Assembly: GCA_019638615.1 (NCBI GenBank) | Contig: JAHBTL010000002.1 | Location: forward strand, 186,001 to 250,000 | From: Chitinophagaceae bacterium | GTDB lineage: Bacteria; Bacteroidota; Bacteroidia; Chitinophagales; Chitinophagaceae | Direction of reading: 5' to 3' | DNA length: 64,000 nt | Shown here: positions 1-64,000 of the stretch, in pieces | Layout: each line of letters starts with the position of its first letter | How positions within the stretch are numbered: position 1 is the first letter of the stretch | Program-made: the position numbers and the translations under genes | Notes under the pieces: generated by a model | Told to the model about the DNA's origin: nothing | The model's database searches: none | What the model saw: the letters and a program-made list of their open reading frames with translations, nothing else

Positions 1-170
1 ATACCTTCATAGAAACCGTTTCGGGCATTTAGGCCATTCTTAGCCAATTGTTCTGCTTCAATCTTTTCAATGATCATCCTCAGGTCAACTCCATTTATAA
101 ATATAGCAGCCGTCATATAATCTTCAAGTTGCGACCTCACACAACCAAAGCTTATTTTATGTATGGCCAT
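1..170 (-). CDS. Partial hypothetical protein (runs off left edge)
   Basis: An open minus-strand frame begins at the ATG complementary to 168-170 and stays open for 56 codons to the window edge, so only the N-terminus is present. It begins MAIHKISFGC and has a balanced composition with an acidic/amphipathic stretch (MIIEKIEAEQLA), which looks like a real protein rather than a chance frame. No domain is recognisable from this fragment. It lies 23 bp downstream of the aconitase stop codon in the same direction and could be cotranscribed with it. Function unknown. Confidence 0.55.
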   Translation of the reverse strand, partial: MAIHKISFGCVRSQLEDYMTAAIFINGVDLRMIIEKIEAEQLAKNGLNARNGFYEG

Positions 171-193
171 AGCTAAAACAATATTTGAGAAGT

Positions 194-2998
194 CTAAAAA
201 GAAATCTGATGAGCTGCCGAAGTGCCTGTCGTCATTTTTTGAACAGGTGGTGAAAACTGCGTTAGCTTGATACCCTTAACAGCAGCTTTGTATTCTTCAA
301 TAGTAGGAGTTCTGCCAAAAATGGCGGAAAGAACAACTACCGGTGTAGATGCCAGTAATGATTCTCCTTTTTTGCGGTCTGAATCTTTTACCACACGTCC
401 CTGGAACAGGCGGGTAGATGTAGCCATTACGGTATCTCCCTTTTCTGCCTTTTCCTGATTCCCCATACACAGATTACAGCCCGGCCGCTCCAGGTAGAGT
501 ATGTTGTCATATGTTGTGCGAGCGGCAGTTTTAGGAGCCGCATCGTCAAACTCAAAACCAGAGTACTTTTGCAGCACATCCCAGTCGCCTTCTTCTTTGA
601 GTTCGGCAATGATATTATAGGTAGGCGCTGCTACTACCAAAGGAGCCTGGAACTCAACTTTTCCAAATTGTTCTTCCAGGTTTTTTAGCATCCTGGAAAC
701 GACCTTGATATCTCCTTTATGCACCATGCAGGATCCGACAAAACCAAGGTCAACATGCTTTTTACCGCCATAGTAAGTAAGATCGCGAATGGTGTCGTGC
801 GTGTACCGTTTTGACGCATCCACATTATTAACATCGGGGTCTGCAATCATCGGCTCATCTATGATATCCAGGTCGACCACAAATTCCGCATAATATTTAG
901 CGTTTTCATCCGGAGTTAACGGCAGTTTTTCTCCTGACCTGATCTCATTGATGCGCTTATTGGCTTTGTCAATGAGGCCTTGAAGTACCCGCTTCTCATT
1001 GTCCATACCCTTTTCGATCATGATCTTGATCCTGGATTTGGCTATCTCTAATGATTCGATGAGAGTCGCGGGCTGGGATATACAGATGGATGCCTTGGCT
1101 TTCATTTCAGCCGTCCAGTCTGTGAACGTGAATGCCTGGTCGGAAAGCAACGTACCGATATGCACTTCGATGACTCTTCCCTGAAATACGTTTTCCCCTT
1201 TAAACTCCTTTAACATCTGTAATTGCGTAGCATGCACCACATCACGGAAATCCAGATGATCCTTCATTTTACCCTTGAACGACACTTTTACCGATTCAGG
1301 AATAGGCATAGACGCTTCACCGGTGGCCAGGGCAAGCGCCACAGTACCGGAGTCTGCGCCAAATGCAACTCCCTTAGACATTCGGGTATGTGAGTCGCCG
1401 CCAATAATGATCGCCCAATCATCCACCGTGATATCATTAAGCACCTTATGAATTACATCGGTCATGGAATGATATACCCCTTTCGGATCACGGGCGGTTA
1501 TAAGGCCAAAGTCATTCATGAATTTCATCAGCCTGGGAATATTCTGCTGGGATTTGCTATCCCAAACCGATGCAGTGTGACAACCGGATTGATAACCTGC
1601 ATCTACTATCGGAGAAATCACTGTAGCCGCCATGGCCTCCAGCTCCTGGGCAGTCATCAATCCCGTCGTGTCCTGAGAGCCAACAATATTTACCTTTACA
1701 CGAACATAAGAGCCAGCATGTAATGTTGCACCGGAGGTCCCAACAGCATTCTTATTGAATATTTTTTCGACGGCGGTAAGACCTTGCCCTTCGTGTGAAA
1801 TTTCTTTGGACGGGGCAAATACGGACGGAGCAACTATACCAAGGGTTTTCGCGGCGAAAGTCTGCAGTTTTTTGCCGAATTCGATGGAGTAAGACCCTCC
1901 GGCTTTCATGAACTCAATCTTTTGTGGAGTGAATGCTGAACTGACATCCATTACCTCCTGTCCATCTTTATACAGTTTTTTGGTCTTTGTATTAATAGTG
2001 AGGAAAGTGCCGGTATCAACGGAATAGGCTTGTTCTAAAACAGGTTGTCCCTCGGCATCTGCAACCAGTTTACCGTTCTCATCGAACTTTTTTACCCAGT
2101 TTTTAAGGTCCAAACCAATTCCCCCAGTTACGCCAACGGTAGTGAGAAATATCGGAGAAATACCGTTTGTTCCGGCCACCACCGGGGCAATATTAACGAA
2201 CGGCACGAAAGGACTTGCCGGTTTACCTATCCACAGCGCCACGTTGTTCACGCCAGACATTCTCGAAGAACCTACCCCCATGGTACCTTTTTCGGCAACC
2301 AGCATGACCCTTTTGTCAGGATATTTTTCTTTAAGCGCCTGGAGTGCCTTTTGTTGTTCCTTGTTGTGCTCAAACATGCACTGGCCGTGAAGCTCACGGT
2401 CCGATCTGGAGTGCGCGTCACTTCCCGGAGACAGCAAGTCGGTAGAAATATCACCGATACCTGCAACGAAAGTTACTAATTCAATCTCTTCAGGGATGTC
2501 GGGCAACTTGGTATAGAACTCAGCTTTTGCATAGCTTTCAAGAACGTCTTTAGCGACCGGGCTGCCACTTCTGAACGCTTTCTCTAAACGGTCTGTATCC
2601 GCTTCATATAGAAATACCTGCGTTTTTAGTACCTCCGCGGCTTTTTTTGCGATCGTATGATTATCGCTCAATGCTACATCCAGCAAAACCTCAATAGAAG
2701 GTCCACCCTTCATGTGGGATAGTTGCTCAAAAGCAAAGTCGGGCGAAATTTCTTTTACCGCATACTCCCCAAGAATAATTTCCTTCAAAAACTTTGCCTT
2801 TACACGAGCCGCACCTGTGGTTCCCGGCAGTACATTATAAATAAAGAAATTGAGCGAATCTCCGCGGTGCTCATGGTTTATATCCTTGATTTGTTCAATC
2901 ACCTCGCTCATTAATTCAGCGCCATCAATCGGCAGGGGATGAAGCCCCTGCACTTCTCTATCCGTAATCTGCTTTAAATATTCTTTGTATCTGCTCAT
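194..2998 (-). CDS. acnB: Aconitate hydratase B
   Basis: A 934-residue protein that interconverts citrate and isocitrate through cis-aconitate in the TCA cycle; AcnB-type enzymes commonly also act on 2-methylisocitrate. Seen: the AcnB domain order, with an N-terminal HEAT-like helical region (about 1-160), the swivel domain, and the long catalytic part. The [4Fe-4S] cysteines are recognisable as GSCMVHKGD (Cys near 757) and GCNLCMGNQ (Cys near 839 and 842). Length matches the AcnB family and not AcnA. The start MSRYKEYLKQ fits AcnB N-termini. It is the first gene of a minus-strand run; the 82-bp space to the next gene upstream could hold its own promoter. Nothing is broken. Confidence 0.97.
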   Translation of the reverse strand: MSRYKEYLKQITDREVQGLHPLPIDGAELMSEVIEQIKDINHEHRGDSLNFFIYNVLPGTTGAARVKAKFLKEIILGEYAVKEISPDFAFEQLSHMKGGPSIEVLLDVALSDNHTIAKKAAEVLKTQVFLYEADTDRLEKAFRSGSPVAKDVLESYAKAEFYTKLPDIPEEIELVTFVAGIGDISTDLLSPGSDAHSRSDRELHGQCMFEHNKEQQKALQALKEKYPDKRVMLVAEKGTMGVGSSRMSGVNNVALWIGKPASPFVPFVNIAPVVAGTNGISPIFLTTVGVTGGIGLDLKNWVKKFDENGKLVADAEGQPVLEQAYSVDTGTFLTINTKTKKLYKDGQEVMDVSSAFTPQKIEFMKAGGSYSIEFGKKLQTFAAKTLGIVAPSVFAPSKEISHEGQGLTAVEKIFNKNAVGTSGATLHAGSYVRVKVNIVGSQDTTGLMTAQELEAMAATVISPIVDAGYQSGCHTASVWDSKSQQNIPRLMKFMNDFGLITARDPKGVYHSMTDVIHKVLNDITVDDWAIIIGGDSHTRMSKGVAFGADSGTVALALATGEASMPIPESVKVSFKGKMKDHLDFRDVVHATQLQMLKEFKGENVFQGRVIEVHIGTLLSDQAFTFTDWTAEMKAKASICISQPATLIESLEIAKSRIKIMIEKGMDNEKRVLQGLIDKANKRINEIRSGEKLPLTPDENAKYYAEFVVDLDIIDEPMIADPDVNNVDASKRYTHDTIRDLTYYGGKKHVDLGFVGSCMVHKGDIKVVSRMLKNLEEQFGKVEFQAPLVVAAPTYNIIAELKEEGDWDVLQKYSGFEFDDAAPKTAARTTYDNILYLERPGCNLCMGNQEKAEKGDTVMATSTRLFQGRVVKDSDRKKGESLLASTPVVVLSAIFGRTPTIEEYKAAVKGIKLTQFSPPVQKMTTGTSAAHQISF

Positions 2999-3080
2999 AA
3001 ATTAATCTTTAGTTCTTAAGGGATCACAAATTATCTAATAATTACAAACCTAAACAATTTATCTAAAAGGCAGTAAGGGT

Positions 3081-5009
3081 CTACTGTACAACGGCTTCAT
3101 CGCCATATACCTGGCTCTTATACTGAAGAGACGGTGAAGGAAGGAAAGATCCGATCTGCAGCCGATCCCATTTTTTATCAACCGAAGCAATGGTTTCGTC
3201 ATCGGCCACAATGATATTGGGCCAATCGCGCTGGAAGCCGTCTAACTCTTTTGTCTTGCGCGTTCCATCCAGGCCCAGGCAGGCAAATAGTTTTCCGGGC
3301 TCATATTTTGATTCCCGCTCAATCAAAATATGGTCTCTTTTAGGGTCCAGATTGTTACAAAAACGCCATAATGCTACAGGCAGATTATGGGGGTCTATAT
3401 TATGTTCTATATAAAGCACCATTTTTACCCCTTCTATACCCGGTATTATTTCACAAATGCGGTTGTGCAGTTCCCTGATGTGGTTTTTCCTGTTTTTCTT
3501 TACCGCAATTATTAAACAAGGTATATCATAGGCGGCAGGCAAAATATTAACCTGTTCAATTTCCGGGAAAAAATGATGGAAATCGGAAACCGCCAGCAAT
3601 CCGTTGCTTACAGCCGGTGATGCAAACCGGTTTTCTGTTTCCTCTTCCATTTTACGTGTCCCGTCGATGCACATCTTGCCCCCAAATCCAAGCTTACTGC
3701 AGCTATGATCCAGTACATCCATGGGACCATTGGTAAATAAGACATCGGTTGATACATTCAGGTTATTAAACACCATTCGTGCCAGGGTTCCGTAATCCTG
3801 TATATTGGCTAATTCATCCGCTATTACCAGTATTTTATTGAACATCATCTGGCCGGCACCCCACATGGCATACATTACTTTTTGACCCTGACCGGCAAAT
3901 TCTTTTTTAATTTTTGCAATGACCAGGTTGTGAAATACTCCTTCTACCGGCATTTCCATATCTATAATTTCAGGCACCATTGTCATTTTAATAGGCGCCA
4001 GGAAAATCCGTTCTGTAGCCTTACCCAGCCAGGCATCTTCCTGCGGCGGAATGCCCACGATTGTGGCCGGATACACCGGATTTTTTTTATGGGTAATGCA
4101 GGTAACATGAAACCTGGGATACCAGTCGGGCAAAGAATAATAGCCGGTATGATCTCCAAAGGGTCCTTCCCATATCATTTCTTCTCCGGGATCCACATAC
4201 CCTTCTATCACAAAATCCGCATCTGCCGGCACTTCCAGTTCAGGCTGGGTAATGCATTTAACCAGCTCGACCTTTTTTTTACGCAGAAAACCGGCTAACA
4301 TATATTCATCCACATTTTCGGGCAAAGGCGCAGTGGCAGAATACGCATATACCGGATCTCCTCCCAATGCTACAGCAACCGGCATGCGTTTACCGGCTTT
4401 TTTATACTCGCTGAAATGCCTTGCAGATACTTTATGCTTGTGCCAGTGCATGCCTGTGAGCGCAGGACCAAATACCTGCATGCGGTACATGCCTACATTT
4501 CTGATACCTGAATGAAGGTCTTTGGTATGAATGACGGGGAGCGTTATAAAAGGCCCTCCGTCTTTTGGCCAACAGGTTATCACCGGTAATTTTGAAAGAT
4601 CGGGGTTTACCATCTGTATTTCCTGGCAGGCGCCTCTCCCCTTTTTCACTTTAGGCATCCATGAAGCAAACTGGCTGAGCTTTGGAAGCATGCTGAGCTT
4701 ATCCAGTATGTTTTCTTTGGGCTTGGTAAGAAGCTTAAACAATGCTTCAATTTCTTTCGATATATCGTCCAGGTGCTGCACACCCAGTGCCATACACATT
4801 CTTTTCTTGCTGCCGTATGCGTTCATTAAAACAGGGAACGCATACCCGGTATTCTCAAATAACAATGCCTTTCCGCCATTTCCGCTTTTACTGATCCTGT
4901 CTGTTATTTCCGCTATTTCAAGCTTAGGATCCACATACTCTTTTATCCTGATCAATTCGCCTGCTTTTTCCAATGCATCAATAAACTCCTGCTGATCCTT
5001 ATAGGCCAT
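3081..5009 (-). CDS. UbiD-family decarboxylase (menaquinone-type)
   Basis: A 642-residue member of the UbiD family of prenylated-FMN-dependent decarboxylases. Bacteroidota make menaquinone, not ubiquinone, and members of this length are usually annotated as menaquinone-biosynthesis decarboxylases, so a role in quinone ring decarboxylation is inferred. Seen: the conserved active-site stretch EGPFGDHTGYYS near residues 280-292, the upstream NVGMYRMQVF segment that in UbiD contributes cofactor-binding residues, and DGTRK motifs in the C-terminal half. No signal peptide; cytosolic. No UbiX flavin prenyltransferase is in the window. It is separated by 82 bp from acnB downstream and by a terminator from the gene upstream, so it is probably transcribed on its own. 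Confidence 0.9.
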   Translation of the reverse strand: MAYKDQQEFIDALEKAGELIRIKEYVDPKLEIAEITDRISKSGNGGKALLFENTGYAFPVLMNAYGSKKRMCMALGVQHLDDISKEIEALFKLLTKPKENILDKLSMLPKLSQFASWMPKVKKGRGACQEIQMVNPDLSKLPVITCWPKDGGPFITLPVIHTKDLHSGIRNVGMYRMQVFGPALTGMHWHKHKVSARHFSEYKKAGKRMPVAVALGGDPVYAYSATAPLPENVDEYMLAGFLRKKKVELVKCITQPELEVPADADFVIEGYVDPGEEMIWEGPFGDHTGYYSLPDWYPRFHVTCITHKKNPVYPATIVGIPPQEDAWLGKATERIFLAPIKMTMVPEIIDMEMPVEGVFHNLVIAKIKKEFAGQGQKVMYAMWGAGQMMFNKILVIADELANIQDYGTLARMVFNNLNVSTDVLFTNGPMDVLDHSCSKLGFGGKMCIDGTRKMEEETENRFASPAVSNGLLAVSDFHHFFPEIEQVNILPAAYDIPCLIIAVKKNRKNHIRELHNRICEIIPGIEGVKMVLYIEHNIDPHNLPVALWRFCNNLDPKRDHILIERESKYEPGKLFACLGLDGTRKTKELDGFQRDWPNIIVADDETIASVDKKWDRLQIGSFLPSPSLQYKSQVYGDEAVVQ

Positions 5010-5064
5010 ACCGTTTCATTTTTTAGAGTGCAAAGATAAACAAGGTAACCCAGCAGCATTGAAA

Positions 5065-5093
5065 TAAAAAACCGGTTTCGCAATTGAAACCGG
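5065..5093 (-). terminator. Rho-independent terminator of the beta-barrel gene
   Basis: A perfect 8-bp stem, CCGGTTTC at 5072-5079 and GAAACCGG at 5086-5093, closes a 6-nt loop. On the minus strand it is followed by a T-run (complement of the A-run at 5066-5071). It lies 25 bp past the stop of the minus-strand gene ending at 5118. Confidence 0.8.
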
Positions 5094-5117
5094 CAATATC
5101 TGTTCGTTTGAATAAGT

Positions 5118-6011
5118 TTAATAAATATTTTTAGGACAACCCAGGCTTCTGCTTCCTTTACCGCCGCCCGTATTGTAATTCTCCGGCCGGCCAAACAAAC
5201 TGTATGACACTGTTATACCAGAAAAATAATACCAGTCTTTTGTTTTAGGATTTCCCCTGGGCGTACCGGCGGCAGGATACGTATTGGCATGATTTACTTC
5301 CCCGCCCCTGTAAGCTAACTCCACGGCCTTGTTGCCCTTAGCAGCCTGCAATGCAGCTCTGTCAATATAGGTGGTACTTACATCGTCAAGATAATCTGTA
5401 AATGTTTTATTAAACCTGAACTCCCATCCTATAGAAATGTTCTGGTTTACAGCAAACTTAATTCCTCCTCCAAAGGGAATGGAAAGCTGATTGAGCGCAT
5501 ATACCTTTCTGTCCGGGAATCCCGTCAAGCCCTGTCCTTCTGTCCTGTATCCAACCAACCACCTCCGCCCCCCCGACGTATCATATGTGTAAGGCGAAAA
5601 ATGATACAGCGAAGCTCCAGCAAAAACATAAGGTGTATACCTTTTTTCAGAAAGATTAAACAAATCATACCCCAGTGTTAAGCTGGCATCGTACAGGCGG
5701 GAATAAAAATCAAGATTCCTGTTTTTCTTGGAAGCATTGCTGCTGTATTTATCAGAGGCATGCAATCTACCCAATGTAGCTAAGCCCCTTACCCAAAATT
5801 TATCAGTGATGGCTACGCTACCCCCGAGAGAAAAAGCTGGCTTTGCCTGGGCAAAAGTGTACATCTTATCCTGTAACTCTCCCTGGTAATTTGCAAAACC
5901 GCCGAAGGCTTCAATGCTTGACCTTTCAAGTACATTTTTGATGAACCCCTGGGCATTGGCATTCACCCCATACAGTATAAGTCCTAATGTGAGTATTTTT
6001 TTCACCGGCAT
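5118..6011 (-). CDS. Outer-membrane beta-barrel protein (DUF6089-like)
   Basis: A 297-residue secreted protein with an N-terminal signal peptide (MPVKKILTLGLILYGVNANA) and the alternating hydrophobic/aromatic strands of a small outer-membrane barrel. Family-like landmarks are the early NYQGELQ segment, a GGSVAIT strand, FGGGIKF, WEFRFNKTFTDYLDDVS and the late DWYYFSG strand. This resembles the Bacteroidota-specific DUF6089 family, whose function is not known. The C-terminus is slightly unusual: instead of ending on an aromatic strand it has a Gly/Ser/Lys tail ending CPKNIY. A short palindrome sits just upstream of the start codon. The gene appears monocistronic, with its own terminator. Confidence 0.8.
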   Translation of the reverse strand: MPVKKILTLGLILYGVNANAQGFIKNVLERSSIEAFGGFANYQGELQDKMYTFAQAKPAFSLGGSVAITDKFWVRGLATLGRLHASDKYSSNASKKNRNLDFYSRLYDASLTLGYDLFNLSEKRYTPYVFAGASLYHFSPYTYDTSGGRRWLVGYRTEGQGLTGFPDRKVYALNQLSIPFGGGIKFAVNQNISIGWEFRFNKTFTDYLDDVSTTYIDRAALQAAKGNKAVELAYRGGEVNHANTYPAAGTPRGNPKTKDWYYFSGITVSYSLFGRPENYNTGGGKGSRSLGCPKNIY

Positions 6012-6021
6012 TCTTTTATAG

Positions 6022-6040
6022 GTACGTTAAGGTAACGTAC
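6022..6040. promoter_or_regulatory. Short palindrome upstream of the beta-barrel gene
   Basis: A perfect 8-bp inverted repeat, GTACGTTA and TAACGTAC, around a 3-nt centre, ends 10 bp upstream of the minus-strand start codon at 6011. It could be an operator or an mRNA leader hairpin close to the ribosome binding site. Only the symmetry is seen; the role is inferred. Confidence 0.35.
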
Positions 6041-6161
6041 AAGTTGGGTAAAAATTAAATTAATTTAAAAATAATTCTTATAAATCTAAAAATAATGCCC
6101 AATCACATTTCGCACAAACCCCAATTCATAATAAAATGATAATTTAACGTAAGCTAATCAG

Positions 6162-7058
6162 TTACCATAAACTTTTAGGATATTCTCCGCTGGAAACCAA
6201 TTCGTTAATGCTGTTTTGCACGATGGGTGCATCTTCTTTGTATGTTACTCCGAACCACTCTGCCTGGGTAGGTATTACTTTTAACGCATTATCGGGAAGG
6301 GTGATAAACTTTGCTGCCATATCAACCACATATACTTCAGCTTTAGGCTGGTTGATATTTTTTGCAAGGAAATCATCAAACAATTCCTTGGCAATGGTAA
6401 ACGCGTACGGAGTAAAACACCAAAAGTTCATAGAAACTTTCGAATCAAAGGGTACTTCTGTTTTCTTGCCATCGTCTTCATATACAATTTTATCGCCTTC
6501 GCGGTAAATTTTTGTGCGTTCGTTTATTTCAACAAGATTATTGGAGGCATCTGTTTTACATACACCCCTGCTTACAGACCCGTTATCCGACAGGGTTTTT
6601 ACCAGCTCGTATCCGATCAGCCCAAAAGTATGATCATTGGCTTCCTGCGTCAAAAAGTCGTATGCTTTGCGGAAAGCGTCACGCCCGTAAAAATCGTCTG
6701 CATTAATTACAATAAAAGGCTCGTGTACCGCAGTAGAGGCGCACAATATCGCATGGGCTGTTCCCCAGGGTTTTGTACGTTCTGCAGGAATGGTATGCCC
6801 CTCCACAAATGAGCTTAGATCCTGGTATACATAATCTGTTGCAATTTTATCTTTCAGCCTGGGTTCAAATATCTTTTTAAAATCGTCTGCAAATTCTTTT
6901 CTTATAATAAATACAACCTTACCAAATCCTACTTTTATAGCATCATAAATGGAATAATCCATTATTGTTTCGCCTGAAGGTCCAAAGCCCTGTACCTGTT
7001 TTAAACTGCCGTACCTTGAAGCCATTCCAGCGGCCATAATTACTAATGTGGGTTTCAT
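6162..7058 (-). CDS. Sugar-phosphate nucleotidyltransferase family protein
   Basis: A 298-residue protein of the NTP-transferase fold (UTP-glucose-1-phosphate uridylyltransferase/RfbA-like). Seen: N-terminal nucleotide-binding signature AAGMASRYGSLKQ at about residues 9-21, the follow-on GPSGETIMDYSIYDA, and VINADDFYG near residue 118 where the family's metal-binding Asp sits. It should activate a sugar phosphate to an NDP-sugar in the cytosol; the actual sugar cannot be read from sequence. No glycan-synthesis genes adjoin it, although a possible glycosyltransferase remnant lies about 0.6 kb away. The first gene upstream on the same strand is far away, so it likely has its own promoter in 7059-7341. 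Confidence 0.85.
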   Translation of the reverse strand: MKPTLVIMAAGMASRYGSLKQVQGFGPSGETIMDYSIYDAIKVGFGKVVFIIRKEFADDFKKIFEPRLKDKIATDYVYQDLSSFVEGHTIPAERTKPWGTAHAILCASTAVHEPFIVINADDFYGRDAFRKAYDFLTQEANDHTFGLIGYELVKTLSDNGSVSRGVCKTDASNNLVEINERTKIYREGDKIVYEDDGKKTEVPFDSKVSMNFWCFTPYAFTIAKELFDDFLAKNINQPKAEVYVVDMAAKFITLPDNALKVIPTQAEWFGVTYKEDAPIVQNSINELVSSGEYPKSLW

Positions 7059-7341
7059 GTTTCCTTATTGTGGTTATTAAACTTTATTACTTTTTGTAAA
7101 TACCGTTTATATTCTATATCAATATTTAGTAAAACGCGAAAATAAAGAAATAAGAGTAAAATCAGGTTGATATATGATGATTTTAATGCAGGTATATATC
7201 TAAACGAATCAAATATCCGACCGGAGAAGGCAGCAGGTTCGTAAATTGGCGTCAAATCATTGATGCATGTTCCTGTCCTACCCAGTAAAGCACTGGATAT
7301 TTACGCTTGCTGCAGCTCCATTGTTCATGTATGTGTAGCAG

Positions 7342-7653
7342 TTGTTTTCTTCGCGCCCGGAAAAACATATTGGGAACCTGCTTAATGTATACATTCCTAC
7401 ACTGCTATTTTCAACCTTGCTGTCGTTGCCTGCTTTTATTATCTATTTCCTGGTATTTGGCCTGTTGAAGAAAAGGGAAATTGATATCGCGATCATCAAG
7501 CTCACTTCTATTGCTTTAGCCGTATGTAGCATTATAATTACCATGCAGCTAGCATTACCCAAAGCGCCTGTATGGGATGCCTTTAAAACGATGTACATAG
7601 TATCTGCTGTAATCGGTGGATTATTGTTTGAGATCAAAGATCACCAACAATAA
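7342..7653 (+). CDS. Small membrane protein, possibly 5'-degraded
   Basis: The frame from 7342 encodes about 103 residues with three hydrophobic segments (about 21-43, 51-70 and 79-95) and a basic KKREID loop between the first two, so it would be a three-pass inner-membrane protein. There is no ATG in frame before residue 68; an in-frame TAG at 7336-7338 means initiation must be at TTG 7342 or another non-ATG codon. The gene may therefore have lost its normal start. The hydrophobic pattern and composition look coding. No family recognised. It overlaps a minus-strand frame by 20 bp at its 3' end. Confidence 0.45.
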   Translation: MFSSRPEKHIGNLLNVYIPTLLFSTLLSLPAFIIYFLVFGLLKKREIDIAIIKLTSIALAVCSIIITMQLALPKAPVWDAFKTMYIVSAVIGGLLFEIKDHQQ

Positions 7654-7864
7654 GCTTTGAACTTTTCAGATATTGAATTGACAGTAATCGCAAATAAATA
7701 GAGAATACTTTAATAAGCGTAAGTGCAGAGATTACTCTCCGAACGTTCAGGGTGGTCGGGATCTCAATGACTGTAATTTTTTTTCCCTGCGATACAGCTT
7801 GTATGAACGTTTGAATTGAACCAATGTTTCGGCGGTAGAAGCAGTCCAAAATGGTTATCTTCAT
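7634..7864 (-). pseudogene. Possible C-terminal remnant of a family-2 glycosyltransferase
   Basis: A 76-residue minus-strand frame reads like the end of a GT2 glycosyltransferase: a QAVSQGKKITVIEIPTTLNV stretch resembles the usual 'G-x-K-I-x-E-I-P-V-T-L' region that follows the catalytic domain, followed by a hydrophobic SALTLIKVFSIYLRLL segment. The catalytic part is missing. It overlaps the small membrane gene by 20 bp and is squeezed between two plus-strand genes. A chance frame is the main alternative. Confidence 0.25.
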
Positions 7865-7900
7865 AAATACCTAACTTCAACAACCATAATCAACCACAGG

Positions 7901-8692
7901 ATGAAATTTATTTTAACTGTATCATTCGCATTGCTTCTTTTATCGTGCAATAACACAGGCAACCAGGAACAACCTGATGCTCAAAACCAAACATTCAATG
8001 TTGATACTGCCGGTATACTCAAAGATTATACTACCTGGTATAATTACGTTTATTATAACATGCCGCTATCTGCCAATTTTATTGGATTAGATGTTGACTC
8101 CTCAGTGCTTGATAAAGCAACCTTCTTAAATAATTTGATGCAGGGAAACAGGATAGCGTTTAAAACCAGACTATTCCGGGGACAACCAGTTTATAAACTG
8201 CATATACTGAACAACGGGAATAAAAATATCGCCGGTACGGTAGCACAACTGGCTGAAATTGAAATGGGGCATTATAAAATGGAAGGAAAAGAAATTCCTT
8301 CATTCAGCTTTACCGATCTGAATGGAATGAACTATACCAATGCCTCAACCCAGGGCAAAACAATGGTTTTAAAATGCTGGTTCATCAGTTGTGTAGCCTG
8401 CGTTAAAGAATTTCCCGATTGCAATAAGCTGATTGATGAATATTCCGGCAGGGAAGACATCGTTTTTGTAAGTCTTGCCTTTGATAAGAAAAATGACCTT
8501 ATACAATTTTTGAAAAACAAACCGCTTAAATATAGCGTGGTTCCTGAAGCAGAGGCTTACATGCGAGACAGCTTAAACATCTCCATTTACCCTACGCATT
8601 TACTTATTGACAAGACAGGGAAAATTGTAAAAGTTGTAAATTCCCTCGAAGAGCTAAAGCCATTCCTGGAAAAAACAATAAGCGCCATTTGA
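7901..8692 (+). CDS. TlpA-like thioredoxin-fold lipoprotein
   Basis: A 263-residue periplasmic lipoprotein. The N-terminus is a lipoprotein signal (MKFILTVSFALLLLSC) with the acylated Cys at about residue 16. The C-terminal half is a TlpA/AhpC-type thioredoxin fold: WFISCVACVKEFP carries the CxxC redox pair (CVAC, about residues 163-166), and YPTHLLIDKTGKIV carries the cis-Pro and the family's 'DKxGKI' strand. It should act as a thiol-disulfide reductase or oxidase outside the cytoplasm. The first 130 residues have no recognised domain. It stands alone, followed by a hairpin repeat and a convergent gene. Confidence 0.88.
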   Translation: MKFILTVSFALLLLSCNNTGNQEQPDAQNQTFNVDTAGILKDYTTWYNYVYYNMPLSANFIGLDVDSSVLDKATFLNNLMQGNRIAFKTRLFRGQPVYKLHILNNGNKNIAGTVAQLAEIEMGHYKMEGKEIPSFSFTDLNGMNYTNASTQGKTMVLKCWFISCVACVKEFPDCNKLIDEYSGREDIVFVSLAFDKKNDLIQFLKNKPLKYSVVPEAEAYMRDSLNISIYPTHLLIDKTGKIVKVVNSLEELKPFLEKTISAI

Positions 8693-8742
8693 TCAGTAAG
8701 TTCCTCTGCTAATCTTCTTCTATGTCGCCGGAGTCGGCATCA

Positions 8743-8776
8743 GTCCTGTACGCGGCGAAGACGCCACGTACAGGAC
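8743..8776. repeat. Intergenic hairpin between convergent genes
   Basis: Arms of 15 bp with one mismatch (8743-8757 and 8762-8776; core GGCG-AAGA-CGCC, outer GTCCTGTACG/CGTACAGGAC) form a strong hairpin between the convergent ends at 8692 and 8833. It is followed by a low-complexity stretch (8786-8840) built from imperfect copies of AGCTGA/CAGCCCA words. It may be a bidirectional terminator or a dispersed repeat. Confidence 0.55.
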
Positions 8777-8832
8777 AAGACACATAACACTGATAGCTGA
8801 CGGCTGATAGCTCTCAGCCCATTGCCCACAGC

Positions 8833-11800
8833 TCACAGCCCCTTCCCTCCCATCGCCTTCGCAATCGCTTCCAGGTGCTCATTAAATGAGCTCAATTGCA
8901 GCAATACCTGCCCGGTAGTATTGCCGGCTTCCAGTCCGCCGAATTTATTGTTCTTCCTGAATGTTTCTTTAATACTGTTCCAGCGTTCCGTTTCTTCCGG
9001 CGTAAGCAGTCCGGCGATTTCCTTCAGCTTCAGCAGGTTGGCTTCCGCATCGGAGGTAAGGGTTTGAGATTCTCCTTCGTAATGAGAAAGGATAAGCGTA
9101 TTGATCTCTTCACCGTTCATCAGCGGCACGACTTTAGCAGCCATCTTATTCATATTGCGATAAGAGCCCTGCAATTTAAACGGCGGCTCGATACGATAAG
9201 CGTCTTTCATTGCCGCGCTGGCTATATACTGCTGGTTAACGCGTATAACTATGCCGCGTATATGTAATATGTTTTTCAACACTGCGATCGCGTCTTCTAT
9301 TTCCTGCTGGTTATAATTGCCTTCCAGCTCAGGCAGCATATCGCTTTCGCTTTCTATATAGTTGATCAGCTTGTATAAATCTTCAATGCTTCGCCCCGCA
9401 ATGCGCTGCAGGTATCGGTTTTCGGCAACCGAATTTTCAACCAGGCTCAGGTTGAATAAATAGCCGGAATTACCGATCACATCGCCCAGGTTATACACGT
9501 CCGCACGGTTAGCCAGCATATCCGGGATTTTAAACTGTTCCCCGCTTTCCGTATACGGGTTGCCTGCCATTACCACGCAAAAACGTTTGCCGCGCAAATC
9601 GTAGGTTTTGCTTTCTCCCTCAAATATGCCGTCCATTTTACGCTGACCGTCTGCCAGCGAAATAAACTTCTGCAAAAACTCCGCGCTGCAATGTTGTATA
9701 TCATCTATATACAGCATCACATTGTCCGCCATTTCAAAAGCAAGGTTTATTTTTTTCAGCTCTTCCCTGGCGCCAGAAGTGGTAGCTTCTACAGGATCAA
9801 TAGAAGTGATATTATGACCGATGGTTGGCGCATTGATCTTCACAAAATGAAAGCCCATGGTTTTGGACAGGTATTCCATCAGGGTGGTTTTGCCGTAACC
9901 CGGCGGAGAAACCAACAGCAGCATACCCATCCTGGCGGTTCGTTTATCATCTCCAGCGGCGCCCACCTGTTTGGCAAGATTGGCGCCTATCAATGGAAAA
10001 TATATTTCGTTGATCAACCGGTTACGCACAAACGAAGTCAGCACCTTGGGCTCGAACTCGCCTATTTTTAATTGCTGCCTGTAGCTCCGGACCAACTGCT
10101 CCTTTAACACGTTGAAGGCCGTATAGGCAGGAACAACCTGCTCATAATACGTCCACATTTTCTGCATGAACCGGTGAAAATTCAGCTCGTATTTTCCATC
10201 CCGGATCACAGCATGGGTTCCTTTTAACCCTTCAATACTCAATATATCCGAGGCGGCCCTTTCCCTATACTGGTGGTCTTTAAACAACAACAGGCAAACA
10301 GCTTCATCTACATATTGCTGATCTGCTCCCTCCTGCTGTATCTGCACGAAAGCCAGCAACCATCCCTGTACCAGGTAAAAGCGCTCGGTAATATTAAAGC
10401 CGGCATTGTTTATTTCTTGCTGAAAAATATCTGTTCGTTTTTTAGACTGCAAAAATGCCTTAAATGATTTTTTAAGACGCAAAGCCTGCTCACTGACAGT
10501 AAAATTCCTGGAAGCGGAAAATTCGCTGTACAGGTATGCAGCTACTTCCTTCGCCGGTACTTTTTCATATGCTATGGCGGCATGCTGGTACTGCTCCGCT
10601 ATTCCTTTCTCTACAAAAGCAAACTGCCGGCTTTGCGGAAAGCTTTCCTGTATGGCATGAGCCGCGGTGATGAGCTGCTGCAATTTTTGCCTGGCCGCAT
10701 CTTCCAGTTGGAACCAGAACAACTGGGCAGCCACGCGGACAGGTGGCGCGTATTGCAATATCCTCAGCTCCTCCTGCAGCTTTTTCAATCCCCGGCAGAT
10801 CAGCAACGCATCGGTATTATGCACTCCTTTAAGGTAAGCCGCCGCATAATCACGCTCGGTTCTTTCATTAATGAACGCTTCATCATCCCAATGCCCGATC
10901 TGCAAATTGCTTTCCACATAGGCCTGGTAAGCCAGGTATTCCGAACGGTACACGGCATTATTCTCAGAGATCAGCTCCTGCTCCCATATGGCTTTATATT
11001 GATACAATGCCTCAGCGGTAACCTGCTTGTAAAAGCTGGTACCAATCAGGTGATAAAATAACTGGTCATTTCTGCGGACAATGGTTAAGTTGAGCACCTG
11101 TTTGTTCACAACAAATTTATAGCTGCCAAGCGCAATGATATTCTGCCCGTCAACAAACAGCTCTGTTTTATCTTTTAAGGTCCGCAACGCGTTTTCCTGC
11201 GTCACTTTTACCAGGTTCTCCAGATTTTCCGCCTTGGCTACATCGCCCAGTTCCCTTAAATCATTTACAATACTACGCACCTTATCAATCATCAGGTCGG
11301 TAGAGAAAAACGCGTAAATGCTCTCCTTGTCGTTGAACGATTGGGCTTTGTTCTCAATATTTTTCAGCACCCGTATACCGATCTGCTCCAGCGAGGCCGT
11401 ACGTTTATTGATCTGCGCGATCAGCAATTCCTTTTTGCCGTTAAAGGCTTTGATCACTTCATCGCGCTTATCGGTAATTTTTGTAACAAAATCTTCAAAA
11501 TCTGCAAACTTGCTTTCCAGCTCTTCTATCTGTATACTGATCTTTGTAAAATAGTCTTCGCATTTTTCAGGAGAATCGGAAAGATCAAGAAAGTTAACAA
11601 TGCTTTGATCGAGCAGCGTTAACTGCGCATAGAACTCACCGGTAGATTCTTTGGTGCGCAAAGCCGTAGTCGTCCGTACCAGGTCTGCTTTCACTTCATT
11701 CAGCGAAGCGAATATCAACGAGATCTTCTCTACGATCTTCGTGGTTTGGGTAGTGTCTTCAATTTTAAGACTGTTGAGTATATCAATCAGCATTTCCAGC

Positions 11801-13677
11801 TCGGCAGCAATAGCTTTTACCGCTTCTTCAATCGCCTGTGCTTCTATTACTTTTGTTACCGTGGTTACCGCCTGTTTCTGCTGCACCACTTTTTCCTCGT
11901 AAGGAGCAAGGGCTTCCTCCTTCAATAAAAACTGTATGGTATCCTGCGATAGTGAAGTATTGTATTGCTGCAGGATTTCCTTTAAACTGTTTACAGCCTG
12001 AACATCCACATACTTAACATTCAGCAGGTCAATTACAGCGCCCTGCATGCTGCGCGTAGCCGCAAGCAGTTGCACCAATTGGTCAAGGGAAGTGACAGAC
12101 GCGTTCTTTATATCTACCACCAGGCTGTCCACACGTTTATGCATAGCCGCCAATACATCACGGGCGTGCTGCCGCTGCGCCTGCACTTTCGCAAATTCAT
12201 CAATGGCGGTATTGGCTATATCTCTTATCTGTGTCAAAGGAACTGACAGTTCAAACGTAGCCGCGTCCTTTACCCAGAAATAGGAATCAATGATATCGTT
12301 CGCTCTTTTATGAATGTCTTCATATAGGTCTTCATAACTATCTTCCTTTTGCAGCAGTTGTATCACTTCCTGGCATTCACTCATGGCGCTCACGATATCT
12401 TTATTCCCAATTTTATACAGCACATTGCCGGCCATCTCTTTATTTTCTTCCAGCACTGCCGTATAGGGCGTTTGCCATATCTGCACCTGGTGGTGACGCA
12501 CCGCTTCATTTTCAGAGCGAAAATATACCAGCGTACCGTCATCAAACACGGTAAAGCCGTTACAGGTAATGGGCGTTTCTACCTGCTGCACGATCATGTT
12601 ATACGACATCAGCACGTAGGTATTGGTAGTCCGCTGATAAAAAATGTACAGAAAGTCCTCACCGTTGGGCGAAGCAATGCTGCGTATAAATTCAAGACTG
12701 GTTATATCAGACTCAAATATCTTATGCTCACCATTCTGCAGGTAATAACCGTTAGGGAAAATCACTCCCTGGTTATCCGGCAGCAGGATGCCGGCGTTCA
12801 GCAGCATGGGAATTGGCATCACCTGCTTCGTGCGCACATTAAAAATATAAGAACGGAAATCTTCCTGGTAAGGTTTTATTTTTAAAGCGATCAGGTTACC
12901 GAGATCAGCGTAATGATATTCAGCGTCGTCCAGTTGCTGATCCCTGTTCTGCACCGGCTCCGAGTAGATGCCTTTGCCGGTATCTGTATTGTTCTCGATC
13001 TTAAAAGTAATGTCCCCGTTAAGCGCTTCAATAAATACTTTATCGAGTATGGATATATGCGGGTGGATACCGAGACGGCGATTGCTGAGGTCGGTTTTTA
13101 TCCACTGAAAATCGTGCTGCGGCGTTTTTCTTACTTCATGAATGCTGCGGTCATCCATGTACGTGAGCGTACCGTTTTTTATCAGCCATTTAAAAGCCTT
13201 TCTGTCATCAGGATTTTTACTGGTCTGGAAGATCATGTACAAATAATGCTCGGTCTTCCTGAAATTGGCAAAAATGGAATCGCGGTAGTATTTATACAGG
13301 TTGGTGAAATCGGTGATAAAATTGTTGTCTTCAATAAGCGTCAACGGCTGCGGCTCAAAATAGTTGTCCGCAAACTTATAGATGCTGAACACATCGCTTA
13401 GCTTAATATCCTCACGCAGTCCAAAATGTACATTGTAAGCGAAAATGGTGAGGTCGCCAAAAGCCATAATACCCCTTGCCACACCATTGTTCTCCGTAGT
13501 TATACGCTGGTTAGCGATCAGTTGAAAGCCGGATGAATTGAAAATCTCCTTACGCGCCGCATTCAGCTTTGCCAAACGTTGCGACAGATCCAGGCGCTGC
13601 TCATTTAACCGGTTGCGGATGATCTCATACGTTCCGGAGTCCAGTATTGCCGCCTTATTATTTTCAGTACCTGCCAT
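8833..13677 (-). CDS. Giant AAA+ ATPase (DUF3686/'DNA repair ATPase' type)
   Basis: A 1614-residue cytosolic protein. The N-terminal about 430 residues look beta-rich, with repeated short strand blocks, and match the kind of protein annotated as 'DNA repair ATPase' (DUF3686). Residues about 430-900 are largely coiled coil (Glu/Lys/Leu rich). A single AAA+ module sits near the C-terminus: Walker A PPGYGKTT near 1250-1262, Walker B MLYIDDIQ near 1320, and a sensor-1-like VVMAGNP near 1370. Its role is inferred as an energy-driven remodeller working with the membrane proteins encoded just upstream. It is the last gene of a five-gene minus-strand cluster, 71 bp after flotillin. The DNA repair label comes from family naming only; nothing here shows repair. 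Confidence 0.85.
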   Translation of the reverse strand: MAGTENNKAAILDSGTYEIIRNRLNEQRLDLSQRLAKLNAARKEIFNSSGFQLIANQRITTENNGVARGIMAFGDLTIFAYNVHFGLREDIKLSDVFSIYKFADNYFEPQPLTLIEDNNFITDFTNLYKYYRDSIFANFRKTEHYLYMIFQTSKNPDDRKAFKWLIKNGTLTYMDDRSIHEVRKTPQHDFQWIKTDLSNRRLGIHPHISILDKVFIEALNGDITFKIENNTDTGKGIYSEPVQNRDQQLDDAEYHYADLGNLIALKIKPYQEDFRSYIFNVRTKQVMPIPMLLNAGILLPDNQGVIFPNGYYLQNGEHKIFESDITSLEFIRSIASPNGEDFLYIFYQRTTNTYVLMSYNMIVQQVETPITCNGFTVFDDGTLVYFRSENEAVRHHQVQIWQTPYTAVLEENKEMAGNVLYKIGNKDIVSAMSECQEVIQLLQKEDSYEDLYEDIHKRANDIIDSYFWVKDAATFELSVPLTQIRDIANTAIDEFAKVQAQRQHARDVLAAMHKRVDSLVVDIKNASVTSLDQLVQLLAATRSMQGAVIDLLNVKYVDVQAVNSLKEILQQYNTSLSQDTIQFLLKEEALAPYEEKVVQQKQAVTTVTKVIEAQAIEEAVKAIAAELEMLIDILNSLKIEDTTQTTKIVEKISLIFASLNEVKADLVRTTTALRTKESTGEFYAQLTLLDQSIVNFLDLSDSPEKCEDYFTKISIQIEELESKFADFEDFVTKITDKRDEVIKAFNGKKELLIAQINKRTASLEQIGIRVLKNIENKAQSFNDKESIYAFFSTDLMIDKVRSIVNDLRELGDVAKAENLENLVKVTQENALRTLKDKTELFVDGQNIIALGSYKFVVNKQVLNLTIVRRNDQLFYHLIGTSFYKQVTAEALYQYKAIWEQELISENNAVYRSEYLAYQAYVESNLQIGHWDDEAFINERTERDYAAAYLKGVHNTDALLICRGLKKLQEELRILQYAPPVRVAAQLFWFQLEDAARQKLQQLITAAHAIQESFPQSRQFAFVEKGIAEQYQHAAIAYEKVPAKEVAAYLYSEFSASRNFTVSEQALRLKKSFKAFLQSKKRTDIFQQEINNAGFNITERFYLVQGWLLAFVQIQQEGADQQYVDEAVCLLLFKDHQYRERAASDILSIEGLKGTHAVIRDGKYELNFHRFMQKMWTYYEQVVPAYTAFNVLKEQLVRSYRQQLKIGEFEPKVLTSFVRNRLINEIYFPLIGANLAKQVGAAGDDKRTARMGMLLLVSPPGYGKTTLMEYLSKTMGFHFVKINAPTIGHNITSIDPVEATTSGAREELKKINLAFEMADNVMLYIDDIQHCSAEFLQKFISLADGQRKMDGIFEGESKTYDLRGKRFCVVMAGNPYTESGEQFKIPDMLANRADVYNLGDVIGNSGYLFNLSLVENSVAENRYLQRIAGRSIEDLYKLINYIESESDMLPELEGNYNQQEIEDAIAVLKNILHIRGIVIRVNQQYIASAAMKDAYRIEPPFKLQGSYRNMNKMAAKVVPLMNGEEINTLILSHYEGESQTLTSDAEANLLKLKEIAGLLTPEETERWNSIKETFRKNNKFGGLEAGNTTGQVLLQLSSFNEHLEAIAKAMGGKGL

Positions 13678-13710
13678 TCGTTAAAAAGAATTTATCAGCC
13701 TCACCCCAAC

Positions 13711-13730
13711 CCCTCTCTGAACGGAGAGGG
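13711..13730. repeat. Hairpin between flotillin and AAA+ genes
   Basis: A 7-bp perfect stem, CCCTCTC (13711-13717) and GAGAGGG (13724-13730), around a 6-nt loop, sits in the 71-bp gap between the flotillin stop... start region of the AAA+ gene and flotillin. The surrounding words (TCACCCCAACCCCTCTC) are typical of dispersed intergenic repeats in Bacteroidota. It could attenuate readthrough into the ATPase gene. Confidence 0.5.
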
Positions 13731-13748
13731 AGTTAAGCTTTCTTTATT

Positions 13749-15779
13749 TTATCCCAGCTTCTTATTAGACAGCCCCAAACTGCTTGCCAGGTTAGCCAGG
13801 TTTAGCAATGAAGACCTGTCGCCCTCCGAGCTTTTCTGCTGCATTTTCAATATAAGGCTTGATATCGTAAGGTTTTTGATATCATTGGTTGAGACGCCGT
13901 ATTTATCCGCGAACTCCCTGATACGTGCCAGCAGGTCGCCACTGTTAGTACCGTCACCGATCAATGCAGTTTTTATCTGCGAAGCGTTCTCACTTTCATT
14001 GATCAGCCTGTCAAATCCTTTAGCGTTCGATATCTGGTTAATAATATTCTGGAAGAACATTGTTTCACCGCCTACTATATCAATATTGGCAGACCTCAAC
14101 GCTTCTGCAAGAACATCAGCCTGCGCGTCCGCAATATCTTTCTGAATATTGATCTGCGCCAACGCTATATCCCTTTCTTTCTGCAGCAACAGCTTAAACT
14201 CTTCGTGGTCTTTACCAACAGCATCCAGCTTTTTCATTGCTTCCGCTTTTTCTTCAATACCTGCAGCTTCCGCCAATGCCTTTTCTTTGGTTACTTCCGC
14301 CTGCGTTAAGCCTTCTTTGCGTTTTGCTTCCGCTATTTTTTCAATTACGGTAGCGTCTACTGTGCCCTGTCTTTCCGCAGCCTCTGCTTTTGCAATTATT
14401 ACTTCTGCTTCAGACAAACCAAGGGTAGCTTCTTCACGCGCCTGTGCTTCCGCTAAGATCTTACGGGCTTCCGCCTGCTTTACTGCCGCTTCTTTTTTCG
14501 CCTCCGCATCTATCAGCAACTGCTTCGCTTTTTCTTCGGCTGCTTTCTTGTCTGCTTCGGCTGCTTTCACGGTATAAATCAGTTTTTCTTCCGCCTGGCG
14601 GCTCGCCTGTGTAATGCCCACCGTTTTTTCACGCTCTACTGCGCGGAAAGCTTCTATATCCTTTACCCCCTGCTGCTCTTCTACCACTCCTTTTTCCAGG
14701 CGTACACGCTCTTTGATCACATCCTGTATATTCTTACGCTCTACCTCAAGGGTCTTTTCTTTTTCTATCTGTGCAAGGGTAACGATCTTTTCACGCTCCG
14801 TTTGCTCCAGCCCCCGGTCTTTTTCCACTCTCTCCGTTTCTACTGCTTCGGTTCTTTGCTTGTTCTTTTCAGCGATAATGATCTGGCGCAATTTATTTTC
14901 TTCCTGCACGGCAAGCGATTCATCGGTTTGTATACGTACCGTTTGCGCTCTCAGCCTTTCTTCTTCACGCACTTTAATGATTTCAGCGTTTTCACGCGAA
15001 CGAATATTATCAATTTCTCTTTTCTGCTTTTCTTCTTTCTCGGCCATCTGGCGCTCTAATTCCAGTATCGCCTCACGCGCTTCCACATTCTGCTTTTTAA
15101 TTACTTTCTCTTCTTCACGTTTAATGAAGTTTGCTTTGATATTCTGTTCAGCGGTCAGCTCGGTAATCTTTTTTATGCCCTGCGCATCGAGAATGTTCTG
15201 CGGGCTGAGATAGCTGATATCGGTTTGTTCAAGATAATCAATAGCGCAGTCATCTAGTACATAACCGTTCAGGTCCGTACCTATAATATTCAATATCTCT
15301 GTCCTGAATTCCCGGCGGGCCTCGTACAATTCAATAAAATCAAATTTCTTACCCACTGTTTTTAATGCTTCGGAAAATTTTGCTTCAAAAAGATTACGCA
15401 AAGTATCTACATCGCTGGCTCTTTCAGTGCCAATGGCCTGCGCCACGTTTAACACATCGTCCACGTTCTTATTTACACGAACAAAGAAAGCCACTTTAAT
15501 ATCAGCGCGGATATTATCCTTACAAATCAATCCTTCGTTCGACATACGATCAATTTGTAATTTTTTCACCGATATGTCCATGATCTCCATTTTATGGAGG
15601 ATAGGAATGACATACATACCTTTATTAAAAGCTACTTTACCGCCGCCAACACCGGTACGCACGATTGCTTTGCCCTGCGGTATTTTTTTGTAAAACGTGG
15701 CAAAAGCGAAAAGAATAATGAATATGAGGAAAACAACTCCTCCTATAAGCAGTAAGGTGATGCCGCCGAATGCTCCCAT
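13749..15779 (-). CDS. Flotillin-like SPFH/Band-7 protein
   Basis: A 676-residue membrane scaffold. Seen: an N-terminal hydrophobic anchor (about 5-28, rich in Ile/Leu/Phe), an SPFH/Band-7 domain (about 35-215) containing GGGKVAFNKGMYVIPILHKM, then a very long Glu/Ala/Lys-rich coiled coil (about 220-560) and a C-terminal helical region. Flotillins oligomerise and organise membrane microdomains. It is fourth in the cluster, after the NfeD/YqiJ-like gene, the pairing typical of flotillin loci in bacteria. It is longer than classic YuaG/FloT proteins because of an extended coiled coil and tail, which may be where the AAA+ partner engages (inference). Confidence 0.93.
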   Translation of the reverse strand: MGAFGGITLLLIGGVVFLIFIILFAFATFYKKIPQGKAIVRTGVGGGKVAFNKGMYVIPILHKMEIMDISVKKLQIDRMSNEGLICKDNIRADIKVAFFVRVNKNVDDVLNVAQAIGTERASDVDTLRNLFEAKFSEALKTVGKKFDFIELYEARREFRTEILNIIGTDLNGYVLDDCAIDYLEQTDISYLSPQNILDAQGIKKITELTAEQNIKANFIKREEEKVIKKQNVEAREAILELERQMAEKEEKQKREIDNIRSRENAEIIKVREEERLRAQTVRIQTDESLAVQEENKLRQIIIAEKNKQRTEAVETERVEKDRGLEQTEREKIVTLAQIEKEKTLEVERKNIQDVIKERVRLEKGVVEEQQGVKDIEAFRAVEREKTVGITQASRQAEEKLIYTVKAAEADKKAAEEKAKQLLIDAEAKKEAAVKQAEARKILAEAQAREEATLGLSEAEVIIAKAEAAERQGTVDATVIEKIAEAKRKEGLTQAEVTKEKALAEAAGIEEKAEAMKKLDAVGKDHEEFKLLLQKERDIALAQINIQKDIADAQADVLAEALRSANIDIVGGETMFFQNIINQISNAKGFDRLINESENASQIKTALIGDGTNSGDLLARIREFADKYGVSTNDIKNLTISSLILKMQQKSSEGDRSSLLNLANLASSLGLSNKKLG

Positions 15780-15816
15780 AGTTTTTTAGTTTAGAGATTT
15801 GTTATTAGAAATTTTT

Positions 15817-15841
15817 GATTTGAAATTTGAAATTTGAAATT
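15817..15841. repeat. 7-bp tandem A/T repeat
   Basis: Three head-to-tail copies of GAAATTT with period 7 lie in the 139-bp gap between the NfeD-like gene and flotillin. The same word family recurs at 15919-15945, 60071-60111 and 60351-60373. Confidence 0.7.
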
Positions 15842-15918
15842 ATAAAATACGAACAATACCATTTCGTTGCTTTAGATATTTAAGCCTCGCATCTGCCACC
15901 GCCTCTCCATACCAAATC

Positions 15919-16611
15919 TCAAATATCGAATTTCAAATTGTTTAAATTCACCTCCTTCACCACCATGTAATATTTCCTGTCTGCCGATTCATCCGCGATC
16001 ATTACATCCGCACCATATTCCAACACTTCCCCGGTTTTGCTTTGCACATTCACCCGTATCACATCGCTGCCGATCACCAGTTCCGCTGCACCGATGATAT
16101 TGCCCGAAATGGTTGAACGCATTTTTGCAATACGCCCCATCAGATCATGACCTTCTTCTCCGTTATAACCCATAGCATGATACACTTTAACCAATGGCTT
16201 TGTAGCATAACGGGTAATAATAAACGCCACAAAAAACACGGGTATTAAAATAAATACTGATTTCCAGCCCCAGCTCGCCAGGCCTAATGCTACAGACGAA
16301 GTTAACGTTACGATCCATGCAATGAACTTAAACGTGCTGAACACTATCATGAAAGGCACTTTACCTATATTCACATATTCCAGGGCTTTCTGGAAAAACG
16401 GCTTATCTCCCACGGAATCGTTCAGGTCAGCATCCCCATCCACATCGGTGTCTATATCGGCCCCATGCAGGTCAACATCCACGTCCGTATCCCCTCCAAA
16501 AAAATCTCCGGCAATAAAAGTGAAGATCCAGTACAGCGCTGTAATGCCTGACAAAACCGTCATGATTGCATTGCTTAAGGGATGGAACAGTAGCTTAACA
16601 AATTCTGACAT
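15919..16611 (-). CDS. NfeD/YqiJ-like membrane protein with C-terminal OB fold
   Basis: A 230-residue inner-membrane protein of the type encoded beside flotillins. Seen: a hydrophobic segment at about 12-36, an acidic linker full of alternating Asp (residues about 41-68, DTDVDVDLHGADIDTDVDGD), two or three membrane segments (about 85-150), and a soluble C-terminal beta domain (about 160-225) with the GRIAKMRSTISG start expected of an NfeD-like OB fold. The Asp-rich loop faces a membrane surface and could bind divalent cations (inference). It starts 3 bp after the PspA stop codon, so the two are translationally close. The last residues come from an A/T repeat that provides the stop codon. Confidence 0.85.
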   Translation of the reverse strand: MSEFVKLLFHPLSNAIMTVLSGITALYWIFTFIAGDFFGGDTDVDVDLHGADIDTDVDGDADLNDSVGDKPFFQKALEYVNIGKVPFMIVFSTFKFIAWIVTLTSSVALGLASWGWKSVFILIPVFFVAFIITRYATKPLVKVYHAMGYNGEEGHDLMGRIAKMRSTISGNIIGAAELVIGSDVIRVNVQSKTGEVLEYGADVMIADESADRKYYMVVKEVNLNNLKFDI

Positions 16612-16614
16612 AGA

Positions 16615-17328
16615 TTATTGTGGATTTTCCGGAATACCGAGTTTTTCTTTTATCGCTTTCAGGTCCTTTTCTATTGATAAGGAATCATCCTTTAAAATAT
16701 TGTTCAATTCGTCCTTTAAATTATTCTTGGCATGCGCAATTTCACCATAGGCTTTCGACAATGCTTCCTGGTCTTCAACTTTGGCTTTCATCCGCTCCAG
16801 CATGGCAATGGTACCATTATTATCAAGCTGCGCCAACTGTTTGTTCACCTGTTCCGTGGCCTTGCTCACCTTAACCCTTGCTTTCAAAGTCTTCAACTCT
16901 TTTTCCCACTTCTCAAGGTTCTCTTTCAGCACTTCGGTATTTCGCAACATTTCCCTGGAAGATTGCTGAAGGGATACCACCTGGTTACCCAATTCTTCCG
17001 ATTCGGCATAGAACTTCCTGCGCAACGACAGCGCTTCCCTTGCCAGATCTTCGGCTTTTCCTATTTCCACCTGTCCTGCCTGTGCTTTTTGCATAATCAG
17101 GATGGCTTTTTCCGCATAATTCATGGATTCCTTCTGGCACAACGCCTGCTCATTTTCTGTACGAATGGCCAAAGCTTTAACTTTAGCATAAGCCTCTGTA
17201 GCTTCCACCAGGTCTTCACGCAATTCCCGCAGGCCCTGTTCCGTCATCTTTACAGGGTCCTCCATTTTCTCCACTGCCGCGTGTATTTCAGCCTGGCCAA
17301 TCCTGAAAAGTCTTTTAAAAATATTCAT
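16615..17328 (-). CDS. pspA: PspA/IM30 (Vipp1) family membrane-stress protein
   Basis: A 237-residue, almost wholly helical protein. The N-terminus MNIFKRLFRIGQAEIHAAVEK is the amphipathic membrane-binding helix of the family, followed by the EDPVKMTEQGLRELREDL region and long coiled-coil hairpins. PspA-type proteins form ESCRT-III-like rods and rings that bind and repair stressed membranes. There is no PspB/C/F or other classic psp partner in the window. The start codon at 17326-17328 is 42 bp downstream of the YbjN-like gene, and the stop almost abuts the NfeD-like start. Family assignment is firm; the specific job in this cluster is inferred. Confidence 0.93.
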   Translation of the reverse strand: MNIFKRLFRIGQAEIHAAVEKMEDPVKMTEQGLRELREDLVEATEAYAKVKALAIRTENEQALCQKESMNYAEKAILIMQKAQAGQVEIGKAEDLAREALSLRRKFYAESEELGNQVVSLQQSSREMLRNTEVLKENLEKWEKELKTLKARVKVSKATEQVNKQLAQLDNNGTIAMLERMKAKVEDQEALSKAYGEIAHAKNNLKDELNNILKDDSLSIEKDLKAIKEKLGIPENPQ

Positions 17329-17370
17329 GCTAAACTATTTTAATGGTTTACAATTATTATTCTATACTCA

Positions 17371-17763
17371 TTATTTCTTTGAAAAATCAATGATCTCCTG
17401 CGCGTACTCGCTCATCAGCAAACCCAGCGAATTAAGGGCCCCTTCAAATTCGTTGAAGCTGATACGCTCTATCTGCATGGTATACCTGAACAGCACCTTA
17501 TTGCCTTCTTCATTTATCACGAACGCGCCGTGAATGGTATCCCTGTTTTTTTGTAATAACCGCTTAAACATTTCCGTATTATCCACCCGGAAAGAAAAAA
17601 GAAACTGCTCCATTATTAAAATAGGCGGCGCAATACCAATAATAAGATTATGAATTCCGTCTGGCTCGTTATCAATTTTAAGAATGCCGTTCTGTTCATT
17701 TTTATACGCGATCCGGCAGTTGAGCCTGGTGGCAAATTGTTCTATGGTGTTGATATAGTCCAT
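17371..17763 (-). CDS. YbjN/CesT-Tir-chaperone-like small protein
   Basis: A 130-residue cytosolic protein with the alpha-beta-beta-alpha layout of YbjN/type III-chaperone-like folds: an N-terminal helix (DYINTIEQFATRLN), central strands, HGAFVINEEGNKVLFRYTM, and a C-terminal helix (FEGALNSLGLLMSEYAQEII). Small proteins of this fold (YbjN, DUF2170/YjfI) are known neighbours of PspA genes. It is the first gene of the cluster. A Bacteroidota promoter (17789-17820) lies upstream, and AAGG is placed suitably before the ATG at 17761-17763. Proposed role: adaptor or chaperone for PspA or the ATPase (inference). Confidence 0.75.
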   Translation of the reverse strand: MDYINTIEQFATRLNCRIAYKNEQNGILKIDNEPDGIHNLIIGIAPPILIMEQFLFSFRVDNTEMFKRLLQKNRDTIHGAFVINEEGNKVLFRYTMQIERISFNEFEGALNSLGLLMSEYAQEIIDFSKK

Positions 17764-17788
17764 TGGCCTTGTTTTCAGCTTTGTTCAA

Positions 17789-17820
17789 CAAATCTACAAA
17801 ACGAAAATGACAATTGCAAA
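17789..17820 (-). promoter_or_regulatory. Promoter of the PspA/flotillin cluster
   Basis: On the minus strand a TTTG -33 element (17820-17817) is followed after 20 bp by TAGATTTG (17796-17789), a full match to the Bacteroidota -7 consensus TAnnTTTG. Transcription would start near 17783, about 20 bp before the first gene's ATG. Confidence 0.7.
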
Positions 17821-17831
17821 AAATATTTGCA
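17815..17831. promoter_or_regulatory. Candidate operator palindrome in the divergent promoter
   Basis: A perfect inverted repeat, TGCAAA-N5-TTTGCA. Its left arm overlaps the -33 element of the leftward promoter, and its right arm abuts the -33 element of the rightward promoter at 17832. The half-site is repeated as part of a 9-bp direct repeat ATATTTGCA at 17823-17831 and 17856-17864, 33 bp apart. Likely bound by the adjacent XRE regulator (inference). Confidence 0.55.
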
Positions 17832-17862
17832 TTTGTGATAAAAAAATTTACAACTATATTTG
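17832..17862 (+). promoter_or_regulatory. Promoter of the XRE regulator (leaderless transcript predicted)
   Basis: TTTG at 17832-17835, 19-bp spacer, then TATATTTG at 17855-17862, matching TAnnTTTG. The usual start site about 5 bp downstream would fall at or next to the ATG at 17869, so the mRNA would have little or no leader. Confidence 0.65.
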
Positions 17863-17868
17863 CATGTC

Positions 17869-18546
17869 ATGACAAAGATCGGAGCCAATATCAAAAAGAT
17901 ACGTACAACCAAAGGCTTAAGTCAGCAGGCTTTTGCCGATTTGTTTGAACTTACCCGGGGCAACATATCTTCCTACGAAGAAAACAGGGCGGAGCCCCGT
18001 ATTGAAACCGTTATCCGGATTGCCAATTATTTTGGCATACCCCTGGATCATTTTATTACCCGGCATATCACGATCAATGAAATCCTGAAGTTTAACGGCG
18101 ATAAGCTGATCGGGGAAGAAAATCATATCATTAAGCTGCATTTACGCGAAGTGCCTTTTATAAATGATAATATATACATGAAATGCTGTTACCAGGAGCT
18201 GCAGTTCAACGAATGGGATGCTTTTCCAAAACTGGTACTGCCCGAAACCAGCAATAAAAACCTGGTAGCTTTAACATTTAATAATAATATTCCTCACCAC
18301 GAATCCCTCCCCGATTACCAGATGCACGATGTGTTGATCTTTGAAGAAGTAACACAGCAGAATATTCATCTTTGTCAACATAAAATCGGCTTATATACCG
18401 GCGAAAGAGAGATGATGATAGGGAAATACGAGATGAAGCAAACTCAGGTGGAACTGGTATTGAATGATTTTAAGAAACAAAAATTTGACTTTAAAAAGCC
18501 GATGATGTTCTGGAAGCTGTTTGCGGTGTATCAGCATGTGGGATGA
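17869..18546 (+). CDS. XRE-family regulator with degenerate S24-like C-terminus
   Basis: A 225-residue DNA-binding protein. The start at ATG 17869 (MTKIGANIKKIR) is chosen over an upstream TTG because the promoter ends at 17862. Residues about 5-60 form a helix-turn-helix of the HTH_3 type (GLSQQAFADLFELTRGNISSYEENR). The C-terminal half (about 95-225) has the strand order of a LexA/CI S24 domain, including a DVLIFEEV strand, but there is no GDSM-like catalytic serine at the expected place, so self-cleavage is not predicted. It is divergent from, and shares a palindrome with, the PspA/flotillin cluster, the usual arrangement of a local repressor or activator. Confidence 0.85.
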   Translation: MTKIGANIKKIRTTKGLSQQAFADLFELTRGNISSYEENRAEPRIETVIRIANYFGIPLDHFITRHITINEILKFNGDKLIGEENHIIKLHLREVPFINDNIYMKCCYQELQFNEWDAFPKLVLPETSNKNLVALTFNNNIPHHESLPDYQMHDVLIFEEVTQQNIHLCQHKIGLYTGEREMMIGKYEMKQTQVELVLNDFKKQKFDFKKPMMFWKLFAVYQHVG

Positions 18547-18553
18547 GTTCCCT

Positions 18554-18622
18554 AACCTATAAGGTATGCCGCACGCCCCTTACTCCTAAAGGGGAATTTC
18601 AAACCCGCAAAACTTATAGGTT
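18554..18622. repeat. Hairpin repeat, copy A
   Basis: A perfect 10-bp outer stem, AACCTATAAG (18554-18563) and CTTATAGGTT (18613-18622), encloses an inner hairpin CCCCTT/AAGGGG and the word CCTAAAGGGGAAT. It lies between the convergent ends of the XRE gene and the 53-residue ORF. A related element with a compensated outer stem is at 58448-58518. Likely a bidirectional terminator or mobile hairpin. Confidence 0.65.
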
Positions 18623-18632
18623 TAGTCAGCTA

Positions 18633-18794
18633 TCAACTTCTCGGTTTCCTGGCAGGAAGCTTCGCCGTTTTCAGCATCTTATTAGCCTTCTCTAATTTTT
18701 CAGGAAACAATATTTTCCCCTGATATTTGTTAGGAGCAAGATCTATTGTTACTATTGGCGCTTTCCTGTTATTTAATTCCTGTACTTTTTTCAT
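18633..18794 (-). CDS. Small basic protein, 53 residues
   Basis: A short minus-strand ORF from ATG (18792-18794) to TGA (18633-18635). It begins MKKVQELNNRKAPIVTIDLA and ends with a Lys/Arg-rich tail (LPARKPRS). It is strongly basic, with no membrane segment or signal peptide. It starts 12 bp after the stop of the membrane-protein gene and shares its direction, so the two probably form an operon. No family recognised; coding composition and tight spacing support it being real. Confidence 0.5.
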   Translation of the reverse strand: MKKVQELNNRKAPIVTIDLAPNKYQGKILFPEKLEKANKMLKTAKLPARKPRS

Positions 18795-18806
18795 TACAGC
18801 ATAGGT

Positions 18807-19814
18807 TTAAGCAGCTTTTTGCTGTACTAAGAATTTATGCAATAAAAATAATACAAAAGGGAATGAAAAAATAACCAACCATATCATTGTATTCCTCGGC
18901 AGGATGTCATAGCAATAATTTAAGGTATATACCGAGCTCGCATAACAAATACAACACAATGCGCTTATAATATCTACCTGCTGATTTGAGTAGCGTTCTA
19001 CATGCAATTTGATATTTTCTTTCAGATCATTTTTATAGTTACTATTTTTTTGAGGAAGAAAACCTGCCAGAAGAATAAAGTTTTGCATAATATATACAGC
19101 AGAAATTCCCAGGAAAAAATATTGTACAGCCAGAAGCGCATTATAGGAAAAATATTTAGATGATTCAATATCACCCTGGTTATATACTTTATAAATATTA
19201 TCAATCGAAATTACAAACACAACAATCGTGCTCCAGATACTTAACCACAAGCGCTGCCTGTTGGAAAGGTGAATATTGGTAAAAGAATGAACAACAGAAA
19301 AAACGATAAAAGGTAAGGAAAGAATAGCGCAGGCAATTAAAAAAATGCTGTTAAACCTGAACGCCTGCAAGTCAATTAGCCAGTAAAGAAAAGAAACGGA
19401 AAGAAGCAGAGTAATCCCTTCTGTTAGTTTTGCCGTAACCTTTTCTTTATTAAAAATGGCGAAAAAAAGCAAATACATAAAAAGAAAAAAATAAGGCCAG
19501 AATCCTATATGGTTTTCAAAGTTATAGTCATATTCTCTTTTCCCCGGAAGGAATGCTATTAAGCTTGCAGCATACGCTGTAACAAACCCGCCCACAACAT
19601 TTTTCCAGTTGTCTGCAATTCTGAAACTTTCCATCAATAGTCCTGCAAATAAGGGTAGCAAGCTGTTTGCAAAAAAATGCCTTTCACTGGTAGATATCCT
19701 GTAAATAATATAGATAGTAAAAAGCAGGGCTAATATGCCCAATACAATCACAACAGGTGTCAGGTCAAATCCGGCGCTTTTGGATTTCTTTTTCCGCTTT
19801 TTCTTTATGGCCAA
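18807..19814 (-). CDS. Multi-pass membrane protein of unknown function
   Basis: A 335-residue protein with a very basic N-terminus (MAIKKKRKKKSKSAG) followed by about eight to nine hydrophobic segments, and a C-terminus ending FLLHKFLVQQKAA. There is no recognised catalytic motif or transporter signature. A 45-residue hydrophilic loop near residues 248-282 contains KNDLKENIKLHVERYSNQQ. The basic tail suggests the N-terminus stays in the cytoplasm. It is followed 12 bp later by a 53-residue basic ORF. The divergent space to the histidine kinase gene carries a multi-hairpin element. Confidence 0.75.
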   Translation of the reverse strand: MAIKKKRKKKSKSAGFDLTPVVIVLGILALLFTIYIIYRISTSERHFFANSLLPLFAGLLMESFRIADNWKNVVGGFVTAYAASLIAFLPGKREYDYNFENHIGFWPYFFLFMYLLFFAIFNKEKVTAKLTEGITLLLSVSFLYWLIDLQAFRFNSIFLIACAILSLPFIVFSVVHSFTNIHLSNRQRLWLSIWSTIVVFVISIDNIYKVYNQGDIESSKYFSYNALLAVQYFFLGISAVYIMQNFILLAGFLPQKNSNYKNDLKENIKLHVERYSNQQVDIISALCCICYASSVYTLNYCYDILPRNTMIWLVIFSFPFVLFLLHKFLVQQKAA

Positions 19815-19870
19815 TGATCAGGTTTTAGATATCTTAACCCAAAAATAAAGAAATAAGAATAGGATATATA

Positions 19871-19977
19871 AGGGGGGCATTTCAAATTTTCGCTGGTTGG
19901 TGGAGACCAACCAGGGCGTACGCCGTGTGCGGTGTCTCACCGCCCACTTCCGGCGCGAAAATTTGAAATGCACCCTT
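19871..19977. repeat. 107-bp multi-hairpin element (MITE/REP-like)
   Basis: Terminal inverted repeats of 23 bp with two mismatches (19871-19893 and 19955-19977, perfect 17-bp core GCATTTCAAATTTTCGC) enclose three internal foldbacks: CTGGTTGG/CCAACCAG (19893-19914), the palindrome GGCGTACGCC (19915-19924) and GCGGTG/CACCGC (19929-19943). GC-rich compared with its A/T-rich surroundings. It encodes nothing. It lies in the divergent intergenic region upstream of the histidine kinase. Confidence 0.75.
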
Positions 19978-20088
19978 AACGATGGTACAGTCATAAAGTG
20001 CCGTAAAAAGGCCGATATTTACCGAAGTAACAGGCTTTCTAATTATATCTTACAATCGTCAAATTTTTGATTTTTCATCAAGGTTACA

Positions 20089-22995
20089 ATGACATTCACC
20101 TTTATGAAAAAAATTTTCATCATATCAATATTGCTGCATGCTGGTTTGTGTTTTGATACCCGCGGCCAGCATATGAATATCCGCAGGTACAGTATTGAGG
20201 ATGGGCTGGTAAACAATGACGTGCTGAATATTTACCAGGATAGTTATGGGTTTATCTGGTTATGCACCCGCGGAGGGCTTAGTCGTTATGATGGCAGCCG
20301 CTTTACCAATTTTACTACGGATAACGGGCTTGCCGATGACATGATCAATGATATTGTGGAGATAGCGCCACAGGAGTTTATAATGGCACAGAATTCGGGA
20401 GGGCCGGTTTTGCTAAAAAATGACAGCCTGAAACCCTTTTCGTCCAACAAAAATATGGTGATCAACAGTTTTTATATAACCGGGAATCGCCGACTGCTGG
20501 CAGTGACCGATTTTGACGGAATAGTGGAAATGGACAGCGGGAGATTTCGCTCGTTAAAACCAAACCACCCTGATTTAGTAAGCAAAATAACGCTATTGAA
20601 CGATTCTGTATGGCTGTTACTTAAGTATGAGTCCTCCGTACAATTAATGAGTCCTTCTTTGCAACCCTTATCAGCTCCAACCTTGCTTAACGCCACAGTT
20701 GCATTTCGTGATTCCAGGGAACGTGTTTGGGTTGGCACTACGCATGGGTTGCTGTTAATGAATCGGGATACAAAACCCGGAAAGACAATATCATTGATCA
20801 ACGCTCCCGTTCCATTTAATATACCTGAGCTGTCAGAAAATTATATCAATTGCTTTACCGAGGATAGCCGTGGTAATTTTTGGATCGGAACTTTAAACGG
20901 TCTGGCAAAGATCAGCCCCGGTGGAAAGGCATCCTTTTATTCGAAAAACGATGGCTTACCTTTATCCTCTATCACTTGTATTAAAGAAGACAATCAGCAC
21001 AATATCTGGATTGGCACCAGGCAGGGGCTGGCAAAACTTTCGGCAAACAATGAATTAAGCAGTTTTTCATTGAAATCGGGCACCGCACAGGCCGGCACCG
21101 TTTTAATATTACCGCTTACCAAAAATATTTGGCGATTGTTTGATGAGAAAAATGTAACCCAATTTGATCTGCTTTCAGGAAAGGTTGCTAACAGTTTGCC
21201 CATTAGCTCATCCGGTTACAGAATGTTTAAAACGGGGATGGATGATGTACTCGTGGTCAATGGCAAAAAGGCAATGGCTTATCATTCAGCAAAAAAAGAA
21301 TTTGAAAACATCAACTGGCCGGATAAATTTTTCCATTGTGTATTAAAGATTGATCAATATCGTTTTCTTGCTGCCATCAACTATACATTATTCGTAGTAA
21401 AGCATGGTAAATGCGAAGAAAATATCAGCATTGCTGCCAATACCGGCCGCATCCACTGTATGGCAATGGATAAAAAAAATAATTTGTGGGCAGGCACCCG
21501 GGGCGATGGATTATTCAAAATCAGTCTTTCCGGGAGCAGTGATTCCATTCGGCTACAAGTTCTGGATACATTTGTGAAACGATTACCTGATCCATACATC
21601 ACGGCCATTTATGCCGGTAAAAAAAATGAATTGTGGATTGGCACCAGAATTAAAGGAGTGCTAAAACTGACTGAGCTGCCCGGAGAGAAGTATAGCATAC
21701 AACAATACGGAACAGACATGGGGCTGTCTTCAAACCTGGTTACCACTATTAATGGCGATTCATCAGGCAACATCTGGGTTGGAACCGGGCAGGGGCTCGA
21801 TAAATTGATCCTAACGGGTAAAGACCATCGGGTATTTAATTTTGGAAAATTAAACAAAGTTTTTTCAAACGGCTACGGGATTTATTGCTTAGATGATAAT
21901 TATCTATTGGCTACGAACTATTCTTCTGTGCTACGTATAAAGGATTTACAGCAAGACACCCTGCCTCCTCCGCCTGTTTATATTACCCATGCGGCGTTTG
22001 CCCCTTCCGACACTTCATCATTTCTTTATACCAGGAATTTCCGCCTGCCTTACAACAAAGGGCAGATATATTTTGAGTTCAGCTCGCCGCAATATATCAA
22101 TGAGGATTTTACAAAATACAGCTATCGCCTTCGCGGCGGTAATGATACTTCGTGGAACATTTCCGGTAAATCACACAATGTATATTTCGCAAACCTTCGT
22201 CCCGGCGACTACCTGTTTGAGGTAAGGGCTCTTGGGTTTAACGGACAGTGGGGCAGCCCTGCTGCTTACCGTTTCTCGGTCAATGCAGCTTTCTGGCAAA
22301 AATGGTGGTTCCTCGCTATTTGTATTTCCGTACTTGTCTCTTTGGTTTACTTACTCTACCGTTACCGGATACGGCAACTCCTCCGCCTGCAAAAAGTGCG
22401 CAACCGTATTGCCACCGACCTGCATGATGAAATAGGTTCCACTCTCACCAATATCAGCATCCTGTCCAACCTCAGTAAGAAAAATTTGCTGTCGCCGGAC
22501 AAGGCAGGGGATTTTCTGCAACGTATATCCGAAGAAGTATCTTCCTCATCCCAGGCGCTCGATGATATTATCTGGAGTGTGAACAGCAGCCACGATACAA
22601 TGGAAGAGACGGTAACCCGGATGCGGCGATATGCAGCAGAATTGTTTGATGCAGCCAATATCAGGTATGAGCTTCATTTGGACCCTGCATTTGAAGATAA
22701 AAAGCTGGCTATGGAACAGCGTCGCGACATTTACCTGCTGTATAAGGAAGCGGTCAATAATATTTCAAAACATGCAGAAGCCAAACAGGTATGCATAAAA
22801 CTGACTATTTCGCATGGACAACTCTTACTTTACATTAAAGACGATGGGAAAGGTTTTGATACCGGCAGTGATTTCAAACGGCATGGTTTAAAGGGGATGA
22901 AAGCAAGAGTAACCAGATGGAAAGGAAAAATAGAAATTGAATCGACCCTGCAAAAAGGTTCTGCAATAGAAATCAGGCTTCCATTGGCAAACTGA
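20089..22995 (+). CDS. Reg_prop/Y_Y_Y sensor histidine kinase
   Basis: A 968-residue one-pass sensor kinase. An N-terminal signal peptide leads into a periplasmic double beta-propeller (about 35-620) with many regulator-propeller repeats ending in 'IWIGT', then a Y_Y_Y domain (about 650-730), one membrane helix (about 740-760), a HisKA_3 dimerisation domain with phospho-acceptor His in TDLHDEIGSTLTNI (near 778), and HATPase_c (N box YKEAVNNISKHAEA, G box DDGKGFD). The start at 20089 is preferred because AAGG lies five bases upstream. It pairs with the LuxR-type response regulator 160 bp downstream. Ligand unknown: no SusC/D locus adjoins it. Confidence 0.92.
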   Translation: MTFTFMKKIFIISILLHAGLCFDTRGQHMNIRRYSIEDGLVNNDVLNIYQDSYGFIWLCTRGGLSRYDGSRFTNFTTDNGLADDMINDIVEIAPQEFIMAQNSGGPVLLKNDSLKPFSSNKNMVINSFYITGNRRLLAVTDFDGIVEMDSGRFRSLKPNHPDLVSKITLLNDSVWLLLKYESSVQLMSPSLQPLSAPTLLNATVAFRDSRERVWVGTTHGLLLMNRDTKPGKTISLINAPVPFNIPELSENYINCFTEDSRGNFWIGTLNGLAKISPGGKASFYSKNDGLPLSSITCIKEDNQHNIWIGTRQGLAKLSANNELSSFSLKSGTAQAGTVLILPLTKNIWRLFDEKNVTQFDLLSGKVANSLPISSSGYRMFKTGMDDVLVVNGKKAMAYHSAKKEFENINWPDKFFHCVLKIDQYRFLAAINYTLFVVKHGKCEENISIAANTGRIHCMAMDKKNNLWAGTRGDGLFKISLSGSSDSIRLQVLDTFVKRLPDPYITAIYAGKKNELWIGTRIKGVLKLTELPGEKYSIQQYGTDMGLSSNLVTTINGDSSGNIWVGTGQGLDKLILTGKDHRVFNFGKLNKVFSNGYGIYCLDDNYLLATNYSSVLRIKDLQQDTLPPPPVYITHAAFAPSDTSSFLYTRNFRLPYNKGQIYFEFSSPQYINEDFTKYSYRLRGGNDTSWNISGKSHNVYFANLRPGDYLFEVRALGFNGQWGSPAAYRFSVNAAFWQKWWFLAICISVLVSLVYLLYRYRIRQLLRLQKVRNRIATDLHDEIGSTLTNISILSNLSKKNLLSPDKAGDFLQRISEEVSSSSQALDDIIWSVNSSHDTMEETVTRMRRYAAELFDAANIRYELHLDPAFEDKKLAMEQRRDIYLLYKEAVNNISKHAEAKQVCIKLTISHGQLLLYIKDDGKGFDTGSDFKRHGLKGMKARVTRWKGKIEIESTLQKGSAIEIRLPLAN

Positions 22996-23155
22996 CAAAA
23001 GTTAGGTTTACGTTGAGTGATGCAGGCGCGTCATCAAAAACATATCTTCTACGAAGTTTTATTAACGCTAAACCAACTACAGCCGGTTAGTTGAAAAGCT
23101 AACTCATCCAAAGGGAGTATGTCAGGATATTAGCAATAATACTAATTTAGCGGTA

Positions 23156-23788
23156 ATGCCCATACGAATCGTCATATTTGAAGATAATGACCGCCTCCGC
23201 CAGTCGCTGGCCTACCTGTTGCAATCAGCGCAGGAGTACGAGGTGCTGGGCGATTATAGCAATTGCAAAGATGCCATAAACATTACAAGGCTTTATGAGC
23301 CGGATGTGGTATTGATGGACATTGATATGCCGGGTGAAAGTGGCATCAAAGGTGTTGCTATGGTGAAAGAAACAAGGCCGCAAACAGCGGTGATCATGTA
23401 CACCGTATTTGAAGATGAAGAAAAATTATTTCAATGTCTTTGCGCCGGTGCCAATGGCTACCTGCTGAAAAAAACAGAGCCTGAAAAAATATTTGAAGCC
23501 ATTCGTGAAGTAATGAAAGGCGGGGCACCCATGAGCCCTTCGATTGCCAAAAAAGTAATTGAAAGTTTTCAGCCTGCTAAAACTGCTAATCAGTACCAGC
23601 TTACAGAAAGAGAACTGGAAGTGCTGCAATTGCTTACCAAAGGCCATAGTACCAAGATCATTGCTGATAAATTAGACATTGCCTTTAACACAGTTCGTTC
23701 CCACCTAAAAAATATTTATTCCAAATTGCATGTGAACTGTGGCAAAGAAGCCATTGCTAAGGTACTGGCAGAGCATATTAGTTTATAA
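23156..23788 (+). CDS. NarL/LuxR-type response regulator
   Basis: A 210-residue DNA-binding response regulator. Receiver domain (about 4-120): acidic pocket EDND, phospho-acceptor Asp in VVLMDIDMPGESG (residue about 55), and conserved Lys in LLKKTEP. The C-terminal LuxR HTH (about 145-205) carries LTERELEVLQLLTKGHSTKII and FNTVRSHLKNIYSKL. It is the expected partner of the HisKA_3 kinase just upstream. Likely targets are the secreted-protein genes that follow (inference from position). Confidence 0.95.
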   Translation: MPIRIVIFEDNDRLRQSLAYLLQSAQEYEVLGDYSNCKDAINITRLYEPDVVLMDIDMPGESGIKGVAMVKETRPQTAVIMYTVFEDEEKLFQCLCAGANGYLLKKTEPEKIFEAIREVMKGGAPMSPSIAKKVIESFQPAKTANQYQLTERELEVLQLLTKGHSTKIIADKLDIAFNTVRSHLKNIYSKLHVNCGKEAIAKVLAEHISL

Positions 23789-23915
23789 TTCCCGCTATTA
23801 CTATTTTTATCTGCTACAAAAAGAGGATTGACTGTTACTCCCCCGAGAAATAATTTTGAGATGTAAATGGATTCCTTCTAAATCCTTTTATTATTTAAAC
23901 TAAAAAATTACTCAA

Positions 23916-24227
23916 ATGGAAAAGTCAACAACAACGAATGCCAAAAAATCTGAGATTAGCGCTACAACACTTTTAAACAATCTTAGAAAAAATGTTGCAA
24001 GCAGAGAACAATTGGGCGTATTATTAATGGATCATGTACTTCGGGAAGCCGCCACCGGAAAACATTTCAGGGAAGACGGTATAGCAGAGATTCCGCTTAC
24101 TGTTACCATTTATTTGCAAACGAGGGCTTTAGAATCCGATACCGTGGTTTGCGATAAAGCTTGCTGGACTAGTTTTGGCCACGAAATTTTATGCCTCCAA
24201 ACATGCCATACAGAGCATGTACAGTAA
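23916..24227 (+). CDS. Hypothetical protein with Cys-rich tail
   Basis: A 103-residue frame starting with ATG at 23916. The first part is Thr/Ser/Lys-rich (MEKSTTTNAKKSE), the middle is helical (NNLRKNVASREQLGVLLMDHVLREA), and the last 25 residues hold four cysteines (CDKACWTSFGHEILCLQTC). No signal peptide, no known domain. It precedes the DUF1579 genes in the same orientation. The Cys-rich C-terminus superficially recalls ribosomal-peptide precursors, but no modification enzyme is nearby. It may be real or a degraded gene. Confidence 0.45.
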   Translation: MEKSTTTNAKKSEISATTLLNNLRKNVASREQLGVLLMDHVLREAATGKHFREDGIAEIPLTVTIYLQTRALESDTVVCDKACWTSFGHEILCLQTCHTEHVQ

Positions 24228-24297
24228 AAGAAGGGAACGCTCATATAAATATGAAGCTGGTAGCTGCAAAACAATGAGCAAAATAAAACACGGGGTG

Positions 24298-25017
24298 ATG
24301 AAAAGATTAATCCTATCTGCAATTGTGATGCTGCCGGCTGCCAGCGCTTTGGCGCAATCTAATGGGCAAAGTACTAAAGCTCAATTTAGAGCCGGCAAGC
24401 TAAATTATTTGTCGTTCGAAAGAATGATTGAGAAAATTTCTTTTAACGGCAATGTAGCGATTGTCATGGGTGGTGAGGAAGTTAAGCCCAAGCAGAAGCA
24501 ATTGAATGCTGCTATTCCAATTATGAAAAATACATCTGATAAATATCATGCATTGTTGGCAAGGTCAACCGGATTATGGATTGGAAAGGGAACCATACAA
24601 TTTTCACCGGATGCATTACCTGTTGACGCCGGCAGCACTATTCTTGTGAATAGTATGAGCATGGGTGGCTTGTACCAGGTATCTGAATTTAGGGGAACTC
24701 CACCTTCGGGCATGGGAATGCCATGGACAGGTTTAAGAATTACAGGTTATGATACGGCAAGGAAAGTTTTTACCAGGGCAATGATTGGAGATGGGCAATC
24801 GGCAGGCAGCGTGGCTATGGAAGGTACCTGGGATGAAGCCTCGCAGTCAATTACGATGCCTTTCACAAAAAAATATCCTTCCGGCAAAGAAGAGAATCTA
24901 AAAGAAGTCTATAAAATCATAGATGAAAACACTGAAGTGCTGGAAATATATGCTGTCGACCCAAAAACGAAAAAGGAATTTAAAATGCTCAATGTGATCT
25001 GGACAAGACAGCAATAA
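24298..25017 (+). CDS. Secreted DUF1579 protein with NTF2-like fragment
   Basis: The start is set at ATG 24298 because it begins a clean signal peptide (MKRLILSAIVMLPAASALAQ); an in-frame extension to 24175 lacks one. About 239 residues. Residues about 28-62 (LSFERMIEKISFNGNVAIVM) resemble the last strands of a SnoaL/NTF2-like domain without the rest of it. The remainder (about 75-239) is DUF1579-like, with the TGYDTARKVF and EGTWDEASQSITMPF strands of that lipocalin-like beta family. Function unknown. The next gene is another DUF1579 protein, so the pair may have arisen by duplication. Confidence 0.7.
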   Translation: MKRLILSAIVMLPAASALAQSNGQSTKAQFRAGKLNYLSFERMIEKISFNGNVAIVMGGEEVKPKQKQLNAAIPIMKNTSDKYHALLARSTGLWIGKGTIQFSPDALPVDAGSTILVNSMSMGGLYQVSEFRGTPPSGMGMPWTGLRITGYDTARKVFTRAMIGDGQSAGSVAMEGTWDEASQSITMPFTKKYPSGKEENLKEVYKIIDENTEVLEIYAVDPKTKKEFKMLNVIWTRQQ

Positions 25018-25063
25018 ATTTAAACTTCAAACAACAGCTTTTCTATGAAAAAATTTTTAAAAT

Positions 25064-25708
25064 ATGAATTGCGGAAAAATTATCAATAAAATATTTACAG
25101 TGGCTGCCATATCGGTAACACTGGCAACACCATCTTTTGCTCAAACCAGTGACGACTCTCTAAAGCAAGCCGAAAGGATGAAGCAACAAATCGAACGCTC
25201 GAAAACGAATGAAAACCATCAGTTGCTTGCCAGCCTCAATGGAGAATGGTCTTTTATCGGACGCCATATACCAGGGGATACTACCCAAAAACCAATTGAA
25301 ACATTTGGTACCATAACCAGGAAAGGAATTTGGGAAAATCGATATTTTATTACGGAAACAAGCAGTGGCAAAAAAATACCAATGCCCTGGGCAAATGGAA
25401 AAGAAATGACCTACCATGATATGTACATTGAAGGATATGATAATGTAAAGCAGAAATTCTTTTTTACAACTGTAGGAAATCATTGGAGTACCGGTTACTT
25501 TACATGCGAAGGCAGTTACAACCTCACTACAAAGACACTCAGTTATGAAGGCGAATTTGAACCGGCACCCGGAATAAAAATGAAAATTCTTTGCCTGTTA
25601 AAGTTCATTAACCCAGATCATTTCAGCATCGAATGGCATCGAAGCATTGACGAGCGCAATGTAGCACGATCAGAGGCAAATTATACGCGGCTGAAAAAGG
25701 ATAAATAA
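25064..25708 (+). CDS. Secreted DUF1579 protein
   Basis: A 214-residue protein with a signal peptide ending ATPSFAQ (about residue 27), then a short helical linker (LKQAERMKQQIERSK) and a DUF1579-type beta domain: LNGEWSFIGRHIPGD, IEGYDNVKQKFFFTTVGNHWSTG, then LSYEGEFEPAPG. It should reside in the periplasm. It lies 46 bp after a related gene. Substrate or partner unknown. Confidence 0.75.
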   Translation: MNCGKIINKIFTVAAISVTLATPSFAQTSDDSLKQAERMKQQIERSKTNENHQLLASLNGEWSFIGRHIPGDTTQKPIETFGTITRKGIWENRYFITETSSGKKIPMPWANGKEMTYHDMYIEGYDNVKQKFFFTTVGNHWSTGYFTCEGSYNLTTKTLSYEGEFEPAPGIKMKILCLLKFINPDHFSIEWHRSIDERNVARSEANYTRLKKDK

Positions 25709-25789
25709 ATGGCGTTTGAAGTTTATTAGGAGGCGGAAACTGGAACTGGAGGGGTAACGATTCTTCAATACAAAATGTAAACACAAAAA

Positions 25790-27556
25790 ATGCGCGAAAC
25801 AAGAAGAAAAAAAATATTATTACCTGCGATGATAATACTGCTGGCCGGCAGTGCATGGGCGCAATCCAATGGGCAGGGCGATTCTGAGAGAATACAAATC
25901 ACCGATGCACAGGTAAAAGCGATTGACTCAATAATCAATGCTGTTCATAGTTCCGATGTACCGGGTGCTTCGGTATTATTGGCACAGGATGAAAAAATAC
26001 TGCTGCGTAAAGGTTACGGTATGACAAACATGGAATTGCGTGTGCCCGTTGATCCCGGTCATGTATTTGCCATTGCCTCCATGTCAAAATATTTTACCGC
26101 TATTGCAATACTGATTTTGCAGGAACAGGGTAAACTGGGTATAAAGGACGATGTGCGCAAATACATTCCTGCCTATAATACACATGGCAAAACCATCAGC
26201 ATCGAAAACCTGCTGACACATACAGCGGGAATACCTGGCGACCGTGAGAGCTACGCCTTTAACCTTACGTATAAAATAGACGAAAGCAGGTATGCCGGCC
26301 TGCAATTTTCAGAAGAGCAGCCCTTGCTTTTTGAACCCGGTACTAACTTTAGTTATTCCAATTCAGGCTATAAACTGCTTGCTTTTATCATTGAAAAAAT
26401 TAGCGGAAAATCCTATAATGAGTTTGTGCAACAACAAATTCTTGACAAGCTGGGAATGAAACAAACTTATTTTGGAAGAAGCGGTGTTATTCCTCAAAAA
26501 ACCACAGGATATATTTTTAACCCTGCAAGAAAGATGCATGAAAGAATTGAAGAAGGGCCTCATACGCAATTTAGGGCCGTTGGATCTGGTTCCATGTACT
26601 CAACCATAGATGATCTTTATCGCTGGTACACAGGCCTGCAGCAAGGAAAGATCATTTCTCCCGTACTGTTAAAAAAAGCATGGACATCTTACAAACTTTA
26701 CAATGGTACAGACGTACGCTATGGTTATGGCAAGGCAATTAATCAAATCGGTGCACACCTGCTGGTCGGGCACGGTGGAAACCTGCATAATTACAGTTCT
26801 TTTGAATGGCAATTATCTGGAGATGGTATTTATTTCGTAATACTTACCAACCAGGGCGGGCCTGGTGCGATGATGCTGGCAAACGAAGTAGCTGCTTTTA
26901 TCACGGGAATGGCACAGGCTTCCGGAAAACATAAACCGGATTCCGCTCAATTGATAAAACTGACCGGTGTGTACGAAATAGATGCATTTGGGCTGATGTT
27001 GTACAAAAATTTTTCAAACAGGCCAACTGTTCAATGCCAAATTATAACAGAAAACGGAAAACTCTATGCCAAAAGAACAGGGGTGCCCAAAACAGAGCTT
27101 CTTTCTATTAACGACAGTACATGGTACCCGTGGATCGAACCATTCAGCAGATGGACATTTCGCAAAGACGGTTCCCACAAAATTGCAGGTATTTCCACAT
27201 GGGGCATTTTCATGCCCGGGCCTGATCGTTACGCAAAAAAAATAAGCGCTGATATTCCTCCTCAGCCCACAATTGTAGCTATTGATGGTATAACGCTTAT
27301 AAAATATTGCGGCATCTATCAACAGCAAGACGGTGCAAGGCAAAAATTTATGATAGAGAAAAATAAGTTGGTATTGACCGATGAAGAAAACCTTGAAAAA
27401 AAGGAACTGGTCTATACTGGCAATCATCAATTTATTGATCCCCTAGCAGAAATCGCTTATCAATTCATCGCTGATAATAATGGAAAAATAACCGAAGTAG
27501 ATTATCTTGATGCCAGACACGACCGGGTGGCAAAACGCATCAGGGATAATTATTGA
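25790..27556 (+). CDS. Serine hydrolase, class C beta-lactamase/PBP fold
   Basis: A 588-residue secreted enzyme. The signal peptide ends GSAWAQ. The beta-lactamase domain (about 40-370) shows the nucleophile motif SMSK (in IASMSKYFTAIAI, near residue 100), the YxN-type motif YSNSGYKLL near 186, and the third motif as GHGGNLHNYSS near 325. The C-terminal about 200 residues carry two DUF3471-like beta repeats starting GVYEIDAFGL and GIYQQQDGAR. Family members are peptidases, esterases or D-amino acid amidases; the substrate is unknown. Its signal-peptide end, AQSNGQ, matches that of the DUF1579 gene at 24298. Confidence 0.85.
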   Translation: MRETRRKKILLPAMIILLAGSAWAQSNGQGDSERIQITDAQVKAIDSIINAVHSSDVPGASVLLAQDEKILLRKGYGMTNMELRVPVDPGHVFAIASMSKYFTAIAILILQEQGKLGIKDDVRKYIPAYNTHGKTISIENLLTHTAGIPGDRESYAFNLTYKIDESRYAGLQFSEEQPLLFEPGTNFSYSNSGYKLLAFIIEKISGKSYNEFVQQQILDKLGMKQTYFGRSGVIPQKTTGYIFNPARKMHERIEEGPHTQFRAVGSGSMYSTIDDLYRWYTGLQQGKIISPVLLKKAWTSYKLYNGTDVRYGYGKAINQIGAHLLVGHGGNLHNYSSFEWQLSGDGIYFVILTNQGGPGAMMLANEVAAFITGMAQASGKHKPDSAQLIKLTGVYEIDAFGLMLYKNFSNRPTVQCQIITENGKLYAKRTGVPKTELLSINDSTWYPWIEPFSRWTFRKDGSHKIAGISTWGIFMPGPDRYAKKISADIPPQPTIVAIDGITLIKYCGIYQQQDGARQKFMIEKNKLVLTDEENLEKKELVYTGNHQFIDPLAEIAYQFIADNNGKITEVDYLDARHDRVAKRIRDNY

Positions 27557-27782
27557 CAACTTCACGATTTACCGCCAGGCATCTGTCACTGTAGCTACTG
27601 TCGGGAGGAGCAATGCATCATAAAAATTTGAATAAAATTATTGTTATGAAACATGTCTTATCATGTTACTTTTTTTGTAGCAAGGAAATGTCTCTCACTG
27701 ATGGATATCCTGTATGAAGCGAGGATGCTTCACACAGCAAAAACCAATCCTCGTCCATATAAAAACCAACCCTAAAAGCCTA

Positions 27783-29291
27783 TCACTTCCAGGCACTATT
27801 AAGATGATTAAACACCAGGTCCTTTATGGCCAGCTTTTCCGTTGATTTAATATTGAGATCTGTATAGTTTGATTCGGGGAAGAAAATCGCGGTCATTACC
27901 GATAAGCCGCCGTCAGCAAACAGCTCTACAGAAGCATCATCAATTACCAGTATTATATCAGCATTCCTGTTGGCCGACAAGCGGGGCGCTGTAAGCTTAT
28001 TCGTAAAATCCTTATGAAAACCTGTTTTACCTGAAAAAGACCTGTCTATAAAATAATTATTGGTTGTTTTATCGTATCCTGCAATTATTTTCTCGCCGCT
28101 GCTGTTCGATAATTCGATATTGAACGATTTCAGTTCATCCATATCAAACGTTAGTAATACCGGGCCTTTTAATTTTCCTGCTTTGGAAGTAATATCAAAG
28201 CTTTTCGCGGCTTTATTTTTAAGCGTATAAGCGGTAGTGGCAAGTTGTTGCAGCGCATTAACCGGCTTTGATGTAACAAGATATTTGCCACCTTCTTTTA
28301 CTATTCCCAGGTCTCTTGCAACAGTGTTAGCGCTTCTCCATTTTTCTGTAGGCACAACATTAGCGTACAGCCAGTTGCTCATCCAACCCAGGAAAATTTT
28401 CCTGTCGCCGGTATTTGACCAGGTAATTCCTGCATAATCATCAGGTCCATAATCTATCCATTTGGTATCTGTTTCATTGGGTGTAAAAACATGCCCGTCA
28501 AATTTGCCGGTAAAATATTGTGCGGCAGAGCCACCATTGGGACCGCCGGGGTTGATATTCACGATCAGTACCCATACTTCTTCGCCATTGAGTGATAAAG
28601 GAAAAAGGTCAGGGCATTCCCATACACCGCCATGCGCACCCAGGTCTTTTCCAAACTCACTTTCTTTTGTCCAGTTTTTTAAATCGGGTGATGAATAAAA
28701 ACCAATATGATCAGTAACAGCCAATGTCATGATCCATTTTTGAGCAGGCTCATACCACATTACTTTAGGATCGCGAAAATCACGTATACCGGGGTTGGGT
28801 AATACCGGGTTGCCTTTATATTTTGTCCATGTTTTACCTTCATCCAAACTGTAAGCAATACTTTGTGTTTGCATCTTATCAAAACCATCTTTTTCCATAG
28901 TATGACTATGATTGGTATAAATAGCTACCATTGCATTGGCGCCAAAGCCCGCAGTATTATTCTTATCAATCACCGCACTGCCGGAAAAAATAGTCCCCAA
29001 TGCATCAGGATATAAAGCAATCGGCAATTCTTCCCAATGTACAAGGTCGATGCTAACTGCATGCCCCCAGTGCATGGGCCCCCAAACAGGCTTATCGGGA
29101 TTGTGCTGGTAGAACAAATGATATTTACCATTAAGGTATACCATACCATTGGGGTCATTCATCCATCCTTTTTTAGGAGAGAAATGGATCTGCGGGCGAT
29201 GCTTATCGGTATATTCGCCTGTCTGGCTCCACAACGTTTGAAAAGAAATAACAAAGGCGGCTAACAATAACCATTTAGCTTTTGCGATCAT
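27783..29291 (-). CDS. GH32 fructan hydrolase (levanase/inulinase/invertase type)
   Basis: A 502-residue secreted glycosidase that releases fructose from fructans or sucrose. The signal peptide ends FQTLWSQ. The GH32 triad is present: nucleophile Asp in KGWMNDPNGMVY (about residue 44), the RDP motif in FRDPKVMW (about 171), and the acid/base Glu in WECPDLFPL (about 225). The C-terminal beta-sandwich ends near LVFNHLNSAWK. It is the last gene of the five-gene fructan operon, 99 bp after SusD. Whether it prefers levan, inulin or sucrose, or acts endo or exo, cannot be told from sequence. Confidence 0.95.
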   Translation of the reverse strand: MIAKAKWLLLAAFVISFQTLWSQTGEYTDKHRPQIHFSPKKGWMNDPNGMVYLNGKYHLFYQHNPDKPVWGPMHWGHAVSIDLVHWEELPIALYPDALGTIFSGSAVIDKNNTAGFGANAMVAIYTNHSHTMEKDGFDKMQTQSIAYSLDEGKTWTKYKGNPVLPNPGIRDFRDPKVMWYEPAQKWIMTLAVTDHIGFYSSPDLKNWTKESEFGKDLGAHGGVWECPDLFPLSLNGEEVWVLIVNINPGGPNGGSAAQYFTGKFDGHVFTPNETDTKWIDYGPDDYAGITWSNTGDRKIFLGWMSNWLYANVVPTEKWRSANTVARDLGIVKEGGKYLVTSKPVNALQQLATTAYTLKNKAAKSFDITSKAGKLKGPVLLTFDMDELKSFNIELSNSSGEKIIAGYDKTTNNYFIDRSFSGKTGFHKDFTNKLTAPRLSANRNADIILVIDDASVELFADGGLSVMTAIFFPESNYTDLNIKSTEKLAIKDLVFNHLNSAWK

Positions 29292-29390
29292 GATTTTTTA
29301 TTTAAAATATGTTTAAAAACTTATTTTGCGGATGATCATACAGGCAGCATTAGCAGCATACCTGTATGATTTGTTAAATATAAATGCTTC

Positions 29391-31097
29391 TTAATTATAC
29401 CCCGGGTTTTGTTTATACAACCCTTTTGTGAAAGTAATTTCCGATTGCGGGATCGGTAAATACTCATCCCTGCCCGCGGTAAAATGAGCAGTATTTAAAA
29501 ATGGCCTGCGTACTTTTTCAATATCAAGATAAGCATTCAATGTTTGTTCGGCTATCCCCCACCGTACCAGGTCAAAAAACCGTTCTCCTTCTGTTGCAAA
29601 TTCCAGGCGGCGTTCCCATTGCAGCGCTTTGCGTGCGTAAGCCTGTGTCCACCCGGCAGATGAATACTCCTCGATTTTATAGTTGGAAGGAAATGTTCCA
29701 TCCAGCTTTTTTAAACGACCGGTACTTGTTGCAGCCCTGGCTCTTACCTCGTTAATAAGCGGTAATGCTTTTTCCTGTTGTCCTAATTCAATATATGCTT
29801 CTGCCTGAATTAAAAGAATATCGTCATACCGTAATACGTCATAATTTTTTGCACTTCCCATAAATGGTCCCAGCTTAAAGTAGGATGAGCTTGTTGCCAG
29901 TTGCTGGTTACGCATTGTATGAAAATTTCCATACACACCCGGGTCTCTTACCCAGCTATTGCTGAATGGCTTTGTATTATCGTATTTATAAGGATGCCCG
30001 TCTATACCAACCGTATGATCTAACCTTGGGTCAACAGTAGCTGTAGCAATATTTGCTATGCTGTTATTAAATGTCTCGAAATTCGGCAGGCCATTGGCAT
30101 CAGTAGTATGCGCGTTCACCAGGTTCTGGCTTGCAGCGTTAAATCCGCAGCAGCCATATTGCGGTGCGCCATGCGGGTAGTTCAGGCCGTCTTCAAAATT
30201 CATCCTGCCTGAGGTAGTGCCATCGTTAATGGTAAACTGTATAGCGAAAACTGATTCAGCGCTGTTTTCTGTTTCCGGCAAAAAATTATCTGCTATATCA
30301 GCGTTCAAATGATATTTACCTGAAGCAATAACTGCCTGTGTTAATGTTACTACTTCCTGCAGCCTCGACTGGTTGATATTGGTTACATGATGCGTTGCAT
30401 CCTGCTCGTAAGCCTGGTATAACCTTACTTTGGCAAGATATGCCTGGGCTGCATATTTATTTGCCCTCCCGATTTCAGATTGTGTTTCAGGTAAATTATC
30501 CACCGCAAATTGAAAATCATCCGCTATTTTATTCCACGACTCATCATTGCTTAAATCATTCGATACTTCCAGGATGTCATCTGCAGTTGCGTTTTCATCA
30601 AAAATGGGAATGTTTTTATACAACTGCTTCATAGTGAAATAACTATGCGCCCGCAAAAAGCGCAGTTCCCCCTGGCGGATTTTTTTCTGGGGATAAGCGC
30701 TTTCATCAAGATCATTCACAGCACGCAAAGCTACATTGGCTCTTGATATGGATTTAAAAAGATTTTTCCATGTGCGGGATACAAAGGCATCCATTGTGGG
30801 CGTAACAAGATTGTAGTGCTCCATGGCGTCAATTTCACCCACATCACCTGTTCCTCCCCCGCCTTTATACGTATCGTCGGAACGTACGGCGCCATACGCC
30901 CATTTACTATAAATATGGCCTATCATATCACCGTTGCCAATAGCGGCATATGCCGCTGTAACCAGGCCTTCTACAGCAGCGGGTGAAGTAAGGTCGCTGG
31001 ATGATACCGCGCCCTTAGGGGTATAATCAAGTGCTTTTTTGCAGGCAGCGCTCAGCAGCAGCGCCGATACAAAAGCTATGCTTAAAATATTTTTCAT
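29391..31097 (-). CDS. SusD/RagB outer-membrane glycan-binding lipoprotein
   Basis: A 568-residue surface lipoprotein. Lipobox LLLSAACKK near the N-terminus, followed by the SusD-like helical core (TPR-like) with signatures NVALRAVNDLDE, RFLRAHSYFTMKQLY (about 145-160), YDVLRYDDILLIQAEAYIE and the C-terminal WERRLEFATEGERFFDLVRW and FLPIPQSEI-type ending. It forms a lid on the SusC transporter and captures the polysaccharide. It lies 23 bp after susC and precedes GH32, so the expected substrate is fructan. Confidence 0.96.
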   Translation of the reverse strand: MKNILSIAFVSALLLSAACKKALDYTPKGAVSSSDLTSPAAVEGLVTAAYAAIGNGDMIGHIYSKWAYGAVRSDDTYKGGGGTGDVGEIDAMEHYNLVTPTMDAFVSRTWKNLFKSISRANVALRAVNDLDESAYPQKKIRQGELRFLRAHSYFTMKQLYKNIPIFDENATADDILEVSNDLSNDESWNKIADDFQFAVDNLPETQSEIGRANKYAAQAYLAKVRLYQAYEQDATHHVTNINQSRLQEVVTLTQAVIASGKYHLNADIADNFLPETENSAESVFAIQFTINDGTTSGRMNFEDGLNYPHGAPQYGCCGFNAASQNLVNAHTTDANGLPNFETFNNSIANIATATVDPRLDHTVGIDGHPYKYDNTKPFSNSWVRDPGVYGNFHTMRNQQLATSSSYFKLGPFMGSAKNYDVLRYDDILLIQAEAYIELGQQEKALPLINEVRARAATSTGRLKKLDGTFPSNYKIEEYSSAGWTQAYARKALQWERRLEFATEGERFFDLVRWGIAEQTLNAYLDIEKVRRPFLNTAHFTAGRDEYLPIPQSEITFTKGLYKQNPGYN

Positions 31098-31120
31098 CTT
31101 AATATATTTAGTTGTTTACT

Positions 31121-34100
31121 TTAAAATGAGGCGTTAATTCCGAATGTGAATGTTTTTGGAATTGGCACAGGATCCAGGTCTATCCTTTCAGGATCAGGCC
31201 CCTGGTATTGTTTGCTTTTGAGCCAGAACAGGTTCTCTCCCATTGCAAAAAACCTTAACCGTGAGAAGAAGCCACCGGTTGTTAAATTATAAGCAAGTTG
31301 AATATTGCGCATCTTAAAGTAAGAAGTATTTACTATAAAATAGTCCGATGTGCGTCCTTCATTGTTATTGTCTTTTAATGTGAGCGCAGGAATATTGGTG
31401 TTTGTATTTTGTGCAGTCCATGCATCAAACACGCCTGGTCCCACGTTTTCCCTGCTTTTCATGAGGTTGTTAAAATTTGTATACACATCATATCCCTTAC
31501 GGCCGGCCAAGCCAGAACCAAATATCGAGAGGTCAAATTTTTTATAGCTCAGATCAATTCTTGCACCATATTCAAGTTTGGGCAACGTAGTACCAATCCA
31601 GGTTCTGTCAAGATCGCTGATCACGCCATCTTTGTTATCGTCTACATAACGTATCCTTCCGGGGCCCGCACCAATTTGCTCAGGTGCTGCATCAACTTCT
31701 GCCTGCGATTGAAATAACCCGTTGGTTTTATACCCGAATATATCAAACTGGGAATGACCGATAATAGTGTTGCGCAAATTACCTGCATAGGCCGGTCTTA
31801 CATCTTCCGGCAACTCTGTTATCTTATCCCTGAAGTGCGCAAAGTTGAGCTGTACATTGTAAGAAAAATTTCCTGTACGTTCGCCCCTGTAGCCAATTAC
31901 AAATTCCCAGCCGCGATTGCTTTTTGAGGCGCCGTTCACCGCTTTCTGTTGCCCTTCTCCAAGCGCTGATGCAACCGGAGGGATAATAAGAATACCACTT
32001 GTTTTTCTTGAGAAATAGTCGAATGAGCCAAATATCCTATTATTAAGTATCGTAAAGTCTATACCTGCATTTACTTCATCGGTTGTTTCCCATTTCAGCC
32101 CGGCATTGGCAGCCTGTGTTTGCACAAACCCTGAAGGAAGCGTTCCTGTATTGGCACCGGATAATGAATAGGCCGTACCAATATTCATGTATTGCTCCCA
32201 AAAGCCCGGGGTAAGCTGGTTTTGTGATGTACCATATCTTGCGTAATACAAAGCATATCTTGCCAGGTCGCCAATTTGCTGGTTACCCACACGCCCGGCT
32301 CCTAATCTTAGTTTCAGCTCAGAAAAAATCTTATTGTCTGCCATAAAGTTTTCCCTGTCTATACGCCAGCCGATAGATGCTGCAGGAAAAATACCATACT
32401 GGTTATCGGCGCCAAACCGGGATGAACCATCACGGCGAACCGTAACCGCTAATAAATATTTGTCTGTATAGCTATAATCTATGCGACCGAATTGGGAAAA
32501 CAACCTGTTACCGGTAAAATCTCCGGAAAGCGTGGTATTGCCTGTGCCGGCACTCATTGTAAAATAATCTTCTGTCTGGATAGCGAACCCCTCTTTTTTG
32601 GAGAAACGGGTTTCAAGATCAGTTCTGATATATTCAGTACCTAACAAAAACTTGAACTTATGATCCTGCAGGTTGAGATTATAACGCAGGGTATTTGACC
32701 AGGTCATACTTAAATAATGGTTCTCATCATAAGACAGGCTGTTGGTAGTGCGGCTTAAAGCGCCTTCAGTAAATGTTGGCGCAATTACTTTATTTTTATA
32801 TCGTGCGTTATCTATTCCCAATGTGGTTTTAAAGAAAAGATTTTTTACCGGTTGAATTTCGGCAAATACGCTCCCGAAAGAACTTAACCTGTTGGCATTG
32901 TTCCACCGGGCGATATACTGCATATGCAGGGGGTTGTTTCGGTCTGAATAACCTGCACCTAACGGGCCTGCATATGTTACACCGTCTTTCTGAAATACCG
33001 GGATAGTAGGCGTTAAGGTTACCGCGAGAGAAGTTGTAGAGGCGCCGCCAATATCCCTTGCTGTCAGGGTTTCATCGGAGTTGGCTATATTCACATTCAA
33101 ACCAAAAGTTAATTTGCCATTAAAAGCCCGTGTAATGGCATTAATGCCTGCATTTATACGTTGATAGCTTGTATACCTCAGCATGCCGGTGTTCTTTACG
33201 TGTCCCAGTGTAATTTCAAGCGAAGAGCTTTTATTGCCTACAGATGCTATCAGTGAATTATTGGTAACTATACCCGTTTTATACATTACTGACTGCCAGT
33301 CGGTATTACCTACAGGCGTATTGGGATCGCCGCCTACAAATGGTTTGGGCGTTACACCTGTAAGCACGGGATTATCAAAATCATTGTTCCAGTTAAAATC
33401 ATATATTTCTCCATAAGCGTCTGTGGGGTTTTGGCGATCGTTTACAGAAGCCTGCCACAATGCCCTGCCCCTGTCAACCGTATTAAGCATTTTAAACCGC
33501 ATAGACTTTTCAGACTGCGCGGATATGCCTGTATTGAACTGGAAATTCACTTTTCCATCTGTATTACCACCATTTTTTGTTGTAACAATGATTACACCAT
33601 TTGATGCACGGGAGCCGTAAATAGACTCTGCTGACGCGTCTTTCAGTATCTGCACAGAGGCAATGCTTGCAGGATTGATATTCTGAAATACTTCCGGTCT
33701 TGTAGTAGGCACGCCATCTATAATATAGAGGGGATCATTATTGCCAAGTGTATTGGCGCCGCGTATCAATATCCTGCTGTTCGCTCCGTTGGGAGAACCG
33801 TCTTTTTCGATATACAAACCTGCAACGCGCCCCTGTAAGGCCTGCATGGTATTGCCGGAGCTGTTGTTTTTTACAGGATTAAGATCTACTACCGCTACGG
33901 CGCCCGTTAAGTCCTGCTTACGTTGTGTTGAATAGCCCACAACTACGATCTGCTCCCCTTCCTTTACACCGGATTCCATCTGGATGTTCAGATCAGTTGC
34001 ATCCGTAACTTTTACAGTAACAGTTTTCATGCTCACAAAAGAGAATGTAAGCATTTCCCCCGTTGCGGCACTGATAGAAAATCTGCCGAGAGAATCTGTA

Positions 34101-34246
34101 GACGTGGCATTTTTTTGCCCGGTAACGGAAACGCCTTCAAGTGGTTCACCATTTGATTTATCGGTCACCACTCCTTTCACCACTTTTTGCTGCGCAAAGC
34201 AAAAAGCGGTTATAAAAAGGCAGACAACAGTCATGATTTTTTTCAT
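31121..34246 (-). CDS. SusC/RagA TonB-dependent transporter
   Basis: A 1041-residue outer-membrane transporter. Signal peptide (ending FCFAQQ), an N-terminal carboxypeptidase-D-like domain (VKGVVTDKSNGEPLEGVSV, about 23-100), a plug domain with the SusC-specific QILKDASAESIYGSRASNG stretch, then a 22-strand barrel ending in an aromatic (GINASF). It imports fructo-oligosaccharides into the periplasm with TonB energy. Part of the MFS-fructokinase-SusC-SusD-GH32 operon, 43 bp after the fructokinase. Confidence 0.97.
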   Translation of the reverse strand: MKKIMTVVCLFITAFCFAQQKVVKGVVTDKSNGEPLEGVSVTGQKNATSTDSLGRFSISAATGEMLTFSFVSMKTVTVKVTDATDLNIQMESGVKEGEQIVVVGYSTQRKQDLTGAVAVVDLNPVKNNSSGNTMQALQGRVAGLYIEKDGSPNGANSRILIRGANTLGNNDPLYIIDGVPTTRPEVFQNINPASIASVQILKDASAESIYGSRASNGVIIVTTKNGGNTDGKVNFQFNTGISAQSEKSMRFKMLNTVDRGRALWQASVNDRQNPTDAYGEIYDFNWNNDFDNPVLTGVTPKPFVGGDPNTPVGNTDWQSVMYKTGIVTNNSLIASVGNKSSSLEITLGHVKNTGMLRYTSYQRINAGINAITRAFNGKLTFGLNVNIANSDETLTARDIGGASTTSLAVTLTPTIPVFQKDGVTYAGPLGAGYSDRNNPLHMQYIARWNNANRLSSFGSVFAEIQPVKNLFFKTTLGIDNARYKNKVIAPTFTEGALSRTTNSLSYDENHYLSMTWSNTLRYNLNLQDHKFKFLLGTEYIRTDLETRFSKKEGFAIQTEDYFTMSAGTGNTTLSGDFTGNRLFSQFGRIDYSYTDKYLLAVTVRRDGSSRFGADNQYGIFPAASIGWRIDRENFMADNKIFSELKLRLGAGRVGNQQIGDLARYALYYARYGTSQNQLTPGFWEQYMNIGTAYSLSGANTGTLPSGFVQTQAANAGLKWETTDEVNAGIDFTILNNRIFGSFDYFSRKTSGILIIPPVASALGEGQQKAVNGASKSNRGWEFVIGYRGERTGNFSYNVQLNFAHFRDKITELPEDVRPAYAGNLRNTIIGHSQFDIFGYKTNGLFQSQAEVDAAPEQIGAGPGRIRYVDDNKDGVISDLDRTWIGTTLPKLEYGARIDLSYKKFDLSIFGSGLAGRKGYDVYTNFNNLMKSRENVGPGVFDAWTAQNTNTNIPALTLKDNNNEGRTSDYFIVNTSYFKMRNIQLAYNLTTGGFFSRLRFFAMGENLFWLKSKQYQGPDPERIDLDPVPIPKTFTFGINASF

Positions 34247-34289
34247 ACTTCTATCGTTTTAGTTTTGATTGATAACATATTTGTTTATA

Positions 34290-35189
34290 TTAACTGGTCA
34301 TGGAAGACTGTGATTGAATAAACCTTTGAATATCATCGCTGGTATAGGAAGGGCATCCTCCTGTTTGCGTAGCAACAAAAGCACCCAGCGCAGATGCAAA
34401 CTGCAGTGCTTCCGCAGGTGATTTATGATTGATAATACCCGACAGATAGCCGGCTACAAAGCTGTCGCCGCTCCCTATAGTATCGGCAACGCGTACACGA
34501 TAACCATCATGATAATAGAAATCATCGTTGCTATTGATAACGGCTCCTTTGGCTCCTCGGGTAACAATAATATCAGGAACCTGGAAGCGGTTTTGCAGGA
34601 AGCGGATCTTATCTTCAATGGTTTTGAACTGCACGTACCATTCCGTAATAAGGTCCAGCTCTTCTTCATTCATTTTAAGTATATCTGCTTTGCTGAACTG
34701 GTATTCCAACCTGCTTTGATCTGTAAAAGGCTGCCGCAGGTTTACATCAAATACTCTTGTTACAGGGTTGTCAAGCAGGTTGAATAAAGTATTACATGAA
34801 ATTTTACTCCGGGTGATGAGGCTGCCGAAAATAAAATATCCAGCATTTTTTACCAGCGCTTCATGCTGGGGTTCCGGTTCAATATAATCCCACGCAACGC
34901 CCTGCTTTATGTCGTATTTCATATCACCTGCGGCATCAGGCATGGCCATTACAATACCGGTAGGATGTGTTGCATCAACCTGTATGTACTCCGTGTGCAG
35001 TTTCTTTTCTTTGAGAATGGCGGTTAATGCCTTGCCACGATCATCATTCCCAACCCTGGATATAAGCGCGGTTGATTGCCCGAGCACAGTAAGATGATAC
35101 GCTACATTCATTGGCGCACCACCGGCTTTTATTTCATGCGGCAATACATCAAATAACACTTCCCCAAAGCAAACGCAGGTAAAATTCAT
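34290..35189 (-). CDS. Fructokinase (PfkB family)
   Basis: A 299-residue carbohydrate kinase of the PfkB/ribokinase family that should phosphorylate fructose in the cytosol. Seen: the N-terminal GGAPMNVAYHLTVLG sugar-binding region (about 23-37) and the C-terminal DTIGSGDSFVAGYLSG motif with catalytic Asp (about 243). Coupling to an MFS sugar carrier 11 bp upstream and to a GH32 enzyme points to fructose, while other PfkB sugars remain possible. Nothing is missing. Confidence 0.92.
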   Translation of the reverse strand: MNFTCVCFGEVLFDVLPHEIKAGGAPMNVAYHLTVLGQSTALISRVGNDDRGKALTAILKEKKLHTEYIQVDATHPTGIVMAMPDAAGDMKYDIKQGVAWDYIEPEPQHEALVKNAGYFIFGSLITRSKISCNTLFNLLDNPVTRVFDVNLRQPFTDQSRLEYQFSKADILKMNEEELDLITEWYVQFKTIEDKIRFLQNRFQVPDIIVTRGAKGAVINSNDDFYYHDGYRVRVADTIGSGDSFVAGYLSGIINHKSPAEALQFASALGAFVATQTGGCPSYTSDDIQRFIQSQSSMTS

Positions 35190-35200
35190 ATAGCAGTCTT

Positions 35201-36529
35201 TTAGTGTAATACAAGATTGGTTTCCAGTTCCTCGAGCGATTTTCCTTTTGTTTCAGGCATATATTTTACCACGAACCCTAACTGCAGTATCATCATACAA
35301 CAGAAGAAAAAGAAGATGATGCCTTCTCCCAGGTTCTCGCTGATAACGGGAAAAACGAACGTAATAACAGCAGCCATCACCCAATGGGTGAGACTGCCGA
35401 GTGTTTGTCCTTTTGCCCTTACCGTATTCGGAAAAATTTCGGAAATAAATACCCATATACAGGCTCCCTGCGACATGGCGAAGAATGCTATATACGCTAA
35501 CAGTAAAACAACAATAACATAAGGATTTGACGAAGGATGCATGAATAAATAAGCAACAACACCAAGTGTAATGATCAGCCCGACAGTGCCCGTAAGCATC
35601 AGCTTGCGCCTGCCGAACTTATCAATTAAGCTAATTGCCAGTAAAGTGAACAAAAGATTTACTGATCCTATGGCTACGCTTGACAGCAACGATGAGTCTG
35701 TAGCGAGACCGGAAGATTCAAAAATGCGGGGCGCATAATATATAATAGCGTTTATGCCCGATACCTGGTTGAATATGGCAAATACTACTGCCAGGAAAAT
35801 GGGGAACCGGTATTTGGATGAAAACAGCTTTTCCTGTGGCTTATGTTTGTTTTCTTCATTGGTTTTTAAAATAGTAGCGATCTCCTCCTCGTATTTTCCA
35901 GGATCTATGATGCGGAGCGTGTTTTTCGCATCGTCCATATTTCTATTGTGCAGTATCAGCCAGCGTGGACTTTCCGGCACAAATCTTAGCAATACCAGGA
36001 AGAGAAGTGAGGGAATTACCATAATGCCGAGCATCAGCCGCCAGGAATGATCGCCACCGGCAACACCAATGATATAGTTTGACAGGTAAGAGATGAGTAT
36101 ACCCGTTACTACATTGAACTGGAAAAGCGCCACCAGCCGCCCCCTGTTTTTGGCAGAAGATATTTCCGATATATAGATGGGTGCCGTAACAGATGATGCG
36201 CCTACACCTAAGCCGCCGATAAAGCGGAATAATAAAAACATTGCCCAGTTGGTAGCCAGGGCGGTAGCCGCCGATGATATAAGAAAAAGAAAGGCTATAA
36301 TAATAAGTGTTCTTTTTCTTCCCAGTTTGTCTGAGGGTAAGCTGCCCAGTGCAGCGCCGATAACAGTACCCAACAGCGCAACAGACATGGTAACCCCATG
36401 CTGAAAGGAAGAAAGCTGCCAGTAAGCCTGAATGGATTTTTCCGCACCGGAAATAACAGCCGTATCAAAGCCAAAGAGAAAGCCGCCAAGGGCGACCACA
36501 ATGCTCCAGAATAGTAATGGTTTCTTCAT
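35201..36529 (-). CDS. MFS sugar porter (fructose importer)
   Basis: A 442-residue inner-membrane carrier of the sugar porter family with twelve predicted helices. Signatures: LPSDKLGRKRT after helix 2, FRFIGGLGVGASSV, PESPRWL before the central loop, QVSGINAIIYYAPRIFE in helix 7, and PETKGKSLEELE at the C-terminus. It is predicted to import free fructose by proton symport. It is the first gene of the fructan operon, behind a TACATTTG promoter element and two operator-like repeats. Confidence 0.93.
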   Translation of the reverse strand: MKKPLLFWSIVVALGGFLFGFDTAVISGAEKSIQAYWQLSSFQHGVTMSVALLGTVIGAALGSLPSDKLGRKRTLIIIAFLFLISSAATALATNWAMFLLFRFIGGLGVGASSVTAPIYISEISSAKNRGRLVALFQFNVVTGILISYLSNYIIGVAGGDHSWRLMLGIMVIPSLLFLVLLRFVPESPRWLILHNRNMDDAKNTLRIIDPGKYEEEIATILKTNEENKHKPQEKLFSSKYRFPIFLAVVFAIFNQVSGINAIIYYAPRIFESSGLATDSSLLSSVAIGSVNLLFTLLAISLIDKFGRRKLMLTGTVGLIITLGVVAYLFMHPSSNPYVIVVLLLAYIAFFAMSQGACIWVFISEIFPNTVRAKGQTLGSLTHWVMAAVITFVFPVISENLGEGIIFFFFCCMMILQLGFVVKYMPETKGKSLEELETNLVLH

Positions 36530-36563
36530 GACAAGAATCGTTGGTCAATCGTGATTGATGAAC

Positions 36564-36571
36564 CAAATGTA
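36564..36571 (-). promoter_or_regulatory. -7 element of the fructan operon promoter
   Basis: TACATTTG on the minus strand (CAAATGTA on plus) fits TAnnTTTG and lies 35 bp upstream of the MFS start codon. A good -33 element at standard spacing is not obvious, consistent with an activator-dependent promoter. Confidence 0.5.
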
Positions 36572-36600
36572 TCATGGAGAAACACCCTTAGCCGTTCAAT

Positions 36601-36732
36601 TTTGTATCAATTCGTTTTAAATACGGATTTTAGTATTATATGGATTAGCTTTTTGATTATCAATAACTTATTGGATAAGTGACGGCATGTGTACTGTAAA
36701 TAAATTCAAAATTTGTATCAGTTTTATTTAAA
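36601..36732. promoter_or_regulatory. Two operator-like repeats upstream of the fructan operon
   Basis: TTTGTATCA-N6-TTTAAA occurs at 36601-36621 and again at 36712-36732 with exactly the same internal spacing. A third partial TGTATCA is at 36568-36574. The proximal copy is about 30 bp upstream of the -7 element, where an AraC-type activator would sit. The hybrid sensor at 37804 is the obvious candidate. The remaining gap (36530-36912) is A/T-rich and has no gene. Confidence 0.5.
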
Positions 36733-36912
36733 ATAATACCATATTTACAAGGTTCTTTTGCTGTTGTGGCGCCTTTGCGATGTACAACTGTTTTGTTGTC
36801 TCCTGCTATTATAATAAATCATTGCAATTGCAATCTGACTCAGGTACGAAAATTTAGCAATTATGCAACGTCCAATTTTATAAAGTTGTCATTCACAGCA
36901 AAATATTAAACC

Positions 36913-37395
36913 ATGAGGCACTACTACACTTTATTATTTACTGCATTCGCCTGCATAATTGGTTGCAAAAAAAATAATATCCCTGAAAGCCAGAAAGTAA
37001 AAAATGATACTATCAAAATAATCACCATTGGAAAGGGAGACCTTTCCGGAAATGGTGACGAAGGCATTTTGAAGTCAAATATTGTTATTTCCAATGAAGA
37101 TGATTGGCTTAAGCTTCTGAAGAAAATTGATGTAAGTTCAGATGTAAGTTCAACGTTTTCTGAAAGTAAAATTGATTTTAGAGCGTATACTATAATAGCC
37201 GCGTTTGACAACATCAAAATAAGCGGCGGATATTCTATTGAAATATCTGATTTATCGGTTTTTGATGCTAAAAAACTTATTGTTAAGCTCAAAAGAGCAG
37301 ACAATGGGCCTGGAAGAATTTCATCTGTTATTACACAACCATTTCATATTGTAAAAATCCCTCATTGGGAAAAACCAATTGTATTTGAAGAATAG
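36913..37395 (+). CDS. Lipoprotein with PrcB-type C-terminal domain
   Basis: A 160-residue lipoprotein: a signal peptide ending AFACIIGC puts the acylated Cys at about residue 18. The second half resembles the PrcB C-terminal domain (protease complex subunit): a DWLKLLKKI strand-helix, IDFRAYTIIAAF, the short GGYSIEI motif, and FHIVKIPHW near the end. In spirochaetes PrcB belongs to a subtilisin-like protease complex; here no protease partner is adjacent. It sits between the fructan operon and its sensor but is probably unrelated to sugar use. Confidence 0.6.
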   Translation: MRHYYTLLFTAFACIIGCKKNNIPESQKVKNDTIKIITIGKGDLSGNGDEGILKSNIVISNEDDWLKLLKKIDVSSDVSSTFSESKIDFRAYTIIAAFDNIKISGGYSIEISDLSVFDAKKLIVKLKRADNGPGRISSVITQPFHIVKIPHWEKPIVFEE

Positions 37396-37597
37396 GATTT
37401 TATTTGAATGGCTTAGTTCTTTGGGTAAAATTGAATTGATAGAAAGCCTTTCCAAGTCTTTAAAGACAGACAAGGCGACAAAAGACAACAAATTTTACAA
37501 ATCATTTGGGGCTTTTGCTTCTGAAAAATCAGCAGAAGAAATAATAGCAGATATTAGATCAAGTAGAAAATTCAGAAAAAAAGAAATACAATTCTAA
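37379..37597 (+). CDS. Orphan antitoxin-like small protein (possibly truncated)
   Basis: A 72-residue frame overlapping the previous gene's 3' end by 17 bp. No ATG is in frame; initiation would need TTG. The region KIELIESLSKSLKT and the C-terminal FGAFASEKSAEEIIADIRSS with a final KEIQF resemble antitoxins that precede PIN-domain toxins in Bacteroidota. No PIN toxin follows: the downstream frame closes after seven codons. Likely a remnant of a toxin-antitoxin pair. Confidence 0.4.
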   Translation: MYLKNRILFEWLSSLGKIELIESLSKSLKTDKATKDNKFYKSFGAFASEKSAEEIIADIRSSRKFRKKEIQF

Positions 37598-37765
37598 TGC
37601 AGCAACGGGATAAAAATTGAGAACTGGTTCAAGGGAAAATAACACAGCATATAATATTTGATTTTATGTAAGATGCTTTGACTTGACAACACCTATCTTC
37701 AGGGTTGACAATCATAGAATAGAAATACGCCCCCCATATTAAATGATAAGCTTAAACTTTTATGC

Positions 37766-37773
37766 TACATTTG
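37766..37773 (+). promoter_or_regulatory. -7 element of the hybrid sensor gene
   Basis: TACATTTG matches TAnnTTTG and sits 30 bp upstream of the ATG at 37804. It is identical to the -7 element of the fructan operon. No clear -33 element is seen. Confidence 0.45.
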
Positions 37774-37803
37774 AACAGATAAGCCTTGATTTCATCTTCG
37801 TGT

Positions 37804-40569
37804 ATGCGCAAAATAACGAATGCCGCCATTTACCTGTTGCTGGTCATTGCCATAGCATGCCACTTTTCCTGCAACACGCAAGCTTCCCGTAAATACAGGA
37901 TAGGCATATCTCAATTGGGTGAAGCAGATGAGTGGCGGAAAGACATGAAGGAGGAATTGTATCGTGAGCTTGTATTTTATCCTGATATAGAAGCCATTTA
38001 CAGGCAGGCGGATTACAGCAGCGAAAAACAGGTAGCGCAAATAAAGGAATTAATGCAGGATGGCATTGACCTGCTGATCGTTTGCCCTTATGAAGCCGCA
38101 CCGTTAACCCCCGTAGTTGAAGAAGCCTATCATAAAGGAATAAAGGTTGTGATAGTAGACAGGAATGTTCATTCCGAGCTGTATAATAGTTATATAGGCG
38201 CAGACAATTTCCAGGTTGGCTATTTTGCGGGTGTGTATGCTGCAAGGTATTTACATAGCAAGGGAAATATAATAGAAATAACAGGCCTGCAGACTTCCAC
38301 TCCGGCAAGGGAAAGAGAAAAAGGATTTGCAGAGGCGATCAAAAAATTCCCCGGTGTACATATTCAAAAAGTAATTAGCGGCGACTGGCTTGAAGGCAGC
38401 GTGGAAAACCAGCTCCCTGCATTTATCAGCGAATTGAAAAATACACAGCTGATCTTTGCGCACAATGACGTAATGGCAAGAACAGCGGCAGGTATATGTA
38501 AAAAAGCCGGGGTAGAGGATATAAAAATAATTGGCGTGGATGCACTGCCCGGCACGGGGTTGAGCATGGTAGAAGACCATACGCTGCTCGCTTCTGTATT
38601 GTACCCTACTGGAGGCAGCGAAGCTATAAGGATCGCGGATAAATTGCTGCGCAATGAAAATGTACCGAGGAGAAATATACTGGAAACCATAGTTGTTGAC
38701 AGTACGAATGCCATCATGTTATTGCAACAGGCAAATAAAATCACGGCACAACAAAAAGATATCGTCCGTCAGCAACAGTTGCTGGCACAGCAAACCAAAA
38801 CCTTTAAAACACAACGCAACCTGATATTTATCCTGGTCAGCTCGCTGGTATTGTCGCTCATGCTTGCCGGGCTGCTTGTTTACTCCAGGAGTAAGAATAT
38901 TAAGGTAAATAAAAAGCTCCACGAACAAAATGAGGAAATATCTGAGCAAAGCCGCCAGATCGTATTAATGGCTGATAAAGCCCGTGAAGCGAATGAAGAA
39001 AAGCTGAATTTCTTTACCAATATCTCGCATGAATTAAAAACACCGCTTACTTTGATATTAGCGCCAACAGAAGAAGCGCTGCGCGGCAAACTTTCTGTTA
39101 CCACGCACAATCAGTTCTCGCTTGTGAAAAAAAATGCCACCCGCCTGCTGTTGCTGGTAAACCAGTTAATGGATTTCAGGAAGCTGGAACTGAATAAAAT
39201 GAAGCTGGAGCTGCAGGAAACAGACCTTGTACAGTTTTTGCAGGAAATCGTTAACGCGTTCGCGGTATTTGCAAAGCAGCATCATATTGACTGCAGGGTG
39301 ATTTCCAATGAAACCACGCTGCCGGTATGGATTGATTGTGAAAAAATAGAGAAGGTGTTTTTTAATATTCTTTCCAACGCGTTCAAGTTTACCGGGGATA
39401 ACGGCTTTATACATTTAACCATTAAAAAAGATGCTTTGAATGGTGAGGCTGTAATTAAAGTGCAGGATTCGGGCATTGGCATGGGCAAAGAAGAGCAGGG
39501 ACATTTATTTGAAATGTTTTACCAGGCAAGCTACGACAGCAATAAAGGCACCGGGCTGGGACTGGCGCTTTCAAAAGAACTGATTGAGCTGCATAAAGGA
39601 AATATAGCGGTACAAAGCGAAAAGGATAAGGGCTCCGTATTCACTATCAGCCTGAAGTTGGGAAATGCACATTTCAGTGAAGAACAAATTCATGCCGGGA
39701 AAGAAACATATAACAGCCAGGTGAGCGCCTGGATAGAAAATTATTATACACCGGGAACCAGGCAACTATTACCCGTACCCGAAGATGAAATGCGAACAAA
39801 AACTGAGGAAGAGAAAGAAACAGTTTTAATTGTAGAAGATCATAATGACCTCCGGGAATTTTTATCTCAGCGGCTTTCAGCCGAATACAATGTTATTACC
39901 GCCAGCAATGGCGCTGAAGGTATTCAAAAAATATTTGACGAAATGCCGGATGTAGTGGTGAGTGATGTGATGATGCCAAAGACAGATGGAATAGCAATGA
40001 CAAAATCGCTGAAGGATGACATAAGAACCAGGCATATACCCATAATATTGTTAACCGCCAAAACAACAGAGGAAAACAAGCTGCAAGGCATTAACGCGCA
40101 TGCCGATGCGTACATTACCAAACCATTCAATGTAGATATACTGGAAGGAACGATCAGCAGCCTGCTGGAGAACAGAACCAAGCTTAAAGAACATTATTCA
40201 GCAGAAATACCACCAGGCATTAACGGAGGTGTCGCTAAAAAATCCAGCCGGTCTTTTGCCGCTCATTTAAATGCTGTTATTGAACAGAATATTGCCAACG
40301 AGAATTTTTCGGTAGATGATATCTGCCGCGAAATGCATATATCCCGGATACAGCTTTACCGGAAGGTAAAGCTGCTGTTCAATGCCAGCGTAAACGACCA
40401 TATACTATTGATGCGTATCCGGCGTGCCAAGCATTATCTTCAAAATGAAGATATATCTATCGCTGAAATTGCTACCCGCACAGGGTTTGCTACTGCTTCG
40501 TATTTTTCTACCACGTTTAAAAAATTCGTGCATGAAAGCCCGAAGGAGTATAGAGGAAGATTTAAGTGA
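37804..40569 (+). CDS. Hybrid two-component system with sugar-binding sensor domain
   Basis: A 921-residue one-protein signalling system; the start is placed at ATG 37804 (MRKITNAAIY), which opens a signal peptide. Order: periplasmic-binding-protein type sensor (about 25-300, with LTPVVEEAYHKGIKVVIVDR), one membrane helix (about 339-361), HisKA with phospho-acceptor His in FFTNISHELKTPL (about 408), HATPase_c (NILSNAFKFT; GLGLALSKELIELH), receiver with Asp in VVVSDVMMPKTDG (about 720), and an AraC HTH (about 820-921). The same architecture with a fructose-sensing periplasmic domain is established for BT1754 of Bacteroides thetaiotaomicron. Together with the divergent GH32/fructokinase operon, fructose or a close sugar is the expected ligand. 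Confidence 0.95.
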   Translation: MRKITNAAIYLLLVIAIACHFSCNTQASRKYRIGISQLGEADEWRKDMKEELYRELVFYPDIEAIYRQADYSSEKQVAQIKELMQDGIDLLIVCPYEAAPLTPVVEEAYHKGIKVVIVDRNVHSELYNSYIGADNFQVGYFAGVYAARYLHSKGNIIEITGLQTSTPAREREKGFAEAIKKFPGVHIQKVISGDWLEGSVENQLPAFISELKNTQLIFAHNDVMARTAAGICKKAGVEDIKIIGVDALPGTGLSMVEDHTLLASVLYPTGGSEAIRIADKLLRNENVPRRNILETIVVDSTNAIMLLQQANKITAQQKDIVRQQQLLAQQTKTFKTQRNLIFILVSSLVLSLMLAGLLVYSRSKNIKVNKKLHEQNEEISEQSRQIVLMADKAREANEEKLNFFTNISHELKTPLTLILAPTEEALRGKLSVTTHNQFSLVKKNATRLLLLVNQLMDFRKLELNKMKLELQETDLVQFLQEIVNAFAVFAKQHHIDCRVISNETTLPVWIDCEKIEKVFFNILSNAFKFTGDNGFIHLTIKKDALNGEAVIKVQDSGIGMGKEEQGHLFEMFYQASYDSNKGTGLGLALSKELIELHKGNIAVQSEKDKGSVFTISLKLGNAHFSEEQIHAGKETYNSQVSAWIENYYTPGTRQLLPVPEDEMRTKTEEEKETVLIVEDHNDLREFLSQRLSAEYNVITASNGAEGIQKIFDEMPDVVVSDVMMPKTDGIAMTKSLKDDIRTRHIPIILLTAKTTEENKLQGINAHADAYITKPFNVDILEGTISSLLENRTKLKEHYSAEIPPGINGGVAKKSSRSFAAHLNAVIEQNIANENFSVDDICREMHISRIQLYRKVKLLFNASVNDHILLMRIRRAKHYLQNEDISIAEIATRTGFATASYFSTTFKKFVHESPKEYRGRFK

Positions 40570-40605
40570 GAAGAAGCCGGCAGGATTGCTGGATATGATT
40601 GCTGT

Positions 40606-42942
40606 TTATAAAACAATCTTATTGAAACCCTTTACAAGCCTGCGTTCCACCAGTGTATCCTTATACCGTATTTTAACCGCACCGGCTTCTGCCGCCTGTA
40701 TGCCCAGCATTTGCAGGGCGCCTTTCTCCCATTGTATGTCAACGCCATACCCTCCACGGGCCCGTAAGCCTTTGATGCTTCCCGACGGCCATGCATCGGG
40801 CAGGGCAGGCAGTATATGAAGCTCTTTGTTGTGCGATTGCAATAACATTTCGGCAATACCGGCGGTGCCGCCAAAATTACCATCTATCTGGAAAGGCGGA
40901 TGCGTGCTTAACAAACTGATCAAAGTGCTTCTCTGCAGCAGCGATTGCACCTCCAGCCCGGCCTCATTCCCATTCAGTAAACGGGCATAAAAATTAATGA
41001 CCCACGCTTTGCTCCATCCCGTGTGCCCGCCACCGTTAGCAAGCCTTCTTTCAATCGTTTTTTTCGCTGCGGCAAACAGCCCGGGAGTATGCAGTGATAT
41101 CAGGTTAAGAGGATATAAACCCAGCAAATGAGACATATGCCGGTGCCCGGGCTCCACTTCTTCAAAATCCTCTATCCATTCCTGTATGGTTCCGTTAGAA
41201 GCGATCTTTATGGGAGGCAATCGCCTGGCAGCAGCTTTTACCTTTTCCACCCAATCCGCATCTGCATTCAGTACAGCAGCAGCCTCTATGAAATTATTAA
41301 ACAGGCCCTGTATAATTTCTATATCGATCGTAGTGGCATACGACAACTGTGATGTTTCCTGCTTATTGCTGCCCGGCACAAAAAAGGCGTTTTCCGGAGA
41401 GTGGGACGGGTTGGTTACAAGATACCCATCAGGAGATTGAATAAGAAAGTCCAGTACAAACTGAACCGACCCTTTCATGACCGGGTAAGCAATATCTCTC
41501 AGGTACTTCTTATCACCTGTAAACTCGTAATGCCGGTAAAGAGGAAATGTCATCCAGGGACCGGCCATAGGGGATACGCCCCATACACCATCGGCCACGC
41601 CTGTTCTGCCATACACATCAGTAAGATGGTGCAGCGTCCAGCCATCTGCGTTATACATTTCTCTCGCGGTAACAGCGCCGGGTACGGCCAGCTTTTTCAT
41701 GAAATGCGCTAAAGGCAAAACAGTTTCAGAAAGATTGCCCGTTTCAGCAGGCCAATAATTCATCTGCAGGTTGATGTTGGTATGAAAATCCGAATTCCAC
41801 GGCGCATTGTATAAGTTGTTCCAGATGCCCTGCAGGTTGGCGGGTAATGTGGCGGGCCCGCGGGAAGAGCCCATCAATAAATAACGGCCAAACTGGTAAT
41901 ACAATACGATCAATCCATGATCCAACACACCAGCTTTTACCCGTTTCAACCGCTCATCGGTAGGAATACTATCGTTGCTGCGATTGCCTAAACTAAATTG
42001 CACACGTTCAAAATAACTGCGGTGCTCTTTTATATGCTGCTCCTTTAAAGCGGTCACGGATACAGCAACAGCTTTCGATAATTTTTTTATACACACAGCC
42101 ATTGGGTCTATACCCACATCGGTATCCAATAAGTCAGCATTATAGTCGGTAGCTCCCGTAACAGCAATGCTCACATTTGTAACCGCATCCAAACGGTAGC
42201 CTGCCGATGTGTCGCCGGCTACAGGCTTTACCCTGCCATTTGCAGCAAGCAATTGCATAGCACCGGCGAAATGCATGTGTTTACCGCCAGGACCTGTTAA
42301 CGTATCATCCTGGTCAATGATCTGACCGGTATAATACACGATATCTTTACCTGAAACCTTATATTCATTCACGTCCCGTTCGCGCGATAGCTCAAAATAC
42401 AGATTCAAAGGCCTGGCAGCGCGGACGGTAACAACCAGCACATCGTGTGGCGCCGAAACATATACTTCCTGCGTAATTTTATTGCCTGCAATTTCAAAAG
42501 TGGTAGTAGCTACCCCCGTATTTAAATTGAGGGCTCTTTTATAACGGTCAGGTGTACCTGCCTCTCCGAAATGGATATACAGATTACCGAGCGGCTGGTA
42601 AGAACGGACTCTTGGAGGAGTGCCAACCATATATTGCGAAGCGAGCTGCAGCGCTTTTTTATATTCTCCTTTAAAAATAGCGCTTTGTATTTCAGGCAGA
42701 TGCTTTACCGAATTTTTATTGTTGTTATTGATCTTGCTTCCGGCCCATACGCTTTCCTCATTCAACTGGATCAATTCTTTATCGTATTTACCGAACACCA
42801 TGGCCCCTATCCTCCCATTGCCGACCGGCATCCCATCCGTCCACGCTGCGGCCGGTTGCCTGTACCATAGTTCGAGGTCTTTAGGCTGCGCGTTTATCGT
42901 ATTAGCAGAGACCAGCATAATAAATAAAAAAATCAATCGCAT
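40606..42942 (-). CDS. GH95 alpha-L-fucosidase-type glycoside hydrolase
   Basis: A 778-residue secreted enzyme (signal peptide ending ANTINAQ). Seen: the GH95 N-terminal domain with WTDGMPVGNGRIGAMVFG (about 34-51), HTNINLQMNYWPAE carrying the paired Asn residues of the catalytic site (about 388-400), QEWIEDFEEVEPGHRHMSHL (acid region, about 590-610), and FQIDGNFGGTAGIAEML with the catalytic-site Asp (about 690). GH95 enzymes cleave alpha-1,2-fucose by inversion; some act on L-galactosides. No SusC/D or fucose catabolic genes adjoin it, so its substrate is unclear. Convergent with the hybrid sensor. Confidence 0.93.
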   Translation of the reverse strand: MRLIFLFIMLVSANTINAQPKDLELWYRQPAAAWTDGMPVGNGRIGAMVFGKYDKELIQLNEESVWAGSKINNNNKNSVKHLPEIQSAIFKGEYKKALQLASQYMVGTPPRVRSYQPLGNLYIHFGEAGTPDRYKRALNLNTGVATTTFEIAGNKITQEVYVSAPHDVLVVTVRAARPLNLYFELSRERDVNEYKVSGKDIVYYTGQIIDQDDTLTGPGGKHMHFAGAMQLLAANGRVKPVAGDTSAGYRLDAVTNVSIAVTGATDYNADLLDTDVGIDPMAVCIKKLSKAVAVSVTALKEQHIKEHRSYFERVQFSLGNRSNDSIPTDERLKRVKAGVLDHGLIVLYYQFGRYLLMGSSRGPATLPANLQGIWNNLYNAPWNSDFHTNINLQMNYWPAETGNLSETVLPLAHFMKKLAVPGAVTAREMYNADGWTLHHLTDVYGRTGVADGVWGVSPMAGPWMTFPLYRHYEFTGDKKYLRDIAYPVMKGSVQFVLDFLIQSPDGYLVTNPSHSPENAFFVPGSNKQETSQLSYATTIDIEIIQGLFNNFIEAAAVLNADADWVEKVKAAARRLPPIKIASNGTIQEWIEDFEEVEPGHRHMSHLLGLYPLNLISLHTPGLFAAAKKTIERRLANGGGHTGWSKAWVINFYARLLNGNEAGLEVQSLLQRSTLISLLSTHPPFQIDGNFGGTAGIAEMLLQSHNKELHILPALPDAWPSGSIKGLRARGGYGVDIQWEKGALQMLGIQAAEAGAVKIRYKDTLVERRLVKGFNKIVL

Positions 42943-43006
42943 AATAATACTTTTATGTTTGTCAAGATACAGCTTATATGCAAACTACCTGGAATACAAT
43001 CCTTTT

Positions 43007-44317
43007 TCAGGGCAAATTATTAAAGTTGATTTCAGGCATTTTCGCATCTGCGCTTCTTTGAAAAGCTGATCTATACCCCGTATACTCATTAAAGAAACCA
43101 CAGTTCCTGAGGTAAAACCTGTTACCCTGTAAGCCACCTGCAAAATCCATTCTATAGCCTTTGGCGGCAGTATTATCGTAAGTGAACACAGCCCGGGTCA
43201 GTTCAATCCATTGCCCGGCGCTGGTACGAATCCATTGATTACCGAATAATACCTCCCGGGATTTATTTCCCTGGTCAGGAATAAAATTTTCAAGAAAGGA
43301 ATGAAAGCGTTTGAGCCAGGTATTGGTTTTCGGCCTTTCAAAAGAAGCGATCAGCACCCACTCGTTCTTTTCCGGGGTAAAGAAATAAGCAGAATATACC
43401 GTATTGCCCTTTCCGTCGGGCACACCATGTAATAAAAATTTATAGGTTATTCCCGCTTTCCAGTTGTAACGTAAGTAACTCTGACCACCTGCTCCTTCAT
43501 TTCCAAATTCACCGGTGTAAACTCCCTCTCCCTTCTTTAATAAACGGATGCGCATGTCTTCCGGTATTGATTTCGGGTCGTCGGTTGAAAAAGGGCTCCA
43601 TACGGAAAAAAGAACCCTTCTTTCCGCGGACGAATTCACCTGTATGCCAAAGTAACCTTCAGCAAACCCGTTGGCCATAAAATAAGAGCCTGTTACGTCC
43701 TGGTTTTCCGGCACCGTAATTTCGTTGTAAAACCACTCTGCCTGCAGGCTGTCTGCAAATGGATAACCCAGGTGAACAGAAGGCCCTCTCCTTCCCCAGT
43801 AAAAAAAGTTGCCTTCATTGTTTTTTACAAACGCGGTACTGGCATTGATGGCGCTCCCGCTTAAATGATAAGCAACTATATCAGCAAAATAGCTTCCCTT
43901 TTTCTGCAGTCCCGCAACAGTAATTCTAATGTAACCGGTATCCTTTACAACAAATTCACCTGCATCGTATGTTTTAATTTCAACGCCTTTTACTGTTATC
44001 TTCCTGGGCGTACCCGCTGCTGATACCTGTACCGTTCCTTCTTTATCTGTTTTAGCTTCAATTCCTATTCTTATAACACCCGGCCGGCTGATCCTTACCC
44101 AGGTGTCGAACTCCACATCATCCTGCGACCAATTTTGTATGCCTTGTTTTGTAACCAGTTGGCTTTTATCGTTGCACTGCCCGCACCATGTATTGCCACC
44201 CAGGGGAACAATTACAGTGGTATCTATTATATTCAGGATATTACCATAACAGGATCCCGGCTCCACGGAGATGAAGAGCGCTAACCACAGCGACAACAGC
44301 ATTGTATAATACTTCAT
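43007..44317 (-). CDS. Secreted DUF5077/DUF3472 protein
   Basis: A 436-residue protein; start at ATG 44317 (MKYYTMLLSLWLALF), which opens the signal peptide, rather than the longer frame beginning at 44353. The N-terminal domain (about 25-150) is DUF5077-like, with NTWCGQCNDKSQLVTKQG and IRITVAGLQKKGSYFADI. The rest is DUF3472-like: FYWGRRGPSVHLGYP, EWFYNEITVPENQDV, and GYFGIQVNS. Such proteins are secreted by carbohydrate-degrading Bacteroidota and are presumed glycan-active, but no reaction is established. It lies upstream of the GH95 gene on the same strand, 64 bp apart, suggesting joint expression. Confidence 0.85.
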   Translation of the reverse strand: MKYYTMLLSLWLALFISVEPGSCYGNILNIIDTTVIVPLGGNTWCGQCNDKSQLVTKQGIQNWSQDDVEFDTWVRISRPGVIRIGIEAKTDKEGTVQVSAAGTPRKITVKGVEIKTYDAGEFVVKDTGYIRITVAGLQKKGSYFADIVAYHLSGSAINASTAFVKNNEGNFFYWGRRGPSVHLGYPFADSLQAEWFYNEITVPENQDVTGSYFMANGFAEGYFGIQVNSSAERRVLFSVWSPFSTDDPKSIPEDMRIRLLKKGEGVYTGEFGNEGAGGQSYLRYNWKAGITYKFLLHGVPDGKGNTVYSAYFFTPEKNEWVLIASFERPKTNTWLKRFHSFLENFIPDQGNKSREVLFGNQWIRTSAGQWIELTRAVFTYDNTAAKGYRMDFAGGLQGNRFYLRNCGFFNEYTGYRSAFQRSADAKMPEINFNNLP

Positions 44318-44395
44318 TGATATAATTTTATATACCCGAATTCCATGAGCCATAATGTGCCTTTCCCGGATTCAATACACCGCTATCATCATCGG

Positions 44396-45787
44396 CTATA
44401 TCCCCGCTACCGAAAAGCTATTCCCCGTCATTTTGTGATAAAGCTCCAGGGCATACAGGTCGGTCATACCGGCTATATAGTCGGTAACTCCCTGCATCTG
44501 GTCAAACAGGCTTTTACCGTTTGCAACAACTCCGAATTGCAGTGGTATTAACTGCAATAATTTTTTTGACTTGGTACTGTCGGGGTTAAGAATTGCATAG
44601 ACAAATTCCTTTAACAGGTAACCGATAACGGTATAACCCGCCAGTTCAATCTCAACCACTGACCGGTGATTGTAAATATGAGCGTAAGAATACCTATCTA
44701 TTTCTTTTATGATAGCCGATTGACCAGGCGGCAGCAAATCAATCAGCGACCGGTTGAGTGTACCCTTCAGCAACGCAGCTTCGTGCTGCATGAATATATC
44801 GCACAGCTTTTGTACCAACAGGTTGATCACCCTGGCCCTTAAAAACTGGATCTTTTTATTATCGTCTTTAATACTTTTAAAGATCGCTTCTACCTTGTCG
44901 CGTGCATCGTATTCTTTTTCTTCATTAAAAAAAGCCAGGAACCGGGTAGCTACCGTGTCGATAGAAATAATACCCAACCGGTGGGCGTCTTCAAAATCAA
45001 TGATCCGGTAACAGATATCATCTGCTGCTTCTACCAAAAACACAAAAGGATGCCGGGCAAACACCATCCGGCCGGTATTCAGGCGGGGAATATTCAATTC
45101 TTCCGCAATACTGAGATAAGTAGCCGTTTCAGTAGAAAAAAAGCCGGATTTTTTTGTAACGAGGTATTCCTTATTAAACCCTGCCTCAGAATCGCAGGGA
45201 TATTTAATAATACTTGCCAGTGTAGCGTACGTCAGTTGAAAACCGCCGGGTCTGTCTTCATTAAAATGATGGGTAAGCGTTCGAAAGGCATTGGCATTCC
45301 CTTCAAAGAAAGTCAGATCACGTTGCTGCGCGCTTGTCAGTTCTGCGTTAAATCTCTTTTTTGCATCGCCATCCAGTTCCCTGAAAAAAATCCGGATCGC
45401 ATCTTCTCCGCTATGTCCGAAAGGAGGGTTTCCAATATCATGTGCCAGGCAACCGGCAGCTATAACCGATGGCAATTCGTATTTGTAAAACTCAACAAAA
45501 TCTGCTCCTTCGTTGCTGTACTTATCCGCAATAACATCACCAATGGCTTTGCCCAGGCTACGCCCCACACTGCTCACTTCCAGGCTGTGTGTAAGCCTGT
45601 TGTGCACAAATACGGCTCCCGGTAGAGGGAAAACCTGCGTTTTATTCTGCAGGCGCCTGAAAGCCGAAGAAAAAATAAGCCGGTCGTAATCGCGTACAAA
45701 AGATGTACGTACCTGGCGGGTGGCAGCATTAAGCCTTTTTTCGGCACCGCTTCTGCGGGCGCTATACAACTGTTGCCATTGCATCAT
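44396..45787 (-). CDS. dgt: Deoxyguanosine triphosphate triphosphohydrolase
   Basis: A 463-residue cytosolic HD-domain enzyme that splits dNTPs to deoxynucleoside and triphosphate. Seen: FVRDYDRLIFSSAFRRLQNKTQVF (about 29-52), NRLTHSLEVSSVGRSLG with the first metal-binding His, AAGCLAHDIGNPPFGHSGE with the HD pair (about 113-131), and VEAADDICYRIIDFEDA. Start MMQW has two adjacent Met codons; either could be used. It follows a terminator for the upstream gene and so has its own transcript. Intact. Confidence 0.95.
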   Translation of the reverse strand: MMQWQQLYSARRSGAEKRLNAATRQVRTSFVRDYDRLIFSSAFRRLQNKTQVFPLPGAVFVHNRLTHSLEVSSVGRSLGKAIGDVIADKYSNEGADFVEFYKYELPSVIAAGCLAHDIGNPPFGHSGEDAIRIFFRELDGDAKKRFNAELTSAQQRDLTFFEGNANAFRTLTHHFNEDRPGGFQLTYATLASIIKYPCDSEAGFNKEYLVTKKSGFFSTETATYLSIAEELNIPRLNTGRMVFARHPFVFLVEAADDICYRIIDFEDAHRLGIISIDTVATRFLAFFNEEKEYDARDKVEAIFKSIKDDNKKIQFLRARVINLLVQKLCDIFMQHEAALLKGTLNRSLIDLLPPGQSAIIKEIDRYSYAHIYNHRSVVEIELAGYTVIGYLLKEFVYAILNPDSTKSKKLLQLIPLQFGVVANGKSLFDQMQGVTDYIAGMTDLYALELYHKMTGNSFSVAGI

Positions 45788-45825
45788 GCTGCAAGATAAG
45801 GCGGAGATTTATTTTAAATAAACAT

Positions 45826-45850
45826 AAACCCCGGCTTATTTCCGGGGTTT
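45826..45850 (-). terminator. Rho-independent terminator of the 45885-46313 gene
   Basis: AAACCCCGG (45826-45834) and CCGGGGTTT (45842-45850) form a 9-bp perfect stem with a 7-nt loop; on the minus strand it is followed by a T-rich run. It separates the small lipoprotein gene from dgt. Confidence 0.85.
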
Positions 45851-45884
45851 TGTTACTATTTATTTTTGAGAACCTTATTTCTCT

Positions 45885-46313
45885 TTATTTTGAAAGCTCC
45901 ATTCTTCCCTGGTTCATATCATTATGAAGTACCGCTTTGCCCGAATTTATTGAAATAATTTTCAGAAGTAATGTTTGCCCTTCAGCTTTGCTGAACAGGA
46001 TACTATTGTCTGATTGAAAGGAATAGTTGTATTTCGACGCCTCTGGTTCTCCCATTTTTATATCTACGGTTCCATCTGTTTTAAAATCATAATAAGAACC
46101 GGCCGGTGTTTCAATGGGTTTAGTAGAAGTTTTTCCATCTACCTCCAGGTAATAGTATTGCGAACTTACATTCCATTTCCCCAGGATCAGTTCAGAAGCA
46201 GGTTTGCTGTCTTTTTTACACGAAGCGAATAGCAAAACAAATGCAAAACAGCAAAAGGCTAAACATTTTTTGCCTGATACTGCAACAATATTAAATACTG
46301 ACGGATATTTCAT
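45885..46313 (-). CDS. Small lipocalin-like lipoprotein
   Basis: A 142-residue lipoprotein. The signal sequence has a basic start and ends FVLLFASCKK (Cys near residue 32). The mature part has the strand pattern of Bacteroidota lipocalin-like proteins: LILGKWNVSSQYYYLEVDG, AGSYYDFKTDGTVDIKMG, and an acid-rich end. Function unknown. It is monocistronic, with its own terminator, and divergent from the SpmAB-like gene. Confidence 0.75.
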   Translation of the reverse strand: MKYPSVFNIVAVSGKKCLAFCCFAFVLLFASCKKDSKPASELILGKWNVSSQYYYLEVDGKTSTKPIETPAGSYYDFKTDGTVDIKMGEPEASKYNYSFQSDNSILFSKAEGQTLLLKIISINSGKAVLHNDMNQGRMELSK

Positions 46314-46544
46314 AAATAAAGGATTTTGGTGGTAAACGATCTATTCTCCTATTCAAACGTTCAATCCGGTAAAGTATTGTAATGCAATTCACACACTAAG
46401 TTTGGGCATTTCACAGAATATGCTGATTTTTAGGGTGGTATATCATTAAACGGAAGCGGGGTAATATAATTGTTCATCAATACTTTACATTTCCTGTTAT
46501 GCCGTTCAAAAAAGATTCTTAACTGTTCATTCTTAACCTTCGTT

Positions 46545-47783
46545 ATGATATTGAATTATATATGGATGGCCTTTTTCGTGCTCGCATTTGTGATTGCGTT
46601 TATCAAATGGGCATTCCTGGGCGACCAGCAAATTCTGAAATTGCTGGTGGAGGGCATATTCAAATCGGCAAACGATGGTTTTGATATTTCATTGAAACTC
46701 GTTGGCATTATGTCGCTGTTCCTGGGATTTATGAAAATAGGCGAGAAAGCGGGCGCTATCAATTTCCTGTCGCGCATTGTAGCACCTTTTTTTTCAAGAT
46801 TATTTCCCGAAATACCCAAAAATCATCCTGCCACAGGGCATATGATGATGAACTTTTCGGCCAACCTTTTAGGATTGGACAATGCGGCTACTCCTTTTGG
46901 CATCAAAGCCATGGAAAGCCTGCAGGAGCTGAATCCCCAAAAGGATATTGCCAGCAATGCGCAGATCATGTTTATGGCATTACACGCCAGCGGGCTTACC
47001 CTTATACCTGTAGCGGTAATTGCCATGCGGGCTTCGGTAAAGATACCCGCAGCCAATCCTACCGATATCTTTGTGCCCTGCATGATCGTAACATTTGCGG
47101 CTACCATGGCTGCGTTGATCATCATGTCTTTCAAACAAAAAATTAAACTATTGCAGCCTGTTATATTGCTATGGATAGGAAGTATATCCGCTTTAATAGC
47201 AGGATTGATCTGGTTTCTTACATCACTCGATCAAAAAAGCCTTGAAACTTTTTCGGCTACGCTTAGCAGTGGCATCATACTTCTTATATTCCTTGCATTT
47301 TTGGTAGGGGGCTGGGTTAAAAAAGTAAATATGTTTGAAGCGTTTGTGGAAGGAGCCAAAGGGGGTTTCGAAATAGCTGTGCGCATTATACCTTACCTGA
47401 TCGCTATGCTCGTAGCGATTAGCGTGTTACGGAATTCCGGGGTATTTGACTACCTGATAGAAGGGTTCAGGTTTGTTTTTACACTGATGGGATTGAATAC
47501 GGATTTTGTTGAGGCCCTCCCTACTGCATTGATGAAGCCGTTGAGCGGCGCCGGTGCAAGGGGCATGATGGTGGATGCTATGAATACATACGGCGCCGAT
47601 TCCTTCGTCGGAAGGTTGTCGAGTATTTTCCAGGGAACCAGCGATACCACTTTTTATGTGATAGCGGTTTATTTCGGGGCCATATCGGTAAAGAATACCC
47701 GCTATGCCATTCCCGTAATGCTGCTGGCCGACCTGGTGGGTATTATTACGGCGATACTGGTGGCATATTTGTTTTTTTATTAG
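46545..47783 (+). CDS. Fused SpmA-SpmB nucleoside-recognition membrane protein
   Basis: A 412-residue inner-membrane protein; the ATG at 46545 (MILNYIWMAFFV) is chosen over a longer TTG frame. Two Gate (nucleoside recognition) domains in tandem: the first (about 40-180) with MMMNFSANLLGLDNAATPFG as in SpmA, the second (about 265-400) with GGFEIAVRIIPYLIAMLVAI, LPTALMKPLSGAGARGMM and GTSDTTFYVIAVYFGAI as in SpmB. In Bacillus these are separate spore-maturation proteins; this organism is not expected to sporulate, so the role is unknown (transport is presumed). Confidence 0.92.
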   Translation: MILNYIWMAFFVLAFVIAFIKWAFLGDQQILKLLVEGIFKSANDGFDISLKLVGIMSLFLGFMKIGEKAGAINFLSRIVAPFFSRLFPEIPKNHPATGHMMMNFSANLLGLDNAATPFGIKAMESLQELNPQKDIASNAQIMFMALHASGLTLIPVAVIAMRASVKIPAANPTDIFVPCMIVTFAATMAALIIMSFKQKIKLLQPVILLWIGSISALIAGLIWFLTSLDQKSLETFSATLSSGIILLIFLAFLVGGWVKKVNMFEAFVEGAKGGFEIAVRIIPYLIAMLVAISVLRNSGVFDYLIEGFRFVFTLMGLNTDFVEALPTALMKPLSGAGARGMMVDAMNTYGADSFVGRLSSIFQGTSDTTFYVIAVYFGAISVKNTRYAIPVMLLADLVGIITAILVAYLFFY

Positions 47784-47873
47784 TGTCTCTGCCAAGAGCA
47801 GCCACCTGTATGCACAAAAATGCCCTGTACTATTTGTTTTAAACAGCCTGAACAAATACAGTTGCAAAAAAAA

Positions 47874-48713
47874 TTATTTGGAAGCTGCTTCCGCCATCTT
47901 TTTTGCGAGATGATCCATCACCGGTATGAACTTGCCATCAGGACTGATATCGATGAACTTTACATTTTTTTCGACCACACCCGTGTGTGGTGCAGGCCAG
48001 TAAAACACCTCTCCCGCATTTACGGTTTCCTCTTTTCCATCGGCATACCTGATCTTTAACGCTCCGTCAATAACGTAACCCCAATGAGGTGAGCTGCACA
48101 TGTTTTCAGGCAATCCTTCAAAAAATGGTGTGAAGTCAGCGGGGCCGGGCACATCCATATAACTAATAGACATTCCGCCGAGCCCCGAGATATTTGTAAA
48201 ACCATTTCTGGGGTTTTTAGGCATTTTATTTACAGGCATATGGTAAGAAGCGGTCGGCGTCTCGTCAAACGAAGATACTTCCACTACGGAAGCTTGGACA
48301 GTCTTCCATTCTCCGTTTACTTTCTGCAATGTTCTTGTTTCTTTTGTTTTGCGACCAACGCTGCCTCCCCAGTTATCCTGTTGGTCAAAGCTCACAAATG
48401 CAGTATTGTTTTCCGTAATAAACCGGTAATTGTCTCTTTTCAACTTCAGTTCAAAAGGCTCCATGGCACCAATAGCCTGGGACAAAGCTTTAAATCCTTT
48501 TGCAGATTGCACTCCTCCTGCAGACACATACATAAAAGATATATCATCTGAATTAAGCCAGCAGGAAGCCCATTGTGCTGAATCGCCTTTTGCTGCAAAA
48601 TGGCTTTCATTTTCTAACAGTTTTGTGATGGCTGCTTCATCCGATTTTTTGTCTGATGCTGTATTACAACCCAGGCTAAACAAAATGATCGTTACAATTA
48701 GCAAGTTTTTCAT
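47874..48713 (-). CDS. Lipoprotein with SnoaL-like and cupin-like domains
   Basis: A 279-residue lipoprotein (ILFSLGCNT, Cys near residue 16). The first half (about 25-150) reads as a SnoaL/DUF4440 NTF2-like domain: ITKLLENESHFAAKGDSAQWASCW, then NTAFVSFDQQDNWGG and VNGEWKTVQASVVEV. The second half (about 185-270) reads as a cupin: HWGYVIDGALKIRYADGKEE followed by AGEVFYWPAPHTGVVEKN. The role is unknown; both are small-ligand-binding folds. Convergent with the SpmAB-like gene. Confidence 0.7.
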   Translation of the reverse strand: MKNLLIVTIILFSLGCNTASDKKSDEAAITKLLENESHFAAKGDSAQWASCWLNSDDISFMYVSAGGVQSAKGFKALSQAIGAMEPFELKLKRDNYRFITENNTAFVSFDQQDNWGGSVGRKTKETRTLQKVNGEWKTVQASVVEVSSFDETPTASYHMPVNKMPKNPRNGFTNISGLGGMSISYMDVPGPADFTPFFEGLPENMCSSPHWGYVIDGALKIRYADGKEETVNAGEVFYWPAPHTGVVEKNVKFIDISPDGKFIPVMDHLAKKMAEAASK

Positions 48714-48849
48714 ACATCTCTAGTTTAGTAATTAGGAAATGTTTATTTAAATAATTCCGCCACTTTTTATGTACAGCACTACCTCCTGAAAGCTTTGCGA
48801 ATGCAGCACTATTCATCATTGCGCACATTGCGACGTTAACGCCGGATAG

Positions 48850-49674
48850 TCATTCTTTTTTATCCCATTTTCCATTTAAGAACTCAAGTGAGATTCTTAA
48901 AAACTCCGGTTGAAAATCGGCTATCAGATACGATAAATGTCAGCCGTTGGGAACAACCCAAAGCCGGCTGTTGGGTATGTATTTATGCATTTCTAATGCC
49001 TGCTGTAACGGAACAGACTCATCATTATCTCCTTGTACAACCAACCAGCTAGCCTTTATGGTATTCAACATGTCGGGCGTAAATGAAGGATCTCCATACT
49101 GATCCCGCATTTGCCAGAACTGTCCAGCCAATATAGGTTGTTTTTCGGCACCGTGTGGCTTGGCCCATTCCATAAAATTGTTCAATCCTATTTGTGTTAC
49201 CCAATCCCTGCATTGCCGACTAAAATAAATTTGTGCGCCCACCGCAATGACATATTTAAATCTTTCCGGCTGCATTACGTTAAGATGCAGCAGTGTCATG
49301 CCTCCACTACTCCCGCCAATTGCATGCACTTTATTTAATTGTAAGGAGTCCAGCAAGGCTATAATAATTTTGGCATAATCTCCATGGTTAAAAAAAGTGG
49401 CTCCTTTATTATATATATCAGATCGTCCATGACCCATCATATCAATCGCAATCGTCCTGAATTGTTTCGAGTACGCCTCCACATAGGGTTTCCATTGATC
49501 GGCTGTTCCAAAAAAATTATGGAGCAATAAAAGTGGCTTTCCGTTACCGGTATCTTCATAGTAAATTTTGGTTCCATTGTAGTTAAAGAACTTACCGTTA
49601 GGGTTAACTTTTACCTGGCTGAATGTCGCGGTGAAAAAAATACAACCTCAAATTAAAATTGTAAATTTTCTCAT
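48850..49674 (-). pseudogene. Alpha/beta hydrolase interrupted by two in-frame TGA codons
   Basis: A continuous reading frame of 275 codons from ATG (49672-49674) to the final TGA (48850-48852) with exactly two internal stops: TGA at codon 9 (49648-49650), inside the signal peptide, and TGA at codon 245 (48940-48942). Between them is a normal alpha/beta hydrolase: HNFFGTADQW (oxyanion region), DMMGHGRSD, GGSSGGMTLLH (nucleophile Ser near 121), and VVQGDNDESVP with the acid. The catalytic His follows the second stop (HLSYLIADF), so a product ending there would be inactive. Frame and composition are otherwise intact, indicating very recent inactivation or a sequence issue. Confidence 0.8.
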
Positions 49675-49736
49675 GCGCTGTTATTTAAAGGTGGCAGCTT
49701 CTCAGAAGCTGTCACCTTGTTGTTGAATACGTTTAC

Positions 49737-51107
49737 CTATCCTGCCGGTATAATATTCTGGTTTACCCTGAACAAATTACCAGGGTCATACTTTGCTTTT
49801 ATTTGTGCCAGTTTTTTGTAATTATCACCATAACTTGCTTTTACACGATCCATACCTTCTTCCATCATAAAATTCACATACGCTCCTCCCATTGAATAAG
49901 GATGCAGATCCGACCAATAGTTCTTTGCCCAATTGATCACTTTCTCTTTCTCGCCTGCATCATTGGTTATACCCACAATTACCATTGCATAATTGGCGTC
50001 GCGGTAATTCCATGCGGTTTCATTATCACCGATCGCAGATGCAACTCCGTTAATATTGTACATATGCATTGTGCTGAAAGGAGTAGGAAGCTGTTTGCCA
50101 TATTCAACATGAAGCTTTATGGCTTCCGGGCTTAGATCTTTTACATAATCTGCTTTCCAGTACCATAATAGTCCCGGCGGATACAACGCATCAAACAATG
50201 TTTGGAGCACCGGTACGGGCATCGGACCAACAAAGTCCAGTGAAGGGGCTTTCTTAGCCCTTATAGGTTTGAATATTTCTTCAGCCTTTTCCATATCTCC
50301 TGCATAACACCATACTACACCGCACATTTTTTTGAGATGCAGATGCTCCGGAAAAGGAGCAACCGGTGGCACTGTCAGCAAAGCAAAATACCCGCTCAAT
50401 TCATTGGGCGCTTTATTAATGAATTCATGATGCCATGTCATCATCTCTTCTGTATCCTCCAGTTCCCAAAGCATAGGGCCTGCATATACAGTATGTACCG
50501 GGCATAGCTTAAAGGTGAATGAAACCACCACGCCGAAATTTCCGCCACCACCACGTAAAGCCCAAAACAAATCGGGGTTTTCCTGTGCAGAAGCTTTTAC
50601 AAGTTTTCCGCTTGCAAGTACTACTTCGGCTTCAAGTAAATTATCAATGCTAAGCCCGAAGGTGCGGGAGAGATTGCCCACTCCGCCACCCAGGGTAAGC
50701 CCTGCCACACCTGTAGTACCAAATATTCCCGAAGGTACGGTCATACCAATTTCATGTGTTGCTGCATCCAGCTCTTTCAATAAGCATCCGCCCTGTACCT
50801 TAACCGTTTTTGAATTTTTATCTACCTTGATTTCTTTCATCAGGGATAGATCAATTACCAATGCATCATCTGCTATACCCAGTCCGGCAGCATTGTGACC
50901 TCCACTGCGAATGGCCAGCAGCATATTGTTTTCTCTTGCAAAATTTACGCAGGCAATTACATCATCCACATCTTTGCAATATGCAATAGCGGCGGGATGC
51001 TTATCAATCATGCCATTATATACTTTGCGTGCTTCATCATAACCAGTATCATCCGGCAAAATAAGCTTACCGGGAAAAATATTTTTTAAAGTTTCCATAT
51101 TGTTCAT
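49737..51107 (-). CDS. FAD-binding BBE-type oxidoreductase
   Basis: A 456-residue flavoenzyme of the berberine-bridge/VAO group. The FAD domain (about 30-210) holds LLAIRSGGHNAAGLG with the His (about 71) and QGGCLLKE with the Cys (about 108), the pair that covalently bind FAD in this family, and GLTLGGGVGNLSRTFGL. The BBE motif near the end, AKYDPGNLFRVNQNI, is intact. Substrate unknown (alcohols or sugars in relatives). No signal peptide. Its upstream region has direct repeats, and two AraC genes lie upstream. The hydrolase pseudogene follows 62 bp downstream, perhaps a former partner. Confidence 0.92.
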   Translation of the reverse strand: MNNMETLKNIFPGKLILPDDTGYDEARKVYNGMIDKHPAAIAYCKDVDDVIACVNFARENNMLLAIRSGGHNAAGLGIADDALVIDLSLMKEIKVDKNSKTVKVQGGCLLKELDAATHEIGMTVPSGIFGTTGVAGLTLGGGVGNLSRTFGLSIDNLLEAEVVLASGKLVKASAQENPDLFWALRGGGGNFGVVVSFTFKLCPVHTVYAGPMLWELEDTEEMMTWHHEFINKAPNELSGYFALLTVPPVAPFPEHLHLKKMCGVVWCYAGDMEKAEEIFKPIRAKKAPSLDFVGPMPVPVLQTLFDALYPPGLLWYWKADYVKDLSPEAIKLHVEYGKQLPTPFSTMHMYNINGVASAIGDNETAWNYRDANYAMVIVGITNDAGEKEKVINWAKNYWSDLHPYSMGGAYVNFMMEEGMDRVKASYGDNYKKLAQIKAKYDPGNLFRVNQNIIPAG

Positions 51108-51173
51108 ATAGCTTGTATTTAGCAGTTGAAAATTTTAATAAAGATATATCTGTATATACGGCCAGGTTTTTCC

Positions 51174-51204
51174 TAAACGTTCAAAAAATATCCTTAAACG
51201 TTCA
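51174..51204. promoter_or_regulatory. Direct repeats upstream of the FAD oxidoreductase
   Basis: TAAACGTTCA occurs at 51174-51183 and 51195-51204, spaced 21 bp (two helical turns), 67-97 bp upstream of the start codon. That spacing fits AraC-type dimers or monomers binding in tandem. Further GTTCA words follow near 51268 and 51295. Confidence 0.4.
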
Positions 51205-52010
51205 TTACTATTTTCCTAAAAAAATTATGAATCAAAGTTATATGGAGAACATGTGCGCCTGCTAACAATAACTGTTCAAAGAGTAGTAAAAAATGTTCAT
51301 ATCATTTTTGAACAACTATTTTTTTCAGCCGGTTAACCTGGGGATCAAAAGTAATTACGGTTGAGGGTATCGTCATATCGAGTACCCAACCTGTGTCAGG
51401 AAAAATATAAAGATGATATTTAAGTGGCTCGCAAAGACCTTGGACTTGGAAAGAAGGATGCTTTGTTTACAGAGCTGGTTGTAAAGCCAAAATACTTTTA
51501 TCGCCACTGCGAGTTACTAATTAGGCGGCGCCTCCATCATTGCGCCGTGACAAGTTGCATTTGTTTGTCACAGCTTTCTGATTTGTAAGTATCCTAAGTC
51601 GGCTAAGTTATCAGCAAACGTAGCAGGGCTCTGTTGCTGAATTCACAGTAGTACTAAAGCTTCATCAGAGCGTTCCGGGAAATTGCGGTAATAATTTCCC
51701 GGCGGCTTTTGGGTTACTTTTTTCCGCAAAAAAGTAACAGAAAAAAGCGGTGGGATTGTAGTTGAAAGGAAAACCGGGTTTGTGGAACAACAAATTGAAG
51801 TTCATAACCAGTTGATAAATAGCAAACTGGATGATATGTCATTGGCAGGGAGGAATCCCGACTGTGTCGGGAAAGCAATCCCATTGAACGATAACGGATT
51901 AAGTATTTGGGATTGCTTCTTCGCCGCGGCGGATCGCAAGGACGGGGGAGTGTGCTTGTGTTTTGCTGTCAGCACTAAGGCAAGTTTGTAATTTCTGAAC
52001 CACCCGGTCA
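51205..52010. other. Gene-poor stretch with two hairpins
   Basis: No convincing gene is found across about 800 bp. Two perfect foldbacks are present: CCGGGAAATT/AATTTCCCGG (51675-51702, 8-nt loop) and GTTACTTTTTT/AAAAAAGTAAC (51713-51738, 4-nt loop). A frame at 51782-51991 has biased composition and no start signal. Short protein-like runs near 51430-51520 are broken by stops, so decayed coding DNA is possible. Confidence 0.5.
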
Positions 52011-53171
52011 TTACGCTCCCGTATATGAAACAACATCACTCAATAACTGTTCTGTAAAGCACATCAGCAGCAGCAGGCTTCTTTTCAAAAAAACAGAGGG
52101 CGTTACACCAAATTTTTCTGCAAAGCACCTGGAAAAATAAGCCGGGCTGCTGAAGCCTGTTTCATACGCTACTTCTGCAATATTCAGTTTTTGTTGTTTA
52201 AGCATGGACTTTGCCTTATTCATGCGCATATCCCGTACGAAATCGTGGGGTGAAAGGCCGGTTAAAGACACTATTTTCCTGTACAATTGCGGTCTGCTTA
52301 CACAAATGTCTGCCGCTAATTTATTCAGGTCAAATTGCTGGTCTGCTATCTTTAACTCTGCTACATCAATAAAATTAGAAATAAATTCCTGTTCTTTTGA
52401 ACTAAGTGACCTGATGGCATCATCTGAAAAAATATCTTCGTTTTTACAAATCTTCCTTACGAGCGCGCAGGTCAGTATCTGGTTGTCCTGCACGGTTAAG
52501 CTCAGGCGATGGGCCAGCTTAATAGCGTTCTTAAAAAAATCGCCTTCTTTTGTTACGGGTTGTGAAGTGCTCATGCCCATTTTAAAAATAATTTCCGGCT
52601 GCTTCGGCTCAAACTGTTCAAGCATTTTTTTAATACGCAAAGCACAGCAAACAGCATCGGCTGCATCATCAAAAACAGCTATGAGGCTGTCATCTGCATC
52701 CCAGGACAAATGCCTTCCCCAAAATCTTTCCATTTGTTCCCGCACTATTTTTCTCGCCCAGTTTGGCGTTAGCAACATGGAAAGATCGCCTGAGGTTGTA
52801 GCTTTGGTAATGGCATATAAAGAAACCACAAGTATGGTTCTGTAGCCGGTATCGAGTGATCCGTTTTTCTTTTGAACAAGTCCATAATCATTTACGGTAT
52901 GCCCGGTACCCATCATCATTTCATAAAACCCGGTTTCAACTTCTGTTAATGCACATGCTATATTGCCATGCGCCATCTGGTGCACCTTTTCACATGTTTC
53001 CGGATCAGGTCCTTCAATCAGGCAAAACACTGTACCTGCTTCCTGGTTCACCCAGAATTGCAGATACCGCACACCATATTTATCCTGGATGGCAACATCT
53101 GCAATATGTGCTCTTTTCACATCTTCCACCGTTACGTTTTCAATCTGATGAAAATCCATATATAAAGGCAT
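52011..53171 (-). CDS. AraC regulator with DUF4242 and cyclase-like domains
   Basis: A 386-residue protein with an unusual make-up. Residues about 3-90 match DUF4242 (MDFHQIENVTVEDVKRAHIAD; YLQFWVNQEAGTVFCLIEGP). Residues about 108-255 have the class III nucleotide-cyclase layout (SLIAVFDDAADAVCCALRIKK, then FKMGMSTSQPVTKEGDFFKNA), but the first metal-binding Asp region reads VVSLYAIT, so catalysis is unlikely. Residues about 275-372 are an AraC HTH (AADICVSRPQLYRKI; AYETGFSSPAYFSRCFAEKFG). Probably a one-component sensor controlling the neighbouring oxidoreductase (inference). 11 bp follow the next AraC gene. Confidence 0.85.
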   Translation of the reverse strand: MPLYMDFHQIENVTVEDVKRAHIADVAIQDKYGVRYLQFWVNQEAGTVFCLIEGPDPETCEKVHQMAHGNIACALTEVETGFYEMMMGTGHTVNDYGLVQKKNGSLDTGYRTILVVSLYAITKATTSGDLSMLLTPNWARKIVREQMERFWGRHLSWDADDSLIAVFDDAADAVCCALRIKKMLEQFEPKQPEIIFKMGMSTSQPVTKEGDFFKNAIKLAHRLSLTVQDNQILTCALVRKICKNEDIFSDDAIRSLSSKEQEFISNFIDVAELKIADQQFDLNKLAADICVSRPQLYRKIVSLTGLSPHDFVRDMRMNKAKSMLKQQKLNIAEVAYETGFSSPAYFSRCFAEKFGVTPSVFLKRSLLLLMCFTEQLLSDVVSYTGA

Positions 53172-53182
53172 ATGCTAAGTTT

Positions 53183-54112
53183 TTATTGTACGATCTGCAT
53201 ATTTTGTACGCCGCGGTATTGCAAAGGCGATTTTCCAAACTTTAGCTTAAAAACCCTGCTGAAATGTGATACATTTTCAAAGCCGCTGTCGTAAGCGATT
53301 TCATTTACATTTTTTGCGCTTGCTTCCAATAAATTTTTTGCGTAATTCAATCTTTTCTCTGCCAGCCATTTGCCCGGGGTAGTATGGTACAGGTCTTCAA
53401 AATCTCTTTTAAATGTTGAAACACTGCGTTGTGCAATTCTTGCAAATTCAGCGATAGATAAATTGAAATAGAAATTACATTCCATGATATCATTCAGGAG
53501 AGGTTTATTAAAATCGCTCAGATAACTTATGTACGAAAGCAAACTTTGATTTTCCGGATTAGAAAGTATATTCAACAGCAACTCTTTAAATTTCAGTTCC
53601 AGCAGCGTTGCAGATGGAGGAGGTTGCTGGGAAAAATAAGGCAGCACACTGAAAAAAAAAGCCCTGGTTGCATCATTTATTTTAATATTGATAAATGACC
53701 CTGCAGGTGATGCAGGCAGTGATGCAACCTTTAGCAATTGCCTGTGTTCATTATAAAATCGGGAGAGGAATTCGTCCGGAAAATAGAATGCCAGTAATTC
53801 CCATTGTAAATCTGCATTTTCTTGTTTCCAGGCCCCTTTTTTTGCAAAATGGGTAGTATCTTCTGTCATAACCCAGGATTGGTTACCTACATGAAAAGTT
53901 TTAGCCCCCTGAAGTGTGAAGGCTATCTGGTTGAAATGGTTATATACATAGATGTATTTATTTTCCTGCGGGCATTTATAATGCAGAAACAGCAGATCGT
54001 TTGCAGCTAATTGCTGAAACGCTTTGGGCCTGTTGGTTATGTAATCGTATGTATTATCCATAATCAAAATGATTTGACGATAAGCTTGTTCGATCATAGG
54101 CATTAATTCCAC
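53183..54112 (-). CDS. AraC-family transcriptional regulator (ExsA-like N-terminus)
   Basis: A 309-residue regulator. The N-terminal about 180 residues are a cupin-like ligand domain (FNQIAFTLQGAKTFHVGNQSW, WELLAFYFPDEFLSRFY). The C-terminal AraC HTH (about 205-305) has SIAEFARIAQRSVSTFKRDFEDLY and AYDSGFENVSHFSRVFKLKFG. It lies 11 bp before the DUF4242-AraC gene in the same direction, so both are probably one transcript. Target genes unknown; the FAD oxidoreductase is a candidate. Confidence 0.9.
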   Translation of the reverse strand: MELMPMIEQAYRQIILIMDNTYDYITNRPKAFQQLAANDLLFLHYKCPQENKYIYVYNHFNQIAFTLQGAKTFHVGNQSWVMTEDTTHFAKKGAWKQENADLQWELLAFYFPDEFLSRFYNEHRQLLKVASLPASPAGSFINIKINDATRAFFFSVLPYFSQQPPPSATLLELKFKELLLNILSNPENQSLLSYISYLSDFNKPLLNDIMECNFYFNLSIAEFARIAQRSVSTFKRDFEDLYHTTPGKWLAEKRLNYAKNLLEASAKNVNEIAYDSGFENVSHFSRVFKLKFGKSPLQYRGVQNMQIVQ

Positions 54113-54144
54113 TCAGAAAAGGTAAGTATTGTGCAGGATTATAC

Positions 54145-54185
54145 TATAAAATATTGGGAAGCTCTTTAAAGCTAAATATTTTATA
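54145..54185. terminator. A/T-rich inverted repeat after the CrtA-like gene
   Basis: TATAAAATATT (54145-54155) and AATATTTTATA (54175-54185) form an 11-bp perfect stem with a 19-nt loop, between the minus-strand CrtA-like stop and the AraC start. It may be a terminator or an AraC-gene operator; it lacks a GC core. Confidence 0.35.
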
Positions 54186-54216
54186 ATCAAAATTACATAT
54201 TTGTGGAAAATTCTAC

Positions 54217-54918
54217 CTAACCGAATTCGGGGGCTTTTATCATCCGGAACCGTACAAATAACTCCTCCCGGTACCATTTTCCCTCCCGTGTTTTTTGAAT
54301 GATATCTTTATGCCGGCTTTGATAGGCAAACGCTTTCATATCCTCCATGCTGCTCCATATGCTGAAAGTGGCCTGCTTTATAAAGGGGATTTCTCCAATG
54401 CTTACAGCATATTCCAGTCCGGAGGCCTTTTGTAATAAAGCTGAAGTATCTTCTACATGCGCCCAAAAACGGTTAATCTTATTAAGCCGGATGGTTGCCC
54501 GGGTTAATACCGCTATTGTTCCTTTGCACGCAGTGCTGGCGGGCAATGCACCAAAAGCATATTTGCGATCCCAGGTGCCGTGGCCCGACAGAGGTTCCAG
54601 TAAGAATGTTTTTAACTCACATTGCCAAAGCCTGTACCACCCCGCTATAAAACTGCCATACAGTATTTTCAAAATTCCCGTTTGAGTATCGGGCAGCGTG
54701 TGATGCGCTTTTACCACTAAAATAGCCCATTGCCGCCAGTCTGGTTTTTTACTGAAATCGCCTCCTTTACCACACCCCATCAGTTTCCAGAAAAGGATCT
54801 GCCTGTTAAAAAACAGGGGAATACGGTGAACCGCCATGGCAATCAACGCAAAAAAAACATAGCGCCGGGGATAACGGATAATAGTAAGAGACGCAAATAC
54901 TTTTCCCGGATCATGCAT
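54217..54918 (-). CDS. Spheroidene-monooxygenase-like (CrtA-like) protein
   Basis: A 233-residue protein resembling the CrtA family of heme-binding carotenoid ketolases: ILFWKLMGCGKGGDFSKKPDW (about 41-61), RLWQCELKTFLLEPLSGHGTWD, RATIRLNKINRFWAHVEDTSA and FSIWSSMEDMKAFAYQSRHKDII. Many such proteins in Bacteroidota have no carotenoid pathway nearby, and their reaction is uncertain. No other crt gene is in the window. A hydrophobic segment at 20-34 is not clearly a signal peptide. Divergent from the large fusion gene at 55020. Confidence 0.75.
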   Translation of the reverse strand: MHDPGKVFASLTIIRYPRRYVFFALIAMAVHRIPLFFNRQILFWKLMGCGKGGDFSKKPDWRQWAILVVKAHHTLPDTQTGILKILYGSFIAGWYRLWQCELKTFLLEPLSGHGTWDRKYAFGALPASTACKGTIAVLTRATIRLNKINRFWAHVEDTSALLQKASGLEYAVSIGEIPFIKQATFSIWSSMEDMKAFAYQSRHKDIIQKTREGKWYREELFVRFRMIKAPEFG

Positions 54919-55019
54919 ATTGCAAACCTACAGCCATTTTTTTTCCTATGTCAATGCATATTTAAAGAAATGAACTTACATTTATCCCTTATAATTAAAA
55001 ATGTTTAACGATTCCACAA

Positions 55020-58000
55020 ATGAAAAATAATTTCCTGCTCTTTCTTTCTTTTATTTTCCTTACCCTTTTTTCGGCATGTAATAAAAGAAGCGGCAATCCA
55101 CGAGTGCTTGTATTCTGTAAAACAGCCGGTTTTCACCACGAGTCAATTGCCAAAGCCATTCCGGCTATTCAAAAGCTGGGGTTGGATAACAACTTTGATG
55201 TTGACACTACTACCCATTCAGAAATGTTCAATGAAGACACGCTGAAGAAATATTCGGCGGTGATTTTCCTGAACACTACCGGGTCTTTGCTTAATACTCC
55301 CCAGCGTATTGCCTTTGAAAGGTATATACAGGCGGGCGGTGGTTTCGTGGGTGTTCACGGCGCCACTGATGCGGAGTACGACTGGGGCTGGTACAACAGG
55401 TTGGCGGGCGGCTATTTTGAAAGCCATCCGCACCAGCAGGAAGCGAAGCTGATCGTAAAAGACAAATCACATTTATCTACCCGACACCTGCCCGATGTAT
55501 GGACAAGAAAGGACGAGTGGTACAACTTTAAAAAACTGAATAAGGATGTACGTGTATTGATAACTATTGATGAAAAAAGCTATGAAGGCGGTAAACATGG
55601 CGATGACCATCCGATGGCCTGGTACCACAACTATGATGGCGGACGCGCTTTTTATACCGAACTGGGACATACAGATGAATCCTACGCTGAACCGCTGTAC
55701 CTGCAACATTTACTCGGTGGGATTGAATATGCCATAGGCGGCAACAAAAACCTTGATTACAGCAAAGCCACCTCACAGTATCCACCCGATGAAGACAGGT
55801 TTACCAAAACGCCTCTGATACAGGGCGGTTTTTTTGAACCCACCGAAATGACCATTCTCCCCAACTTTGACATCCTGATCACCCAGCGCCGCGGGGAGAT
55901 CATGAAATACAGCAATGAAACAAAAAAGCTGAAGCAGGTTGGATTTTTAAATGTATACAACAAAACCAAAGACGGGAAGGCAAATTCGGAAGAAGGCCTG
56001 CTGGGTATCAGCAAAGACCCCAACTTCGATAAGAATCACTGGGTGTATATTTTTTATAGCCCTATAGATACTTCCGTTAACAGGCTGTCTCGCTTTAAAT
56101 TTGAAAATGATACCATAGATAATAAAACCGAGCAGGTGATCCTGCAATTTTACGAGCAAAGGGAAATATGCTGTCATACAGGCGGGTCTATCGCTTTTGG
56201 CCCGGATGGCTTATTATACGTATCCACCGGCGATAATTCCACTCCGTTCGATGAGCCGAACCAGCTATATACCAACAGAGGCTATGGCCCGCTTGATGAC
56301 CGCCCGGGTCATGAACAATACGATGCCCGCAGAAGCTCCGGTAATACCAATGACCTGCGTGGTAAGATATTACGCATACGGGTAAACGAAGATGGCACTT
56401 ACGACAGCCCCGACGGGAATCTTTTTGCCAAAGGAACAGACAAAACCAGGCCCGAGATTTATGTAATGGGCAACAGGAACCCTTATCGTATCTCCGTTGA
56501 CCAGAAAAACAGCTTCCTGTATTGGGGCGAAGTGGGTCCGGATGCCGGTGTTGACAGCTTTGGAGTGAGAGGCCCCAGGGGATATGACGAGCTGAACCAG
56601 GCGCGCAAAGCGGGCTTTTTTGGTTGGCCTTTGTTTGTAGGCAAAAACTACGCTTATAACAGGTACGACTATGCGACCGGTAAATCAGGCGAAGCCTTTG
56701 ACCCTGAAAAACCATTGAATGAATCGCGCAATAATACAGGATTAACCGGGTTGCCCCCTGTGGCTCCCCCGTTTATCTGGTATCCCTATGCTGAATCTGT
56801 CGATTTTCCGCAGGTAGGCACCGGCGGAAGGAATGCGATGGCAGGGCCGGTTTATTATACGGATATGTGGCCTAAAGAAACACGCCTGCCTGATTATTAC
56901 AACGGCAAATTGTTTATATACGACTGGATAAGAGGCTGGATAAAAGTGGTGACCATGCTGCCCAATGGAGATTTTGACCGGATGGAGCCATTTATGGAAC
57001 ATACCAAACTGCACAATGCTATAGATATTGAACTGGGGCCGGATGGTAAGTTATACATACTGGAATATGGCAGCGGATGGTTTGCGAAGAACGACGATGC
57101 CGGGTTAAGCCGCATTGACTATAACGGCGGCAACAGGTCTCCTAAAGTAAGCGCTTTGAATATAAGCACATTGTCGGGAGCAACCCCTTTAACTGTTAAG
57201 GCCACTGTTGAAGCGAAAGACCCGGAAAATGACGCACTTACTTACCTGTGGTCTACCGGTAACGGGCAAACGAAGGAAACAAAATCGCCTGAAGCAGAAC
57301 TGGTGCTGGACAAAGCGGGAGACTATACAATTTCCGTAGAAGTGAAAGATGACAAAGGCGCTTCTGCCAAAAGCAACACAGTAGATGTATACGCCGGCAA
57401 TACCATCCCGCAGGTATCCATACAGGTAACAGGCAACCAATCGTTTTATTTCCCCGGCAAGCCTGTTCAATACAGTGTAACGGTTAATGACGCGGAAGAC
57501 GGAGCAACGCCCGACGCAGCCAATCTTTATGTAACAGCCGATTTTATTGAAGGTGCAGACAAGGCTGCCATTCCGCAGGGACACCAGGCTGCCGCTGCTG
57601 CGGTAAGTGGTAAGAGTATCATGCTGTCGCTGGATTGTAAAACCTGTCACAAAGTGGATGAAAAATCAATTGGTCCTTCGTTTACCGATGTGGCCAAAAA
57701 ATATCATGAAGATCCCAAAGCTGTTGACTACCTGGTAGACAAGATCATCAAAGGCGGCGGCGGCGTATGGGGTGAAGTTGCCATGGCAGCGCATCCCAGT
57801 CTTTCAACAGAAGACGCAAAGCAGATTGTTCATTGGGCGCTTTCTCTTGCCGGATCATCCAATGTAAAAAAATCCCTGCCGGCAGCGGGGAATATTCCTG
57901 TAAAAGCAGTTAAAGAAAATGAAGCGTTATACCTTTCAGCCACCTACACCGATAAGGGAGGCGCCTCTGTAAAACCGCTTTCGGGTAGTTCGCATGTTAT

Positions 58001-58421
58001 ACTTCGCAGCTGCAAGCTCGCTTTTGGAGCAGTAAAGAATATGAAAGAATACAAGAGCGGGAATTATAACGGTATGAAAGTGATGATTGCGCCCGATAAT
58101 AAGCCCGGTTGGTTCACCATGGACAGCATAGACCTCGGGAACGTTAAGGGCGCCGAACTACTGGTAGGCTGGGAAGATGATGAAGATGCTCCCAAAGCAG
58201 GCTATACATTTGAGCTGAGACTAGATAGCCCCGAAGGAACAAAACTGGGTGAAGCGGTATTAAACGGCGTGACTGCCACTGGCAAAGCGGGAAGCAGCAA
58301 ACTGAAATTTAATTTCGCCGAGCCGCTTAAGGGAGTACATAATTTATACATCGTAAGCATACCTAAAGAAAAAGAAGACGGTAAGTTAGTAGTGGCTTTG
58401 CTGGAATTGATTTCACAATAA
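55020..58421 (+). CDS. Secreted ThuA / PQQ-type sugar dehydrogenase / PKD / cytochrome c / CBM fusion
   Basis: An 1133-residue lipoprotein-like secreted protein (TLFSACNKR lipobox). In order: ThuA trehalose-utilisation fold (about 25-245; VLVFCKTAGFHHESI, GGFVGVHGATDAEYDW), a glucose/sorbosone dehydrogenase beta-propeller (about 260-695; EEGLLGISKDPNF, GSIAFGPDGLLYVSTGDN), a PKD domain (about 708-790), a second Ig-like part, a class I cytochrome c (about 855-945; CKTCH heme motif near 873, GPSF, met ligand region) and a C-terminal CBM6-like beta sandwich (about 965-1133). This suggests a self-contained sugar oxidation unit that passes electrons to heme. The ligand sugar is unknown. Confidence 0.92.
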   Translation: MKNNFLLFLSFIFLTLFSACNKRSGNPRVLVFCKTAGFHHESIAKAIPAIQKLGLDNNFDVDTTTHSEMFNEDTLKKYSAVIFLNTTGSLLNTPQRIAFERYIQAGGGFVGVHGATDAEYDWGWYNRLAGGYFESHPHQQEAKLIVKDKSHLSTRHLPDVWTRKDEWYNFKKLNKDVRVLITIDEKSYEGGKHGDDHPMAWYHNYDGGRAFYTELGHTDESYAEPLYLQHLLGGIEYAIGGNKNLDYSKATSQYPPDEDRFTKTPLIQGGFFEPTEMTILPNFDILITQRRGEIMKYSNETKKLKQVGFLNVYNKTKDGKANSEEGLLGISKDPNFDKNHWVYIFYSPIDTSVNRLSRFKFENDTIDNKTEQVILQFYEQREICCHTGGSIAFGPDGLLYVSTGDNSTPFDEPNQLYTNRGYGPLDDRPGHEQYDARRSSGNTNDLRGKILRIRVNEDGTYDSPDGNLFAKGTDKTRPEIYVMGNRNPYRISVDQKNSFLYWGEVGPDAGVDSFGVRGPRGYDELNQARKAGFFGWPLFVGKNYAYNRYDYATGKSGEAFDPEKPLNESRNNTGLTGLPPVAPPFIWYPYAESVDFPQVGTGGRNAMAGPVYYTDMWPKETRLPDYYNGKLFIYDWIRGWIKVVTMLPNGDFDRMEPFMEHTKLHNAIDIELGPDGKLYILEYGSGWFAKNDDAGLSRIDYNGGNRSPKVSALNISTLSGATPLTVKATVEAKDPENDALTYLWSTGNGQTKETKSPEAELVLDKAGDYTISVEVKDDKGASAKSNTVDVYAGNTIPQVSIQVTGNQSFYFPGKPVQYSVTVNDAEDGATPDAANLYVTADFIEGADKAAIPQGHQAAAAAVSGKSIMLSLDCKTCHKVDEKSIGPSFTDVAKKYHEDPKAVDYLVDKIIKGGGGVWGEVAMAAHPSLSTEDAKQIVHWALSLAGSSNVKKSLPAAGNIPVKAVKENEALYLSATYTDKGGASVKPLSGSSHVILRSCKLAFGAVKNMKEYKSGNYNGMKVMIAPDNKPGWFTMDSIDLGNVKGAELLVGWEDDEDAPKAGYTFELRLDSPEGTKLGEAVLNGVTATGKAGSSKLKFNFAEPLKGVHNLYIVSIPKEKEDGKLVVALLELISQ

Positions 58422-58447
58422 TACCGCCCCAAAAAATAAAATTCACA

Positions 58448-58518
58448 AAGCCTGTAAGATTCGCAGCACACCCCCTGCCCCTAAAGGGGAATGGCAGCCC
58501 TGCAAACCTTACAGGCTT
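58448..58518. repeat. Hairpin repeat, copy B
   Basis: A perfect 11-bp outer stem, AAGCCTGTAAG (58448-58458) and CTTACAGGCTT (58508-58518), encloses CCCCTAAAGGGGAAT, as in copy A at 18554-18622. Outer stem bases differ between copies in a base-pair-preserving way. It lies between the convergent ends of the fusion gene and hisIE, and on the minus strand a T-rich stretch follows, so it may terminate both. Confidence 0.7.
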
Positions 58519-58598
58519 AATTAAGATCGTTGCGTGGAAGACGGCAGCAGTAAATTTTGGGGATTGTTTTACTGGTTAAATACTGAGGTCCATTATGA

Positions 58599-59195
58599 TC
58601 ACTTTGAGTGTCGGTCTTTCAGCACATTTACAACATCACTGAGCTTATACCCTTTCGCATTCAGCAGTATAAGATAGTGAAACAGCAGGTCGGCTGATTC
58701 ATTCAGGAACAACGCTTCATCATTATCTTTTGCCTCAATGACTGTTTCAACTGCTTCCTCACCTACTTTCTGCGCAATTTTATTAATGCCTTTTTGAAAA
58801 AGCCTTGCTACATACGATTCTTCGGGAGACGCTTTTTTACGTAACTCAATGATATCCTCCAGGTAATAGAGAAAATCTTCTTTATGATTTTTTTCATCCC
58901 AGCAGGTATCAGCGCCGGTATGGCAAACAGGGCCTACCGGATGCGCCTTGACCAATAAAGTATCCTGGTCACAATCAACTGCAGCCGATTTCAATTCAAG
59001 GAAATGACCGCTCTCCTCCCCTTTTGTCCAAAGTCTTTTTTTACTGCGACTGTAAAATGTTACTTTGCCTGTTTGCAGGGTAGTATTCCAGGCCTCTTCA
59101 TTCATAAATCCCAGCATTAAAACCTTTTGCGTATCTATATCCTGAACAATAGCCGGCACCAGCCCATCACCGTATTTTTTAAAATCGATCTTCAT
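58599..59195 (-). CDS. hisIE: Bifunctional phosphoribosyl-AMP cyclohydrolase / phosphoribosyl-ATP pyrophosphatase
   Basis: A 198-residue two-domain enzyme for histidine steps 2 and 3. HisI part (about 1-110) has the metal-site stretch AAVDCDQDTLLVK and GPVCHTGADTCW. HisE part (about 115-198) has YVARLFQKGINKIAQKVGEEA with the Glu pair of the MazG-like fold. It is last in the minus-strand his cluster, 121 bp after hisF. Complete. Confidence 0.96.
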   Translation of the reverse strand: MKIDFKKYGDGLVPAIVQDIDTQKVLMLGFMNEEAWNTTLQTGKVTFYSRSKKRLWTKGEESGHFLELKSAAVDCDQDTLLVKAHPVGPVCHTGADTCWDEKNHKEDFLYYLEDIIELRKKASPEESYVARLFQKGINKIAQKVGEEAVETVIEAKDNDEALFLNESADLLFHYLILLNAKGYKLSDVVNVLKDRHSK

Positions 59196-59316
59196 TTACA
59201 TTGAATCTTGCCGCAAGTTAATGCATTCAATTGACAAGCATTTTATCAATAAAGAAGTGAAACGAAAATAACTACGCCCGGGGCTCAGAAGCATTCCGGG
59301 CTTTCCCTTCAATTAT

Positions 59317-60075
59317 TTATAATCGCACTGCTATGGATTGTGAGGATAAATATTCTTTCAGGTGCGGAATAGCAATTTCCTTAAAATGAAAGATACTGGC
59401 TGCCAGGGCAGCATCGGCTTTCCCTTCGTTAAAAACCGTTACGAAATGCTCCATGGTGCCACCTCCCCCGCTGGCAATTACAGGAACCGGCAATCCTGTA
59501 GATAATGTACAGGTGATATCAAGCGCGAATCCTTGTTTTGTTCCATCGTGATTCATGGAGGTGAGCAATATTTCACCGGCTCCCAGATCAACCGCCTGCC
59601 TTGCCCAATCCGTACATTTTGTAGCGGTTTTTGTTCTGCCTCCATTCAAATATACATACCACTCACCATCTTCTTCTTTCCTCGTATCAATTGCCAGTAC
59701 CACGCACTGGCTCCCAAATTCCTTTGCAAGATCATTGATGAGCCGGGGATTCTTATAGGCGGCAGTATTTACAGAAATTTTATCCGCTCCATTCTCCAGC
59801 AAAATATTTACATCCTGCACACTGCCGATACCGCCCCCCACCGTAAATGGGATATTGATATGATGTGAAATACGATTGGCCAACTCACTTAAGGTTTTTC
59901 TTTTTTCAACTGTTGCAGTAATGTCTAAAAAAACCAGCTCATCGGCGCCCTGCCTGGCATATAAAGCACCCAACTCAACCGGGTCACCTGCATCACGCAG
60001 GTTCACAAAATTTGTTCCCTTAACAGTACGTCCGTCCTTTATGTCAAGACAGGGGATGATTCGTTTTGTCAACAT
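59317..60075 (-). CDS. hisF: Imidazole glycerol phosphate synthase cyclase subunit
   Basis: A 252-residue TIM barrel that uses ammonia from HisH to make imidazole glycerol phosphate. Catalytic Asp residues sit in [14 protein letters not shown] (about 11) and [12 protein letters not shown] (about 130). Phosphate loops GGGIGS and ASGGGG are intact. It is separated from hisA by 278 bp holding a decayed gene, an unusual break in this operon. The start codon is set by [11 protein letters not shown]. Confidence 0.97.
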
Positions 60076-60111
60076 GCGTTGATTTGAAATTTAAGATTTG
60101 AAATTTGAGAT
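60071..60111. repeat. A/T heptad repeat beside hisF
   Basis: TGATTTGAAATTTAAGATTT followed by GAAATTTGAG: repeats of the same 7-bp GAAATTT/GATTTGA words seen at 15817-15841. Confidence 0.55.
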
Positions 60112-60120
60112 TACGACATT

Positions 60121-60312
60121 TTATTTCCGATCCCTGAATTTCGCTATACTTAAAAAATTAGCAAATTCCAGTCTTGATGAGCGTTCAAACCCTTCTGCAA
60201 TATTGTCCATTACTGATCCTGCAGCGGCTTTAACCTGATCCCTGAATCTAAAATCGTTTGCAAACAGCGGGCTGGCATTTACCAGCTAACTCATGACCCC
60301 ATTTGATATTCA
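60121..60312 (-). pseudogene. Four-helix-bundle (S23-like) protein remnant
   Basis: A minus-strand fragment in the hisA-hisF gap. From 60285 down to the stop at 60121-60123 it reads [20 protein letters not shown] followed by [16 protein letters not shown] and SIAK, the core of the four-helix-bundle family related to 23S rRNA intervening-sequence proteins. It then stops after FRDRK, missing the last helices. A TAG at 60286-60288 cuts the frame upstream; the neighbouring frame continues as WGHEL, so a frameshift also occurred. Clearly decayed. Confidence 0.7.
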
Positions 60313-60350
60313 AGCCTCTCACAATTTAATAAACCCCTTCAATCCAATCA

Positions 60351-60373
60351 ATCTCAAATTTCAAATCTCAAAT
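60351..60373. repeat. A/T heptad repeat overlapping the hisA 3' end
   Basis: Repeats of the GATTTGA/GAAATTT words cover the final codons and stop of hisA (minus strand). Confidence 0.5.
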
Positions 60374-61070
60374 CCTCCACCCTAATCCTTCCTTCATAAA
60401 TCGCTTTTCCTATTATCGCGCTTTTGCATCCGGCATCGCTCAGTTTGTACAGGTCATCCATATTGCTAACTCCCCCGCTGGCAATAAAATGCAGCCCGGG
60501 AAACTTCTGAACAATGTTCCTGTATAGCTCAACTGCCGGGCCTTCCAGTTTACCGTCTTTGCTTACATCGGTACAGAACAACTGCTTTACACCATGTTTG
60601 ATATACTTTTCGATAAAGTCATCAATCCATATATCTGTCGTTTCCAGCCAGCCGCTCACGGCAATTTTTTCATCTTTTACATCGGCGCCTAACAAAAACT
60701 TATCTGCGCCAAAAATACCGAACCATCTTAGCAGCTCGTTCTCATCTTTTACTGCTATACTTCCTACTGTTGCCAGGGCGGCGCCTGAATTAAAAACAAT
60801 TTTTACATCGTCTTCCTTCTTAATACCTCCTCCAAAATCTATCACCAGCGAAGTTTTCCCTGCAATGGTTTCCAGCACTTTCCAGTTTTTGACCTGCCCG
60901 GCTTTCGCTCCATCCAGGTCTACCAGGTGCAGACGGCTTAAGCCGGCGCCTTCAAATTTTTTGGCTACTTCCAAAGGATGCTTGTTGTATACTTTTTTTT
61001 GCGCATAATCGCCCTGGGTCAGGCGTACGCATTTTCCTTCTATAATATCTATTGCGGGAATAATTTCCAT
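60354..61070 (-). CDS. hisA: Phosphoribosylformimino-AICAR-phosphate isomerase
   Basis: A 238-residue TIM-barrel isomerase, histidine step 4. Catalytic Asp in PAIDIIEGKCVRLTQGDY (residue 8), DFGGGIKKEDD phosphate loop, and IASGGVSNMDDL near the end. It follows hisH by 17 bp. The last residues (EDLRFEI) are encoded by the A/T heptad repeat, so the natural C-terminus may have been replaced by repeat-derived sequence. Confidence 0.96.
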   Translation of the reverse strand: MEIIPAIDIIEGKCVRLTQGDYAQKKVYNKHPLEVAKKFEGAGLSRLHLVDLDGAKAGQVKNWKVLETIAGKTSLVIDFGGGIKKEDDVKIVFNSGAALATVGSIAVKDENELLRWFGIFGADKFLLGADVKDEKIAVSGWLETTDIWIDDFIEKYIKHGVKQLFCTDVSKDGKLEGPAVELYRNIVQKFPGLHFIASGGVSNMDDLYKLSDAGCKSAIIGKAIYEGRIRVEDLRFEI

Positions 61071-61087
61071 TTAAAATCCGGCTCTTT

Positions 61088-61687
61088 TTAAAGTGTAATA
61101 AAATTTCGTAGTATTTGTTCTCCTGTATCAGCGCTTTTCTCCGGGTGGAATTGTACCCCGTAAAAATTGTCTTTATGCAACGCTGAGCTGTATGGAAGAA
61201 TATAATCCGTAGTAGCGATCGTATGTGCGCCGGGCGATGCATAATAGCTGTGTACAAAATAGGTATAGCTCCCATCCGGCACATTATTAAACAATGAGGT
61301 TTTCAGGTCATAAATATTATTCCAGCCAATTTGCGGGATTTTCAGCTTATTGTCAGCGCTCCCGGCTTTGGCAAAATATTGTACGTCTTCATCAAAGATC
61401 CCTAAGCAATCCACATTGTTTTCTTCCGAAAAGCGGCACATCAACTGCATACCCAGGCAGATACCCAATACCGGTTGCCGCAGGTTTTTAATTACCGCAT
61501 CCAATCCCCGTTCCTTTAGATACCGCATGGCGCTGCTCGCCTCGCCTACACCCGGGAATATTACTTTATCCGCCTGGTGAATCAGGGAAACGTCATCTGT
61601 CACGACAGCGCTTGCGCCTATCCTATCCAATGCATATAGCACAGACTGTATATTCCCGGCATTGTATTTTATAATTACAAGATTCAT
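61088..61687 (-). CDS. hisH: Imidazole glycerol phosphate synthase glutaminase subunit
   Basis: A 199-residue class I glutamine amidotransferase that feeds ammonia to HisF. Nucleophile Cys in VLGICLGMQLMC (about 78) and the His/Glu pair in YGVQFHPEKS (about 182-184) are intact. It is the first his gene in the window. The usual upstream genes hisG, hisD, hisC and hisB are not next to it; the tRNA-Gly gene is 16 bp away on the opposite strand. Confidence 0.96.
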   Translation of the reverse strand: MNLVIIKYNAGNIQSVLYALDRIGASAVVTDDVSLIHQADKVIFPGVGEASSAMRYLKERGLDAVIKNLRQPVLGICLGMQLMCRFSEENNVDCLGIFDEDVQYFAKAGSADNKLKIPQIGWNNIYDLKTSLFNNVPDGSYTYFVHSYYASPGAHTIATTDYILPYSSALHKDNFYGVQFHPEKSADTGEQILRNFITL

Positions 61688-61703
61688 CGTATCTTAGATT
61701 CAT

Positions 61704-61776
61704 GCGGAAGTAGCTCAGTTGGCAGAGCATCAGTTTCCCAAACTGAAGGCCGCGGGTTCGAGCCCCGTTTTCCGCT
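61704..61776 (+). tRNA. tRNA-Gly, anticodon CCC
   Basis: A 73-nt cloverleaf: acceptor GCGGAAG pairs with TTTCCGC (last pair G-U) with discriminator T; D arm AGCTCAGTTGGCAGAGC; anticodon stem TCAGT/ACTGA with loop TTCCCAA (CCC reads GGG glycine codons); T arm GCGGG-TTCGAGC-CCCGT. CCA is not encoded. It lies on the plus strand between two minus-strand genes, 4 bp from the trpA stop. Confidence 0.95.
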
Positions 61777-61780
61777 CTTT

Positions 61781-62551
61781 TTATTTTAATATCCCCTCCA
61801 GGAACTTTTTGGTGGTTGTTTTGATATCCGGATTTTCCTGCAACGCTTTTATATAGGCACTGCCGATGATAGCGCCGTTCGCATGTGCACAGGCAGATTC
61901 AAAGCTTGCTTTGTCTTTTATACCAAATCCTACCAGCACCGGGTTCGTGAGGTGCATCTCTTTAAGCCTTTTCAGGTATGCTTCCATATCAGAAAAATTT
62001 TTCTCCTTACCGGTAGTAGACGAAGAGGATACCGCATACACAAACCCCGTACTCAATTCATCAATCTTCCTGATGCGCTCTTCCGATGTTTCAGGCGTAA
62101 CCAGGAAAATAAAGTCCAGTCCATATTTTTTTACCGCGGCGCCATATTCCGTTTCAAATTCCCGGATCGGGATATCCGGCAAGATCAAACCGTCCACTCC
62201 TGCAGCAGAAACATCCCGGCAAAATTTTTCAAATCCGTATTGTAAAACAGGGTTGATATACCCCATCAATATCACCGGCACTGAAACGGCCTGGCGCATT
62301 GACTGCAATTGCTCAACCAGGATTTTAATCGTCATTCCGTTTTGCAAAGCAATGCCACCGCTTTCCTGTATTACGGGACCGTCTGCCAAAGGATCGCTGT
62401 AAGGTATGCCTAACTCAATCAGGTCAGCACCGTTTGCCTGCAACGCCTCCATTACTTCTATTGTACTATTGAGCAAAGGATACCCCGCCGTACAATAGAT
62501 ATTTAAAACATTGTTCCACTTTTTCTGAAATAGTTGTTGAATTCTGTTCAT
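61781..62551 (-). CDS. trpA: Tryptophan synthase alpha subunit
   Basis: A 256-residue TIM barrel that cleaves indole-3-glycerol phosphate to indole, channelled to TrpB. Catalytic Glu and Asp sit in ADLIELGIPYSDPLADGP (about residues 46 and 57). Loop VSSSSTTGKEK and phosphate site GFGIKDK are intact. It follows trpB by 57 bp of A/T repeat-like DNA. The stop is 4 bp from the tRNA-Gly 3' end on the other strand. Confidence 0.97.
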   Translation of the reverse strand: MNRIQQLFQKKWNNVLNIYCTAGYPLLNSTIEVMEALQANGADLIELGIPYSDPLADGPVIQESGGIALQNGMTIKILVEQLQSMRQAVSVPVILMGYINPVLQYGFEKFCRDVSAAGVDGLILPDIPIREFETEYGAAVKKYGLDFIFLVTPETSEERIRKIDELSTGFVYAVSSSSTTGKEKNFSDMEAYLKRLKEMHLTNPVLVGFGIKDKASFESACAHANGAIIGSAYIKALQENPDIKTTTKKFLEGILK

Positions 62552-62608
62552 TCCTGATTGGAAGTTTATAGTTTCTGGTTTGAAGTTTATGGTTTATAGT
62601 TTGAAATC

Positions 62609-63844
62609 TTACCTCTTATCACTATCTCCCTCCATCGCCTTCATATACGTTGCCATGTCTTTATCACCTCTTCCGCTCAAACACACTACTACGGTATCTG
62701 CCGGTGTTAGTTTCAGTTGATTGAGCCCCGCAATAGCATGGGCGCTTTCCAACGCGGGAATAATACCTTCCAGCTTTGTTAATTCAAAGGCCGCATCCAA
62801 AGCTTCTTTATCGGTAGCGCTTAAAAAAATCCCCCGTCCCGTTTCAAACAAATGGGCATGCAATGGCCCTATACCCGGATAATCCAGCCCCGCAGAAATA
62901 CTGTGCGGTTCCACTACCTGTCCATCTTCTGTTTGCATTACCAGGCTCTTGCTGCCATGCAGCACACCCGGTTTCCCCAGTTGGGTGGTAGCCGCGCTCA
63001 TGCCACTTTTTACTCCATGTCCCGCTGCTTCTACCGCCACCAGCTTCACAGAAAAATCTTCCAGGAAATGATAAAAAGCGCCGGCCGCATTGCTCCCCCC
63101 GCCTACGCAGGCAACCACACAGGTTGGCAATTCAGACCCTGCTTTTTCTTTTAATTGCCAGCGGATCTCTTCACTGATAACACTCTGGAACCTCGCTACC
63201 ATATCAGGATAAGGATGAGGCCCTACCACGCTTCCGATAATATAATGCGTATCTACCGGATTATTGATCCAGTCGCGTATCGCTTCATTGGTAGCATCCT
63301 TTAATGTCTTGCTTCCGCTGGTTGCCGGCACAACGGTGGCGCCCAGCATTTTCATTCTGGCGACATTCGGTGCCTGCCGCTCAATATCTTTTTCGCCCAT
63401 ATACACCACACATTGCATATTCATCAAAGCGCAAACGGTTGCCGTGGCAACGCCATGTTGTCCCGCGCCAGTTTCAGCAATAATGCGGTGCTTGCCCAGC
63501 CGTCTTGCCAGGAGTATCTGGCCGATCGTATTATTGATCTTGTGCGCACCGGTATGATTCAGGTCTTCCCGCTTGAGAAATATTGTCGTGTTGTGTTTCT
63601 CACTCAATCTTTTTGCGTGATACAACGGTGACGGACGACCGACATAATCTTTCAGCAGCTCCCTGAATTCTTTTTGAAAACCTTCATCATATATGATCTT
63701 CAAATACTGCTCTTTCAATTCCTCTACATTGGGATGCAGCATCTCTGGTATATACGCTCCTCCGAAGTTTCCATAATAGCCGAAAATATCCGGCTGCTGA
63801 AAAGTTCCTTTAAATTGTCCTAATACTATTGTCCTGTTGATCAT
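62609..63844 (-). CDS. trpB: Tryptophan synthase beta subunit
   Basis: A 411-residue PLP enzyme joining indole and serine. The start is set at ATG 63844 ([10 protein letters not shown]); the frame is open upstream to 63997 but that part is repeat DNA with hairpins, not TrpB. PLP Lys in [14 protein letters not shown] (near 98), phosphate site VGGGSNAAG, and LSGRGDKD near the C-terminus are intact. Relatives begin close to [14 protein letters not shown], found here about 22 residues in. Upstream trp genes, if present, lie outside the window. Confidence 0.96.
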
Positions 63845-63860
63845 TTGCTTTCTGTTGCTG

Positions 63861-63914
63861 TCCGAAGTCTCCGACTTCGGACTTATTATGTTCTTCATTG
63901 TCTCCGACAATGAA
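63861..63914. repeat. Two tandem hairpins with an identical cap, upstream of trpB
   Basis: TCCGAAGTC-TCC-GACTTCGGA (63861-63881) and TTCATTGTC-TCC-GACAATGAA (63894-63914) are 9-bp perfect stems with the same GTC-TCC-GAC cap but different lower stems. They lie 17-70 bp before the trpB start and would be in its mRNA leader if transcription begins upstream. Confidence 0.75.
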
Positions 63915-64000
63915 TATATTTTTTGTTCCCGGCTTCGGTAACCCTGCTCATCGCCTGTTGCGTCGCACCCTTGTACTACAACAATTCTATTCAGCATTTT

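What the first reader, a model, noticed from the sequence alone, without database searches (positions are those of the whole stretch)
8833..18546. PspA-flotillin-NfeD-AAA+-YbjN membrane-remodelling cluster with its own divergent regulator
Seen: five same-strand genes (YbjN/CesT-like, PspA/IM30, NfeD/YqiJ-like, flotillin, 1614-residue AAA+ ATPase) with short gaps, opposite an XRE regulator. Established: PspA forms ESCRT-III-like assemblies, flotillins scaffold membrane domains, NfeD-like proteins accompany flotillins, and comparative surveys of PspA (recalled, not checked) report neighbourhoods with AAA+, Band-7 and chaperone-like proteins. Inference: a bacterial analogue of ESCRT-III plus a Vps4-like ATPase, with the AAA+ protein remodelling PspA or flotillin polymers. 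No classic PspB/C/F is present, so sensing may run through the XRE protein.
Basis: partly seen in the sequence, partly recalled or inferred. Interest (0 to 1): 0.85.

Follow-up and report, generated by a model that had tools for sequence, protein, structure and literature searches.

The report
Self-regulated flotillin–PspA–ATPase membrane operon
A published set of bacterial membrane-protection genes sits here with what looks like its own dedicated switch gene and DNA switch site, and its large ATPase is tied more closely to the flotillin scaffold than to the ESCRT-III-like protein PspA.

Summary
In detail: five minus-strand genes (CesT/Tir-like, PspA, YqiJ-like, flotillin, 1614-aa DUF3686 AAA+ ATPase) face an XRE regulator at 8833–18546. 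The gene set is already in print: Ravi et al. 2024 (PMC11237479) describe this operon and infer an ESCRT-like role. Three points go beyond the text I read there. (1) The XRE gene is a sixth component: all six genes keep order and orientation in 47 of 54 Bacteroidota loci with enough flank, and among 198 genomes the best XRE matches fall in exactly the six DUF3686 genomes. (2) A palindrome, TGCWAA-N5-TTWGCA, lies within 130 bp upstream of the XRE gene in 43 of 44 loci (shuffles: mean 0.47), mostly beside Bacteroidetes –7 boxes. (3) Flotillin lies upstream of the ATPase in 63 of 65 loci, while none of 7 non-Bacteroidota loci has the six-gene form and only one has a recognised PspA. So the ATPase looks primarily like a flotillin/YqiJ partner. 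It is not shown to be Vps4-like: no MIT domain was found and its AAA+ clade is unresolved.

The parts
8833..13677 (-). 1614-aa ATPase: DUF3686 (res. 30–467), DUF7902 (588–667), AAA+ domain (about 1250–1400)
   Evidence: Pfam 551/84/35 bits; Walker A SPPGYGKTT, Walker B YxDDIQH, AGNPYTES and NR[AS]D conserved in 23 of 23 aligned homologues
13749..15779 (-). flotillin (YqiK-like SPFH protein; N-terminal hydrophobic stretch and long coiled coil read by eye)
   Evidence: Band_7 53.5 bits on residues 1–212; 30% identical to E. coli YqiK
15919..16611 (-). YqiJ/DUF1449-like membrane protein
   Evidence: PF21001 19 bits, below cut-off; BLASTP E 5e-6 to E. coli YqiJ; Hymenobacter orthologue annotated DUF1449
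16615..17328 (-). PspA/IM30 (ESCRT-III superfamily)
   Evidence: PF04012 130 bits; 26% identical to E. coli PspA; the only PspA match in the genome
17371..17763 (-). CesT/Tir-like chaperone (YbjN superfamily)
   Evidence: PF22550 155 bits
17789..17796 (-). predicted –7 box TAGATTTG of the operon promoter
   Evidence: TAnnTTTG 16–18 bp from the operator in 36 of 43 loci
17815..17831 (.). predicted operator TGCAAAAAATATTTGCA
   Evidence: 43 of 44 loci with at most 1 mismatch to TGCWAA-N5-TTWGCA; only match in the window
17855..17862 (+). predicted –7 box TATATTTG of the XRE promoter
   Evidence: mirror element in 28 of 43 loci, 24 of them at 22–23 bp
17869..18546 (+). XRE regulator, 225 aa; C-terminal domain S24/LexA-like in some relatives, catalytic residues not seen
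   Evidence: HTH_3 49.5 bits; PF00717 in divergent orthologues; best matches only in module genomes

Best explanation
A six-gene envelope-protection module with its own switch. The XRE/S24-like protein binds the palindrome between the two divergent promoters and represses both itself and the operon until a membrane or cytoplasmic signal relieves it. The flotillin and the YqiJ-like protein build a membrane microdomain. PspA, escorted by its CesT/Tir-like chaperone, is recruited there to coat and stabilise damaged membrane. The large ATPase uses ATP to load, exchange or dismantle these assemblies, acting first on flotillin/YqiJ and, in Bacteroidota, also on PspA. Shown: gene content, order, co-occurrence, conserved palindrome and its spacing to –7 boxes. 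Inferred: that XRE binds it, repression, signal, physical contacts, ATPase clients.
For: All six genes in order in 47 of 54 Bacteroidota loci with enough flank. All 6 DUF3686 genomes among 198 have the whole module (five, the sixth is the window). Palindrome in 43 of 44 loci, with a –7 box 16–18 bp away on the operon side in 36 of 43. Flotillin upstream of the ATPase in 63 of 65 loci and YqiJ–flotillin in 56 of 61, also in Pseudomonadota, Actinomycetota and Deinococcota. Conserved Walker A, YxDDIQH, AGNP and NR motifs. In B. subtilis an SPFH protein is needed to bring PspA to the membrane (PMC8581546, passages). Other SPFH proteins (HflKC, YbbK) are reported to interact with the FtsH protease, a AAA+ protein (recalled), so SPFH–AAA+ partnerships have precedent (PMC2636767, passages). 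VIPP1/IM30 oligomers are assembled and disassembled by ATP-dependent chaperones (PMC6882379, passages).
Against: No interaction, expression or phenotype data. Co-occurrence does not show which protein is the client. Two loci (L052, L054) carry the ATPase without adjacent flotillin. The module is rare and patchy (6 of 198 phylum genomes, 15 of 195 family genomes), so it is dispensable. Repression rather than activation is inferred from operator position only, and one study could not find the –33 motif in Flavobacterium johnsoniae (as told in PMC7366714, passage). In the P. aeruginosa bac operon it is a CesT-like protein (BacA) whose loss raises its partners' levels (PMC10948618, abstract, section 3.6 and first part of the discussion), so the CesT-like protein here might regulate too. 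PspA rods are reported to bind and hydrolyse ATP themselves (PMC11746142, passages), so PspA may need no separate ATPase. The loci are related, so the shuffles overstate independence.
Confidence: 0.5

Rival explanations
1. One reading: the ATPase is a Vps4 equivalent whose main client is the PspA polymer; flotillin only positions it.
For: PspA is tightly linked to the ATPase in Bacteroidota. Published surveys infer ESCRT-like remodelling from the same neighbourhoods (PMC11237479). In 6 of the 8 sampled genomes that have the CesT–PspA pair without DUF3686, the pair sits beside a J-domain gene, as if an ATP-driven chaperone slot exists for PspA.
Against: Six of seven non-Bacteroidota DUF3686 loci examined lack a recognised PspA but keep flotillin. 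No MIT domain; the AAA+ clade is not specifically close to classical AAA.
Confidence: 0.25
2. The ATPase is a DNA-repair enzyme, as its Pfam description and record annotations say.
For: Pfam PF12458 is described as 'ATPase involved in DNA repair' and several plasmid records name it DNA repair ATPase. Weak similarity to RuvB/RarA-type proteins. A Shewanella flotillin-family knock-out raised spontaneous mutation, which its authors tied to iron leakage (PMC1468410, passages).
Against: The conserved neighbours are membrane or membrane-associated families plus the regulator. No experimental paper on DUF3686 turned up among the listed results (20 of 62 listed; 15 of 23 listed).
Confidence: 0.08
3. 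The module is an anti-phage defence system.
For: Patchy distribution, location on a plasmid in Hymenobacter, and an XRE/S24-like regulator resembling those of mobile elements.
Against: Of seven proteins scanned, PADLOC hits are only HTH-type matches of the XRE protein and a 17.8-bit P-loop match of the ATPase. No recognisable toxic effector; conserved partners are stress families.
Confidence: 0.07

Closest known systems
CesT/Tir–PspA–flotillin–AAA+–YqiJ operon of Ravi et al. 2024 (PMC11237479; section 19 read whole; passages)
   Same: The same five protein kinds; it also reports shorter operons with flotillin, YqiJ/YuaF and sometimes the ATPase.
   Different: The main text has no 'XRE', 'LexA', 'S24' or 'operator' (figures and supplements not seen). 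The XRE component, operator and counts are added here.
Psp networks of Popp et al. 2022 (PMC9239133; passages)
   Same: PspA with band-7/FloT proteins and HTH regulators in several phyla; NfeD as partner.
   Different: No DUF3686 ATPase module or operator in the passages seen.
B. subtilis pspA-ydjGHI (PMC8581546; passages)
   Same: SPFH protein needed for PspA membrane foci.
   Different: No AAA+ ATPase among the operon's genes as described; sigma-W control.
E. coli yqiJ-yqiK (PMC2636767, passages)
   Same: YqiJ-like plus flotillin pair.
   Different: No DUF3686 gene next to it in MG1655.
P. aeruginosa bac operon (PMC10948618; abstract, section 3.6 and first part of the discussion)
   Same: A CesT/YbjN-like protein in an operon that its authors suggest may be an original Psp system.
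   Different: The CesT-like protein is of the DUF2170/YjfI family; the authors suspect it of the regulatory role.
ESCRT-III/Vps4
   Same: A PspA-superfamily polymer encoded beside an AAA+ ATPase.
   Different: No MIT domain found; the ATPase partners flotillin where PspA is not found.

Membership tests
Ravi et al. 2024 CesT/Tir–PspA–flotillin–AAA+ operon | CesT/Tir–PspA dyad | tested here: met
   PF22550 155 bits and PF04012 130 bits, 42 bp apart
Ravi et al. [quoted passage not shown]
   Band_7 53.5 bits; 30% identity to YqiK; TM stretch and coiled coil read by eye, not predicted
Ravi et al. [quoted passage not shown]
   AAA+ met; beta-propeller not confirmed: structure prediction off, PDB profile search of residues 1–470 gave one weak hit, E 0.075
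Ravi et al. 2024 CesT/Tir–PspA–flotillin–AAA+ operon | YqiJ/YuaF-type 3TM protein | tested here: met
   BLASTP E 5e-6 to E. coli YqiJ, weak but over most of the protein; PF21001 below cut-off; number of TM segments not predicted
Vps4 | N-terminal MIT domain | tested here: not met
   residues 30–467 are DUF3686; no MIT hit in the Pfam scan at E up to 1
Vps4 | classical AAA clade (second region of homology) | tested here: inconclusive
   P-loop-centred hits to Rix7, NVL, p97 and midasin (60 of 194 shown); local hhalign scores of AAA+ proteins of this genome: RarA-like 67, RuvB-like 59, 266-aa AAA_3-like 55, Lon-like 53, L138 (second-best PF00004 protein) 52, FtsH-like 46, MoxR-type 33 and 29 (names by eye; L152, L154 and L156 not scored)
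Vps4 | acts on ESCRT-III polymers | not testable with these tools
   needs biochemistry
Classical Psp (pspFABC) | PspF, PspB, PspC in the locus | tested here: not met
   none among the Pfam hits of the eight proteins scanned; a PspC-domain protein elsewhere in the genome
LexA/S24 repressors | S24-like C-terminal domain | tested here: inconclusive
   over cut-off in 3 of 8 divergent orthologues, 0.2 bits under in a fourth; no S24 hit in any of 28 closer relatives including the window protein
LexA/S24 repressors | catalytic Ser–Lys dyad | tested here: not met
   by eye, no GxSM at the aligned position in any of 18 rows and Arg or Gly at the Lys position in the rows that align well; four rows align poorly (motif recalled)

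The most novel reading that the evidence does not exclude
The DUF3686 protein is a dedicated, non-protease AAA+ machine of bacterial YqiK-type flotillin microdomains. It remodels flotillin/YqiJ cages across phyla and was extended in Bacteroidota to recycle PspA. The job of ATP-driven PspA recycling is filled in different lineages either by this AAA+ machine or by a PspA-linked J-domain/HSP70 (and perhaps HSP90) system.
Probability: 0.3. Interest if true: 0.75.

Novelty: new member of a known kind. Interest (0 to 1): 0.45.

Why it matters
It is open what powers turnover of bacterial ESCRT-III-like polymers: a 2024 PspA structural paper only speculates about chaperones or PspF in the role of Vps4 (PMC11746142, passages). 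Which ATPase, if any, serves YqiK-type flotillin domains is, to my knowledge, also open (recalled; only HflKC/YbbK with FtsH was seen in print). This module puts both polymers, an ATPase and a likely dedicated regulator with a defined putative operator in one 10-kb cassette, so both questions and the inducing signal become directly testable.

Tried and rejected
I first read the AAA+ motifs by eye as MoxR-like; profile comparison with AAA+ proteins of this genome did not support that (the two MoxR-type proteins scored 33 and 29), so the clade is left open. DNA-repair and phage-defence readings were considered and ranked low. A PDB profile search of the DUF3686 region found nothing usable. A conserved PspA C-terminal motif (L..[LI]K) was seen in both ATPase-linked and ATPase-free PspAs, so it cannot mark ATPase docking. 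A generic sigma-70 and terminator scan found little above shuffles (30 promoter-like sites against a mean of 20.4, 13 terminator-like against 9.9) and does not cover Bacteroidetes promoters. The palindrome was first seen by eye in the window and widened to TGCWAA-N5-TTWGCA after reading the relatives, so one search is not a blind test; its shuffles do not correct for relatedness. The 75-bit line for XRE matches was drawn after seeing the scores.

L029 is counted as lacking XRE there because its XRE lies beyond the 8.5-kb limit (one search shows it). Absence of PspA means no match to profiles built from this module's PspAs; distant PspAs could be missed. Of the 12 plasmid-collection records with a match I examined 8. 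One search used 130 bp or less upstream of the XRE start in 44 loci; L112 was read separately and L121, L122, L125 were not included. The 14 'strong' CesT matches are those over 150 bits; 29 genomes have some match.
Full report
WHAT IS THERE. Pfam and BLAST give DUF3686–DUF7902–AAA for the 1614-aa protein, a Band_7/YqiK-like flotillin, a weakly matching YqiJ-like protein, PspA and a CesT/Tir-like protein; the regulator is an XRE-type HTH protein. YbjN itself scores only at threshold. The genome (7.18 Mb, 87 contigs) has this one PspA, four Band_7 matches including this one, and a PspC-domain protein on another contig. Base composition is not unusual for the window. Judged by its closest loci the genome is a Chitinophagaceae-like member of Bacteroidota: the closest listed locus is 95% identical in the ATPase.

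ALREADY IN PRINT. Ravi et al. 2024 (PMC11237479; passages and all of section 19; [quoted passage not shown] They note shorter flotillin–YqiJ(–ATPase) operons elsewhere and infer ESCRT-like roles. Popp et al. 2022 (PMC9239133, passages) report band-7, NfeD and HTH neighbours of PspA. So the gene set and the broad inference are not new. The terms XRE, LexA, S24 and operator do not occur in the Ravi main text; its figures and supplements were not seen. DUF3686 occurs in none of the papers listed by two searches (20 of 62 listed; 15 of 23 listed), and a search for PspA, flotillin, XRE, repressor, Chitinophaga and Band 7 (at least 4 of 6) found none.

CONSERVATION. A genome-contig scan gave 51 loci. 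With further loci and plasmid records there are 71 distinct DUF3686 loci, the window included. Of 61 with at least 5.2 kb upstream, 47 have divergent XRE, CesT, PspA, YqiJ, flotillin and ATPase in that order; all 47 are among the 54 from Bacteroidota. The seven Bacteroidota exceptions are L029 (XRE present but farther off), L030, L031, L037, L052, L054 and L061. Flanks are not conserved: the best flank family is shared by 8 of 35 loci, and the window's two outer neighbours match 0 and 2 ORFs. In an even sample of 198 genomes of the phylum, DUF3686 occurs in 6, and all six have the whole module (five, the sixth is the window). The XRE protein has matches at 1e-5 in 37 of 198 genomes; those of 75 bits or more are in exactly the 6 DUF3686 genomes, at the module, and the next is 51 bits. 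In four of the five other genomes the reported match covers only the first 76–114 residues, so the C-terminal half diverges quickly. Strong CesT matches occur in 14 genomes, all next to PspA; PspA itself is in 82. Hypergeometric p for DUF3686 with strong CesT is 4e-8, with the XRE matches 1e-11 and with any PspA 0.0045, all ignoring phylogeny. In the family sample 15 of 195 genomes have DUF3686.

THE ATPASE FOLLOWS FLOTILLIN. Of 65 loci with at least 2.5 kb upstream, 63 have flotillin upstream of the ATPase, in some with extra genes between. Of 12 plasmid-collection records with a match I examined eight. One is Hymenobacter with the full module; the other seven (Proteus, Vibrio, Pseudomonas plasmid pQBR103, Streptomyces, Deinococcus, Halomonas, Nonomuraea) all have flotillin, six have a YqiJ-like match there (28–71 bits) and Streptomyces a weak one (17 bits). 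None of the seven has the six-gene form, and only pQBR103 has a recognised PspA, of another subfamily, within a YjfI–PspA–polyamine operon directly upstream of the triad. The simplest history is a widespread YqiJ–flotillin–ATPase triad to which XRE, CesT and PspA were joined in Bacteroidota. This is inference from gene order, not from trees.

THE SWITCH. The XRE–CesT intergenic region holds a 17-bp palindrome (17815–17831). Within 130 bp upstream of the XRE start, at most one mismatch to TGCWAA-N5-TTWGCA is found in 43 of 44 loci, 37 of them perfect; Markov shuffles average 0.47 (largest 3) at that tolerance. In the best site of each of the 43 loci the central five bases are A or T but for one G. 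A TAnnTTTG box, the published Bacteroidetes –7 element (PMC7366714, passage), lies 16–18 bp beyond the operator on the operon side in 36 of 43 loci, and a mirror box on the XRE side in 28 of 43 (24 at 22–23 bp); shuffled sequences contain such boxes in 33-bp stretches in a mean of 1.5 (largest 6) and 1.2 (largest 5) of 44. The palindrome half TTTGCA could overlap a –33 TTTG of the operon promoter; the same passage says that the –33 motif was not found in Flavobacterium johnsoniae. In the own genome the perfect pattern occurs 7 times (reversed control 1), and only the module copy has an all-A/T spacer, which points to a local rather than global regulator. The one exception (L102) and the Hymenobacter plasmid (L112) carry a different palindrome, GCTCAA-N3-TTGAGC, and their XRE recognition helix reads ARPSVGAYEE where the window has TRGNISSYEE. 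This fits co-change of protein and site, but is probably one event; helices intermediate between the two (L101, L105) keep the common site. The C-terminal half of the regulator matches Peptidase_S24 above cut-off in 3 of 8 divergent orthologues and just below in one, and the Hymenobacter one is annotated 'LexA family', but none of 28 closer relatives gives an S24 hit. By eye the catalytic Ser and Lys are absent in the rows that align well, so LexA-like self-cleavage is not expected.

THE ATPASE DOMAIN. Across 23 homologues Walker A (SPPGYGKTT), YxDDIQH, AGNPYTES and an NR[AS]D motif are conserved, which suggests an active ATPase. The clade is unresolved: profile hits to Rix7, NVL, p97 and midasin centre on the P-loop, and AAA+ proteins of the same genome rank RarA-like (67) and RuvB-like (59) above a 266-aa AAA_3-like (55), Lon-like (53), another PF00004 protein (52), FtsH-like (46) and the two MoxR-type ones (33, 29); the differences are small and names are by eye. 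No MIT domain was found. The beta-propeller reported in print could not be checked.

MECHANISM. The most likely reading is a repressor-controlled membrane-protection cassette in which flotillin and YqiJ form a scaffold, PspA with its chaperone coats membrane there, and the ATPase turns the assemblies over. Support from elsewhere: in B. subtilis PspA foci need an SPFH protein (PMC8581546), other SPFH proteins interact with the FtsH protease (PMC2636767), and VIPP1/IM30 oligomers are remodelled by HSP70–J-protein and HSP90 systems (PMC6882379). Against it: PspA rods hydrolyse ATP themselves (PMC11746142), and in P. aeruginosa a CesT-like protein is the suspected regulator (PMC10948618). A telling side result: of the eight sampled genomes with the CesT–PspA pair but no DUF3686, six carry a J-domain gene directly upstream of CesT (PF00226 33–53 bits) and the other two a polyamine-type operon (L094 scanned; L097 by eye). 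So the same pair seems to be coupled to different ATP-driven chaperones. That keeps alive an action of the AAA+ protein on PspA, and is the best evidence for the rival.

VERDICT. Observation confirmed; the neighbourhood is real, strongly conserved and already published. The additions are the sixth gene, its putative operator and the finding that flotillin, more than PspA, is the ATPase's constant companion.

Noticed in passing
L090:15106-15546, L091:2372-2848, L092:14289-14699, L093:14419-15066, L095:1979-2497, L096:14179-14598: A J-domain gene (PF00226, 33–53 bits) lies directly upstream of CesT–PspA in 6 of 8 sampled genomes that have the pair without DUF3686; its N-terminus resembles PspA's amphipathic start by eye. 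Recalls VIPP1–HSP70–CDJ2. DnaJ, J-domain, Hsp70 and HSP90 do not occur in the Ravi main text.
   Followed up: partly
L090:11905-13773, L092:10566-12431: A gene that looks like htpG (HSP90) by eye is the next large ORF downstream of pspA in two of those loci (not scanned against families).
   Followed up: no
L029, L031, L037, L042, L055, L056, L063, L070 between flotillin and ATPase: ORFs of 100 aa or more lie between flotillin and ATPase; L031/L037 share a lipoprotein-like gene and L042/L056 share three small genes, by eye.
   Followed up: no
L115 (pQBR103) 995-14199: YjfI–PspA–rhomboid–DUF2491–DUF350–DUF1190–glutathionylspermidine synthase genes run straight into the YqiJ–flotillin–ATPase triad, joining two operon classes that Ravi et al. 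list apart.
   Followed up: partly
L102 and L112 intergenic regions: Different palindrome GCTCAA-N3-TTGAGC together with a changed XRE recognition helix.
   Followed up: partly
own genome contig C25:78576-78893: PspC-domain protein (763-aa frame, two matches) far from the module.
   Followed up: no
window 18807-19814: 335-aa membrane protein (hydrophobic by eye) upstream of the XRE gene, no family above threshold, not conserved with the module.
   Followed up: no
window 17855-17869: The predicted XRE –7 box ends 6 bp before the ATG, so its mRNA may be nearly leaderless.
   Followed up: no
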